A program made the translations under genes and the position numbers. The notes under the pieces were generated by a model that worked only from the letters and a program-made list of their open reading frames with translations, did not search any database and was not told the DNA's origin. Positions 1 to 64,000 of a stretch of DNA of 64,000 nt are shown piece by piece. Within the stretch, counting starts at the first letter, position 1, and every line of letters begins with the position of its first letter. This stretch comes from Chondrosia reniformis (Eukaryota > Porifera > Demospongiae > Chondrillida > Chondrillidae). Where the stretch lies: the NCBI GenBank assembly GCA_947172415.1, contig OX359190.1:1798001-1862000 (forward strand). Reading direction: 5' to 3'.

Positions 1-356
1 TGCAAATTCATGTAAAACTTTTTTAGTGCAATGGGGAAAATTAGATCTAGAGTCATGCAATTAAAATGTTTATGCACACATCTTTGAAGTTTCAGTATAA
101 GGTATATACTTAGGCTTAGGATATAAGAATACAAGCCCATGACCGTTTATTACGTACTGTGTATCAGTGATATATATCTCACAAGAAAGTAATTAGGTGT
201 TTACATGCAACCAGTCAGCTGTGCAAAACACTATTACCTATATAGATGACCATGGCTGTCTGATGCAGGAATAAATAGTATATCCAAAAATATCTACATG
301 CAGCTGTAATACCAATTACATGTTAATTAAATGTACATAGAGACAAAGTGTAGTTT
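1..356. other. 3' flank of gene A
   Basis: No coding exon is seen here. It is the downstream flank of the minus-strand Kelch-Roc-COR-CARD gene that ends at 357. On the minus strand an AATAAA hexamer lies at about 150-145, roughly 200 bases past the stop codon, and is a plausible polyadenylation signal. Confidence 0.4.
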
Positions 357-3300
357 TTAAAAGCTAATGTTAAAATCCTCTTTCAGCTTCTCAAGAATCT
401 CTTCATGCACTCCGTAGTCACCAGATGTTTGATGAAGCACTTTACAGAACAACCAGAACTGCTTTACTGTACCAGCAGTCAGCAAGTGTCTCATAAAGAT
501 CGTGTTTGCTTCTTTATTGCTCTTGGCATTTCTGATTTCATCATACACCTGATGAGTGATCAGTGGCACTCCTTCCACTCCTTGATAGAGCTCATCAACT
601 ATCTTGTTGATAGCCAAATTGTTTAAGAGGTAGAGCCAGTATTTAGCCTGTAAGGTCTCTCGCCAATTGCCAAAATCTACATAAGTGTAAGAAACAGCAG
701 TTTTAAAACATAACATTATATTTATACACTCATCTACATGAATAGTTACCAAAAACAGCTGTTGTATATTTGAAATATAAAAGAAACGACAAAATAAAAA
801 TCAAATGAAACATTGCATATACTGTTGTTCATGTTGTATACACTTACTTTCTAGATCTCCAAGTCCAGAGCTAGGATACCCTCTTGGGTCAGTAGAGATG
901 TCACACCCTCTTGGGTCAGTAGAGATGTCACACCCTCTTGGGTCAGTGGAGTTTGGGTAGGAGGAAAGCCCATTCGACAAAGATTGGTCATCAAGGACTA
1001 GAAACTGGTATCCATCAAATTCAAATGTACCAGTCAAACAAAGCTGCAAAGAGAAAAACAAAAGTAGTTAGATGCAGTCATGTGATATACATATAGTAAC
1101 CAAAGAATTCAGTTAAACACTGCTAGTAAAGCGTATCTGCTGAAATATGAATCATGACTTACAGAACTGTCCTGTTCCTTGGCAACCCAAACAGACTCTC
1201 TTGGAGTTAGTCCAGTCATCTTGTTCAGTCTGGTACACAGACCTGTTCTCTGGTTGTCACCTTCAAATCGCAGAAGATGCAAGCTGGAGGTCCTGCAATT
1301 CTGGTGATGGCAGATGACACCTACTTCTAAAGTAGCTTTCTCATCAAGAAACCCTGAACCAAACACTCTTTTGCTCACGTAGTGAATGCGTTCTTCCATT
1401 TCCTCTCTTATTTGCCTGCAGAGTTCAGTCACAGAGAGGCCAAGAGTTAAAAAATGCTTAGGAACCAGCAGTTGGAGTTGAATGAGGTCCTCCTTTTGGG
1501 AAAGGACAATGTGGGCATTCTCTTGGGAGAAAATAAATTGAGTACTGTCAGATTGACTGGGACAGTACTTCCACTGCTTTCCTCTCAGCTGGATTGGGCT
1601 CACTACCTCCTCCTTGAGTGCTTGTCTGCCACTTGCAATATCCACAGCCAGTCTGTGGAATAGACCAGTTGGTATGCAGGTATACCTCTGATCTTGGACA
1701 GAATGGAATGAGAAAGTGAATCCCAAAGTGGCCACTGATTCAGTAGGCAAACTGATATTCCTTTCGGGAAGGACTGTGGGAATGAAGAAGTACATCTTTG
1801 TCTCCTTTACCACTTTGGCTGCAATACCAACACGTACCAGGACCTCCAGGAGCCATCTTGTTGGGATGTCAGGATCAATGCCTAGCTGTTGAAACAAAGC
1901 TTCAGAAACAGCTTCAGGAATTACTCCCTTTTCTTTGAAGATGCGCAACTCTGGAGCCAAGGATTCATTCTCCAGACCATACTGGACTGATAGCACTTTG
2001 GACATTTCCTTGTACAAAAAGGTTGCATCTGTACAGATCCACTGCTCTTTGTACTCGCTCAGGTCAAAGTACACATAGAACCCAAGGCAATGAAACAGCT
2101 TCAGCAGTGCAAGGAGCTGTCCATCAGCATCTACAGGCTGGATATATTGGTATCGGATGCAGAACTCTTTCAGTTCTGTGAGCTTCCACATCTTCCTTTT
2201 CACACTAGATGTGATTAGTTGCAGGCAGTACCAAACTTTGGGGACTTTCAGTGTCAACTGGTACTTGGCATCTGAAAGTTGAGAGCGAAGGACATTAATA
2301 GCTTTGTGAGTGTGATCCTTCAGGTTGCTGTCTCCCTGTAGCTGACTGTCGACAAGAAAGTAGCTACTGGCACCTTTGTAGGTAACCTCTTTTGGGGGAA
2401 AAGCCCTGTTGCCATCATAAGGCTTGTTGTCCATTTCCTCTAGAACCTTCTTGTTGTGGTCCAGTAGAGCTCTCTTAGCTTCAGGATCTTTGGGAAGAAG
2501 GGAAAGGTGAGTGCCAACAAGGAAAATGCGAAGTTGGGGCTCATTAGGCATGTCGAATTCTTCCAACTGACGCTTGCTCTTCATTGACATTGTGTAGGCA
2601 GCTGTAATGGATTCCTTCATCAATTCCCAGGTTGAATGGCTGTTGGCTCTCTTCTCTTCAGTGACTCCATCTCGACAGAAAGCATTGACATATGGATCTG
2701 TCAACCTCTCTGAAGCTTTGAAGACATGTACAAAGGTACAGGGAAAATCTAGTAGGAGTGGAATGACATTCTGAAAGGAGGGCTGGCCTCCTGTGTCCAG
2801 GAGGTAAATGAACGCACACTGCTTCTCATCTAATTGTGCCTCAGTGGATAGTTTGTGCTTCTGCAAGAAGCTGTCCCGGGCTTGCTCCAGCAATTCTAAA
2901 GGGTCCTTACGTTGAAGTGAATTGTCACTGGGAGGGTCTTGGGTGCTAGGAGGCTGAAGTGGATTGGCAACTGATTGATTAGTTGTTTCATTGGTTGATC
3001 TTCTTTGAAACAGTGTCGACACTCCTTTCCAGATCCTCGTGAGAAGGCCTTCTGGTTGTTGGGTCATGGTTAGATCTTCACTTGGTTCAGATGGACTTTC
3101 AACTTCAGTGGCTGTTGCTTCTTGTTCTGAAGTAGCTATAATTGGAAAGCTTTCCTTTACTTTCATATCTGCAAATGAAATGAGCTGTCCCATCTCTTCA
3201 TCATCCATCACTTTCCAAAGAGACCCAGCAGCAACACCTTTTGTGAAGCTACACTCCTCTACCTCCCCCTGGCCTACCTCCAGCCTCTGATCTGTTGTGC

Positions 3301-6300
3301 CTACTCCGTCCCTAGCAATGGTGGCCACTTCAGGAGCTTCCAGTACTCCAGTGCTAGTTTTATCTTCTCTTGCTGTGTTATGGAGCAGGTAGTGCTTCAG
3401 TGAGGTTTTACCAACACGCGAGCCTCCTGTGAGGATTGCACGGCTAATGTTCACTTCAACTGAACCATGTCCTTCTATGGCTTCTTGATACCACTTAGGA
3501 ACCTGTACAATGTACATACAAAATGATATAATTTGCTCTGTTTGGACTCTGACATAATAAAATTGTGACTATAGCCTCATTTTGACATATAACTATAGCA
3601 CATCAGGAAAAAGTAGCAAAACAAGACAGTGATCATGTGATAAGGATAACCATATAAAACTGGCATACTGAAATTTAGGTGACCATAACCATAAATATAA
3701 CCCATTTGGGTGTATAATGTTAGCTGAAGTATGATGCACCCAAATATAGAAGTGATGCGCCTAGTTAATTCAGTGAAATTTCATAAGAGTGTCTTACCAT
3801 TTCACATTAGATACGTATGTATAAATGAGTGTTTGCAAAGAACAGATGTTCTAATTCAAAGGAAGAAGATTTAATAGTCTTCATTGATGGAAATGAGTTA
3901 ACACTTAAACTTGAGAGAGTGTTTGTAGAACACACACGTCAGAGAACATCTAATACAAGTCTTATTAACATTGACACGTGCTTCATGCACTTAGTGCACA
4001 AGTTAGGTAAATAATTCTCAAAACATTCACATTTTATCTAACTTTAACAAGGAAAGCCTAATTTAAGAAAGCAGCATCTTTTTAATAATCATCTGCCTAT
4101 GACGTTAACAACTATTTTTCACTGGTAAAATGGCCGACTTTAGACTGCCAAATAAACTTTGTAGCAGTATTGTTGAGGAAGTAGTTTATTAATTGTGTCT
4201 ACAACCAACACTACTGCATAGTTATAACTAATCACACGAACGTACACAGGATGTTAAATTAATTCCATGTGTAGATCTAAATGCCGATTTACAACTTAGC
4301 ACTTCTATAAAACTAATTTCTCCTTCAAATGCAAAGAGCAAGAAGACTTAACAGTCTTTGTTATATAGTGGAAACAAATTAACGCAAACGTGGCATTATG
4401 ATTATATTATTTACAAGTAATATTAACAATGATGAAATAGAAAGACAAAGAAGGATTGTTCAGTGATAATGGAACATTATAAAAATTGAAACAGTTTGAT
4501 TCCTTGATGACAAGACCCATGGTTGATGGAGTCTTGGTAGCATGTCCTCTTGAGGATCTTGCACCTCGGATGGCCATGATGGAGGAGCGAAGCAGTGAAA
4601 ATGAAATGCGGCAACGTAACCAAGACAGAGTTGCGCTGTACTGGTGGTCCCATTTCAGAGATAGCATTGAAGCTGGGCGTTTGTAAAAGATATTAGCTTC
4701 TCTACCCATGCCTCCAGTAGCTGAGAAAACTAAAGGAGTGAATGATGAGTATTCTACCTCCTGAACACGTTGCTCATATGCTCTTTTCTTTTCTCTCTCA
4801 TGTTTTTTGTAAGCTGCAGTCAGAGACATGCTTCTGTTCATAAGGGTTGAAAACACGTACATCAAAATAGGTTGTTTCGAAGCTCCCTCCCCAGACACCA
4901 CTTGCAGAAACGTCAAGCCTTGCATTTTGTGAATTAGCAGTGGCACCTGATAGTACCTCATTGGTGATTGGCCGCAGTTCAGGCTCATTACGGACGTTGC
5001 TGCAGACCTCAGTCAGAAGTGAAGCTGTTAAGTTCCGAATCTCATTATGGCGGATAGTTGGAAAACCACCTTTGGCACATGATAAGGCAGAGAAAGACTT
5101 GCCACATTCACATTTGCTAGGAAGGTTGGAAGAAGTCCAGCCATAGCGTAAAGCAAGGGCATCATGAAAGGGACCTTTTTGTGTAAGATAAAGCCATGCT
5201 CCGATAGAGGTAAAAGCAGTTAGCCAGTTGGATGCACCCTTTTCACTTGCAAGATCCACAGCTCATTGTAAAGAAGACAGTTGTTTATGCAAGTCCTCGG
5301 ACTAAGTGATGTGACGTTTTTTCAACTTGCTCACCCCAGACTTGCCAGGTTGGCAAAGTTTTCTTTGCTTTTACACAGGCACAGCCCCTGCAGCTGCTGG
5401 ATTTGTTGCATCTACAACATGCCATCACGCCACAACTCTAGTAGATCTCAACCAATCATACACAGCTATCTCAATCTCAATCGATCTCAATCAATCATAC
5501 GCAGCTAGCAGCCAGAAACAAGTTAACACACACTCGTGCGAGAACATCTACTTAAAAAACAATATAAGTCTTGTTAACATTGACACGTGCTTCGTGTACA
5601 CTGAGTGCACAAGTTAGGTGACTCTAACGAAGGAAATAAAACCTTCTAATGTTTCTATTTGAAGGAGAAAGTGCACGCAAAGCATGTAACAAATGTTAAC
5701 AAGACTTTTTAATACTTTAATGTAATATTTTGTAATTCAATAAGTTACTAACCTCAACTGCAATATCGTACTGTGCTGCTCTTGTCTCATATCGTCCACC
5801 TCTATATCTTTCTCCTCCAAAGGTGAGAAACGTAGTTCTGTTGAGGGAAGCCGTACAGGTGTTGTGATAAGACGTTTCTTCACTAATTTGTGTCCACTTC
5901 TTCTTCTTGAAATTGAAGATTCCTTTTGAACTTACTAAGACTGGTAGGGTGCTGTATTGTAAAAGTGAACTGTCCTCTGGTGCATTCTCGAGCTCTTCCC
6001 AGTGATGTACATCATTTGTGGTAAGTGAAGCAATAAAATTCTTCTTATTCATTCTCCAAAAATATCCATTGTACCAGTGATAGATGTAAATGTATTCACC
6101 ACACAATGCCATGTGGTGTAGTGATAATGGTTGAGGAAGCTTCAGATTTGATTCGATCCACTTTTTATTCTTAATATCCAGGAATTCAATTGTATCTCCT
6201 CCTCCTATTCCTCCTGACACAATTACGAAGTCTTCAATTTCAAGAATGCCTGGACTGGATCGGGCGGAGTGCATTGGAGGATATAGCTCTAACCATTCTA

Positions 6301-6595
6301 CACCTATCCATGTCACTAGCTTGCTTGTACGAATGCCAAGAATGTCCCAACCTCCTATCATCGTTAACTGATCTTTTACGATGGCTACTCCACCATTAAT
6401 GTGAGAATGTGAAGGTAGCTTTGACCATTTATTGGTTTTAACATCGTAAATCTGAACTATCTCCTCTCCACAGACGAATACTCTTTGATTAATGACAACA
6501 GCTTTGCTAAATTTGGTTTCAATAGGCACTTCCGGTACTTCAGTTGGTTTGAGGACATGACCTCCTCCAGCTATCAGGAGGTCACTGCGAAATAC
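357..6595 (-). CDS. Gene A: Kelch-Roc-COR-linker-CARD protein
   Basis: Probable cytosolic ROCO-family GTPase with a Kelch propeller in front and a CARD behind; the CARD suggests recruitment of a death-fold partner (inference). Four exons are visible: Kelch 6,595-5,753, Roc-COR 3,502-1,163, linker 1,043-848 and CARD 676-357. Their phases are 0, 0, 1 and stop, giving 1,233 codons with no internal stop. The Kelch exon begins after an AG in phase 0 (VFRSDLL...), so at least one earlier exon, and the start codon, has not been found. The Kelch part has about six blades (motifs such as VSGG, NKWSKLP, LTFGG). The CARD begins GNWRETLQAKYW and ends EDFNISF-stop. The 2.2-kb intron after the Kelch exon holds a decayed retroelement. 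It differs from genes B and C in its CARD type and in having only three linker repeats. Confidence 0.75.
848..1043 (-). repeat. Linker exon of gene A, 3 x 9-residue repeat
   Basis: This exon encodes a conserved head (LCLTGTFEFDGYQFLVLDDQ) followed by three copies of a 27-bp unit reading STDPRGCDI, then SSGLGDLE and a GTAAGT donor in phase 1. Because the unit length is a multiple of three, repeat number can change without breaking the gene. The equivalent exons of genes B, C and D carry 13, 4 and 13 copies. Confidence 0.85.
1163..3502 (-). other. Roc-COR exon of gene A
   Basis: One 780-codon exon holds the whole GTPase and COR unit. It starts at VPKWYQEAIE directly after an AG. Visible nucleotide-binding motifs are the P-loop GGSRVGKTS (residues 26-34), the G3 motif DTGGQ (236-240) and VGTHLS at the G4 position (329-334). 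COR follows at about 420-560 (FHCLGFYVYFDL, CTDATFLYKEM). The gap between P-loop and DTGGQ is about 200 residues, far longer than the roughly 45-50 usual for Ras-like domains, because of an acidic Ser/Thr/Pro-rich insert. The exon ends VWVAKEQDSS at a GTAAGT donor. A catalytic kinase domain, as in LRRK2, is absent. Confidence 0.85.
3925..5625. repeat. Imperfect direct repeats flanking the retroelement insertion
   Basis: About 85-95 bases of host intron occur twice, at roughly 3,929-4,010 and 5,523-5,620 (shared words include TTAACATTGACACGTGCTTC and GTGCACAAGTTAGGT). Genes B and C have this intron segment only once (18,873-18,960 and 38,228-38,298). The interval between the two copies, which includes the retroelement fragment, is therefore extra sequence specific to gene A. 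Confidence 0.55.
4407..5259 (-). pseudogene. Decayed retroelement polyprotein C-terminus
   Basis: Two overlapping minus-strand frames (5,259-4,798 and 4,988-4,407) together resemble the C-terminal part of a reverse-transcriptase polyprotein common in marine invertebrate genomes. Recognisable pieces are the zinc-knuckle-like CECGKSF...LSCAKGGF, RHNEIRNLT, RLDVSA, FDVRVFNP and, in the second frame, KKHEREKKRAYEQRV and WLRCRISFSLLRSSI. The E/D spacing is reminiscent of a PD-(D/E)XK nuclease (inference). A frameshift at about 4,830-4,850 splits it and no RT domain is present, so it is a dead fragment. It lies in the first visible intron of gene A, on the same strand. I cannot name the retroelement clade. 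Confidence 0.6.
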
Positions 6596-8015
6596 CTAAT
6601 TAGAGAGAAGAAAGAAAAGATAATATTCACTGTTTGGAGGAACTGAATGACATGGAATGAACTCATTGCAACAACATTTTGAGATCTCTAAGTGCCTTAA
6701 ACCTTCTTGTCTAAATGTATATGCATGGCTCATAGTTTAATAAACTTTAAATGGTGTCCCAAATTGATGCCACACCCTACAGTGACAAGTCAATTGCCAC
6801 CAGTATAGAGTAACAGAAAGGTTATTCAGTTATGGAAAAGATTACGAATCAGTTCCTCGCTTTCTAACTTGTTCCCTAAAGGATAAGAATCGCGTGTAGC
6901 TCTTCGCTCTATAGTTGACTGGTTTGGTTTAGGTTTTACACGGACCCAACAACTGTAATTGAAGTACACGAGCCAAGTATTCCTTTCTAAACAAACCCAG
7001 TCGAACAGGAACTACAGTATCTGTAAAGATATGCCAGTTACGTCTCGACAGAGCAGGTTCACTTGCGATATCTGTTCTACGATTAGACTCATCCCAACGC
7101 TTTAAGTATTTCAGATCTATAGCCTGTGTCTTTTTAAATGAGTGTAGGAGACGCAGTCAGACCGTTCGATTCCGAGCGGCTCCGCCCATCTTTTACTTAC
7201 AATAGACAATTAAGTAAACTCACTTTATCTTTGTTCATAGTTTCTCGATCGGCAAAGCGAACAAAACACTTCACTGACTGTTGTAACTTTAACTCACTAT
7301 AACAACGATAACTATTGCCGGCAGAACTAGCCCGCTCTTCTGAGAGGAAAATCCTGCATGGCGCCGGCGAAGCAGTAACAATTTCCTTCCAAAATACAGA
7401 AATATTTCGTACGTAAGTTTATATAGCGAATACCACTGAAACAGCTTTACCATACTGTGGTTTTACAAGCTTAAGCTGTTATAAAAGAGAACAACCTTGT
7501 GATCAAAAACAACACGGTCTACCAGAAGCTGGTAATACAGGACAACAAAGTGGAACAGTGGAGATTGCAACTGGTGAACAAGTAGCTTTTGCATGGATCT
7601 GCGGGTCTTGCTGGTCCAGGGGAATTACTGGTCCTATGTACTTAATTGAGATTACTGCAAAAGTCTGCAGAATATGGCAATGATGGCAGACCTATATGTG
7701 AAGTATGTGAGGCATATGGAATAAGTTAACTTCATCTGTTCCCACAGCTGATCATTATAATCCTTGTTTTCAAGGGATGGAGAGTTCTTCATGGATCGTG
7801 GAACACTTGGATACACCACTTGTAAGTCTACCAGTTATGTACACATTTTATATGGCCTTTGTATATTTTCTGTTGAATCAGTCAATTTTTCTTTTTCCTC
7901 TTTAATTACATATGCAGAATAATCTCAAGTGCAATGATTATTTATATATTACATCAATACATGATACATTTGTATATGCAGTTTCTAAACCAAAAGAGTC
8001 AATCGCAAGATGAAT
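6596..8015. other. Region upstream of Kelch gene A
   Basis: No convincing minus-strand first exon for gene A is recognised here. Two blocks recur elsewhere. A block at about 7,135-7,200 (contains GAGTGTAGGAGACGCAG) is repeated near 21,160, 22,620, 40,490 and 41,932. A plus-strand block at about 7,500-7,830 recurs near 21,370-21,715 and 40,700-41,030, with a part near 23,040 and 42,360. The second block contains an exon-like piece (7,748-7,821) bounded by CCCACAG and GTAAGT. Its reading frame matches no family I know. Confidence 0.35.
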
Positions 8016-10290
8016 CTAGTTTTGTAGGGTAGGCAGACCAAATTCATCCAAGGTAACACCATCCTGCAGAAATAAAGGAGTTGACACATTACATTCAATA
8101 GATTTCTTACTATTCCTAACAAGATGGGGCTCAAATGTGTGAATATACAGTTAAAAGAAATAGCAATACAATTAAGTATACTAAATATGACAACCTATTC
8201 CAAAGTTAAACATCTGTATTTGCTTAATATTACCCTAAAAATATATAATTATCAGATACCATTTTACTGTAACAGTTCTATTCTGAAGTGACACAATGAA
8301 TATAGAGTACTCATAGTTTTAGAAGGAGAAAAGAAATTTCACTGTATACGTACATGTAACATGCAAAGTAAAGTTAAAGCTTTTATATTAAATTATAATC
8401 TTAACATTAGACATACATTACATATGTATGTATATGCATTTAAAATGGAATTAATAGCACTGACCCTGTGCAAAGGCACTTACGCGTGTACGTTCAGTTT
8501 CTCCCGGAATGGTCGTTGGAGGATCTGGAATACCAACAGTTTCATCAAGGTAGGAGGTATCCTCATCAAGGAGATCATCACCGAGAGCATCCAGTTCTGT
8601 AGCAACCAATCAGACAAAGAGAGATGTCACATCCACTTGATAAACAATTCCATAGTCATAACATACGTATGTACATAGTTATATAAGGTCTGATTTGGTG
8701 AATCACATGCTGTCACATACATATGTAGTAACTACTATGCTCCATAGAAACATATAGTGCTATATATATACTCTAAAGAACTAAATACTCTCCTCCATTT
8801 ACCTCCAATGTGAGAGGTATGACTGGTGCTAGTCAAGAAGCAATTGTGGATGAATATTAGTTATATTATCATACAGTGGATACAGAACTAAAGTGGAGAT
8901 CTCCTGCACCTGATCGGATGAATCACATGCAGTTGCAAAGAAAATACATACGTAAGTCACTTCATAATTTGTGGTTCAGTTTATATGAGGGAATACATCA
9001 TTATTACATTTGTAGTAGTGGCAGATTACAAGTGTCTATCACTTAAAGTTTAGTAAGTTATGAAGTTCATTTCAACACCTCAAGATCACTCACTCTTTTA
9101 AGGATGAAACTGCCCTTAATGTCACAATTCAAATTTGCATACATACATACGTAGGTACGTATAAACATCTCACTTGATATGTGTATGTTTGAAACACTTT
9201 TGATTGAAACATCTAAACCTTCTCTTACCTGCTTCCAAGTCGTCCTCATCCACGTCTTCTGGTAGCCCATAGGATCTCCCCAGCACCTCCTGAACCTCAT
9301 TAGCCTGCTCCAGCATGTCTGATAGCTCATCCTGTACATCCTGTGAGGGGCGGGGTGGGGGTGGGGTCAAGGGGAGTGATGCTGACATTATAAGGTATAC
9401 ACAACAAGTCAGAATGTTGTAAATTATAGTGAAGCTCAAAGGTGACCAAAATTTCCTTATATGGAATATTCACTATATTGAATTTTTATAAAAATATACA
9501 ACATTTGCTGTGGGTAGTAAAGTACTTCACTGTACTGAGACATTCACTATAAGTGATTTTGTTATAATGAGATTCTACTCAGTACTGTACTAATAAAATC
9601 TGTAAAGGGTAATTGACTTTGTTTTTATAAAAATTACTATAAGTTTGAGATGTGAATAAACATACCTCAACCTTTCCACTATCTACTTTCTTGTATTCTT
9701 TCTTCATTTCCATCAACCTAAAGGAAGAGTTAGTAAAAAGGTACATATAGGATGGCAGCTCTAAACATACGATGTGAAAATCAACTAACAAACAAGTGCT
9801 AGTCTGTCCTGTTAATTAACATACAAACAAGGAAAATAGCTATGATTGGTAGACTTACAGTTGTTTATGTCTTTTTTTCTCAGAGGTACGTACATTAAGG
9901 GAAGGGAAGGGGCATGAACCATCCTTACTTAAATCCTAAACCTTTGCAAAGTGACATAGCAGTGAACGTACTGTTACTTTAAGGACAAGCTAGTTATGCA
10001 ACTTTGAGGTAGTCTAGATTCCTTAAAAATTAGTTATTGTGACATGTTAAAATTTCTGTTCCCTGCAACTCCTAATATATTGGAGAACACATACTAACTT
10101 ACTGAAACTTCTGTGTGAGTATTAGCAAGAATTGCAGTATCAGATTCTGCATTAGATTTTAAATGATTTCTTTCTAGTTAAAATTTTATCTACAGATCAT
10201 TTACTCCATATTGAAGGAGTGATTTCGTAAACCTTCTAATTGTGATTCGTACATTTTCTCTTGCTTCAGAACTCTTAGTGCTCTCTAATG
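8016..10290 (-). pseudogene. CHMP5: CHMP5 pseudogene copy 4
   Basis: Remnant of the ESCRT-III accessory gene CHMP5. Exon 4 (9,340-9,229, [20 protein letters not shown]), exon 5 (8,596-8,484, [13 protein letters not shown]) and the last exon (8,064-8,016, [15 protein letters not shown]-stop) are well kept with correct splice sites. Exon 3 (9,717-9,666) has lost 20 bases relative to the intact gene, which shifts the frame. Only the 3' half of exon 2 remains (10,290-10,201), with a premature stop after FNME. Exon 1 is absent. It belongs to the same duplicated block as the CARD at 10,951-11,291. Confidence 0.8.
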
Positions 10291-10950
10291 ATTCACGTTT
10301 GTCATCTTAGAGCACCTCAAGCATCAAAGGCAAGCAAAGAGCACCACATTTTGAGAAAGAATTCTCTCCCTGTAATTTCAACTAGGCAACTTTCACAAGA
10401 TGCACCCTCTTCATTTGTTCAGCAAAACACTAAACGAGAGCCATTTTTATTATCAAGATGAACCGAGGAAGTGCCTCGTCTACAGGCAGGAGATATGGTT
10501 CTCCTCAATGGACTGAACAGTATTATTATGAATATAGTTTCATTTCATAAAAATTATAACCAAACTGTTTTCATACTGAACTAGCTTAATTTTAATACAA
10601 TTATTTGAAAATGTAAAGAGTAAAGTATATAGCTGAGGTTAACATTATTCTGTAGCTTGCAATGAGAGAGAGTTCACTGACTAGTCTAGGTAACTAGTCA
10701 GACTGTGATTGGATCCACCTATAAAGAAGGAGAAAACGTGTAACATTAATAATAGTGCTATATACAAAATGATGTACGTATATCAACTAAACATTACTAA
10801 TGTTTATACAGTAAAATGAAGTCCTGTTGAAAATAACAATGATGCCATCTTCAAGTACACATGCACCATTAAAAGGTGCCCCTTTAATTGTAGCTGCAAT
10901 AATGGGCCTGCTCTAAACAATTGCATGGTGGTTCACTTACTGTAGAAGTA
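10291..10950. other. Intergenic stretch, no gene seen
   Basis: Non-coding sequence between the CARD exon of gene B and the exon-2 relic of CHMP5 copy 4. It is nearly identical to 25,569-26,224, so it belongs to the segmental duplication. Confidence 0.5.
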
Positions 10951-13900
10951 TTAAGCCGAGATTGACTCCAGCTTCTCTGCCACCTCTCTATGGACAGGAA
11001 ATTCAACAGAACTGTCTCTCAAGACACTAATAAACTTTCTGAAAGTCTCAAATGTGCCACTGTCATAAATGAATTCCAGTACCAGTCTGTTAGCTTCTAC
11101 CTTTGAGGGTGTAGCCTTTATCTTGGATGTGACTTCTTCACAGATGACACTGTTAGACCAAAGGTCATCATAAATCTTGTGAGCAATCATGTTCTTCTTG
11201 ATGTATGTCCACTGTTCCTTCAGAAGAGCCTTCCAGTCTACTGCTGGTAGTGGAAATTGAACGGCTCCCTCACCAGTGGGAATGGACGAGTCTAATAAAT
11301 ATAGTAAAAATTGTAGCAATGATTCAAAATTAAAAAGGCTTGTATAGGCATAGAAACTCCCACATTCAGCACTAAAAAGGAACAGCCCGTTCACTAAGTC
11401 TATATTCAGCATCCTCAAAAGTACCAACAATACAAATCTACAGCAAGTACTAAACAGCTTACGTACACAGCATATTATGTATACATATAGTGTTGTTCAT
11501 GTGGTATACACTTACTTTCATGATCTCCAAGTCCAGACCTAGGATACCCTCTTGGGTCAGTAGAGATGTCACGCCCTCTTGGGTCAGTAGAGATGTCACG
11601 CTCTCTTGGGTCTGTAGAGATGTCACGCTCTCTTGGGTCAGTAGAGATGTCACGCTCTCTTGGGTCTGTAGAGATGTCACGCTCTCTTGGGTCTGTAGAG
11701 ATGTCACGCTCTCTTGGATCTGTAGAGATGTCACGCTCTCTGGGGTCTGTAGAGTTGTCACGCTCTCTTGGGTCTGTAGAGATGTTACGCCCCCTGGGGT
11801 CAGTAGAGATGTCACGCCCTCTGGGGTCAGTGGAGATGTCACGCCCTCTTGGGTCAGTAGAGATGTCACACCCTCTTGGGTCAGTGGAGTTTGGGTTAGA
11901 GGAAAGCCCATTTGACAAAGATTGGTCTTTAAGGACTAGAAACTGGTCTCCATCAAATTCAAATTCATCAGTCTGCAAAGAGAAAAACACAAGCAGTTAG
12001 ATGCAGTCATGTCAGTTATACAAGCATGTACAGCAGATAACACATTTGGTTAGCATTGTTAAATACTTCTATATAGTAAAGTGTTTCTGCTGAAATATTA
12101 ATCATGACTTACAGAACTGGTGTTGCTGTCATGTTCCTTAGCAACCCAAACAGACTCTCTTGGAGTTAGTCCAGTCATCTTGTTCTGTCTGGTACACAGA
12201 CCTGTTCTCTGGTTGTCACCTTCAAATCGCAGAAGATGCAAGCTGGAGGTTCTGCAATTCTGGTGATGGCAGATGACACCTACTTCTAAAGTAGCTTTCT
12301 CCTCAAGAAACTCTGCACCAAACACTCTTTTGCTCACATAGCGAATGCATTCTTCCATTTCCTCTCTGATGTGCTTGCAGAGTTCAGTCAAAGAGAGGCC
12401 AAGAGTTGAAAAATGCTTAGATAAGTCTGCTGGAATCAGCAGTTGGAGTTGAATGAGGTCCTCCTTTTGGGAAAGGACAATGTGGGCATTCTCTTGGGAG
12501 AAATAGAATTGTGTACTGTCAGATTGACTGGGACAGTACTCCCACTGGCTTCCACTGATGTAGGCTTGCTTGATCTGCTGATCCTCAAGAGCCTGTCGGT
12601 TACTTGCAATGTCCACGGCCAGTCTGTGGAATAGACCAGTTGGTATGCAGGTGTACCTCTGATATTGGACAGAGTGGAACAAGAAAGTGAATCCCAAAGT
12701 GGCCACTGATTCAGTAGGCAAACTGATATTCCTTTCAGGAAGGACTGTGGGGATGAAGAAGTGCATCTTTGTCTTCTCTACCACTTTGGCTGCAATACCA
12801 ACACGTACCAGGACCTCCAGGAGCCATCTTGTTGGGATGTCATCATCAATGCCTAGCTGTTGAAACAAAGCTTCAGAAACAGCTTCAGGAATTTTTCCTT
12901 TTTCTTTGAAGATGCGTAGCTCTGGAGGCAAGGATTCATTCTCCGGACCATACTGGACTGATAGCACTTTGGACATTTCCTTGTACAGAAAGGTTGCATC
13001 TGTACAGATCCACTGCTCTTTGTACTCACCCAGGTCAAAGTACACATAGAACCCAAGGCAATGAAACAGCTTCAGCACTGCAAGGAGCTGTCTGTCAGGA
13101 TCTACAGCTTGGATGAATTGGCATCGGAGGCAGAATGTTTTCAGTTCTGTGAACTTCCACATCTTCTTTTCTACGCTAGATGTGATTATTTGCAGGCAGA
13201 ACCAAATTTTGGGGACCTTCAGTGTCAACTGGAAATTGGCATCTGAAAGCTGAGAGCGAAGGGCATTAATAGCTTTACGAGTGTGCTCCTTCAGTTGGCT
13301 GTCTCCCTTTAGCTGACTGTCGACAAGAAAGTAGCTACCAGCACCTTTGTAGGCAACCTCTTTTGGGGGGAAAACCCTGTTGCTGTCATATGGCTTGTTG
13401 TTCATTTCCTCTAGAACCTTCTTGTTTTCATCCAGTAGATCTCTCTTAGCTTTAGGATCCTTGGGAAGATTGGAAAGGTGAGTGCCAACAAGGAAAATGC
13501 GAAGTTGGGGCTCATTAGGCATGTCAAATGCTTCCAACTGCCGCTTGCTCTTCATTGACATTGTGTAGGCAGCTGTAATGGACTCCTTCATCAATTCCCA
13601 GGTTGAACGGCTGTTGGCGCTCTTCTCTTCAGTGACTCCATCTCGACAGTAAGCATTGATGTACGGATCTGTCAATTTCTGTGAAGCTTTAAAAACATGT
13701 ACAAAGGTACAGGGAAAGTCCAGTAGGAGTGGAAGGACATTCTGAAAGGAGGGCTGGCCTCCAGTGTCTAGGAGGTAAATGAACGTACATTGCTTCTCAT
13801 CCAATTGTGCCCCAGTGGATTGTTTGTGCTTCTGCAAGAAGTTCAGTCTGGCTTGCTCCAGCAACTCTAAAGGGTCCATACGTTGTAGGGAATTGTCACT

Positions 13901-16900
13901 GGGAGCTCGAGGGTCTTCGGTGCTAGGAGGCTGAATTGGATTGGTAACTGGTTGAAGTGGATTGGCAACTGACTGCTCAGTTGTTTCATTGGTTTGGAAC
14001 CAGTTCTTCATTCCTTGCCACAACCTACTCAAAGTACTTGTGAACAAACTTAAAGTACTTGTGAACAAACTATACCATTGTTGTGTTGCACTTGGTATAG
14101 GTGATCTTCTAGGTTCTGGAAGTGGATCATTATTATTTTGAATGCTTGGAAAACTTTCCTTGGCTTTCGAATCTGCCCAAGCAATGAGCTGGCCCATCTC
14201 TTCATTATCCATCACTTTCCAAAGAGACCCAACAGCACCCTCTACCTCCCCCTGGCCTACTGTGTCTCCTTCCTCAGCAATGGTGGCAATGTCTCGTACA
14301 ATGGTGGCCACTTCAGGAGCTTCCAGCACTCCAGTGCTACGTTTGCCTTTTCTTGCTGTGTTGTGGAGCAGGTAGTGCTTCAGTGAGGTTTTACCAACAC
14401 ACGAGCCTCCAGTGAGGATCGCACGGCTAATGTTCACTTCAATTGAACCATGTTCATCTATGGCTTCTTGATACCACTTTGGAACCTGTATAAAGTACAT
14501 ACAAAATCAGTGCTCACAATATTATCATTTTGCTTTGACATATAATTGTAGGATGAAAATATAAAGTACAACTATGTTCAAACAAGTGGATTATACTGTT
14601 TGGACTCTTATATACGTACATATAGTGACACATCTGAGTAACTAAGCAGTGATTATGTGATAAGGCTAACAGAAACATTGTATTTCTATATTTAATGTTA
14701 GCTGCAATTGATGATGCACCCAAACATAGAAGTGATGGGTCCAGCTCAGGTTAATTGCTGTTTGGACTTTTTGGACTCTCGTTAATTCAGTTACATTTCA
14801 TGAGAGTGTCTCGACCTTTCAAATAGTTTGCTAACTCCTGCTAAAATTATACGTGTATCAATGAGTGTTTACAAAGAAGAGTTGCTCTAAGCGAGCCTCT
14901 AGAAGGTAATGACCAATATTAAATTGTCCAAAATTGCCAAAATCACAATTTAATACCTGCGTATATTTGTGAAACTTATAAAATTCATAGGACAAGTGTA
15001 AAATGGTAGAATGTGAAGGTATGTCATCCGTATTTATAGCATTAATTTCAGTACATTTACTGATTATTGGGTATGCAACTTAGTATAATTTGCGCATACG
15101 TACGTATAGGGCCTAATAATGCAGATTTGATAGGAACACTTTCGTAAACTTATAACAATGAATAAGAAGGATTAAAAGTCATTCATTATAAAATTTAGCA
15201 TTTGAACTCATAAGAGCATTCTATAGAAAATTCACACTTAATCCAAACACGGGCCTTATTATCAAGAAAGAACCAAATGATTAAAAAGTATATATGTACA
15301 TACAATTAGCAGACAATTTTTCCTCCTTCACAATGAATATATTCTTAGCTATAACACAGGATCAAGGACTCTACTACTCTCTAAGTAGTGTTGGCAAAAA
15401 AACTGACTGCTCTATTCAAATGTAGCACCTAATATATCAACAACGATTCAATTTTCAATTATATTCAGTATTCACAGTCGTGTTTTACTACATTAGCAAA
15501 GTACACCAACAATAGGCCCAATTCCAAAATATAATTATTATGAACTAGCGCTAACATGCTAACTTATGCTGGCAGATAAAAGTTTTAAATGGTCATTAAT
15601 TAGAGAATAGCCTACCTAAATTTGAACACCCTCTAAACATAATTTTTATCTTCTCGGCCGCCATTTTATGAGAATTTGTTTTTGGGCTTTTTTCTGTGAC
15701 TGTAACGTAATTTTGAATTTTGGCCAAGAAAATTTTCAAAATACATTCAACAAGTAATATTAACAGGAAAAGGTTGAATATAAGTAATTTGGAAAATGAA
15801 GTTAGAAGTAGGGATGGCCAGTGTTGCAACAATTAATTAATGAATAGCACGTCCAGAAAAAGTATCTAAACAAGTTATCGTGAAAGATGCAGCTAACCAT
15901 ACAGAAGTGGCATACTGAAATTTAAGTTACTTGTCCATACACATCACTTCTGTGTTTAGGTGCACTATCCCTAATTCGGCTATATCCATGGTTGGCTTTT
16001 TGCAACACTGGCCACTTCTAATATAAATTTTTAAATGTTCATATATATGTACACGCATAATTATAAAATGAGCTAAACGTAACCCCTTTGTACAATAGCA
16101 TGGGGTAAAAAGTTAACAAACGAGACTTACAGAAATGGTGTCACTGTCCTGTTCCTTAGCAACCCAAACAGACTCTCTTGGAGATAGTCCAGTCATCTTG
16201 TTCAGTCTGGTACACAGACCCCTTCTCTGGTTGTCACCTTCAAATCGCAGAAGATGCAAACTGGATCCCTCACAATTATGGTGACTGCAAATGACTCCAT
16301 CCTCTAAAGTAGCCTTTTGGGTGAGAAACTCACTTCCGAAAACAGCTTTACTTACAAAAGCAATTCGCTCTTTCATTTCCATTCTGATACAACTGCAGAG
16401 CTCTGTCGAAGAGAGATCAAGCTGAGAAACATACTGAGGATGCAGCAATTGGAGCTGAATGAGGTCCTCCTTCTGGGAAAGGACAATGTGGGCATTTTTT
16501 TGGGAGAAATAGAAATGTGTACTGTCAGATTGACTGGGACAGTACTCCCACTGGCTTCCACCAATGTATGCTTGCTTGATCTGCTGATCCTCAAGAGCCT
16601 GTCGGTTACTTGCAATGTCCACGGCCAGTCTGTGGAACAGACCAGTTGGTATGCAGGTGTACCTCTGATATTGGATGGAATGGAATGAGAAAGTGAATCC
16701 CAAAGTGGCCACATATGGTTCGGGGAGATCGATTTTCCTTTCAGGAAGGGCTGCTGGAATGAAGTAGCGTGCCTCCTTCTTTGTCACTTTGGCTGCAATA
16801 CCTATTTTTACCAGGACCTCAAGGAGCCATCTTGTTGGAATATCAGCATTGATACCTAGCTGTCGAAACAAATCTTCAGAAGTTGCTTCAGGAAATTCTC

Positions 16901-19900
16901 CACTTTTCTTGAAGTTGCGTAGCTCTGGACTTAAATATTCACTTGGGCCATACTGGACCGATAGCACTTTGGATATTTCCTTGTACAGAAAGGTTGCATC
17001 TGTACAGATCCACTGCTCTTTGTACATGCTCAGGTCAAAGTACACATAGAACCCAAGGCAATGAAACAGCTTCAGCAGTGCAAGAAGCTGTCCATCAGCA
17101 TCTACAGGCTGGATGAATTGGCATCGGATGCAGAACTCTTTCAGTTCTGTGAGCTTCCACATCTTATTTTCCACACTAGATGTGATTAGTTGCAGGCAGA
17201 ACCAAATTTTAGGAACTTTCAGTGTCAACTGGAACTCGGCATCTGAAAGTAGAGAGCGAAGGGCATTTACAGCTTTGTGAGTGTGATCCTTCAGGTTGCT
17301 GTCTCCCTGTAGCTGACTGTCAACAAGAAAGCAGCTACCAGCACCTTTGTAGGTAACCTCTTTTGGGGGAAAAACCCTGTTGCCATCATAAGGCTTGTTG
17401 TCCATTTCCTCTAGAACCTTCTTGTTGTGGTCCAGTAGAGCTCTCTTAGCTTCGGGATCGTCTGGAAGAAGGGAAAGGTGAGTGCCAACAAGGAAAATGC
17501 GAAGTTGGGGCTCATTAGGCATGTCAAATTCTTCCAACTGACGCTTGCTCTTCATTGACATTGTGTAGGCAGCTGTAATGGATTCCTTCATCGATTCCCA
17601 GGTTGAACGGCTGTTGGCTCTGATCTCTTCAGTGGCTCCATCTTGACAGTAAGCATTGATGCACGGATCTGTCAACCTCTCTGAAGCTTTAAAGACGTGC
17701 AAGAAGTTGCAGGGAAAGTCCAGTAGGAGTGGAATGACATTCTGAAAGGAGGGCTGACCTCCTGTGTCCAGGAGGTAAATGAACGTACACTGCTTCTCAT
17801 CTAATTGTGCCTCAGTGGATAGGTTGTGCTTCTGCAAGAAGCTCACCCTGGCTTGCTCCAGCAATTCTAAAGGGTCCTTACGTTGAAGTGAATTGTCACT
17901 GGGAGGGTCTTGGGTGCTAGGAGGCTGAAGTGGATTGGCAACTGACTGATCAGTTGTTTCATTGGTTGATCTTCTTTGAAACAGTGTCGACACTCCTTTC
18001 CAGAACCTTGTGAGAAGGCCTTCTGGTTGTTGGGTCATGGTTAGATCTTCACTTGGTTCAGATGGACTTTCAACTTCAGTGGCTGTTGCTTCTTGTTCTG
18101 AAGTAGCTATAATTGGAAAGCTTTCCTTTACTTTCATATCTGCAAATGAAATGAGCTGTCCCATCTCTTCATCATCCATCACTTTCCAAAGAGACCCAGC
18201 AGCAACACCTTTTGTGAAGCTACACTCCTCTACCTCCCCCTGGCCTACCTCTAGCCTCTGATCTGTTGTGCCTACTCCATCCCTAGCAATGGTGGCCACT
18301 TCAGGAGCTTCCAGCACTCCAGTGCTAGTTTTGTCTTCTCTTACTGTGTTGTGGAGCAGGTAGTGCTTCAGTGAGGTTTTACCAACACGCGAGCCTCCAG
18401 TGAGGATTGCACGGCTAATGTTCACTTCAACTGAACCATGTTCTTCTATGGCTTCTTGATACCACTTAGGAACCTGTACAATGTACATATACAAACAATA
18501 AAAATCTCATTTTGTTTTGACATGCATATAATTTAGGATGACAACATGAAGGATGTATATAGCAAGTTGTTTGAACTCTAACATATAAAACAGTGACTAG
18601 CACATCTGGAAAGAGTAGAACAAGACAATGATCATATCACGGATATGAATAGCCATACAAAAGTGGCATACTGAAATTTAGTAAATTAATTTATTTGGGT
18701 GTATAATATTAGCTGAAGTATGATGCACCCAAATATAGAAGTGCATGCCTAGTATAAGAGTGTCTTGACCTTTGAAATAAATTGGTAGAATTTCACATTA
18801 GATACGTATAAATGTGTGTTTGCAAAGAACAGTTGCTCAAACACTCTCTCAAGTTTAAGTGTTAACCTGTTTAGAACACACTCGTACGAGAACTCAAAGT
18901 AATACAAGTCTTGTTAACATTGACATGCACTTCGTGTACACTGAGCACACAAGTTAAGTGACTCTAACAAAGGAAATAAAACCTTCTAGTGTATCTATTT
19001 GAAGGAGAAAGTGCACACAAAGCGTGCAACGAATGTTAACAAGACTTGTAATACTTTTATGTAATGTTTTGTAATTAAATACGTTTACTAACCTCAACTG
19101 CAATATGGTACTGTACAGCTCTTGTCTGATATCCTCCCCCAAAGGTAAGAAACGTAGTTCTGTTAAGGGAAGCCGTACAGGTGTTGCCATAAGATTTTAC
19201 TTCACTAATTTGTGTCCACTTCTTCTCGAAAATGAAGACTCCATCTGGACCTACTAGGACTGGTAGGGTGCTGTATTGTAAAAGTGAACTGTCCGGTGGT
19301 GCATCTTCGAGCTCTTCCCAGTGATGTATATCATTAGTGATAAGTGAAGCCATAAAATTCTTCTTATTCATTCTCCAAAAATATCCCTCCAAGTAGTAGA
19401 TGTAAATATATTCACCACACAATGCCATGTGGTGCCGTGATAATGGTTGAGGAAGCTTAAGATTTGACTGTATCCACTTTCTATTCTTAATATCCAGGAA
19501 TTCAATTGTGTCTACTTCTTCTTCATCTTCTCCTACTCCTCCAGACACAATTACTAAGTCTTCAATTACAAGAACGCTTGGACTGGATCGGGCAGTGTGC
19601 ATTGGAGGATATAGCCCTAACCATTCTTCACCTGTCCATGTCAGTAGCTTGTTTGTAGGAGTGCCATGACTGTCTCTACCTCCTATCAGAGTTAACTGAT
19701 CTTTTACGATGGCTACTCCATTATTAACGTGAGAATGTGAAGGTAGCTTTGACCATTTATTGGTTTTAACATCGTAAATATGAACTATCTGCTCTCCACT
19801 GACAAATACTCTTTGATTGATGACAACAGCTTTGCCAAAACAGGTTCCATTAGGCATTTTTGGTATTTCAGTTGGTTTGAGGACGTGACCTCCTCCAGCT

Positions 19901-19923
19901 GTCAAGAGGTCACTTTGAAATAC
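10951..19923 (-). CDS. Gene B: Kelch-Roc-COR-(Roc-COR)-linker-CARD
   Basis: Second Kelch-ROCO gene. Exons are Kelch 19,923-19,093, Roc-COR B1 18,473-16,131, Roc-COR B2 14,485-12,113, linker 11,972-11,516 and CARD 11,291-10,951. All junctions are GT..AG; phases 0, 0, 0, 1 and stop add to 2,115 codons, so one protein with two GTPase-COR modules is possible. Alternatives are two separate genes (B2 without a Kelch exon) or mutually exclusive use of B1 and B2. I favour a single locus because no Kelch exon, linker or CARD lies between B1 and B2, and B1 keeps a good GTAAGT donor. The CARD (VDWKALLKEQWTYIKKN ... EVAEKLESISA-stop) is a different type from that of gene A. The upstream first exon was not found. 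Confidence 0.6.
11516..11972 (-). repeat. Linker exon of gene B, 13 x 9-residue repeat
   Basis: Coding minisatellite of 27-bp units. After TDEFEFDGDQFLVLKDQ come 13 units, mostly STDPRERDI in the middle and STDPRGRDI at the edges. The clustered Glu-for-Gly change suggests that internal units expanded recently. The exon is in phase with both neighbours. The opposite strand is also open because of the repeat, but that is a shadow. Confidence 0.9.
12113..14485 (-). other. Roc-COR exon B2
   Basis: A 791-codon exon with P-loop GGSCVGKTS, DTGGQ and VGTHLS, followed by COR. Its insert between P-loop and G3 differs from those of A, B1 and C and includes a short internal duplication (LFTSTLSLFTSTLS). 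It ends SNTSS at a GTAAGT donor. No Kelch exon lies directly upstream; the next exon to the right is Roc-COR B1. Confidence 0.85.
14486..16130. other. Spacer between Roc-COR exons B2 and B1
   Basis: This 1.65-kb AT-rich stretch shows no Kelch, linker or CARD exon. It carries intron-type words seen upstream of the other Roc exons (for example GATGCACCCAAA near 14,714 and 3,735). It is either an intron of gene B or the gap between two genes. Confidence 0.45.
16131..18473 (-). other. Roc-COR exon B1
   Basis: A 781-codon exon with P-loop GGSRVGKTS, DTGGQ and VGTHLS. It is closest to the exons of genes A and C in its N-terminal insert but diverges after COR (PAALPERKIDLPEP, HNCEGSSLHLL). It ends DSDTIS at a GTAAGT donor in phase 0. 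The next compatible acceptor on the strand is the phase-0 start of Roc-COR B2. Confidence 0.85.
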
Positions 19924-20086
19924 CTAATTAGAGACAAGAAAGAAAAGATAATATTCACTGTTTGGAGGAACTGAATGAAACATGGAAGGAACAAGTTTTG
20001 TAGCAGCTTATTGCAAGAACACTTTGAGATCTGTAAGTGCCGTAAATCTTCTTGTCTAATGTGCATGCATGGCTCATAGTTTAATG

Positions 20087-20236
20087 GCACAAAAAGCACA
20101 GAAACAAGAAAGGAATGTTACACAGTGAAGCATTAGCTATGCATGAATCATACAAGCAAGGGTGTTGTATGATTCATGCATATACAGCTAATGCTTCACT
20201 GTGTAACATTCTTTCTTGTTTCTGTGCTTTTTGTGC
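20087..20236. mobile_element. 150-bp palindromic MITE-like unit
   Basis: Nearly perfect palindrome: the left arm starts GCACAAAAAGCACAGAAAC and the right arm ends with its reverse complement. It continues inward through TGCATGAATCATACAA to a loop of about ten bases. A second copy at 39,422-39,571 lies at the same place upstream of Kelch gene C, so it predates that duplication. No open frame is present. Confidence 0.7.
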
Positions 20237-21770
20237 TATCCCTACATCTTCACTATCTTTGTAGAAATTTTTTATTGCTCTAGTTTCTGTACTTTTATAG
20301 AGCATAAGCTAGGAATTCGATTGTATATATTTAAACCCATTTTGGTTTCGCAATATTTGACTGAATATGACGTCATTAAAATGGCGAATTTATTGAGGCA
20401 TTGGCTCTGGGGCCATGAAAACCGTCATATTCAATAATAGCGTTATCGCTCTCGCTTCTACAAAAGATTACAGCTCAGAAAATTTGCAATAGTTTCGTTT
20501 AACAATTAGTCCAAAAGCTTATTTAGTTTTTAAGTTATGGCTGGCGAAGAAGAAGAAGAAGAAGAAGAATATGAAGAATACGAAAATGGGAATTTTTAAA
20601 GTTTATTATTTCGCCAGCGGGACATATTCGCTTGCTTTTAAGGTCTATTTAGAGTATGTATATTGTATATTTAGCTATGCATAGCCTTGTTTTGTCGATT
20701 TTCGGCCTATTTCGGGATTTCGCTCCTATACCGATGTATGGGGAAAACGAAAAAAACCGTGTCATCCCTACATAGGGAGTACTACCGTACTCCCTGATTC
20801 ATGATGTATACAATGACAAGCTAATTCCCACCAGTAGAGTAACAGAAAGGAGCTATTCAGTTATGGAAAAGACTACGAATCAACCAAACCAGTCAAATAT
20901 CAAGCGAAGAGCCGCATGCGATTCATATCCGGGACAAGTTAGAAAGCGAGGAAATCTTTTCGCTCTATAATTGACTGGTTTGGTTTAGGTTTTACATGGA
21001 CTCAACAACTGCAATTGAAGTACACGAGCCAGCCAAGTATTCCTTTCTACACAAACCCAATCGAACAGAAACTACAGTCTCTGTAAAGATATGCCATTTC
21101 GTCCCGACAGGTTCACTTACAATATCTGTTCTACCATTAGACTAGACGCTTTAAGTCAAATGAGTGTAGGAGACGCAGTTAGACCGTTCGATTCGCCCAT
21201 CTTTTACTTACAAGAGACCAATTACGTAAACTCACTTTATCTTTGTTCATATCTTCACTTGGCGGCAGAATTGTAGTAATTAGTGTACCGCGAGGAAAAT
21301 CCTGGCGAAGCAGTAACAATTAGCTACCTTCCAAATATAGTAATATTTCGTAAGTTTATATAGCGAAATTGATCAAAAACAAAACGGTCTACCAGAAGCT
21401 GGTAATACAGGACAACAGAGTGGAACAGTGGAGATTGCAACTGCTGAACAAGGAGCTTCTGCATGGATCTGTGGGTCTTGCTGGTCCAGTGGAATTACTG
21501 GTCCTACGTACTTAATTGAGATTACTGCAAAAGTCTGCAGAATATGGCAATGATGGCAGACCTATATATGTGAGTATGTGAGGCATATGGAACAAGTTTA
21601 ACTTCATCTGTTCCCACAACTGATCATTATTATACAATGGGTTATAATCCTTGTTTTCAAGGGATGGAGAGTTCTTCATGGATTGTGCAGGAACACTTGG
21701 ATACACCACTTGTAAGTCTACCAGTTATGTACACATGTACATCAAAGAAAGATGGCATTCAGCAAGAAGG
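20237..21770. other. Upstream region of Kelch gene B, no gene seen
   Basis: Contains a short GAA run (20,548-20,567), a hairpin near 20,770-20,800 and the duplicated flank blocks described for 6,596-8,015. The same sequence with few differences occurs at 39,572-41,081. No first exon for the Kelch gene is recognised. Confidence 0.4.
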
Positions 21771-22200
21771 TAGTCTCGTACCCAACCCCAACTTCCGCAA
21801 AAATGGCTGACGCCGCGGAAGATGGGTCTGGGGACTATGTGCATATTTCTTGGCGGAGTCCGGCAATCCGCGGACTCCAATCAGATTGCAGATACGTGAA
21901 TAATAATGAACAAATCACATGTCGGTCACATGCGCGTGCGTTGGTGCGAACAGCGGAGATGGAGCTACCTTTGGTGAAGCGAACGGCCGAGCCACCGCGC
22001 ATACAGAGAGTCATCGCTGATGTCGCTAGAGACCTGGGATACGAATCGCTTACGACCGAGCAAACTGACGCCATATTCGGAAGCATGTGCCCATCATGTG
22101 ATATTGTGCAATCATCGCCAAGAAATATGCAGATAGTCTCCAGACCCATCTTCCGCGGCGTCAGCCATTATTGCGGAAGTTGGGGCTGGATACGAGACTA
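21771..22200. mobile_element. 430-bp TIR element with captured helicase-like fragment
   Basis: The termini TAGTCTCGTACCC... and ...TACGAGACTA form inverted repeats of about 60 bp. The element is flanked by a perfect 9-bp direct repeat, GCAAGAAGG, at 21,762-21,770 and 22,201-22,209. A 9-bp target duplication is typical of Mutator-like elements, but the family assignment is inference. The interior keeps an open frame containing VARDLGYESLTTEQTDAI, which resembles the start of RecQ-type helicase domains. It is not a functional gene, since no Walker motifs remain. The whole unit is repeated at 41,082-41,511. Confidence 0.75.
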
Positions 22201-22226
22201 GCAAGAAGGAAGAGAGTAATAGAAGG

Positions 22227-22300
22227 TTTTAGACTACTGCATAGTCTAAGTACATCATGAAGCTTCATACGATGTACTTAGACTATGCAGTAGTCTAAAA
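22227..22300. repeat. Foldback with 30-bp arms
   Basis: Arms beginning TTTTAGACTACTGC and ending with its exact reverse complement enclose a 14-base loop. It lies 17 bases beyond the 9-bp duplication of the neighbouring TIR element. A second copy is at 41,538-41,611. Confidence 0.75.
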
Positions 22301-22389
22301 CTGGTTAGTTACCGTTTCTAATGTATCGTTTTTGTGCTAGTAATAATGGTAATTCTTAAGAAAAAAATAGAAGCCTGCAATTGTCTGGG

Positions 22390-22427
22390 CTAAGGGTGGT
22401 GCCTGGGCACCCCAGGCACCACCCTAG
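22390..22427. repeat. GC-rich hairpin
   Basis: CTAAGGGTGGTGCCTGGG followed by its near reverse complement. It is conserved at 41,700-41,737. No terminator-like or gene context supports a function. Confidence 0.55.
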
Positions 22428-22429
22428 AT

Positions 22430-23308
22430 CCGCAACTGTTAAATTGAAGTACATGAGCCAGCCAATTATTCCTTTCTAAACAAACCCAATCGAACAGTCT
22501 CTGTAAAGATATGCCAGCTACGTCCCGACAGAGCAGGTTCACTTGCGATATCTGTTCTACGATTAGACTCATCCCAACGCTTTAAGTATTTCAGATCTAT
22601 AGCCTGTGTCTTTTTAAATGAGTGTAGGAGACGCAGTCAGACCGTTCGATTCCGGGCGGCTCCGCACATCTTTTACTTACAAGAGACAATTAAGTAAACT
22701 CATAGTTTCTCGGCAAAGCGAACAAAACACTTCACTGACTGTTGTAACTGTAACTGTCACTATAACAACGATAACTATTGGCGGCAGACCTAGCCCGGTC
22801 TTCTGAGAGGAAAATCCTGGCGAAGCAGTAACAATTTCCTTCCAAATATAGTAATATTTCGTAAGTTTATATAGCGAATACCACTGAAACAGCTTTACCA
22901 TACTGTGGTTTACATGCTGTTATAAAGGAGAACAACCTTGTGATCAAAAACAACACGGTCTACCTGAAGCTGGTAATACAGGACAACAGAGTAGAACAGT
23001 GGAGATTGTAAGGCATATGGAACAAGTTAACTTCATCTGTTCCCACAGCTGATCGTTATTACAATGGGTTATAATCCTTGTTTTCAAAGGATGAAACTTC
23101 GTCAATCGTGGAACACTTGGATACACCACTTGTAAGTCTACCAGTTTTACCCTTTGTATATTTTCTGTTGAATCAGTCAATTTTTCTTTTTCCTCTTTAA
23201 TTACATATGCAGAATAATCTCAAGTGCAATGATTATTTATATATTACATCAATATTGATACATTTGTATATGCAGTTTCTAAACCAAAAGAATTAATCGC
23301 AAGATGAA
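22430..23308. other. Second copy of the flank block, no gene seen
   Basis: This repeats the flank block of about 7,100-8,015 and 21,000-21,720, including the ACAGTGGAGATTG and TACACCACTTGTAAGTC words, but with internal deletions. No coding exon is supported. Confidence 0.4.
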
Positions 23309-25568
23309 TCTAGTTTTGTAGGGAAGGCAGACCAAATTCATCCAAGGTAACACCATCCTGCAGAAATAAAGGAGTTGACACATTACATTCACTGCATTTC
23401 TTACTATTCCTAACAAGATGGGGCTCAAATGTGTGAATATACAGTTAAAAGAAATGGCAATACAATTAAGTATACTAAATATATGATAACCTATTCCAAA
23501 GTTAAACATCTGTATTTGCTTAGTATTACCCTTCAAAATATATAATTATCAGATACCATTTTACTGTTCTATTCTGAAGTGACACAATGAATAGAGTACT
23601 CATAGTTTTATAAGGAGAAAAGAAATTTCACTGTATACGTACATGTAACATGCAAAGTAAAGTTAAAGCTTTTATATTAAATATAATCTTAACATTAGAC
23701 ATACATTACATATGTATGTATATGCACTTCAAAATGGAGTTAATAGCACTAATCCTGTGGAAAGGCACTTACGCGTGTACGTTCAGTTTCTCCCGGAATG
23801 GTCGTTGGGGGATCTGGAATACCAACAGTTTCATCAAGGTAGGAGGTATCTTCATCAAGGAGATCATCACCGAGAGCATCCAGTTCTGTAGCAACCAATC
23901 AGATAAAGAGAGATGTTACATCCACTTGATAAACAATTCCATAGTCATAACATACGTATGTACATAGTTATATAAGGTCTGATTTGGTGAATCACATGCT
24001 GTCACATACATATGTAGTAACTACTATGCTCCATAGAAACATATAGCGCTATATACTGTAAAGAACTAAATACTCTCCTCCATTTACCTCCAATGTGAGA
24101 GGTGTGACTGGTGCTAGTCAAGAAGCAATTGTGAATGAATATTAGTTATAATATCATACAGTGGATACAGAACTAAAGCGGGGATCTCCTGCACCTGATC
24201 GGATGAATCACATGCAGTTGCAAAGAAAATACATACGTAAGTCACTTCATAATTTGTGGTTCAGTTTATATGAGGGAATACATCATTATGACATTTGTAG
24301 CAGTGGCAGAGTACGAGTGGCGATCACTTAAAGTTTAGTAAGTTATGAAGTTCATTTCAATACCTCAAGATCACTCACTCTTTTAAGGATGAAACTGCCC
24401 TTAATGTCACAATTCAAATTTGCATACATACATACGTAGGTACGTATAAATATCTCACTTGATATGTGTATGTTTGAAACACTTTTGATTGAAACATCTA
24501 AACCTTCTCTTACCTGCTTCCAAGTCGTCCTCATCCACGTCTTCTGGTAGCCCATAGGATCTCCCCAGCACCTCCTGAACCTCATTAGCCTGCTCCAGCA
24601 TGTCTGATAGCTCATCCTGTACATCCTGTGAGGGGCGGGGTGGGGGTGGGATCAAGGGGAGTGATGCTGACATTATAAGGTATACACAACAAGTCAGAAT
24701 GTTGTAAATTATAGTGAAGCTCAAAGGTGACAAAAATTTCCTTATATGGAATATTCACTATATTGAATTTATATAAAAATATACAACTTTTGCTGGGGCT
24801 AGCAAAGTACTTCACTGTACTGAGACATTCACTATAAGTGATTTTGTTATAACGAGATTCTACTCAGTACTGTACTAATAAAATCTGTAAAGGGTAATTG
24901 ACTTTGTTTTTAAAAATTACTATAAGTTTAAGGTGTGAATAAACATACCTCAACCTTTCCACTATCTACTTCTTTCTTCATTTCCATCAACCTAAAGGAA
25001 GAGTTAGTAAAAAAGGTACATATAGGATGGCAGCTCTATACAGACGATGTGAAAATCAACTAACAAACAAGTGCTAGTCTGTCCTGTTAATTAACATACA
25101 AACAAGGAAAATAGCTGTGATTGGTAGACTTACAGTTGTTTATGTCTTTTTTCTCAAAGGTACGTACATTAAGGGAAGGGAAGGGGCATGAACCATCCTT
25201 ACTTAAATCCTAAACCTTTGCAAAGTGACATAGCAGTGAACGTACTGTTACTTTAAGGACAAGCTAGTTATGCAACTTTGAGGTAGTCTAGATTCCTTAA
25301 ACATTAGTTATTGTGACATGTTAAAACTTCTGTTCCCTGCAACTCCTAATATATTGGAGAACACATACTAACTTACTGAAACTTCTGTGTGAGTATTAGC
25401 AAGAATTGCAGTATCAGATTCTGCATTAGATTTTAAGTGATTTCTTTCTAGTTAAAATTTCATCTATATACAGATCATTTACTCCATATTGAAGGAGTGA
25501 TTTCGTAAACCTTCTAATTGTGATTCATACATTTTCTCTTGCTTCAGAACTCTTAGTGCTCTCTAATG
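23309..25568 (-). pseudogene. CHMP5: CHMP5 pseudogene copy 3
   Basis: Close relative of copy 4. The last exon (23,357-23,309), exon 5 (23,885-23,773) and exon 4 (24,625-24,514) are intact. Exon 3 (24,991-24,949) is 43 bases instead of 72. The exon 2 relic (about 25,568-25,480) is cut and exon 1 is missing. Without exon 1 and most of exon 2 the protein cannot form the ESCRT-III core, so only a truncated product is conceivable. It sits between the CARD of copy D and the Kelch exon of gene B. Confidence 0.8.
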
Positions 25569-26224
25569 ATTCACGTTTGTCATCTTAGAGCACCTCAAGC
25601 ACCAAAGGCAAGCAAAGAGCACCACATTTGAGAAAGAATTCTCTCCCTGTAATTTCAATTAGGCAACTTTCACAAGATGCACCCTCTTCATTTGTTCAGC
25701 AAAACACTAAACGAGAGCCATTTTTATTATCAAGATGAACCGAGGAAGTGCCTCGTCTACAGGCAGGAGATATGGTTCTCCTCAATGGACTGTAACACCA
25801 TTATTATGAATATAGTTTCATAAAATATTATAACCAAACTGTTTTCATACTGAACTAGCTTAATTTTAATACAATTATTTGAAAATGTAAAGAGTAAAGT
25901 ATATAGCTGAGGTTAACGTTATTCTGTAGTTTGCAATGAGAGAGAGTTCACTGACTAGTCTAGGTAACTAGTCAGACTGTGATTGGATCCACCTATAAAG
26001 AAGGAGAAAATGTGTAACATTAATAATAGTGCTATATACAAAATGATGTACGTATATCAACTAAACATTACTAATGTTTATACAGTAAAATGAAGTCCTG
26101 TTGAAAATAACAATGATGCCATCTTCAAGTACACATGCACCATTAAAAGGTGCCCCTTTAATTGTAGCTGCAATCGCAGGCCTGCTCTACACAATTGCAT
26201 GGTGGTTCACTTACTGTAGAAGTA

Positions 26225-28434
26225 TTAAGCCGAGATTGACTCCAGCTTCTCTGCCACCTCTCTATGGACAGGAAATTCAGCAGAACTGTCTCTCAAGACA
26301 CTAATAAACTTTCTGAAAGTCTCAAATGTGCCACTGTCATAAATGAATTCCAGTACCAGTCTGTTAGCTTCTCCCTTTGAGGGGGTAGCCTTTACCTTGG
26401 ATGTGACTTCTTCACAGATGACACTGTTAGACCAAAGGTCATCATAAATCTTGTGAGCAATCATGTTCTTCTTGATGTATGTCCACTGTTCCTTCAGAAG
26501 AGCCTTCCAGTCTACTGCTGGTAGTGGAAATTGAACGGCTCCCTCACCAGTGGGAATGGACGAGTCTAATAAATATAGTAAAAATTGTAGCAATGATTCA
26601 AAATTAAAAAGGCTTGTATAGGCATAGAAACTCCCACATTCAGCACTAAAAAGGAACAACCCGTTCCCTAAGTCTATATACAGCATCCTCAAAAGTACCA
26701 ACAATACAAACCTACAGCAAGTACTAATACAGCCTTACATAGCATATTATGCATACATTTAGTGTTGTATACACTTACTTTCAGGATCTTTAAGTCCAGA
26801 GCTAGGATACCCTCTTGGTTCAGTAGAGATGTCACGCCCTCTTGGTTCAGTAGAGATGTCACGCCCTCTTGGTTCAGTAGAGATGTCATGCCCTCTTGGG
26901 TCAGTGGAGATGTCACGCCCTCTTGGGTCTGCAGAGATGTCACGCCCTCTTGGGTCAGTAGAGATGTCACGCCCTCTTGGGTAAGTAGAGATGTCACGCC
27001 CTCTTGGGTCTGTAGAGATGTCACGCCCTCTTGGGTCAGTAGAGATGTCATGCCCTCTTGGGTCTGTAGAGATGTCACGCCCTCTTGGGTCAGTAGAGAT
27101 GTCACACCCTCTTGGGTAAGTAGAGATGTCACGCCCTCTGGGATCAGTGAAGTTTGGGTTGGAGAAAAGCCCATTTGACAAAGATTGGTCTTTAAGGACT
27201 AGAAACTGGTCTCCATCAAATTCGAATGTACCAGTCAAACAAAGCTGCAAAGAGAAAAACAAAAGTACGTAGTTAGATGCAGTCATGTCAGTTATACAAG
27301 CAGTTATATTCAGCAGATAGTATTGTTAAACACTTAAAGTGTATTGGCTGAAATATGAATCGTGACTTACAGAACTGGTGTTGCTGTCTTGTTCCTTAGC
27401 AACCCAAACAGACTCTCTTGGAGTTAGTCCAGTCATCTTGTTCAGTCTGGTACACAGACCTGTTCTCGGGTTGTCACCTTCAAATCGCAGAAGATGCAAG
27501 CTGGAGGTCCTGCAATTCTGGTGATGGCAGATGACACCTACTTCTAAAGTAGCTTTCTCCTCAAGAAATTCTGCATCAAACACTCTTTTGCTCACGTAGC
27601 AAATGCGTTCTTCCATTTCCTCTCTGATTTGCCTGCAGAGTTCAGTCAAAGAGGGGGCAAGAGTTGAAAAATGCTTAGGAACCAGCAGTTGCAGTTGAAT
27701 GAGGTCCTCCTTTTGGGAAAGGACAATGTGGGCATTCTCTTGAGAGAAAATAAATTGAGTACTGTCAGATTGACTGGGACAGTACCTCCACTGGTTTCCA
27801 CCGATGTAGGCTCGGTTCACTTTCTTAACCTTATGAGCTTGTCTGCTACTAGCCATATCCACAGCCAGTCTGTGGAATAGACCAGTCGGTACACAGCTGT
27901 ACCTCTGATATTGGACAGAGTGGAATGAAAAAGTGAATCCCAAAGTGGCCACTGATTCAGTAGGCAAACTGATATCCCTTTCAGGAAGGACTGTGGGGAT
28001 GAAGAAGTGCATCTTTGTCTCCTCTACCACTTTGGCTGCAATACCAACATGTAGCAGGACCTCCAGGAGCCATCTTGTTGGGATGTCAGCATCAATGCCT
28101 AGCTGTTGAAACAAAGCTTCAGAAACAGCTTCAGGAATTACTCCTTTTTCTTTGAAGATGCGCAACTCTGGAGCCAAGGATTCATTCTCCAGACCATACT
28201 GGACTGATAGCACTTTGGACATTTCCTTGTACAGAAAGGTCGCATCTGTACAGATCCACTGCTCTTTGTACTCACTCAGGTCAAAGTACACATAGAACCC
28301 AAGGCAATGAAACAGCTTCAGCAGTGTAAGGAGCTGTCCATCAGCACCTACAGGCTGGATGTATTGGCCATCGGATGCAAAACTCTTTCAGTTCTGTGAG
28401 CTTCCATATCTTATTTTCCACACTAGATGTGATT
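26225..28434 (-). pseudogene. Copy D: truncated COR-linker-CARD gene
   Basis: 3' half of a fourth Kelch-ROCO copy. COR and post-COR sequence runs 28,434-27,371, the linker exon 27,244-26,779 and the CARD exon 26,565-26,225 (EVAEKLESISA-stop). Kelch and Roc are missing: similarity to the other Roc-COR exons stops abruptly at about 28,434. One extra base at about 28,366-28,370 shifts the frame of the COR start, although the frame is open from FYVYFDL (28,291) onward. Splice sites of the remaining exons are intact, so it might still be transcribed from another promoter. Confidence 0.75.
26779..27244 (-). repeat. Linker exon of copy D, 13 x 9-residue repeat
   Basis: The head LCLTGTFEFDGDQFLVLKDQ is followed by 13 units, mainly STDPRGRDI. 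It has its own variants (STYPRGRDI, SADPRGRDI and three STEPRGRDI-type units at the end) that are not found in gene B. Although both have 13 units, their variant order differs, so the two arrays have turned over independently. Confidence 0.9.
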
Positions 28435-28624
28435 CACAAACAACTTGTTAGGCAAGCTACACGTATGTACATACAGAGCTGCTGTGATAGTTGGAGTTGG
28501 TGTGTTTCCTAGGCAACCATAGAGGTGGGATTAAAAAGCTATAAAATGTAACTCTAAATTTGATATGGAATTTGGAACAGAAAAATTACTCAAATTTTGA
28601 CTGATCACCTTCGTTAACACTTAC

Positions 28625-29074
28625 ATCAACAGGGTTATACTCTTCTCCACGTTGCCTTATACACGGTCTCTCTTTTTGTAAAGATTCACATAAAATTTCC
28701 AGCTTATTCGCCTTTACTACCAGTTGCTCAATCTCTGCGTCTTTCTGGCGTATTCTATCAAGTAAGGATGCATTGCCAGTGCTGATATCGTCCAGAAGGC
28801 ACAGCACAGTCGCACGCAGTGAGGTGGCCGCCAAACTGTCCAAAACGGTAGCATCTGTATTCAGAGACATTACAAGCACGGTTCATACCTCATTGGACTC
28901 GCTACACACTAAATACACAAAAACACTTGCAGTCAGTCTACCTTCTGAAGGAAGGTTATTCAGGTCGACTGGTTTGATCTTCACTGCACTGTAGCCAGCT
29001 TCCTCTAATCGATGATTGACAACGGACCAGTGGTCACACTTATCCATTTTATGTTCTAAACTACGTTGAGACAT
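28625..29074 (-). CDS. 5' exons of a CEP70-like coiled-coil gene
   Basis: Two exons join in phase: 29,074-28,942 (start MSQRSLEHKMDKCDHW) and 28,854-28,625, with codon GAT split across the junction. The second exon ends NPVD at a good GTAAGT donor. The peptide (WSVVNHRLEEAGYS ... LCLLDDI ... LLDRIRQKDAEIEQL) resembles the N-terminus of centrosomal CEP70 (W..N..L...G, then coiled coil). That match is weak and made from memory. Downstream the sequence runs directly into the truncated COR of copy D, so the rest of this gene is missing. Without the donor the frame stops at about 28,586 after DQSKFE. Confidence 0.4.
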
Positions 29075-29154
29075 CTCTGAACTGGACCCCTCGCCACCAT
29101 ATTTACAAACTATATATATTTTTCGCCTCTCTATAGATAAGCGATAACACAAGT

Positions 29155-29914
29155 GTTACATCAAGACCTTAAACTGCTGCAGGGATACACTGCCTTACGA
29201 ACTTATTAATCAAGGGCATTAATTATACATAAATTACCAATTTCAAACTAAAAATTGAAAACTGTGTGGGTGGTTTAAATGAAGAGATATCCAACCATTA
29301 TATTATCCCAAAGGAAAATTGCTAGATCGATCGACACCTACATCCAATGACGTATGCCCAACAGAGAGATGTACAAAGGATTACTGATTACTCAGCTCTT
29401 TAACGTAGAGCAAACACATGGAGTATTCTTTCTTATTCAAAACAACAAATTACATATTTTATAAAAAGATAAAAAAAACTGGTTTATTTATACTGACAAC
29501 AGTAATAATACAAATTGGTGAATATATATAGTGAAAATGGTTAATGAAGCACACATGAGCACACAGTGGATCTACAAAGATAAGATCAATGTTGAAATCC
29601 ATTTCACTGCAGGCAACCTACGTATATAAACAAATGAATTAAGTATTGAAATACGTATATATGTACATACATTACATCTGTATCTGGGAAGACTATAATC
29701 TCATGCAGTGATCATAGACATATGTATATACAGGTCTGGACACTGTGCATAAGAAGAAATAATTAATTACGTGGTTGCACGTTAATTATCTATCAAATAG
29801 TCATATCAAAAGAGACTAGTAAAAGATACTAGTTGTATTGTTTTGTATTTATTTGTACTGTAATGTCAACCTTCTATCTATCTAGGAGCTGCATTATTAT
29901 TAGCCTAACACGTA
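29155..29914. other. Intergenic stretch, no gene seen
   Basis: AT-rich sequence between the Death-domain gene and the CEP70-like exons. No splice-bounded open frame or structured repeat is evident. Confidence 0.4.
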
Positions 29915-30366
29915 CTATTTGAGTGATTTGGCCACTTCATTAAATCCACTCTTCTCCAGTGCTTCAACAAGGACAGAAACTGTAGCTTTATCTCCTTGTT
30001 CGTCATGCCATGACTCCAAGGCTGTGACAAAGGCTTCAGGTGGATCATTTGAATTAGCTTTTTCTACCTCTACAAAGATGTCCCTTCTCACTCCTAAACG
30101 TCTGCACACTGGTTTCCACTTGTTAACAGCTTCAGAATCAGCTACATCTTGAAGTTGGCAAATAGTCATTCTCTGTCGCAAGCTGTCCTCAGCTACAGAT
30201 ACATGTATATTATACATACCAAATGTAATACTGTACATTGGAAATTGAATGTGTGTGTCTAAAGATTGTGAGACTGTGATTTGCATGAATCTGCAAACTT
30301 AAAGTGAAGTAAATTGCATTCCTCCTTACCAACTGGTGTAACTGGCATTGGTAGGTTGGTGTCCAT
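29915..30366 (-). CDS. Small Death-domain protein
   Basis: Two exons: 30,366-30,330 (MDTNLPMPVTPV) and 30,192-29,915. They are joined in phase 1 and give about 104 residues. The second exon is a Death domain: CQLQDVADSEAVNKWKPVC, then RRLGVRRDIFVEVE, ALESWHDEQGDKATVSVLVEAL and a final helix to SLK-stop. The Trp and the W...g..aTv..L..aL pattern are typical of the family. The start has a strong context (GCCATGG). It lies only three bases after the TAA of gene C in the same exon, so the two frames share a transcript segment. It could be an independent adaptor gene, a downstream cistron, or a formerly fused C-terminal domain. Confidence 0.7.
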
Positions 30367-30369
30367 GGC

Positions 30370-33300
30370 TTATTTTGATTTGTCTGGTTCACAGGGACCT
30401 ATGAATATTACAAAATGGTGACACTGCTCAAAGAAGGATGACTATCCAGCCATCACATAAATCCTCCCCCTACGTACGCATACATATATGTATCTGTTTA
30501 AAACTCACTTGATTTTCTTGATCTCAAAGGCTGATCTCCCTAATGCAGTAAAATGATAAATAGAGAATAAATATAGGTACATAACAGCACACATGTGAGA
30601 TCAAAGTGATAATCAAACCACAAGTAATCACCGACAAAATTCAAGAAGAGGAAAAAAATGGAGAAGAAATGTGCTAAAATGTAAGGACATACTCATATTC
30701 TGAAGTGTAAGGACCTACCCATATTCTGAAGTGTAAGGACCTACCCATATTCTGAAGTGTAAGGACCTACCCATATTCTGAAGTGTAAGGACCTACCCAT
30801 ATTCTGAAGTATAAGGACCTACCCATATTCTGGTGTCCCCTTCCAGTCTGTCAGCCACTTCTTCATGTACCCCATAGTCTTTTGACGTTTGTTGGAGGAT
30901 CTTACAGAAAATTTCAAAATCTGAAAGTGTTTTACTTCTCAAGTGTTCCAAGAAGATTTCGTTTGCATCGTTCTTGGTTACAGCATGATTGATCCTCTCA
31001 TAAATGTCATCTGTAATTAGCTGTTTTCCATCCACTCCTTGCAAGAGTTGGTTGGCAATCTCTTTGACACAGAGATTCTCTAGCAGGTAGACCCTATGAT
31101 GGAGTTGTATAACCTTTCTCCATTCACAACTGGCATCTACATATGAATACACAAAGACATATAAATCATTATGCAATAAACTCAAAATGTTATGCAACAG
31201 CTGTGCTAGTGAATATGCACTCACCATTGCTATCTTTAAATTGCCTTTAAATTCTACTTACATACGTACATGCATGAATTGTATAGTTATGCATTGCAGG
31301 ACCTCAGGTAGAGAATAGGGTCAATGAACGCATTGAAGAATGCATGACCAAGATAAAGAACAAGAAAAAGACAAAGATTCCCAGGGCCAATGATGAAGGG
31401 TGGAATTCCTAGAAACAGCTGTCTGGCCCAGTGGAGCAGAAGAAGAAAGAGAAGACTCCTGTATCTTCATCCAAAGCATAGGCATAGCATGTAGGAAAAT
31501 GGTGTATTATATATTTCACATACGTATATACGTATATAGGATACCTTGCTGATGTCTTGTTAGAGCTTTAGCTCCTGAATCATCCTTGAAGGTTGAACCT
31601 ATATGCAACAGATGTAGATTTTAAGAGGAACTAATTGACAGATCAAACAAATTACAACTTACCTTTAATATTTGTAGAAAGATTACAATGAAAACAGAAA
31701 CTGTCACTAGATGTAACTCCTTGTAGAGACACATCTTCATAAGGTGGATCTTTAGAAATGGACCCATAATTTGGTACAAGAGTAAGAAATGGGGGATACA
31801 TATCCGCTTTAAAGTCATCTTTTAATTTCTTTTTATTTCCAATTGGATACACAATATCTTCCTTCTTAATCTGTATATATACACAATATAAGGCCAATCC
31901 ATGATACTAAATAAGCAAACGGAAACACAATCACATTCTAAAGGAAGACGTATACATTCAAAATTTTCAAAAGTATAAGTTTTGCATTCCTAATGTGAAT
32001 TTTGTATATCTTAGTTGGTGACCTCTTTAACTACGTACATAAGTATGTATAATAAGAGGGCTATACACACAATTCACCTTAAAGGACAGACTAAATTAGA
32101 AGCAAAATGATTTACGTATGTAGATTATATACAAATCCTTTAAGGTGGAAAATCTCAAGGTAAATGACCAGCGTATTCAAGGTGCCCTTCAAATGGAGAT
32201 CTCAGTGTATTAATTTTAAGGCAGGTCAACCTCAAATATTAATTTAATAAATTTATTATAGCAAAAATAAAGCAAAGCATCTTTAGATGCTCTGCAAGTC
32301 GAAAGATGCTCCAACTACATGATAAGCTTGAGGCAGTTAGAAGAATCCTTATTCTATTAAGGGAATTAATATTAGTTAAATTTGGATGATAATACATTTA
32401 TTTACTCCTTTTAAGTTACGTATATACGTACACCATACAGCAATAGTCATTGAAATTCCTTAAAACACATCCATTTTATACTATTACATGTAGTTGTATA
32501 TATAATCCTGTATACTACTAACTTGTAAACGTCCAGTAATTACACCATGACAACCAGGCTCCAGCTTACACTTCAATATTTCTCCCTCTTCCAAAAATTG
32601 GAAGCAACAAGGCTGTCCAACTTTGCTAAAAACTTTCCAATATTTTTTTAATATCTAGAGGATGCACATAAATCAAGTAAAACCAGAAAACATCTCTAAA
32701 AAAGAAAACACAAACCTGGATCCAAACATTATGATTGTAAGTAGCAGCTATTCGTGTGGTTATACTAGTATCCTTTGACTTCCAAGCAGAAGCCAGATAC
32801 TCCAAAGGATCATTTAAACGTGAAGCTTTAGTAAAGAGAGTGCAGTGTCCTGTGATGAGGAAATCCCTGCCATTACCTCCCCCTTCATAGTCCTCAAATG
32901 TGAACTCTTTATTCACAGGAGAGTGAGGTGCCATCATCATCTTCACTCTGTCAGCGTCTGCACTCCAGTGAGGAAGGTGGAGGGTGATGGGACTCTTGAT
33001 GTCTTTACTGTTGTAGTGGATATACACCACAGGGCTGGCCAGTTTATAACCATCTGGTGCCACCAGAGGTCCATCTATTAAAATACCATATCTGATCTGC
33101 ACCTTCCCCTTCTCAGGAACAGCTCCCTCTGGTACCTCCAGATGAGTGATGTCACTCTCCACTGGTCTGTCCCCTTCCGGTTCCAAACTGAACCTTCCTC
33201 CAGTTTGGTCTACTTGAAGAGACTGTATCCTAAATGGGATCCAACACAGCTGGTCTAGTCGCTCTTCATGCTCTGTGAATTAGACAATGTAACAGAAGCA

Positions 33301-36300
33301 TGCAGTACTCATACATAAGAGGTTATTTAGGACACATACAGAGTAGAGATACGTAAATTGCACACATACGTACATACAGAATACGTACACACCTAATTCA
33401 TGAGGGGAGGAGTCACCAGGTTCTTTTGGATCCAGTGACTGAGAACCAGACACTAGGGAACTCTAACAAAGCAATTGATACGTAATATTTAGTAACTTCT
33501 AAATGACAATGTAGTTTTAACACTTTCTTACATTCCCTTAAAAGGTTGACAATAAACAATAGTTTACCCACAGGGGCAGTCTGTGTTTATAAACAAACAT
33601 TCTTTGACAATTCAGTCAATAGGTCATAGTATTGGTGATGCTTAGCTTTAGGAAAATTAGCAAGAAGCATCTTTAGAGAACAGTCAATTCAGCCAAGTAA
33701 TACACTTTTGAACATTCACTGTAGGAAGGTACATAACAGCAAGTGAGATCAAAGTGATAATCAAACCACAAGTAATCACCGACAAACATGAAGAGGAAAA
33801 ATATGTGTGCTAAAGTGTACCTCTGAAGTGTAAGGACCTACCATATGTAAGGACCTATACCATATTCTGAAGTGTAAGGACCTATACCATATTCTGAAGT
33901 GTAAGGACCTACCCATATTCTGAAGTGTAAGGACCTATACCATATTCTGAAGTGTAAGGACCTATACCATATTCTGAAGTGTAAGGACCTACCCATATTC
34001 TGAAGTGTAAGGACTTACCCATATTCTGAAGTGTAAGGACCTACCATATTCTGAAGTGTAAGGACCTACCCATATTCTGAAGTGTAAGGACTTACCCATA
34101 TTCTGAAGTGTAATGACCTACCCATATTCTGGTGTCCCCTTTCAGTCTGTCAGCCACTTCTTCATGTACTTCACAGCTGGCATCTACATATGAATACATG
34201 AATGCATATAAATCATTATGTAATAAACTGAAAATGTTACACAACAGCTGTGTTAGTGAATATGCACTTACCATCACACTCTCCTGAGTTGTCAGATGGT
34301 GTTGACTGTCTAACAACTTTAGGTCCTCCAGTACAGGTAGACTGGTCTTTATAGAGAAGGAACTTGTCTCCGTCAAATTCTACTTTACCAGCCACACTCA
34401 ACTATACAGAAGAAGATACAAAAATCAATAAATTACTTGTGTCCAAAGAATAACAATAGCATATTAAATAGAGTCAGTAGCAGTAAGATTAGAATGTAAA
34501 ATATACAGTCAATAATTGTTACACTTGTAATAAGGTCTAATTTGTTGAATACATAATATTATGAAACTTACATTGCTGTCCTGTTCCTTAGCAACCCAAA
34601 TTGAATCCAGCTTCTCTGCCACCTCTCTATGGACAGGAACTTCAGCAGAACTGTCTCTCAAGACACTAATGAACGTTTTGAAAGTCTCAAATGTGTCACT
34701 GTCATAAATGAATTCCAGTACCAGTCTGTTAGCTTCTACCTTTGAGGGGGTAGCCTTTATCTTGGATGTGACTTCTTCACAGATGACACTGTTAGACCAA
34801 AGGTCATCATAAATCTTGTGAGCATTCATGTTCTTCTTGATGTATGTCCACTGTTCCTTCAGAAGAGCCTTCCAGTCTACTGCTGGTAGTGGAAATTGGA
34901 TGGCTCCCTCACCAGTGGGAGAGGGTATGTCTAATAAATATAGTAAAATATGTAACAACAATTCAAAATTAAATGGCTTGTATAGGCATAGAAACTCCCA
35001 CATTCAGCACTAAAAAGGAACAGCCCGTTCCCTAAGTCTATATACAGCATCCTCAAAAGTACCAATCTACACTAACTGCCTTACATTTAGTGTACACTTA
35101 CGTTCAGGATCTCTAAATCCAGAGCTAGTAGAGATGTCACGCTCTCTGGGGTCAGTAGAGATGTCACGTCCTCTGGGGTCGGTAGAGATGTCATGCCCTC
35201 TGGGATCAGTAGAGATGTCACCCCCTCTTGGGTCAGTGGAGTTTGGGTTGGAGAAAAGCCCATTTGACAAAGATGGGTCTTCAAAGAATAGAAAATGATC
35301 ACCATCAAATTCAAATGTACCAGTCTCACAAAGCTGCAAAGAGAAAAACACAAGTAGTTAGATGCAGTCATGTCAGTTATACAAGCAGTTATTTACAGCA
35401 GATAACACATTTGGTTAGCATTGTTAAATACTTCTATATAGTAAAGTGTTTCTGCTGAAATATTAATTATGACTTACAGAACTGGTGTTGCTGTCGTGTT
35501 CCTTAGCAACCCAAACAGACTCTCTTGGAGTTAGGCCAGTCATCTTGTTCAGTCTGGTACACAGACCTGTTCTCTGGTTGTCACCTTCAAATTGCAGAAG
35601 ATGCAAGCTGGAGGTCCTGCAATTCTGGTGATGGCAGATGATACCTACTTCTAAAGTAGCTTTCTCCTCAAGAAACTCTGCACCAAACACTCTTTTGCTC
35701 ACGTTGCGAATGCGTTCTTCCATTTCCTCTCTGATGTGCCTGCAGAGTTCAGTCAAAGAGAGGCCGAGAGTTGAAAAATGCTTAGGAACCAGCAGTTGGA
35801 GTTGAATGAGGTCCTCCTTTTGGGAAAGGACAATGTGGGCATTCTCTTGGGAGAAAATAAATTGAATACTGTCAGATTGACTGGGACAGTACTTCCACTG
35901 CTTTCCTCTCAGCTGGATTGGGCTCACTACCTCCTCCTTGAGTGCTTGTCTGCCACTTGCAATATCCACAGCCAGTCTGTGGAATAGACCAGTTGGTATG
36001 CAGGTATACCTCTGATCTTGGACGGAATGGAACGAGAAAGTGAATCCCAAGGTGGCCACTGATTCAGTAGGCAGACTAATATTCCTTTCGGGAAGGACTG
36101 TGGGGATGAAGAAGTGCATCTTTGTCTCCTTTACCACTTTGGCTGCAATACCAACACGTACCAGGACCTCCAGGAGCCATCTTGTTGGGATGTCAGCATC
36201 AATGCCTAGCCGTTGAAACAAAACTTCAGAAACAGCTTCAGGAATTACTCCTTTTTCTTTGAAGATGCGTAGCTCTGGAGCCAAGGATTCATTTTCCGGA

Positions 36301-39258
36301 CTATATTGGACTGATAGCACTTTGGACATTTCCTTGTACAGAAAGGTTGCATCTGTACAAATCCACTGCTCTTTGTACTCACTCAGGTTAAAGTACACAT
36401 AGAACCCAAGGCAATGAAACAGCTTCAGCAGTGCAAGGAGCTGTCCATCAGCATCTACAGGCTGGATATATTGGTATCGGATGCAGAACTCTTTCAGTTC
36501 TGTGAGCTTCCACATCTTCTTTTCTACGCTAGATGTGATTCGTTGCAGGCAGAACCAAACTTTGGGGACTTTCAGTGTCAACTGGAAATTGGCATCTGAA
36601 AGTAGAGAGCGAAGGGCATTAATAGCTTTGTGAGTGTGATCCTTCAGGTTGCTGTCACCCTGTAGCTGACTGTCGACAAGAAAGTAGCTACTGGCACCTT
36701 TGTAGGTAATCTCTTTTGGGGGGAAAACCCTGTTGCCATCATAAGGCTTGTTGTTCATTTCCTCCAGGACCTTCCTGTTGTGGTCCAGTAGAGCTTTCTC
36801 AGCTTCAGGATCTTCAGGAAGAAGGGAAAGGTGAGTGCCAACAAGGAAAATGCGAAGTTGGGGCTCATTAGGCATATCAAATTCTTCCAACTGACGCTTG
36901 CTCTTCATTGACATTGTGTAGGCAGCTGTAATGGACTCCTTCATCAATTCCCAGGTTGAACGGCTGTTGGCTCTCTTCTCTTCAGTGGCTCCATCTCGAC
37001 AGTAAGCATTGATGTATGGATCTGTCAACCTCTCTGAAGCTTTGAAAACATGTACAAATGTACAAGGAAAATCTAGTAGAAGTGGAATGACATTCTGAAA
37101 GGAGGGCTGACCTCCTGTGTCCAGGAGGTAAATGAACGTACACTGCTTCTCATCTAATTGTGCCTCAGTGGATAGTTTGTGCTTCTGCAAGAAGCTCACC
37201 CTGGCTTGCTTCAGCAATTCTAAAGGGTCCTTACGTTGAAGTGAATTGTCACTGGGAGGGTCTTGGGTGCTAGGAGGCTGAAGTGGATTGGCAACTGACT
37301 GCTCAGTTGTTTCATTTGCTGGTCTTCTTTGAAACAGTGGTGTCACTCCTTTCCAGAACCTTGTGAGAAGGCCTTCTGGTTGTTGGGTCACGGTTTGATC
37401 TACACTTGATTCGGATGGACTTCCAATTTCAGTGGCTGTTGCTTCAGAAGCAGCTATAATTGGAAAGCTTTCCTTTACTTTCATATCTGCCAATGAAATG
37501 AGCTGTCCCATCTCATCATCATCCATCACTTTCCAAAGAGATCCAGCAGCAACACCTTTTGTGAAGCTACACTCCTCTACCTCCCCCTGGCCTACCTCCA
37601 GCCTCTGATCTGTTGTGCCTACTCCGTCCCCAGCAGTGGTGACCACTTCAGGAGCTTCCAGCACTCCAGTGCTAGTTTTGTCTTCTCTTGCTGTGTTGTG
37701 GAGCAGGTAGTGCTTCAGCGAGGTTTTACCAACACGCGAGCCTCCAGTAAGGATTGCATGGCTAATGTTCACTTCAACTGAACCATGTCCTTCTATGGCT
37801 TCTTCATACCATTTAGGAACCTATACAATGTACATACAAAACAATAAAAATCTCATTTTGTTTTGACATGCATATAATTTAGGATGACAACATAAAGAAT
37901 GTATATAGCAAGTTGTTTGTACTCTGACATATAAAACAGTGACTAGCACATCAGGAAAGAGTAGAACAAGACAGTGATCATGTCACGGATATGGATAGCC
38001 ATACAAAAGTGTCATACTGAAATTTAGGAAATTAATTTATTTGGGTGTATAATATTAGCTGAAGTATGATGCACCCAAATATAGAAGTGCATGCCTAGTA
38101 TAAGAGTGTCTTGACCTTTGAAATAAATTGGTAGAATTTCATGCACATTAGATACGTATAAATGAGTGTTTGCAAAGAACAGTTGCTCAAACACTCTCTC
38201 AAGTTTAAGTGTTAACCTGTTTAGAACACACTCGTACGAGAACTCAAAGTAACATTGACATGCACTTCGTGTACACTGAGCACACAAGTTAAGTGACTCT
38301 AACAAAGGAAATAAAACCTTCTAGTGTTTCTATTTGAAGGAGAAAGTGCACACAAAGCGTGCAACGAATGTTAACAAGACTTGAAATACTTTTATGTAAT
38401 GTTTTGTAATTAAATACGTTTACTAACCTCAACTGCAATATGGTACTGTACAGCTCTTGTCTGATATCCTCCCCCAAAGGTAAGAAACGTAGTTCTGTTA
38501 AGGGAAGCCGTACAGGTGTTGCCATAAGATTTTACTTCACTAATTTGTGTCCACTTCTTCTCGAAAATGAAGACTCCATCTGGACCTACTAGGACTGGTA
38601 GGGTGCTGTATTGTAAAAGTGAACTGTCCGGTGGTGCATCTTCGAGCTCTTCCCAGTGATGTATATCATTAGTGGTAAGTGAAGCCATAAAATGTTTCTC
38701 AATCATTCTCCAAAAATATCCCTCCAAGTAGTAGATGTAAATATATTCACCACACAATGCCATGTGGTGCCGTGATAATGGTTGAGGAAGCTTAAGATTT
38801 GACTGTATCCACTTTCTATTCTTAATATCCAGGAATTCAATTGTGTCTACTTCTTCTTCATCTTCTCCTACTCCTCCAGACACAATTACTAAGTCTTCAA
38901 TTACAAGAACGCTTGGACTGGATCGGGCAGTGTGCATTGGAGGATATAGCTCTGACCATTCTTCACCTGTCCATGTCAGTAGCTTGTTTGTAGGAGTGCC
39001 ATGACTGTCTCTACCTCCTATCAGAGTTAACTGATCTTTTACGATGGCTACTCCATTATTAACGTGAGAATGTGAAGGTAGCTTTGACCATTTATTGGTT
39101 TTAACATCGTAAATATGAACTATCTGCTCTCCACTGACAAATACTCTTTGATTGATGACAACAGCTTTGCCAAAACAGGTTCCATTAGGCATTTTTGGTA
39201 TTTCAGTTGGTTTGAGGACGTGACCTCCTCCAGCTGTCAAGAGGTCACTTTGAAATAC
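30370..39258 (-). CDS. Gene C: Kelch-Roc-COR-linker-CARD-CARD(del)-ZU5-CARD
   Basis: Longest member of the family. Exons: 39,258-38,428 Kelch; 37,820-35,478 Roc-COR; 35,333-35,102 linker (4 repeats); 34,930-34,572 CARD1; 34,401-34,272 second linker (LSVAGKVEFDGDKFLLYKDQ); 34,183-34,122 deleted CARD2; 33,462-33,393; 33,272-32,716 ZU5; 32,654-32,523; 31,870-31,663; 31,598-31,545; 31,136-30,823 CARD3; 30,539-30,509; 30,398-30,370, ending DKSK-stop. Every junction is GT..AG and every phase matches, giving 1,784 codons including the stop. CARD1 does not stop as in genes B and D but runs into IWVAKEQDSN and a donor. The Kelch exon starts in phase 0, so a first exon is still missing. A split into two genes after CARD1 remains possible. 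Confidence 0.6.
30692..30835 (-). repeat. 26-bp minisatellite made of splice-donor copies, array 1
   Basis: About five full 26-bp units lie immediately downstream of the CARD3 exon in transcription order. Each unit repeats the exon end and its donor (AATATGG followed by GTAGGTCC) and a pyrimidine-AG stretch (CTTACACTTCAG). Each unit thus contains both a 3' and a 5' splice-like site. Confidence 0.8.
31290..31510 (-). repeat. Dispersed repeat R1 copy in gene C
   Basis: Reverse-complement copy of a repeat whose core reads AGAGCTTTGGATGAAGATAC and CCACTGGGCCAGACAGCTG. It lies in the intron before CARD3. Other copies are at 48,484, 55,408, 58,878, 61,975 and 62,935. Confidence 0.6.
32265..32370. 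repeat. Partial foldback element
   Basis: Carries the arm words GATGCTCT and GAAAGATG and the tail GGCAGTTAGAAGAATCCTTATTCTATT. That tail also ends the foldback elements at 49,300 and 60,120. Intronic. Confidence 0.5.
33826..34135 (-). repeat. 26-28-bp splice-donor minisatellite, array 2
   Basis: The same unit as array 1, about 11 copies, following the deleted CARD2 exon. Some units are two bases longer (CCTATAC instead of CCTAC), which removes or alters the donor. The preceding flank (GAGATCAAAGTGATAATC) is also shared with array 1 and with 53,995 in a FYCO1 intron, so the array seems to have been copied together with its surroundings. Confidence 0.8.
34122..34183 (-). other. CARD2 exon with in-frame internal deletion
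   Basis: Compared with the CARD3 exon (31,136-30,823), this exon keeps the first five residues (DASCE) and the last sixteen (VHEEVADRLKGDTRIW). It lacks the 84 codons between them, exactly 252 bases. Both splice sites and phases are kept. The death fold itself is gone, leaving only its last helix. Confidence 0.7.
35102..35333 (-). repeat. Linker exon of gene C, 4 x 9-residue repeat
   Basis: The head LCETGTFEFDGDHFLFFEDP is followed by four units (STDPRGGDI, STDPRGHDI, STDPRGRDI, STDPRERDI). It ends RDPE at a GTAAGT donor, phase 1. Confidence 0.85.
35478..37820 (-). other. Roc-COR exon of gene C
   Basis: A 781-codon exon with P-loop GGSRVGKTS, DTGGQ, VGTHLS and COR. It starts VPKWYEEAIEGHG right after a TAG that belongs to the acceptor, so the first internal Met is not the true start. 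It is most similar to gene A over its length (shared EEVVSPIQLRGKQWKYC block), so the C-terminal halves of A and C group together and differ from B1 and B2. Confidence 0.85.
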
Positions 39259-39421
39259 CTAATTAGAGACAAGAAAGAAAGGATAATATTCACTGTTTGG
39301 AGGAACTGAATGAGACATGGAAGGAACAAGTTTTGTAGCAGCTTATTGCAAGAACACTTTGAGATCTGTAAGTGCCGTAAATCTTCTTGTCTAATGTGCA
39401 TGCATGGCTCATAGTTTAATG

Positions 39422-39571
39422 GCACAAAAAGCACAGAAACAAGAAAGGAATGTTACACAGTGAAGCATTAGCTATGCATGAATCCTACAAGCAAGGGTGT
39501 TGTATGATTCATGCATATACAGCTAATGCTTCACTGTGTAACATTCTTTCTTGTTTCTGTGCTTTTTGTGC
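39422..39571. mobile_element. 150-bp palindromic MITE-like unit, copy 2
   Basis: Same palindrome as at 20,087-20,236, with one or two substitutions, upstream of the Kelch exon of gene C. Confidence 0.7.
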
Positions 39572-41081
39572 CATCCCTACATCTTCACTATCTTTGTAGA
39601 AATTTTTTATTGCTCTAGTTTCTGTACTTTTATAGAGCATAAGCTAGGAATTCGATTGTATATATTTAAACCCATTTTGGTTTCGCAATATTTGACTGAA
39701 TATGACGTCATTAAAATGGCGAATTTATTGAGGCCTTGGCTCTGGGGCCATGAAAACCGTCATATTCAATAATAGCGTTATCGCTCTCGCTTCTACAAAA
39801 GAATACAGCTCGGAAAATTTGCAATAGTTTCGTTTAACAATTAGTCCAAAAGCTTATTTAGTTTTTAAGTTATGGCTGGCGAAGAAGAAGAAGAATATGA
39901 AGAAATTCAATACGAAAATGGGAATTTTTAAAGTTTATTATTTCGCCAGCGGGACATATTCGCTTGCTTTTAAGGTCTATTTAGAGTATATATATTGTAT
40001 ATTTAGCTATACATAGCCTTGTTTTGTCGATTTTCGGCCTATTTCGGGATTTTGCTCCTATACCGATGTATGGGGAAAACGAAAAAACCGTGTCATCCCT
40101 ACATAGGGAGTACTACCGTACTCCCTGATTCATGACGTATACAATGACAAGCTAATTCCCACCAGTAGAGTAACAGAAAGGAGCTATTCAGTTATGGAAA
40201 AGACTACGAATCAACCAAACCAGTCAAATATCAAGCGAAGAGCCGCATGCGATTCATATCCGGGACAAGTTAGAAAGCGAGGAAATCTTTTCGCTCTATA
40301 ATTGACTGGTTTGGTTTAGGTTTTACATGGACTCAACAACTGCAATTGAAGTACACGAGCCAGCCAAGTATTCCTTTCTACACAAACCCAATCGAACAGA
40401 AACTACAGTCTCTGTAAAGATATGCCATTTCGTCCCGACAGGTTCACTTATATATCTGTTCTACCATTAGACTAGACGCTTTAAGCCAAATGAGTGTAGG
40501 AGACGCGGTTAGACCGTTCGATTCGCCCATCTTTTACTTACAAGAGACCAATTACGTAAACTCACTTTATCTTTGTCCATATATCTTCACTTGGCGGCAG
40601 AATTGTAGTAATTAGTGTACCGCGAGGAAAATCCTGGCGAAGCAGTAACAATTAGCTACCTTCCAAATATAGTAATATTTCGTAAGTTTATATAGCGAAA
40701 TTGATCAAAAACAAAACGGTCTACCAGAAGCTGGTAATACAGGACAACAGAGTGGAACAGTGGAGATTGCAACTGCTGAACAAGGAGCTTCTGCATGGAT
40801 CTGTGGGTCTTGCTGGTCCAGTGGAATTACTGGTCCTACGTACTTAATTGAGATTACTGCAAAAGTCTGCAGAATATGGCAATGATGGCAGACCTATATA
40901 TGTGAGTATGTGAGGCATATGGAACAAGTTTAACTTCATCTGTTCCCACAGCTGATCATTATTACAATGGGTTATAATCCTTGTTTTCAAGGGATGGAGA
41001 GTTCTTCATGGATCGTGCAGGAACACTTCTACCAGTTATGTACACATGTACATCAAAGAAAGATGGCATTCAGCAAGAAGG
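39572..41081. other. Upstream region of Kelch gene C, no gene seen
   Basis: Nearly identical to 20,237-21,770, with a shorter GAA run near 39,880. No start exon is recognised. Confidence 0.4.
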
Positions 41082-41511
41082 TAGTCTCGTACCCAGCCCC
41101 AACTTCCGCAAAAATGGCTGACGCCGCGGAAGATGGGTCTGGGGACTATGTGCATATTTCTTGGCGGAGTCCGGCAATCCGCGGACTCCAATCAGATTGC
41201 AGATACGTGAATAATAATGAACAAATCACATGTCGGTCACATGCGCGTGCGTTGGTGCGAACAGCGGAGATGGAGCTACCTTTGGTGAAGCGAACGGCCG
41301 AGCCACCGCGCATACAGAGAGTCATCGCTGATGTCGCTAGAGACCTGGGATACGAATCGCTTACGACCGAGCAAACTGACGCCATATTCGGAAGCATGTG
41401 CCCATCATGTGATATTGTGCAATCATCGCCAAGAAATATGCAGATAGTCTCCAGACCCATCTTCCGCGGCGTCAGCCATTATTGCGGAAGTTGGGGCTGG
41501 ATACGAGACTA
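41082..41511. mobile_element. 430-bp TIR element, copy 2
   Basis: Same termini, same 9-bp GCAAGAAGG flanks (41,073-41,081 and 41,512-41,520) and same helicase-like interior as 21,771-22,200. Because the flanks also match, this is a copy made by the segmental duplication, not a second insertion. Confidence 0.75.
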
Positions 41512-41537
41512 GCAAGAAGGAAGAGAGTAATAGAAGG

Positions 41538-41611
41538 TTTTAGACTACTGCATAGTCTAAGTACATCATGAAGCTTCATACGATGTACTTAGACTATGCA
41601 GTAGTCTAAAA
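41538..41611. repeat. Foldback with 30-bp arms, copy 2
   Basis: Duplicate of 22,227-22,300, in the same position relative to the TIR element. Confidence 0.7.
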
Positions 41612-42633
41612 CTGGTTAGTTACCGTTTCTAATGTATCGTTTTTGTGCTAGTAATAATGGTAATTCTTAAGAAAAAAATAGAAGCCTGCAATTGTCTGGG
41701 CTAAGGGTGGTGCCTGGGCACCCCAGGCACCACCCTAGATCCGCAACTGTTAAATTGAAGTACATGAGCCAGCCAATTATTCCTTTCTAAACAAACCCAA
41801 TCGAACAGTCTCTGTAAAGATATATGCCAGCTACGTCCCGACAGAGCAGGTTCACTTGCGATATCTGTTCTACCATTAGACTCATCCCAACGCTTTAAGT
41901 ATTTCAGACCTATAGCCTGTGTCTTTTTAAATGAGTGTAGGAGACGCAGTCAGACCGTTCGATTCCGGGCGGCTCCGCCCATCTTTTACTTACAAGAGAC
42001 AATTAAGTAAACTCATAGTTTCTCGGCAAAGCGAACAAAACACTTCACTGACTGTTGTAACTGTAACTGTCACTATAACAACGATAACTATTGGCGGCAG
42101 ACCTAGCCCGGTCTTCTGAGAGGAAAATCCTGGCGAAGCAGTAACAATTTCCTTCCAATTTCCTTCCAAATATAGTAATATTTCGTAAGTTTATATAGCG
42201 AATACCACTGAAACAGCTTTACCATACTGTGGTTTACATGCTGTTATAAAGGAGAACAACCTTATGATCAAAAACAACACGGTCTACCTGGTAATACAGG
42301 ACAACAGAGTAGAACAGTGGAGATTGTAAGGCATATGGAACAAGTTAACTTCATCTGTTCCCACAGCTGATCGTTATTACAATGGGTTATAATCCTTGTT
42401 TTCAAAGGATGAAACTTCGTCAATCGTGGAACACTTGGATACACCACTTGTAAGTCTACCAGTTATGTACACATTTTATATAGCCTTTGTCTGTTGAATT
42501 AATCAGGCAATTTTTCTTTTTATTTACATATGCAGAATAATCTCAAGTGCAATGATTATTTATATATTACATCAATACATGATACATTTGTATATGCAGT
42601 TTCTAAACCAAAAGAGTCAATCGCAAGATGAAT

Positions 42634-45337
42634 CTAGTTTTGTAGGGAAGGCAGACCAAATTCATCCAAGGTAACACCATCCTGCAGAAATAAAGGAGTT
42701 GACACATTACATTCACTGCATTTCTTACTATTCCTAACAAGATGGGGCACAAATGTGTGAATATAGCAATTAAAAGAAATAGCAATACAATTAAGTATAC
42801 TAAATATGATAACCTATTCCAAAGTTAAACATCTGTATTTGCTTAGTATTATTAGTATTAGTATTAGTATTAAATATATAATTATCAGATACCATTTTAC
42901 TGTTCTATTCTGAAGTGACACAATGAATATAGAGTCCTCATAGTTTTAGAAGGAGAAAAGAAATTTCACTGTATACGTACATGTAACATGCAAAGTAAAG
43001 CTAAAGCTTTTATATTAAATTATAATCTTAACATTAGACATACAGTACATATTTATGTATATGCACTTGAAAATGGAGTTAATAGCACAATCCTGTGCAA
43101 AGGCACTTACGCGTGTACGTTCAGTTTCTCCCGGAATGGTCGTTGGGGGATCTGGAATACCAACAGTTTCATCAAGGTAGGAGGTATCCTCATCAAGGAG
43201 ATCATCACCGAGAGCATCCAGTTCTGTAGCAACCAATCAGACAAAGAGAGATGTCACATCCACTTGATAAACAATTCCATAGTCATAACATACGTATGTA
43301 CATAGTTATATAAGGTCGGCTTGGTCTGATTTGGTGAATCACATGCTGTCACATACGTAAGTAGTAATTACTATGCTCCATAGAAACATATAGTGCTATA
43401 TACTCTAAAGAACTAAATACTCTCCTCCATTTACCTCCAATGTGAGAGGTGTGACTGGTGCTAGTCAAGAAGCAATTGTGGATGAATATTAGTTATATTA
43501 TCATACAGTGGATACAGAACTAAAGCGGAGATCTCCTGCACCTGATCGGATGAATCACATGCAGTTGCAAAGAAAATACATACGTAAGTCACTTCATAAT
43601 TTGTGGTTCAGTTTATATGAGGGAATACATCATTATGACATTTGCAGCAGTGGCAGAGTACGAGTGGCGATCACTTAAAGTTTAGTAAGTTATGAAGTTC
43701 ATTTCAATACCTCAAGATCACTCACTCTTTTAAGGATAAAACTGCCTCTTAATGGCATAATTCAAAATTGCATACATACATATATAGGTACGTATAAACA
43801 TCTCACTTGATGTATGCATGTGTAAAACACTTTTGATTGAAACACCTAAACCTTCTCTTACCTGCTTCCAAGTCGTCCTCATCCACGTCTTCTGGTAGCC
43901 CATAGGATCTCCCCAGCACCTCCTGAACCTCATTAGCCTGCTCCAACATGTCTGATAGCTCATCCTGTACATCCTGTGAGGGGCGGGGTCAAGGGGAGTG
44001 ATGCTGACATTATAAGGTATACTATAAGTTTAAGGTGTGAATAAATATACCTCAATCTTTCCAATATCTACTTTCTTGTATTCTTTCTTCATTTCCTTAA
44101 CCCCAATCTTCATTGCATCAACCTAAAGGAAGAGTTAAAGTTAAATTTTATCTACAGATCAGTTTTTTAATTTTTTAATATGACAGACAAATTAGCTACA
44201 TAGGACAGGGCCAATCTGGCCTTGCTTACACACAACACTATTCAATCCACCAAACTCGCAAAGTACAGTTCCTGTGATGGAGGCAATATGCTCATACCGT
44301 AGTCTTTGTATCTTTTAGCTGCTGAGTAGCAAAGTTGGCTTGCTCCATATTGAAGGACTGATTTCGTAAACCTTCCAATTGTGATTCGTACATTTTCTTC
44401 TGTTTCAGAACTCTTAGTGCTTTCTGCTTGACCATATTCTTAGATGGACCATCCCTCATCTTCTTCATCTGGTCCTTGTACTTCTTCAACTCTAGATCTA
44501 ACTTTGCAATCTTCTTTTCTATTGATTCTCCTCTAGAATCAACCTACACACGTATACACACAATCAACAATTATTCTATAACAAATTTTCACATAATCAA
44601 TCAGTCAATCGATGTCATGATGGAGGGGTTCATCTACTCTGTGGGATACTATAGTAATTTACAATATTCTTCAAACACTGACCTCGTTTGATCATGTTGG
44701 TGTGGTATACTTTGCAAATAATCATCTTTGAAGTGGTTCAACTTGAGTCTTTTGAGCGTCTTGAGACGCAGTTGGGTTTTTTATCTTCTTCCTTTTCTTC
44801 AGACGTTTCGACCCTGAGTGTCTTCTTCAGTGACAACTGTGTCTCTAGACACTCAAAAGACTCAAGATGAACCACTTCAAAGATAAGTTTGGCGCAGTTA
44901 GAAGAAACCATTATCATCTTGTTTGATCATGCTGGTGTCGTATACTTCGAAAATGAGGCAAATTAATTAAAAGTTGGTAATGAAAGATTCATATGTCAAT
45001 TGTATATTTTCTATGATATAGCCACCATATATTATCTATACTATAGATAGCCACATCCACTATGAATTAACAGGTTCTTAAGCACATATATACGTATCTC
45101 CAGTAGCCACAGAGAAGTACTTTGTTGTTCAAATATGGAGAAATCAGCGATCAGCCAAAATATACGGACAGTGAATGAAAAACCTCCCTCACGTCTCAGT
45201 TCCACGGTTTATAAGACATTTTGGATAAATGACATTTTAAAGACAAAACTATCTGTATGTCTCACGTTGGAAATGGCATCAGTAAGATTAGGCTGAGGTT
45301 TCTTCTGTCTTCCGCCGCCGCCAAAGAGCCTGTTCAT
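42634..45337 (-). CDS. CHMP5: CHMP5, intact copy (ESCRT-III accessory protein)
   Basis: Charged multivesicular body protein 5 acts with ESCRT-III at endosomes and binds the VPS4 cofactor LIP5/VTA1 (family knowledge). Six exons: 45,337-45,266, 44,543-44,298, 44,122-44,051, 43,973-43,862, 43,223-43,111 and 42,681-42,634. They join in phase into 220 residues, against 219 in human. It begins [20 protein letters not shown], continues with the basic coiled-coil core ([27 protein letters not shown]), the acidic region ([28 protein letters not shown]), and ends [15 protein letters not shown]. All introns are GT..AG. It is the only complete copy of four in the window and is likely the functional one. 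Confidence 0.92.
44723..44884. repeat. Foldback element with hammerhead-like core
   Basis: Arms of about 33 bases (ATCTTTGAAGTGGTTCAAC... and its complement) enclose a minus-strand motif CTGAAGA-stem-GAAACGTC at 44,830-44,805. The element is flanked by about 34 bases of imperfect direct repeat (GTTTGATCATG at 44,689 and 44,922). It lies between exons 1 and 2 of intact CHMP5. Confidence 0.6.
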
Positions 45338-45587
45338 CTTGCCGCTTTACACAAGTATACAGATGAAATTTTGATATGAAATTCTGTTATTACTCTAGTT
45401 ATGGGAGAAATGGTCACACTTTTATCATGTGATTTCCGGCTCTGAAATGTAACTAAAAATAGAACACGGTAAATGACGTCATGTATCAAAATGTTTTTCG
45501 CGCAGTTGGCCAATATATTCAGTGAACAATTGCAATTAACTAAACTCAATCATAGATTCACATGTTAATAACTAAAGAAATGTACTG
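45338..45587. promoter_or_regulatory. Duplicated bidirectional promoter with NDUFA4 exon-1 relic
   Basis: Sequence just upstream of intact CHMP5 resembles the sequence between CHMP5 copy 1 and NDUFA4 at 47,410-47,994 (shared AATTTTGATATGAAA and CTCTAGTTA...GGGAGAAAT). A palindromic CRE-type site TGACGTCA is at 45,474-45,481. On the plus strand at 45,491, ATGTTTTTCGCGCAGTTGGCC closely resembles the first codons of NDUFA4 but has no usable donor. It marks where the duplicated block begins. Confidence 0.55.
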
Positions 45588-47409
45588 TTATTTTGCTACT
45601 TTGGTATCTTCAGTGGTATCTTTAGTGGTATCTTTAGTGGTATCTTTAGTGGTATCTTTAGTGGTATCTTTAGTGGTATCTTTATCAAACAGATCATCAT
45701 TACTGAGAGCATCCAGTTCTGTAGCAAATAATCAGCAAAGAGAGATGTTATATCCACTTGATAAATAAGTGTACATAGTCACAGCATACATACATACCTA
45801 TGTAGTTAATACAGATCAGCCTGGCCGATTTGGTAGATCATACAGTCATAACTTCATAAGTTTTGTTCAGTTAATGAACGTTGCATGTGACAATTGTAGT
45901 AGTGGCAGAGCACAAGTGAAATAACTATACCACTTCAATTGCCCTTGCAGTTATGTGATAGTTTACACACATTTTAGTTTACTTGTGTACACCAAACGAT
46001 CATTCATTGTATGTGTGGAAGTTTTGTGATTGATACAAAAAACTGTTACCTTCTATCTTTCTTATATAAAAGAATCTTTACCATATCTACTCTAGATCTC
46101 TTACCTGCTTCCAAGTCGTCCTCATCCACGTCTTCCGGTAGCCCATAGGATCTCCCCAGCACCTCCTGAACCCCATTAACCTCCTCCAGCATGTCTGATA
46201 GCTCATCCTGTACATCCTGTGAGGGGCAGGGTCAAGGGGACATTATATGGTATACACAACAAGTCAGAATGTTCCAATTACCGATAACATCTGTGACGGG
46301 TAATTGAATCATTTACATAAAAAGAATTAATCATCTTCCATAGGTGTGAAGGTCATTTTTGGGCATATGTTTGAACAGTATAGGAAGACACTTTGAATTC
46401 ACTGAGTTTAGTATCTTCTTGATCTGTTATATTTCCAAGTTGTTTTTGTTATATGCCACATATATACAATTATATACATGTAGCTATCAAGGTATTTATA
46501 AAACATATATTACAAACTAGCAATTGGATCGTCAAAATCATCAAGTAAGGTACTACATGCATAGATATATATACACTCAGTCTATGGTAAAGGCAGTATG
46601 AATAACCTCAATCTTTCCAGTGTCTGCTTTCTTGTATTCTTTCTTCATTTCCTTAACCCCAATCTTCATTGCATCAACCTAAAGGAAGAGTTAGTAAAAG
46701 TTTATAAGTGAATCAGATGATAAAGTCGATAAAGTTCATGCACTCATTTTATCATTATATATGACATGTTTAGCTAGGACAGGCTCAATATGGTCTTGTT
46801 TACTAGTTGCTTACAACACTACTCACTTTAATATATAATTACCTATTCCAAACTCACAAAATATATGTAGCTATTGTGTTGCATGGAGGTAACATGCTCA
46901 TATACCGTAGGCTCTGTGTCTTTAAGCTGCTGAGTAACAAAGCTGGCCTGCTCTATATTGAAGGACTGATTTCGTAAACCTTCCAATTGTGATTCGTACA
47001 TTTTCTTCTGCTTCAGAACACTTAGTGCTTTCTGCTTGACCATATTCTTAGATGGACCATCCCTCATCTTCTTCATCTGGTCCCCGTACTTCTTCAACTC
47101 TAGATCTAACTTTGCAATCTTCTTTTCTATTGATTCTCCTCTAGAATCAACCTACAAACGTATATACACTATCAACAATTATAATCAAAGTCATAATCCA
47201 CAGATTAATATAGATAATCAAGAGACCATCCAATAGATAGATATAAAAGAAAACTTGAAGATTTGCATATTATACAGACAGTGGTTTCTCGATCGTCGTG
47301 TCTGCCTGTCTCCAGGTGCTTGCAAATCTGTATGTCTCACGTTGGAAATGGCATCAGTAAGATTAGGCTGAGGTTTCTTCTGTCTTCCGCCGCCAAAGAG
47401 CCTGTTCAT
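45588..47409 (-). CDS. CHMP5: CHMP5 copy 1 with DTTK-repeat C-terminus
   Basis: Exons 47,409-47,341, 47,151-46,906, 46,678-46,607, 46,216-46,105 and 45,718-45,588 join in phase and are open. Exons 1-4 encode a normal CHMP5 core with a few changes ([11 protein letters not shown]). Exon 5 begins [13 protein letters not shown] and then runs into five DTTK units plus [10 protein letters not shown] and a stop, made by a 12-bp microsatellite. The LIP5-binding and C-terminal segments and the last exon are missing. The donor of exon 3 is weak (GTTATT). It could be a functional variant or a decaying duplicate. It lies head to head with NDUFA4. Confidence 0.7.
45604..45686. repeat. 12-bp microsatellite inside CHMP5 copy 1
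   Basis: About six and a half copies of GGTATCTTTAGT (plus strand). Read on the minus strand they give DTTK repeats in the last exon of CHMP5 copy 1. Confidence 0.9.
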
Positions 47410-47994
47410 CTTGCTGCTTACTAGATGAATTTTGATATGAAAATAGGGTAACGATATTCCAGGATTCTCTAGTTAGGGAGAAATACCGGGTGAATACCGG
47501 TGACGTATACATTGCTGCAATTAAAGCGCCCCCTATAATGATAGCGCCCCAAAAGTTGAAATTACGAAGACTCAAGTACTAAAGGAAGATTACAATTATA
47601 GTAGAACTTAGACTGGGATAGACTATGATTATATAGAGAGAATAAGTAGAGTAGTCTCCTTTTTACAGTCCTCATAACTTAATCATCCCAATTTGTCTTT
47701 TTTCCCTTGCCAAGCCCATGTTTGATTTTTTGATTTTAAACCATTGCATTATTAGCAAGAGTTACTAACAGAAGATAGCTAATGGGTAAATCAAACTCCC
47801 TCGTATACGATGCATTCGACAAAATTCAATGCCATTCTAGGAATTATCCAGCAGACCCGTGCATATTAGTGCATATGCTGGAGTTATAGATAAACACATT
47901 CATTAGGTGCTTCCGTCTATGACATCATGACTGAAAATAAATCACTCCTCATACTAATGACGTATTACTAATACTGAGGTCAAAGGTGAACAAA
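47410..47994. promoter_or_regulatory. Intergenic region between divergent CHMP5 and NDUFA4
   Basis: The 585 bases separating two head-to-head start codons; probably a shared promoter region. A TGACGTAT half-site (47,500-47,507) and TGACGTAT near 47,959 are CRE-like. No TATA box is convincing. Confidence 0.45.
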
Positions 47995-48571
47995 ATGCCT
48001 CTCGCGCAGTTGGCTCAGCACAAAGCAGTAAGATTTAGTTCCTTAGTCTAAAGAGTCAAATAGTTTATACCTCTATATCCAAATAGATATTGTAACCCAA
48101 TTATGTGTCTTAATCGTTGGAGTTGAGTTCAAGTTTGGTCTTGTTGAGGGTTCTTAACTTCCGTTATAGTTTGTTCCTTCTCGTCCGATTCTCTCAGCTT
48201 ATTCCACTGGTCGCAATAATGGGCGTGGGATGTGGTATAGCAGCCTTTCAGATATTTAGAGCGTCAACGAAATATCCAGACGTCTCGTAAGTTGCCAGTG
48301 TTTAAAAATGGCCGTAATGTGTTTCAAAGTCCTGTAGATTATTCTCAGTGTGTGAAGGAAGGTGTTCCTGTTTGACTGTAGGTTTGACAGGAAGAATAAT
48401 CCTCATCCTTGGGAGAAGGTTAAGCCAGATGAAAATGTCAAGGTACTGAAAAAACTGAGAAGGCCATTAGTCTACAGATATGAAAAATCTAATATACCAT
48501 TTTCCTACATGCTATGCCTATTCTGTAAAAGAACCTATAGGGGAACTAAACCTGAAGAGAGCTTTGGATGA
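47995..48571 (+). CDS. NDUFA4: NDUFA4-like cytochrome oxidase/complex I-associated subunit
   Basis: Small inner-mitochondrial-membrane subunit. Exon 1 is 47,995-48,027 (MPLAQLAQHKA), exon 2 is 48,198-48,286, and exon 3 starts at 48,382; phases 0 and 2 match. The joined peptide shows the family pattern: LIPLVAIMGVG (membrane segment), then KYPDVS and FDRKNNPHPWEKVKP (compare NPDV.WDR.NPEPWNK in human). Exon 2 has a good pyrimidine tract and CAG, so the in-frame ATG inside it is not the start. The C-terminus is uncertain. Reading on gives a tail derived from dispersed repeat R1 that stops at 48,571, while a GTACTG at 48,443 could be a donor to an exon I cannot identify. The human protein is 81 residues. 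Confidence 0.75.
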
Positions 48572-48600
48572 AGATACAGGAGTCTTTTCTTCCTTCTTTT
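48484..48600 (+). repeat. Dispersed repeat R1 copy beside NDUFA4
   Basis: Core words CATGCTATGCC, CTATAGGGAACTAAACC and GAGAGCTTTGGATGAAGATAC are shared with copies at 55,408, 58,878 and 62,935 (plus) and 31,290 and 61,975 (minus). It overlaps the predicted tail of NDUFA4 exon 3. Confidence 0.65.
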
Positions 48601-48721
48601 GTGCATGTACATCAGTTTAAACAAAGTGTATGTATAGGGTAGAGAGCAGTGCTGTGACAATAATTAAGTGTTTAGTTGTGGTTGTCCCTAGTTCAATATC
48701 ACAGTAACTGCTTCTACTCCA

Positions 48722-48740
48722 CCCCCCCCCCCCCCCCCCC
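48722..48740. repeat. Homopolymer C run
   Basis: A run of 19 C; its length in an assembly should be treated with caution. Confidence 0.9.
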
Positions 48741-49260
48741 AGGATAGCTTAGTTCTTGGTATTTCGTATTTACATATATTTATGAGGCAGTAAAATGGAT
48801 CATTTATCTTAGCTTGACGAGTTATTCTTTTGTGTCAGAGATCCCAATATGAAGTGTTGTGGGAGATGTTATGTATTTTACTGTTCAGACTAGTCCATGA
48901 AAAAACTAAATTAAAGTATAATTGGTCATTTGACATAAACCATAAACCTTACATAAGCTATGTAATTCATTTTTACTAATCCACATTCATACACCAAACT
49001 GAAGCTTAAAGACTTTAACTTTTAAAATAAATTTTCATAAGTATAGAAAATGAACATCTCAAAGGTTTCATAGTGTATGGAGCAGTATCTGAATTACACT
49101 TCCTCAACCTTCCTACACAATTAAGTACAGGGTACAGGGTACAAAGGTTATAATATGACCTTACCTCAGGTTTAATTATAATGCTGCCAATTAAGGGATA
49201 GTTTTGCCCTGGATGATTAAACAGCTGAAATATGATTAATACAAAAAGGATTTCTTTACA
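48741..49260. other. Intergenic stretch, no gene seen
   Basis: AT-rich sequence with no splice-bounded frame. It contains a small tandem repeat of CAGGGTA near 49,125-49,145. Confidence 0.4.
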
Positions 49261-49261
49261 C

Positions 49262-49560
49262 TTTATTTTTGAGTCTTTTGAAAGGGTCATCTTCTAAAGA
49301 CACTCTAAAAGTCAAAAGATAAGTTCGACGCAGTTAGAAGAATTCCTTACTCTATTTACTTTTGAGTGTTTCATCTTTTGAACTTCTTGAGCACCTAGAG
49401 ATGCAGTCGGTAGCAATCTTTTCAAAGTCAGATCTTACGACCCCATGGGTCTTCTTCAGTGAAACAAAGGATCTGACAAAGATTAAGAAGACCCTAAGGG
49501 TTGAAACATCTGACTTTGAAAAGATTGTTACTAACTGCATCTCTAGGTGCTGTTAGAAGA
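49262..49560. repeat. Complex foldback element
   Basis: Two nested inverted repeats: AATCTTTTCAAAGTCAGATC at about 49,413 faces ATCTGACTTTGAAAAGATTG at about 49,508, and GCACCTAGAGATGCAG faces CTGCATCTCTAGGTGC. Inside are two degenerate copies of the GAAGAAGACCC...GGGT motif seen at 44,805 and 59,474. Confidence 0.6.
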
Positions 49561-49977
49561 AATTATTCTATTAATCTTAATTTAGATATTTAATTACTTT
49601 GTTATCTAACATAATTTAACAGGTGAATTAAAATTAGTTACTAATTGCATTTTGTTTGTACTTAATTTTCTTCCTCAAATAGTTCCATTTCTCTTTCAAT
49701 CACCTTACGTATGTAGTTCTTTCCGACAACAAAGGATCTGTCAAAGATTAAGAATGAACGACCCAAGTTTTGATGATCTCTTGAAAGCATCTTTTAAAGT
49801 TATGAACATCTAAACTCAGTCATAGGTTCATGTGTTAATAACGTTGAACTATACCATCATTAATATTAGAGTAATGTGTATTTGGTGTTGTTATTATACA
49901 TACATACATACTACAGTAACAATGATGAACAGCCGTTTATGAGATGCACCATTTCAGATGGCGGACATTTTGTACAT

Positions 49978-50062
49978 TAGTCTCGTATCCAGCCCCAACA
50001 TTCGCATAAATGGCTACGCCTTAGAAAATGGCGGCCGAGTTTGGTCTAGGTACGAGACTAAA
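49978..50062. mobile_element. Short derivative of the TAGTCTCGTA element
   Basis: About 85 bases starting TAGTCTCGTATCCAGCCCCAAC and ending GTACGAGACTA. It has the same termini as the 430-bp elements but almost no interior. No clear target duplication is visible. Confidence 0.55.
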
Positions 50063-50796
50063 AAGCCCTGTATCGTCTTTGCTTGCCATGCCGATAAGCG
50101 ATACTGCCTGTTTCTATCCTTCTTGAGGACGAGTGTGCGAATTCTGTTTGCAGAACGGGTCTACTTTTGCCTACCAAAGTTGAGCTTGCACAATATATGT
50201 GGTGTGCCAGATTTGGCCTGTGATGTGAACAAACTATATTATATATATTATTTATATTTATTGTCATTTTTTAGTGCTACATTGGACTTTTGTAATGTCC
50301 TAGCACCTGTTGGTGTGGTGCACTCTAATCATGATATTGATTGATTGATTGATATACTTTTATTGCGTAATAGCGGCAGAGTCTATATAGTCTGGCGTGC
50401 TTTCCCCCACCTCCTGCCAGCCGCCGATAATTGCGCGGGGCAAAAAAGTAGGGTCCAGCAGAAAATGTAAATACCACACCTCGCGGATAAGCAGGCGTAC
50501 ATACAAATCACGTTCTATGGGACGTTGTTTCGGCGGTCCGACGATGGTTTCAGCTGAAGCGTCTTGTGATTTGTGCCTAAAGGACGCCCTCAAAATTACG
50601 GAAAGAGTAAGAATATACTCCCCAGTAGGCGCCCGTTTACAGATGTGAAATCGCCATGACCCAATCGGTAGCCTATATAGCTGTAAGCTGATTGGTCGAG
50701 ATGAGGTGTGGCATTTACATTTCCTTAGACCCTGCTTTATCAACGATATCGATACAAAGCATTTACTACACTAGCCACATACGGCGGAGAACAGTT
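50063..50796. other. Upstream region of the methyltransferase gene
   Basis: No second gene is supported. There is a short ATTG repeat at 50,336-50,352. The frame upstream of the chosen start is open to an ATG at 50,692, but the added residues do not resemble the methyltransferase family. Confidence 0.4.
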
Positions 50797-51573
50797 ATGA
50801 ATAGTAAATTAGCTTCGGAATATCTCAGAGAATGCTATGAACGTAGCAACAATGAAATAAGTAAGCAAAAGAACGCGAGAATGCGCTTACTATTCGATCT
50901 GTACCAAAAGTATAGTAAAGATTGGGATATATCAAAGGCTAGCCTGTTGGAGATTGGAGGAGGTCCTTCATTATTAAACTCCATTGTTGCTGCTCCATAT
51001 TTTAGTAAAATTGTATTTTCAGAGTATGATTCAGGAATGAGGGAAAAGGTAACTGAATGGAAAGAAAAGCACTCGGACATGTTTGACTGGTCGCCCTACT
51101 TCAGCTTCGTGTACGGCGATCTCATGGGGATGAATCCAGCAGATGTTGTAAGGCAACAGGAGGCACTGAGAGGAAAACTTGCTCATGTAATTCATGGGAA
51201 TTACTTGGAGGACGGCGTTATTGACAGTGCGTATGTACCAGAAGAGAAATTTCAAATGGTAGTGGCTATTTATTGTCTGGCTATCGATCACGATATCGGT
51301 GACAACTTGACGATGAGACTGAAACGAATATCTTCCTTATTGAAAGAAAATGGGTTTATTCTCGCTACAATTTGTGGAGAAGGGAGTTTTTATAAACTTT
51401 TGCCGACTTCAAAGAAAACAAAAGTATTTAATTTAACAAAAGATGATATTAAGAATGATTTCGAAACTGCTGGCTTTGATATAAGAGAACATCAAATTTT
51501 TCCAGAAGCAGTTTCCTCAAGGAATAATGTTCAGTTTGGCAATTGTGTGCTAGCTTGTAAACTCGGGATATAG
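50797..51573 (+). CDS. NNMT/PNMT/TEMT-family N-methyltransferase
   Basis: Single-exon, 258-residue cytosolic SAM-dependent methyltransferase of the family that holds nicotinamide, phenylethanolamine and thioether methyltransferases. It starts MNSKLASEYLRECYER. The SAM-binding motif I is LLEIGGGPSLLNSI at about 50-63, followed by VFSEYDSGMREKVTEW. The family signature FDWSPYFSFVYGDLMG is at about 98-113, with VVAIYCLAIDH and the C-terminal NVQFGNCVLACKLG. The substrate cannot be told from sequence. A polyadenylation hexamer AATAAA is at about 51,631. Its 3' end converges on the last exon of FYCO1 with only about 80 bases between the two stop codons. Lack of introns beside intron-rich neighbours suggests retroposition or an ancestrally intronless gene. 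Confidence 0.88.
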   Translation: MNSKLASEYLRECYERSNNEISKQKNARMRLLFDLYQKYSKDWDISKASLLEIGGGPSLLNSIVAAPYFSKIVFSEYDSGMREKVTEWKEKHSDMFDWSPYFSFVYGDLMGMNPADVVRQQEALRGKLAHVIHGNYLEDGVIDSAYVPEEKFQMVVAIYCLAIDHDIGDNLTMRLKRISSLLKENGFILATICGEGSFYKLLPTSKKTKVFNLTKDDIKNDFETAGFDIREHQIFPEAVSSRNNVQFGNCVLACKLGI

Positions 51574-51652
51574 TACTAATGTATTAACTGAGATTTTTAT
51601 AGTAGCATTTTTTTTATAAAATTACAATATAATAAAATGTTGTGTACACATT

Positions 51653-54600
51653 TCAGTGACCGAGTTTAGTTATTACTTTATACTGCAAACTACATCCTGC
51701 AAATCTGTCAAGAAAAGAAGGAAAAAGATTAAAGGATGGATAGATCCGTGCATGGATGGATGAATGGGTGGGTGGATGGATTGATGGATGAACGGGTGGA
51801 TGGATGGATTGATGGATGAATGGGTGGGTGGATGGATGGATGGATGGGTGGCTGGATGAATGAATGGGTGGCTGGATGGATGGATGGGTGGATGGATGGA
51901 TGGATGGGTGGATGGGTTAATGTATGGATGGGTGGGTGGATGTATGGGTAGATGGGTGGCTGGGTGGCTGAATGTATTAAAGGATGGATAGATCCGTGCA
52001 TGGATGAATTGGTGAGTGGATGGATTGATGGATGAATGGGTGGATGGATGGATGGATTGATGGATGAATGGGTGGGTGGATGGATGGATGAATGGGTGGA
52101 TGGATGGATTGATGGATGAATGGGTTGGTGGGTGGATGGATTGATGGATGAATGGGTGGGTGGATGGATTGATGGATGGATGGGTGAATGTATGGATGGA
52201 TGGGTGAATGTATGGATGGGTGGGTGGATGTATGGGTGGATGGGTAGCTGGGTGGCTGAATGTAGTGATTCTTTCTTAATTTGGTTGGCAAAGATGACAA
52301 GTGCTAACTTGGAAAATCCATTATCAAACACTAAAACATATTGCCCCTCCTTCTGTGCCACAACTTTTCCAGTTAATTTGGTCTTATGTGAGGCACATCT
52401 TCGAGATGGTAATACCTGTTAATGAGAAACAAGGAGAGAAGAAAATTTGGTATAAAGATTGTATCCTCATCCAAAGTTTTACAGTTTTTTAATAAGCGAA
52501 AAGGCTAAAGGAAAACAGTATATAATACATATTACTTAACAGTGGCAGATCTAGGGGGGGATCCAGGGGTGCAAAGGAACCCCCTTTTGCCTGTAAGTTG
52601 GCTTTCATAAGTACAAGAGCAAGAATTTACAGGCTGAAATACTGTAGCAGAAATAATAAAACTTCAATTCAATTCAATAATCTATATTATTAAGACAGTT
52701 TATACGACCTATTCAAATGCGGCAGCGACTCACACCTCTACTGCTGTATGTATTATTCTCGCCATTATGCATTACATAATCAATAACACAATATAGACGT
52801 AAAATTATTATTTATCCAGAAATTTGGAACCACCCTTTCTAAAATCCTAGATCCGCCACTGTACTATCTGTATATTTTCTCAAATACATGTCAAGTGAAC
52901 ACCAGACATTTCTGTCACGGTAACCACATCATGTCACCAATATTTTAGATTCAAAACTAGCAATATGTCTGTACAAAAGAACTAAACTGCAAAATGCAGT
53001 GTGGATGTACTATGTATATAAAGATTGCTTAACTAGATTGAGTGCTCCTATCAACCTCAGAAAGTTATAAATTCAAAGAATGAACGAGAATTGGACTCAC
53101 TTCGGTGCGCTGGTCTGACTTGATGTAATACATGGCAAAGGCTAGTCCTTTTGGTTCAGATTGGAACTCCCACTCAATGATAGACCTAGCCTTATCTACC
53201 TGGACAGTCACCTCATGAGATTGACCTGCTCTGAGCGAGATAGAATCCACCTCAGTCTGTGTAGAGAGTGACAGAGACATGGATGATTAAACAGTAAATC
53301 CTTTAAAAAAACAGTTGTGGTTTGCTAATCACCACAATATTGCACATACGTACACACATGTATACAGGAGTAATCTCAAACCTGTAAATCTGTGGTATCA
53401 GCCCTTGTATGCACTAAAACAGTTGTGGTTTACTTATCACCACACACATATGCAAACCTGTAAATTTGTGGTTGCTGCCCCTTTAGACTGGATGGATTCA
53501 CTCCTCTCTCCACCATCACTCCTACTAGCCTCACCTTTGGTTTTGAGACTTTCCAGTTTCTCTTTCAGTTCGTCCATATTGAGTTGAGAATTTGAGATCC
53601 TGTCTCGCGGGTTGGGTAACAGATCTGTAAATCAAAAAGATTAAAAGCTTGATAAATATATGCCAATTTTGTTAAAAAAAATTGAAAATGAAAATTTTCT
53701 GTACATATATGTAAGTTGATAGTACAGAGATTCATTTTACATATAATTACATAATTCCTATATATGTTAAGTATTACTTTGGGGTCAAAGGTCAAATCTA
53801 CCCAATATGGAGTCACAATGAAGCAGCTATCAAGGACCAAGTGACACTATGTACCTTCTTTTGACCTAAATATGACAGCTTAAGGTAATATAGGATTCAG
53901 CCAATCATTTTCCAGCTCATGGTATTTCTAATAAGACGTGTACCATTAAGTTGAGTTGTGTACGTATATGGTATCGGTTATCCAGTTATGTGAGATCAAA
54001 GTGATAATCAAACCACAAGTAATCTCAGACAAATGTCAAGAAGAGGGAAAAATGCATAATTGGTGGGAAAATTCCACCCATGTAGGACAGCTAATTATGA
54101 TTACCAGTGTTCTGCTGCTATGCTACAATTGTCACAACATATGTACAGAAACGTTTCTAAATCACTGAACCACAAAAACCATTCACTAGGATCTCCTGGC
54201 AGTTTACATGATTAAACCAATGCCGCTACATAGATACATACCGTATTATTTCTAATATAAGCCCAGGGCTTGTAAATCAACTTTGTTGGGACAATTTCCA
54301 CGTAAACTATGTATAGAAAGCAGCATGCTTGATAAGATGAATACCATAAGTACTTTAGTAGTACGTGTGTTAGTGGGCTTATATTGGGGACTGGCTTCTA
54401 TTATTTCAATAACTCGTAAAGGTGGGTTTCTATTGGACCTGGGCTTATATTAGAGATAATACAGTATGTATATAGGTACACTGAAAGTCACTGCAGCACC
54501 TGTATCATTGTGTAGGGGATTGCTATCACTGACAGTCCCTTGATCACCACCTATCTTGTCCACAATGCAGATGGGATCTGGTGTCCCCTCGGAGAACCCT

Positions 54601-57600
54601 TCCACTGTCCTCAGTGTGTAGGGCAGACCCTCACCCACCTCTCCGTCCACTAGAGATATCACAGAGTACTCCCTTGTGTTGCTGGTTGCCGGGGGAGTGG
54701 AATAGCTGTTGTAGGAGGATCCATAACCTGGAGGACCGAGAGAAGAGAGGTTCAATGTAATGATGGGTGACTGGAGAAGGAGTAAATGTAGACTGGAGAT
54801 AGATCTACAAAGGGAAGTGTGGATCTGAAAATGGAAGTTTGGATCTACAATTGGAAATCTAGCTGGATCTGCTTTGAAATGGAAGTGGGGATCTGAAGAG
54901 CAAGAGGTATCAGAGATGGAAGTGGATCGATCTGATATGAATCTGAAGATGGAAATGCAGATTTCAAAATGGAAGTGTATGTAGATTGGAAGGAGAAATG
55001 TTTTCACTTTTCCTAATTAGGTGGCCACAAAAGTTGATTAATACAGGAATCAGTATGTATGTCTTTTAATAAGAGACATTCAGGGCTTTTAAAAAGAAAA
55101 TGAGTCTCTTGATAAGAAGTGCCACCACATTAAAGAGTGGTCCTTCTTTGTGAAAAGGTATTTCTAATGCAAGTCATACCACTTTGACTTTGTGTGTCGG
55201 TGTCATCGTCTTCACATAGGCTAGAGTTATCTTGAAAATTTCTTATTGTCTGTTCAAGTTCTTCGTTACTTATACAGGTTGCTTTGCTCTTCGAGTTACG
55301 ACGCTGGTAACACGAATTACACACACGCACCGGAGCCCTGCGAGTGTGCAAGTTAGAGATTACAATGAGATTCATATTCAGGTATGGAACTAGCTGCACA
55401 TTTTTCCATATGAATAATCTAACACACCATTTCTTACATGCTATACATCTACTTTAGAATAAAATGCCTATAGGGAACTAAACCTAGTGAGAGCTTTGGA
55501 TGAGGATAAAAGAGGTTACTTCTCTACTTCTTTTCCTCTCCACTGGGCCAGACAGCTGTTTCTGAGAATTTCACCGTTCATCAATTACCTAGGGAATCTT
55601 AATCTTCTAAATCTTTTACAAATCCTTCATATATGGGGTAGGATACAGGGAGTTATAATGGGATGGAATAGTTCAAAACTCTCCCCCTAACTGAGTGTGG
55701 TATCAGAATTTCATTGGATGACCAACTAACTTGCTGAAGGTGGTCTGCATCTTGTTGCCACAGCAACCGCCACAAAAGATCAGTCCACAGGATCTGCAGT
55801 GGTGTTTCCTATTCAGCATGGTGAAGGCCGTCTGACAGGCTATGCACTTTGTGATGTTCTTGGACTCCTGCCAAGTCAGAGACAAGTTGTCCTCCAGTTC
55901 TAAGGCATGTTGCCATAGCGATGCCTTCTGCCTGTAATACAAAATGGAAGCATTTTAGAACCTCAAAAATTCAACTACAAACATACATTACATGGATTTC
56001 TATTGTAAAAGATACTGTAAAACCCTCAATATTTAGGTCCATTATAATTTAGTGTTTTACTGTATATGACTAATTAGCATCCATTAAATATAGCTTTTTG
56101 TTGTAAATACTTGCTCCACACTACTGCTCATGTGTAATAATAAACATTTTAGCGACCATAAATGTTAGCAAATTATATCACATCACTAATTTCGCTAACA
56201 TTAATGGTGTGCTAATATTGAGGGCTTTACAGTACATTTACTAGCCCCAAAGACAGTAATAATTTCAACCACTGAGGTAGCAGCCCCTACCTACCATCAG
56301 TGAACACCTCATCTGATCACAGTTTACAGTGATGAGGATTTTAAACACTCAATTTTGGCTGTTGGTGATAATGAACTAACAATAATGTCAATTTAGACTA
56401 TTTTGTGAACAAATATATGCATAAAATCAGTAGAGGTGTCTCAGGTATATATTGAAAGTTCGAACGTACTTTAGGAGACCACGGATAGCTCGACGTAGCT
56501 CTTCATTCTCCTTCTCCAATAATTCTAACTTAACCGAATCACTCTTTATCTGTTCCTTCAATCTGTCCTTTTCTTTCTACAGCACACAAAAAATAGAACA
56601 CTATTATCTTGTGTTGCGAAACTATTATCTTGTGTTGCGAAACTATTATATTGTGTTGTGCAAGAGTACAAATTGTATAAAGCCTGCATGTGCAAGGAAT
56701 GAGATAACCATGAGATACACTCCGTTGCTGGGGCAACCAAGGCAAATTATATTCCACAACTAAAGTATAACTATAATAAGAGGCACTTTGGCCTCTTATT
56801 ATAGTTATACAATGTGATATCCCACCAATAACTCAGTAAATACTTATAAGCTTGTGTTATCCTGCAAAAATGCGTGAAAAGCCTGGTGGCGGAGTGTATA
56901 ACTATTACACACGTATATTACATCTAATCACCAAGGTGACCTAATTTCAAAGTCTCATCTTGGTTGAGTTCAAAGTCTTATTAAAAATGGCAACCAGTGA
57001 TCACCTCTCAGTCATCCAAGACGACAAAACCATTACAGAACCACAGACAGCTGTTTCACTCTCCTTTGGGCTCATCAGTGTGGTACACTTTGGTGGTGGG
57101 TTTGAAGGATTGTCTACAACTTATAAATCAATCACAAGTGAAATACTTGTGGTTAAGAGCAACTGAAGGCTAGTCTACTGGAGAGATGTGTTGAACAGCT
57201 ACATGTGTATATAAGGACAAGTCCATCACTTACACTTGTTCTCATAAGCTCTTCTCTGTCCTTATCTCTCAAAAGGGACACTTCTGCAAGCTGCTCCTGA
57301 AAAGACTGCCATTTTACATTGGACTCCTGAAGCTACAAATACCAACAAGTTCCATTTTATACATATACGTATACGTTCACACAGGGTATTATAACAATAG
57401 CTCTAGATTGAATTCACATAACTCTCGAAATTTGACATTTGAGGGTCTATATAGAAAGTGATACACAGGTCAAAGGGGAAAGGTACATCTCATAAAGACA
57501 CATGATCACAATACCCGCTGAAGAGTTCCAAAGTAACTAAAGAAGAATGCATGAGCAGGAGATTGAGTCACCTCTGTCCTAAGAGATGTCAAAATGAGCT

Positions 57601-58777
57601 CCTTCTGAGAAACCTGCTTATCCTTCGAGTCTTCTTCTTGGAGAATTTTATCACGGAAAGTTTGAAGGTCTTCCTGAGCTCTCTGATACAACTACAAATT
57701 GAAGAAAGGTAACAACTGTGACAAAGATACATTTAATACAGAGATAAGTGAACCACAACCATCCTAGAATGATAAGGGTTAAAAAATTTGATAACCAGCT
57801 CAAAGAAAACGAGTTCTAAAAGTGACTATTCACATGTAAACTACAAACTACGTATACACGCCAGTTCCTCAATCCCTCACAGACGTTAGTGTACATCCTT
57901 TTTAATTAAACATTGTGTTCTTACTGTATAAATTGGAAGAAAGGACTTTGAAAGGGGATTCCCCCATTTCCCATCATTCTACCCTCTAGCTACATAGTTA
58001 CAGCCATTTGTGCTGGTACATAGAAACACTATTCCTTCCTCCAGACCAACCTGTGAAGCTTTATCTCTCTCCATGACAAGTGCACTTATTCGAAACTTTA
58101 GTGAAGAGGTCTCCTCATCCATCATGGATTGCGACGATCTCAGCTCCTCCTGAACCTGTTTGTGTTCCTCCTTCCATTTCTCCATCTCCTCCTCTCTCAC
58201 ACTCACCTGCTGCTGCACCTGGGCCAGCTGATCCTCCAGCCGACCGCACTTGTCTTCAACTGTGGTGAATTGTGCTTGCAATCCCACATTGACGGCTTCT
58301 TTCTGAAGGAGCTGTTGTTCAAGATTGGAACACTTTGACTGAAGGTTGCTAAGAGATTTGGTTAACTCTTCCTCTGTGACAGACTTCTTTGCAAGTTCAT
58401 TTAAAGCCTCTCCCAGCTCATCATCTACAACACAATATGTAGAAGATCTTATTGGACAAAATGGCCTCCGATATGGAAGATTTTATTATATATTGTTACA
58501 AATCATCAAGAGAATATATAAAAGAGAATTAACCTTTCTTTGAAATGGCTTCCTGCATCGTCTTTCTCTCCTTCTCCAAAATAACTCTCTCCTTCCCAAT
58601 CTCCTCAATCTTGGCAAATGTGTCTACTCGCTGACGAGGCATGGGTGCAACATCTTCAGCGTTCACCTCAGTCCAACTCATCTCAAGGCTCTACATTTGA
58701 AATAGAAAAGGGGAAGCACCCATCTCTGATGTACGCATACATACATACATACATACATACCTACATACATACATACA

Positions 58778-58811
<34 letters not shown>

Positions 58812-61800
58812 CATACAGGGCTCATTTTATTATTTCTCGCTTAATATATATATACGTATGTACTGTATGTATGTATATGAATAATCTAATACATCACTTT
58901 CCTACATGCTATGTATGCCTATTCTAAAGGACTATAGGGAACTAAACCGGGAGAGAGCTTTGGATGTGGATACAAGAGTCTTTTCTTTCTTCTGCTCCAC
59001 TGGGCTAGAGTGATCTTTGTCTTTTTCTTGATCTTGATCTTTGTGAATCCTTGGCTCAATATACACAATAACTTAGATTAGCAGACAGCAGCGTGCCCCC
59101 CTTTTTCACCAGCTTCCACTGTCTGTGAGATGAATAACTCAGCAGTTTATGGACCGTGCGTGCAAAGCCTTACCATAGTCAGTTCGTTCTTCTCCTGCTG
59201 TAGTTGTGTGATTTCTTTTGCTAATTTGGTGCATCCGCTCTTCACTAGTGTAAGTCTGTTTTCAACATAAACAGCCTTCTTTTTCAAGTCGTTCTTGTCA
59301 TCCGGATCCTCCTGATCTCCACCTACATCCACTGCTTCCTCACCTAAAACAGAGATGTGTGATTATGAAGGTATGAAAAACATTTTCTATAATAGAAGAA
59401 GGATTTCTTCTAACTGCTTTGGAAAGGGTCATCTTTCGACTTTGGGAGCAGTTTTGGGAGTTTTTCACTGTCACTGAAGAAGACCCCCAGGGTCGAAACA
59501 TCTGACAGAAAGAAGAATAAAAAAACTGCGTCTCTAGATGCTCCCAAAGTCGAAAGATGACCCTTTCCAAAGATAAACATTTTCTAGTAATTCAGTACGT
59601 ATCTCATTGGTGATGGAGCAGATGAGCAACATTACAGTTATCAGGACTTTGCTAATCATTTGCAGTACAAGTTAGTATAGTATCTCTTAATAGAAATAAT
59701 CACTAGGAGTCCATCTTCATCATTTGACTCTGGGTTTTACCCCACCCACTCATGCCCTTGAGAAGCGCAATGAGCATTGAGTGGAACCAACGTTCACTTG
59801 ATGGGAACCAGAATCTGCCCTAGCCACTCAATTAATCATTATATGATTACTTTGTAGCCTTTATCCCGGCTTAGTGCAATTAATTCCTCTTTCATACGTA
59901 GTATCTCTTATCTTTTGAAAGGATCATCTTTTGACTTTTAGAGCGTCTAAAGATGCAGTTTTGTTGTTTCTTCTTGGTTGTCATATGTTTTGATCCCGAG
60001 GAAGGTCACCAAAGAAGACCTTTGGAGGTCAAAACATCTGACAATCAAGAAGAGACAACAAAACTGTATCTTTAGATGCTCTAAAAGTCAAAAGACGATT
60101 CGATTCTTTAAGTTCGATGCAGTTAGAAGAAATCCTTATTCTATTATAGTATCTCTTATTCCTAACAGTGCAAGTCTCCATGCACAGACCTTCACAATGG
60201 CTGGATATATCTGTTGTAATAGAGTCTACTAGAGTGCTAATGTTGACAAGCCTTTCTTGGAGACCAAAATTTGTGTCTTCCAATGAATCAATAGTCTCCT
60301 TACAAGTAGCCAGCTCTTCTTCAAGGGCTTGATTCCTTCTACAGGTCTCCTCCATCTCCCTCTTCATTGACTGTAATTGTATATACATACACTTATGTAC
60401 TTATGAAGTGATAGTGAAACCACAAGTGTTTATTCCAACAAACATGATGAATAAGGTAAGTACTACATTGTTACTGATAAGAGTTATTCCATGATGGCTT
60501 TTATTACAGCAATAGATATATTATTATTATTATTACTAATTTGCCACATGCTCACCAGCACTATGGACAAACTGCCCTATGAGGCACAAAACAGCAATAA
60601 CAAACATATGCACTAGTGATACAATAATACATAAACTCAATAGTCAGTTCTGCAAAACAGTGATATACATCACTTGTCTCATTTATCATGTGTATATAGT
60701 GCAAACTTGTAACCAATATCTTAACCTACGTACGTACGTACGTATTAGGAATATTCATGTGTACGTATACGTACGAAGTTCTCAAGTATTCCTACAGTCT
60801 CAATTTAAATTTGGCAGTGGTAAATAAGCATTTATTTGGTACTGAAGTGGACTGCTATAGAGAGAACCTGTTACCATGGCAACTGCATGAATCCATACAC
60901 ATACCTTGTTGCTAGCCTTTAATTTGGTCACTTCTGATTGGGCGTCTCTGAGTTGACTAACCAGTGAACTCTCTGAGACTTCAGACTGCTCCATCGTCTC
61001 CTGAAGCTGCGACTCCAAGTCTTGAATGTGAATGTCCTTCTGCCTCATCCCTGCCTGCACTGCCTTGATCCATTCTGTGATGCAGTTGCGCAATCCCAGG
61101 AGCCCCCTTGGGAGATCCTCCCATTTGGATATATGCTGAGTCAGCTCCTGAGCTGAAACACTTGTTTTCATGACCTTTCCTAGATTTCCAACGATCTCAG
61201 ATAACACCTGGAGGATTGGAACCAGATACGTATATAATATTTTTATATACAAAACATACACTCAACTATTATATACAAATAGAAACATACGTACTATGCT
61301 ATTACATGTGAATACTCATTTTAATGAGATACGTATACACATATGTATGTTATTAATATTATTATTATTATTATTATTATTATTACTAATTAATTAATAT
61401 TAAAGTACACTGGGGTACAGACCCAATGAGGCACTGTCAGATATACACATTCACACCATAAATATAGTCCACAAATATAGTCAGGCAGAATCAGCCAGAT
61501 CTTGCAGTTCACATTAAGTAGATCAATTGGGCAATCCCACGATTATAATACGTAATCTGAAAATTTAGTTCAGTTTAAGTGCCTCATAGGCCACGTTTAT
61601 TTGCCCCTATCTTACAACTTCAAAAATGTGTATACTATTAATATTATTATTATACATTGTACGTATATTGTGTATACATACGTATGTGTATGTGTGTATA
61701 CGTATGTGTATATATGTGAGTATATGTGTATATGTGTGTATACGTGTACATGTGTGTGCACTAATCAGACTTTTGTTTAAAGGTAAATTTACTTACGTAT

Positions 61801-63674
61801 TTTGTACTAGTTTCTGTGTATAATAATACAATATAATAAGTACCTGTACTGCGAAGGGAATGTCCAGTGTAATCTCCTCTTTGATGAATACTTCACTGGG
61901 TTCCTCTTCCGTAGCGTGTTCTACTTTCTCTGTTCTCGGCTTGCTCTGCAACAACACACACAGAAAGATAAACAAGTAGAAGGAGAAGACTCTTGTATCC
62001 TCATCCAAAGCTCTCACCAGGTTTAGTTCCCTATAGGTCTTTTATCATATTATGTATACAACCAAGACAACGTCAAAATATACACCATTCCATCAAATAG
62101 ACTTACAAGTGCCCATTAATACTTGCTTAGGATTGCCATTATAAGAGCTGCATACAATACTTTTTGGGTCAGTTGTCAAGACTGGACGTTGAAATAGGTA
62201 ATCCGTAAAAAGGTTATCGCTGCATGGTGACGTCATTCTAGTGGGAAGGTTCGTTTAAAGGGTAGTCGCGAGTGCTAACCAATTACCGATTGCAATATCC
62301 AGTCTGGACAACTGACCCAAATAGTACTGTAGAGGGCTCCCCAGAATTGATTTTGCATTTTGCCCCCCCCCTCCCCTAGACTTTTGGGAAGTTTTTGGGA
62401 AGTAGCTTAATTTTATATACCACTGCCCCCCCCCCCCCCTAAATCTTGAAAATTTTCATTTGGCCACCTCTGGCCTCAAGTTCTGCATGCAGTCCTAAAT
62501 CCCGCCCTACTACATACGTACTTTGATACTGGATAATGTAATGTCCGGTTCCGCTGTCTTTGGTCCGCTCAGTAGTCCTTGAAATGAAGACTTGCCGGAA
62601 GGCAGACTGGAATCTGTTTGATTGAAACTGGGATGAAATTGCTTTCTGTGGAAACAAAATAAATAAATATACATATGTACGTATGTATACATATATGCAC
62701 ACAATAAAGACACATTAAAACCTCTCTAATACGGACACCTAAGAATCTTTCTACAAAAAATGGAGGTTTTGCCCAAATTAGAGAGTTAAAAAGAATAAGC
62801 CTATACGTGTAGCATATTACAGAAGACGCAGGTATGACATAATCTATTGTTCTCAAACATGACATCGAAAACAATTTGGTTCCATGATTTTCCGTCAAGT
62901 TCACAATGCTTCCCACCGACAATTTCTAACATACCATTTTTCAAAATGTTATACGTATCTAGAACACCATATTTCAAAACATTATGGTTAACATGTCTAC
63001 TTCAGAGAAGGGCCTATAGGGAACCAAACCTAGTAAGAGCTTTGGATGTGCATAGATACAAGAGCTTCTCCAATGGGAAAGACAATTTACAATTTACAAT
63101 TTACATAATATGTATATACGTACGTACACTACACACGACAGCTCACGAGTATAAGGTTTGTCCAATCATATCACGCTGGCACATAGGACTGTCTTATTAA
63201 CATTAGGGCTCACCGTTGAAAGGTCGGCCAGCTTTCATTAAGGTCAAGGTCGTCACACGGCAGATCAAACTGGAACTCTGCAAGGTCATAAAGTGCGACC
63301 AGCAGTCGTGAGGTCAGTGAAGGAAGACGGAGGACAGCTGCTGATTGGTACCATTCTCTACAGAAATGGATAAGCCAGATTTTACAAGGATACAAACAGG
63401 AATCCATATGTCAACCTAATTTCTGAAAACAATATAGGGGCGCCGTAGGCATGCCAAAAACAGTATATAAGTTGCTACATATGACATACATATGTACAAT
63501 TTGGTTTTGTGGTACATGTTTCATTATAAGTACATACGTCATGCATGCGAGAATACACTCAATTCACTTTGTTATTTTTTCATTGTTGACCGCTGTCTGA
63601 ATACATTCTGCCAAGTTTCCCTCGCTCAAACACAACCTCAACAAACCACGACCTCTTCCTTGAGGTGTTGTCAG
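51653..63674 (-). CDS. FYCO1: FYCO1, RUN-FYVE-GOLD autophagosome adaptor (5' end outside window)
   Basis: Links PI3P- and LC3-positive vesicles to microtubule transport (family knowledge). Nineteen in-phase exons, about 1,018 residues: 63,674-63,568, 63,357-63,214, 62,645-62,522, 61,945-61,844, 61,207-60,905, 60,370-60,190, 59,343-59,174, 58,690-58,534, 58,424-58,051, 57,691-57,572, 57,332-57,234, 56,576-56,470, 55,931-55,731, 55,337-55,180, 54,727-54,500, 53,624-53,458, 53,256-53,101, 52,415-52,309, 51,704-51,653. The first two are the end of the RUN domain (EWYQSAAV ... [19 protein letters not shown]), exons 3-12 mostly coiled coil, then FYVE, a possible LC3-binding motif and GOLD. Earlier RUN exons lie beyond 64,000. 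The donor after exon 6 (GTCTGT) is weak. Confidence 0.88.
51733..52262. repeat. TGGA-type minisatellite in the last FYCO1 intron
   Basis: About 530 bases of TGGA, TGGG and TGAA tetranucleotides organised into higher-order units, with a 5' block repeated twice (GATAGATCCGTGCATGGATG at 51,738 and 51,988). On the minus strand it is open in frame with the preceding GOLD exon for about 180 codons (His-Pro-Ser-Ile type repeats). Confidence 0.9.
52540..52861. mobile_element. 322-bp MITE-like element with CAGTGGCGGATCTAGG termini
   Basis: The left end is CAGTGGCAGATCTAGG and the right end is its reverse complement with one mismatch. There is no open frame inside and no clear target duplication. hAT-type elements often start CAGTGG, but the class is a guess. 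It lies in a FYCO1 intron. Confidence 0.6.
54500..54727 (-). other. FYCO1: Linker exon of FYCO1 with possible LC3-interacting motif
   Basis: Encodes [13 protein letters not shown] then [17 protein letters not shown]. The YSVI core, followed by acidic residues, sits where the human protein has its FDII LC3-interacting motif. The equivalence is by position between FYVE and GOLD and is inference. Confidence 0.5.
55180..55931 (-). other. FYCO1: FYVE zinc finger of FYCO1 (two exons)
   Basis: Exon 55,931-55,731 encodes [16 protein letters not shown], then [25 protein letters not shown]. Exon 55,337-55,180 adds the last pair, VRVCNSC. All eight zinc ligands are present. The central RKHHCRSCG matches the R(R/K)HHCR PI3P-binding signature, while the WxxD motif is replaced by LTWQES. 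Confidence 0.9.
55408..55570 (+). repeat. Dispersed repeat R1 copy in FYCO1 intron
   Basis: Longest plus-strand copy: ATGAATAATCTAACACACC, CCTATAGGGAACTAAACC, GAGAGCTTTGGATGAGGATA and CCACTGGGCCAGACAGCTG in order. Confidence 0.65.
56765..56810. repeat. Short perfect foldback
   Basis: Arms GTATAACTATAATAAGAGGC and the exact reverse complement around a six-base loop, in a FYCO1 intron. Confidence 0.7.
58735..58818. repeat. CATA tetranucleotide microsatellite
   Basis: About 20 copies of CATA with one C substitution, next to an R1 copy. Confidence 0.9.
58878..59060 (+). repeat. Dispersed repeat R1 copy in FYCO1 intron
   Basis: ATGAATAATCTAATACATC, ACTATAGGGAACTAAACC and GAGAGCTTTGGATGTGGATAC in the same order as the other copies. 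Confidence 0.65.
59421..59568. repeat. Foldback element with hammerhead-like core
   Basis: 30-base arms (GGAAAGGGTCATCTTTCGAC... and complement). Inside, on the plus strand at 59,474-59,499, is CTGAAGA, then a GACCC/GGGTC hairpin, then GAAAC. Intronic. Confidence 0.65.
59925..60096. repeat. Foldback element, diverged relative
   Basis: Arms of about 40 bases (CATCTTTTGACTTTTAGAGC... and complement) with an internal GAAGACC...GGTCAAAAC motif. The flank GATGCAGTTAGAAGAAATCC follows, as in the related elements. Confidence 0.6.
61351..61388. repeat. ATT trinucleotide microsatellite
   Basis: About eleven ATT units in a FYCO1 intron. Confidence 0.85.
61975..62045 (-). repeat. Dispersed repeat R1 fragment
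   Basis: Reverse-complement copy containing CTCATCCAAAGCTCTCACC and GGTTTAGTTCCCTATAGG. It starts only about 30 bases upstream of the FYCO1 exon at 61,945-61,844 in transcription order. Confidence 0.6.
62158..62326. mobile_element. 169-bp MITE-like element
   Basis: Terminal inverted repeats of about 29 bases beginning TACT, then TTTGGGTCAGTTGTC, with two mismatches. No open frame. No clear target duplication. FYCO1 intron. Confidence 0.65.
62935..63075 (+). repeat. Dispersed repeat R1 copy
   Basis: Contains GCCTATAGGGAACCAAACC and GAGCTTTGGATGTGC between FYCO1 exons. Confidence 0.55.
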
Positions 63675-64000
63675 CTGAAACAGAAAATAAACACAAGTTT
63701 GAAATTGAGGGAGAATGTGAGCTAATTGAAAATGAAATCTACAAAGCAATATATAATTACTTTTACATAGCAAGATTTCAATAATAAGTCTTTTTTGAAT
63801 GCAACAATCATTGGACGTTTTGAGCATCTAAAACACAGTTTTGATATAAATATTTAATCTAATAATTTAAATTTCTTCATCAGCAAGATGATCAAAATCA
63901 TCCAAAAAATGAATGAATTTGATGCAATTAGAAGGAATCCTTATTTTTTTAAAGAGCTAGGGAAAACCCCTACTTTATGGGTTCATGATTACTAACTGTA
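63675..64000. other. FYCO1 intron running off the right edge
   Basis: Non-coding. It carries a partial foldback tail (GATGCAATTAGAAGGAATCC, about 63,922). The first RUN exons of FYCO1 must lie further right. Confidence 0.5.

Follow-up and report, generated by a model that had tools for sequence, protein, structure and literature searches.

One of the described systems closest to the locus reported here is found in Trichoplax, an early-branching animal with at least 17 ROCO genes, in which Roc-COR is likewise joined to CARD and death domains (PMC4104024). The partners listed there are LRR, TPR, AAA, SH3, MBT and TIR, and 'kelch' and 'ZU5' are absent from the main text of that paper. Dictyostelium Roco proteins resemble our gene in the diversity of the domains flanking Roc-COR, Kelch being among those named, but in that group LRRs precede Roc and a kinase follows COR, and 'CARD' does not occur in the main text (PMC6320773). 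Brown-algal LRR-ROCO proteins also form an expanded family, of candidate immune receptors with sensor exons shuffled in constant phase; they differ in having an LRR sensor and no death-fold output, and LRR exons rather than output cassettes are shuffled (PMC11378527). DAPK1 shares a C-terminal Death domain after Roc-COR, but has an N-terminal kinase and ankyrin repeats, and Kelch, CARD and ZU5 are not named for it in the available text of that source (PMC6320773).

NLRs, the demosponge NLRC and NLRD proteins among them, likewise combine a sensor and an NTPase switch with CARD or Death as output and are numerous in sponges, and the accessible text names NACHT-Zu5 and a COR domain among demosponge NLR architectures (PMC12909245). 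Unlike NLRs, the present gene has ROCO for NACHT, Kelch for LRR, and its outputs at the C terminus. In NLRP1, CARD8 and PIDD, ZU5 is followed by a death-fold domain, an order that our gene shares, whereas their NTPase is different or absent. These three are cited as ZU5/FIIND proteins in PMC8195603. Forty animal ROCO domain combinations are mentioned in PMC11378527. We found no description of Kelch, Roc-COR and CARD in one protein in the literature searched, which was mainly open-access: ROCO with CARD and ROCO with Kelch are each already published, and both together were not found reported. The first-pass annotation of this locus had limited its comparison to human ROCO proteins; ROCO with CARD (PMC4104024) and Kelch near Roco (PMC6320773) appear in the text of published papers.

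Here we describe a gene in a 64,000-nucleotide stretch of the Chondrosia reniformis genome (the window). On balance, we favour the reading that it belongs, as one member, to a tandem, lineage-specific family of sponge genes with Kelch, ROCO and death-fold parts that would act as NLR-like sensors.

A Kelch-Roc-COR-CARD exon chain

An independent rebuild of the minus strand from 39258 to 30370 joined 14 GT-AG exons in one frame over 5,352 nt, or 1,784 codons with the stop counted, numbers identical to those of the first-pass annotation, which had traced same-strand exons in phase from Kelch to stop (Table 1). All internal acceptors are AG, all donors are GT and the phases are consistent. Because splice sites, phases and domain order were found again in paralogues 72–92% identical in Roc-COR, the chain is more than a chance assembly. 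The sequence supports well the assignment of the Kelch, Roc-COR and CARD exons to one gene; the ZU5 part, previously drawn into the same single path, is only probably part of it. As for the 'up to three CARDs' proposed earlier, two are intact and the third is a deleted remnant.

Table 1 Features of the gene in the window, in order of transcription
Feature	Position	Strand	Phase	Remarks
Kelch exon	38428..39258	-	donor 0	277 codons; splice acceptor at start
Roc-COR exon	35478..37820	-	0 to 0	781 codons; P-loop GGSRVGKTS, DTGGQ
Linker 1 exon	35102..35333	-	0 to 1	contains 27-bp coding minisatellite
CARD1 exon	34572..34930	-	1 to 0	Pfam CARD E 0.0013, 19.1 bits, under cutoff
Linker 2 exon	34272..34401	-	0 to 1	130 nt; equal length in paralogue L053
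CARD remnant exon	34122..34183	-	1 to 0	62 nt; internally deleted CARD3-type copy
26-bp minisatellite	33846..34131			same repeat as at 30680..30832; over CARD-remnant donor, other side of ZU5 cassette
ZU5 cassette, entire, with introns	31258..33704	-		92.8% to L061 (2,513 bp), 92.0% to L064 (2,487 bp)
ZU5 cassette exon 1	33393..33462	-	0 to 1
ZU5 exon	32716..33272	-	1 to 0	Pfam ZU5 E 8.7e-5, above cutoff
ZU5 cassette exon 3	32523..32654	-		UPA region possible; dN/dS 1.03 to L067
ZU5 cassette exon 4	31663..31870	-	0 to 1	dN/dS 1.14 to L067
ZU5 cassette exon 5	31545..31598	-	1 to 1
CARD3 exon	30823..31136	-	1 to 0	314 nt; Pfam CARD E 2.4e-5; equal length in L053
26-bp minisatellite	30680..30832			starts over CARD3 splice donor
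31-nt exon	30509..30539	-	0 to 1
Last exon, coding part, first-pass version	30370..30398	-		ends TAA 30370-30372
Last exon, extended	30330..30398	-	1 to 1	69 nt; to GTAAGG donor of Death-bearing relatives
Death-domain exon	29915..30192	-	acceptor 1	past private stop; still open; Pfam Death E 1.4e-11

Since a splice acceptor opens the Kelch exon, one or more further 5′ exons, including the first coding exon, are expected upstream. Across the three copies compared, about 160 conserved bases ending at the acceptor precede Kelch, and no start exon was found in the sequence upstream of them. The exon belongs with Kelch propeller proteins by its Pfam matches (PF24681, E = 9.4e-14, with Kelch_1 and Kelch_6 also above cutoff) and by its match to the KLHL20 Kelch domain among PDB profiles (E = 7.2e-14). 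An AlphaFold model from a three-row alignment had very low confidence (mean pLDDT 36.6) and is unfit for a blade count.

The Roc and COR-A matches of the window copy (E = 7.5e-4 and 0.013) lie under the Pfam curated cutoffs, as they do in each C2-type copy with a score shown; both domains were detected in all 12 aligned copies, at best with E = 6.8e-4 for Roc and 1e-5 for COR-A. Comparison by hhalign with the LRRK-like COR of the same genome gave E = 8.9e-5 and a probability of 59.6%, and the sole match in a PDB profile search was a weak one to a small-GTPase P-loop (E = 0.099). The model that AlphaFold returned from the 12-row alignment was too unreliable to use, its confidence being very low (mean pLDDT 33.7). 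The P-loop GGxxVGKTS and DTGG are invariant in the 12 copies, with Q following DTGG in at least 90%; in the G4 region, (T)HLS, the H, L and S are invariant and the preceding T is present in at least 90%. The G4 motif normally ends in Asp, which is absent here, and guanine specificity is therefore uncertain. Roc-COR is under purifying selection, with a median dN/dS of 0.356 among 28 copies (from 30 loci, the two with in-frame stops being omitted), calculated on the 369 of 378 pairs that the dS filter retained. An AG precedes the exon in all 30 loci, three codons further in at L039, and the phase-0 donor GTAAGT follows it in 29.

CARD1 is 38% identical to C13:667447, itself above the CARD cutoff. 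CARD3 scores 24.7 bits as an exon alone and 23.3 as a raw frame, against a cutoff of 23.9; the gene thus has a CARD over the curated cutoff when CARD3 is given as an exon. The remnant retains both ends of a CARD3-type exon. All 21 linkers found, from 20 of 31 loci, start after AG, and at seven loci a single open frame runs through linker and CARD.

A tandem family in the sponge genome

The genome contains at least 141 Roc-COR copies, at least 71 of one close type, 70 of which lie on C2, and dozens of the genes stand in tandem on one chromosome; counts from the genome searches are lower bounds, the best candidates having been scored (for COR, the best 150 of 173). A same-strand Kelch exon lies within 9 kb upstream of 67 of the 71 close COR copies counted, and a same-strand CARD within 6 kb downstream of all 71. 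This is the copy's own CARD exon in 70; for the remaining one, a window copy, the only CARD within reach belongs to the next copy. The count used 141 of 150 COR rows, after nine partial or weak ones had been removed; 137 of 141 Kelch rows, without three fragments and one row containing stops; and a merged CARD list excluding short fragments. CARDs within 6 kb upstream of the 70 C2 COR copies, taken from the C2 CARD rows, numbered two on the same strand and none on the opposite strand. A previous comparison took 58 Roc-COR exons (57 of 68 rows, after removal of 11 short pieces, plus one further copy) against 105 of 141 Kelch rows and 26 of 46 ZU5 rows. It gave Kelch within 12 kb upstream in 57 and opposite-strand Kelch within 8 kb in none; in seven, a Kelch on the same strand was also present downstream, at no more than 6 kb. 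The pairing at 67 of 71 copies and the donor that ends the Kelch exon led us to reject Kelch as a separate upstream gene.

In a neighbouring Kelch array that lacks Roc-COR, 11 of the 22 Kelch exons are followed by Death at a distance of up to 7 kb. NACHT as a partner of this array found no support, as none of 101 scored hits (139 candidates) falls in C2:1.87-2.19 Mb, the middle of the array being unread. Elsewhere in the genome, on C6, C7 and C8, pairing by eye gave seven places where related CARDs adjoin same-strand NACHT exons. In the window gene, the exons scanned gave no Pfam NACHT match, and none of the scored genome NACHT hits (the best 101 of 139) falls within it. Judged by its domains, the gene may work in an NLR-like manner, yet it is not an NLR.

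A private stop codon before a Death exon

The TAA that the first-pass annotation took as the natural end of the gene is absent from nine other copies of the last exon, and a Death exon beyond it had been missed. Last-exon copies were located by an exact 15-base match, and 6 of 12 other Death-bearing copies were read. In these six paralogues, the last-exon frame runs on to a phase-1 donor; the join to the Death exon was read in two, the sequence of the other four (L070-L073) stopping before the Death acceptor. The window Death exon is 92% identical to that of L067 in amino acids, with a dN/dS of 0.38. With a threshold of 85% identity, at least 13 copies were found, all on C2 and one with an in-frame stop; 11 of the 13 have a Roc-COR exon upstream at a distance of 6 kb or less (counted with C2 and C13 CARD rows only). 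The window copy has probably lost its last domain, Death, to the stop codon. If the stop-bearing exon were skipped, a phase-1 to phase-1 join would keep the frame and reach the Death exon; barring such a skip, the copy may be in decay, or it may serve as a regulator or as a variant with CARD output only. An assembly error is judged unlikely from the consensus quality of 69.8 given in the source text (PMC12181767). The TAA may be a difference between haplotypes.

That the window copy is a decaying pseudogene within a functional family seems rather doubtful to us. The private TAA would fit such decay, as would the deletion in the middle CARD, a window neighbour that retains only part of COR (27326-28387), and the single Kelch exon and single CARD that two window Roc-COR copies have in common. 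Against it, the other exons are open, all splice sites are intact, the Roc-COR exon has a dN/dS of 0.36 to gene A, and skipping of the stop-bearing exon would leave Death within reach.

An optional ZU5 cassette

The 2.45-kb ZU5 cassette is optional: it lies downstream of four C2 Kelch exons, with Roc-COR intervening in two. At least 26 full-length copies of the ZU5 exon, at 82–100% identity, are found among 46 rows. The homology of the cassette breaks off at 33704 against both L061 and L064, and at 31258 against L064, the L061 match reaching the locus end. These sharp borders would suit two adjacent genes, a Kelch-Roc-COR-CARD1 gene ending at about 34.1–34.6 kb and a ZU5-CARD3(-Death) gene that starts at about 33.7 kb under a promoter of its own. 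ZU5 can also exist independently, since 22 of the 26 full-length copies, on C7, C8, C10 and C11, have neither Kelch nor Roc-COR listed on their strand in the 14 kb upstream. However, all four full-length copies on C2 lie downstream of a same-strand Kelch exon, and phases match across the cassette. At L053, which lacks ZU5, Roc-COR is directly followed, in order, by linker, CARD3, 31-nt exon, last exon and the start of Death; this order and the 11 of 13 Death copies downstream of Roc-COR assign the linker, CARD3 and the terminal exons to the gene that carries Roc-COR, and a split would strand the first gene without terminal exons. We consider the two-gene arrangement improbable and rank a separate ZU5 gene below the single gene.

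Within the single gene, ZU5 is above its Pfam cutoff, no UPA match was found by Pfam in the exons scanned, and a FIIND match is weak (E = 0.093). Where HFS, the motif of a ZU5 self-cleavage site, might be expected, the sequence reads GHCTLFT. The best PDB sequence match of the ZU5 block, a weak one (E = 0.083), is to ZO-1, a ZU5 protein.

A candidate sensor family

A candidate sensor, a putative NTPase and death-fold outputs follow one another in the exon chain and in the family-wide domain order, the NTPase being recognized from sub-cutoff matches. The propeller appears to diverge faster than Roc-COR (Kelch dN 0.117 versus 0.039 for Roc-COR) in one informative gene pair; C and E, also closely related, differ too little for such a contrast (dN 0.009, dS 0.005). 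This propeller, the death-fold outputs, the large tandem family and the CARDs adjoining NACHT exons make up an anatomy that fits an NLR-type sensor role, from which we infer function. The product would be cytosolic, and its Kelch propeller would bind either a ligand of microbial origin or linked to damage, or a host protein that it guards. Binding would alter the nucleotide and dimer state of Roc-COR, and the clustered CARD and Death domains would then recruit death-fold adaptors and caspases, as in NLRs with NACHT; ZU5 would be an added restraint or processing module.

Kelch propellers are common among ubiquitin-ligase adaptors. Dictyostelium ROCO proteins are described in chemotaxis and cell division in the text available (PMC11378527). 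Both points would agree with a non-immune family serving cell adhesion, the cytoskeleton, allorecognition or protein turnover through its propeller; we regard this as unlikely, given that death-fold outputs recur, with CARD behind close copies and Death behind 11 of the 22 Kelch exons of the Roc-COR-free array. In two other sponges given microbial patterns, a Kelch-motif gene was reported to go down and CARD- and Death-domain genes up (PMC6208332). The Kelch decrease would count against the sensor reading if the genes concerned belong to the present family.

We also propose, tentatively, a second repertoire of innate sensors built on ROCO GTPases in parallel to NLRs, with a fast Kelch sensor and plug-in outputs swapped in frame. 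Linkers and the ZU5 cassette begin in phase 0 and end in phase 1, CARDs begin in 1 and end in 0, so that units can be added in frame. Linker or ZU5 units would alternate with CARD units, and ectopic recombination, aided by the 26-bp minisatellite over CARD donors, would allow CARD, ZU5 and Death outputs to be gained or exchanged. The phase rule would offer a simple account of how receptor outputs recombine with the reading frame intact. If the sensor reading holds, NLR-like sensing arose in an early-branching animal on another NTPase, of the GTPase class of LRRK2 and DAPK1; this would give the debated immune roles of ROCO proteins an evolutionary frame and provide a natural test of possible substitutes for NACHT.

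Exon chain and domain assignments

We re-placed the exons of the minus-strand Kelch–Roc–COR–CARD–ZU5 gene in the window and obtained the same figures as the first-pass annotation: 14 exons and a joined frame open over 5,352 nt, or 1,784 codons including the stop. Introns span 61–659 bases, all acceptors are AG and the donors are GT except at the last exon. The order is Kelch, Roc-COR, linker 1, CARD1, linker 2, an internally deleted CARD3-type exon (CARD remnant), a ZU5 block of five exons, CARD3, a 31-nt exon and the last exon. At the acceptor where the Kelch exon begins, TAG forms an in-frame stop in all three copies compared; the coding start therefore lies further upstream, where a search did not find it.

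The Kelch, ZU5 and downstream Death exons score above the Pfam cutoff, as does CARD3 when the exon is the query, and the Kelch exon matches the KLHL20 Kelch in PDB at 7e-14. CARD1 falls under the cutoff, yet is 38% identical to a genomic CARD above it. The Roc and COR-A models were matched by 12 of 12 aligned copies, with scores under the curated cutoffs in every copy for which a score was shown, including copies of the type found on contig C2, which carries the window at 1798001-1862000 (genome search with COR-A). Profile comparison of window-type COR with the COR region of LRRK-like genes in the same genome gave E = 8.9e-5 (probability 59.6%). GGxxVGKTS, DTGG and, in the G4 region, HLS are invariant across 12 Roc copies. 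AlphaFold models were of no help with domain assignment.

Features of the window and of other C2 loci (positions without prefix are window positions)
Feature	Position	Strand	Remark
Death exon of the window gene	29915-30192		intact
TAA in the last exon	30370-30372	-	
ZU5 cassette, including introns	31258-33704	-	92.8% and 92.0% identical to two further C2 loci
27-bp minisatellite	26810-27148; 35127-35241		within coding linker 1 exon; long open frames on both strands at 26.8-27.2 kb
Consecutive Roc-COR copies (genes B, C)	12098-14506; 16113-18506	-	one common Kelch exon (19075-19923) and one CARD
Shortened neighbour	27326-28387; 26225-26734	-	partial COR, then CARD1-type exon; no intact Roc exon
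Snf7-family exon	46843-47151	-	E 4.7e-15; ordinary neighbour
NNMT/PNMT/TEMT methyltransferase	50692-51573	+	E 2.6e-21; ordinary neighbour
Long low-complexity frames	51673-52418	-	rich in His-Pro-Ser-Ile repeats
611-codon open frame	L068:339-2171	+	between Kelch and ZU5 exons, C2:1.337 Mb
Adjoining Kelch array	C2:1871227-2182034		22 Kelch exons

Family size and domain order

We searched 117,379,552 bases in 15 contigs; the assembly odChoReni1.1 is described as 117.37 Mb in 14 chromosomes and a mitochondrion, with chromosomes 1–3 of 10.41, 10.29 and 9.42 Mb (PMC12181767). Scoring the best 150 of 173 candidates from the search with the COR part, and removing nine partial or weak rows, gave at least 141 copies: 71 at 72% identity or more, 10 at 47–67% and 60 at 36–43%. 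Among the 71 close copies (70 on C2, one on C13), a same-strand Kelch exon lies no more than 9 kb upstream in 67, and a same-strand CARD match no more than 6 kb downstream in all. On rechecking the 70 C2 copies, the only CARD downstream of gene C was found to belong to the next copy, 5.6 kb off; the remaining copies have a CARD within 1.6 kb. As a control, a same-strand CARD lay within 6 kb upstream in 2 of 70 C2 copies and an opposite-strand CARD in none. Kelch and CARD each accompany one of the 10 intermediate copies; the 60 distant copies have no Kelch, and nine have a CARD.

A separate count of 58 Roc-COR exons found Kelch upstream within 12 kb in 57 and within 6 kb in 56, and no opposite-strand Kelch within 8 kb. 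Same-strand Kelch within 6 kb downstream (7 of 58) is expected from the tandem array. A CARD3-like match follows within 4 kb in 55, with none on the opposite strand; the three exceptions lie in the window. No close copy of CARD1 was found outside it. Genes B and C are either one double-ROCO gene or copies that have lost parts. The distant copies (at least 60) lie on C10, C6, C4, C13, C3, C8 and others, mostly as a single long open frame; they form a very large ROCO-like family.

Splice sites recur across loci. The Roc-COR exon is preceded by AG in 30 of 30 loci, four of them in the window (at L039 the AG lies three codons further in), and ends at a phase-0 GTAAGT donor in 29 of 30; none was found at L057. 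Linker starts were located in 20 of 31 loci, 21 in total and each after an AG, and in seven loci linker and CARD share a single unbroken frame. In locus L053, which has no ZU5, Roc-COR is followed by a 130-nt linker, a 314-nt CARD3, the corresponding 31-nt exon, the last exon and then the beginning of Death. CARD3 and the terminal exons are thereby linked to the Roc-COR gene by evidence from outside the window.

The ZU5 cassette

Of 26 full-length ZU5 copies, the four on C2 each lie 3' of a same-strand Kelch exon, with Roc-COR in between in two and absent in two; the other 22, on C7, C8, C10 and C11, lack any listed Kelch or Roc-COR in the 14 kb upstream of them. In a second gene, L067, the end of Roc-COR is followed in turn by CARD, ZU5, CARD3 and Death. 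Between L067 and the window gene, dN/dS is 0.38 for ZU5 and 0.63 for CARD3; two additional exons of the cassette, at 1.03 and 1.14, show no evident constraint.

The window cassette has an intact CARD3 exon on one side and a deleted CARD3 copy on the other, both with donors at the start of one 26-bp minisatellite type. Linkers and cassette start in phase 0 and end in phase 1, CARD exons do the reverse and Roc-COR is in phase 0 at both ends, so that linker, cassette and CARD units can be added in frame. Such units may have spread through recombination at the 26-bp minisatellite.

ZU5 copies away from Kelch (L060, L062, L063, L065 and L066, on C11, C8, C7 and C10) are 82–92% identical to the window exon. 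No significant Pfam match was obtained for five frames near ZU5 in L069 and L063. By eye, the 611-codon frame of L068 resembles a reverse transcriptase.

A probably private stop before an intact Death exon

The TAA of the last exon had been taken as the gene's natural final stop. That codon is no stop in any of the nine other last-exon copies found; six of these sit in genes with a Death exon (among 12 other Death-bearing copies), and in all six no stop interrupts the frame before a phase-1 donor. For L053 and L067 the acceptor of the Death exon, likewise of phase 1, was also read, and the window's Death exon is 92% identical to that of L067 (dN/dS 0.38). Because the other copies lack the stop, the frame of the six in Death-bearing genes is open to the donor and the window's Death exon is intact, the TAA most likely represents a private truncation. 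The stop-bearing exon, taken to its relatives' donor, measures 69 nt and is in phase 1 at both ends; skipping it would hypothetically lead into the Death exon without a change of frame. Thirteen Death copies reach 85% identity or more, all on C2 and one with an in-frame stop; a CARD3 copy lies 0.8–2.3 kb upstream in all 13 and Roc-COR upstream in 11.

Selection and possible function

Roc-COR is under purifying selection (median dN/dS 0.356; 369 pairs, 28 copies). A single complete gene pair was informative: in it, Kelch (dN 0.117, dN/dS 0.73) exceeds Roc-COR (dN 0.039, dN/dS 0.36), rates that for this one pair tentatively match a conserved switch carrying a sensor that diverges.

Trichoplax is on record as having ROCO proteins that carry CARD and death domains (PMC4104024), and Kelch is listed among Roco-flanking domains (PMC6320773). 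ROCO with CARD and ROCO with Kelch are thus already known; the combination Kelch, Roc-COR and CARD (with ZU5 and Death), and a family of such size, were not found in a literature search covering few subscription papers and are apparently new. Brown-algal LRR-ROCOs with shuffled exons have been proposed as immune receptors (PMC11378527). In two other sponges, microbial patterns lowered expression of Kelch-motif genes and raised that of CARD- and Death-domain genes (PMC6208332), which may or may not be related to the window-type family.

CARD3-related CARDs (E 6e-9 to 5e-6) lie 0.6–2.0 kb from same-strand NACHT exons in seven cases, paired by eye and spread over C6, C7 and C8. Kelch sensors with death-fold outputs may be a wider theme in this genome, since in the adjoining array a Death match lies within 7 kb downstream of 11 of 22 Kelch exons, with no Roc-COR among the scored matches; the array was read on either side of its middle part. 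Unlike NLRs, the window gene has no NACHT and hence does not belong among them. In our best reading, genes of its type would be putative NLR-like cytosolic sensors built on a ROCO switch.
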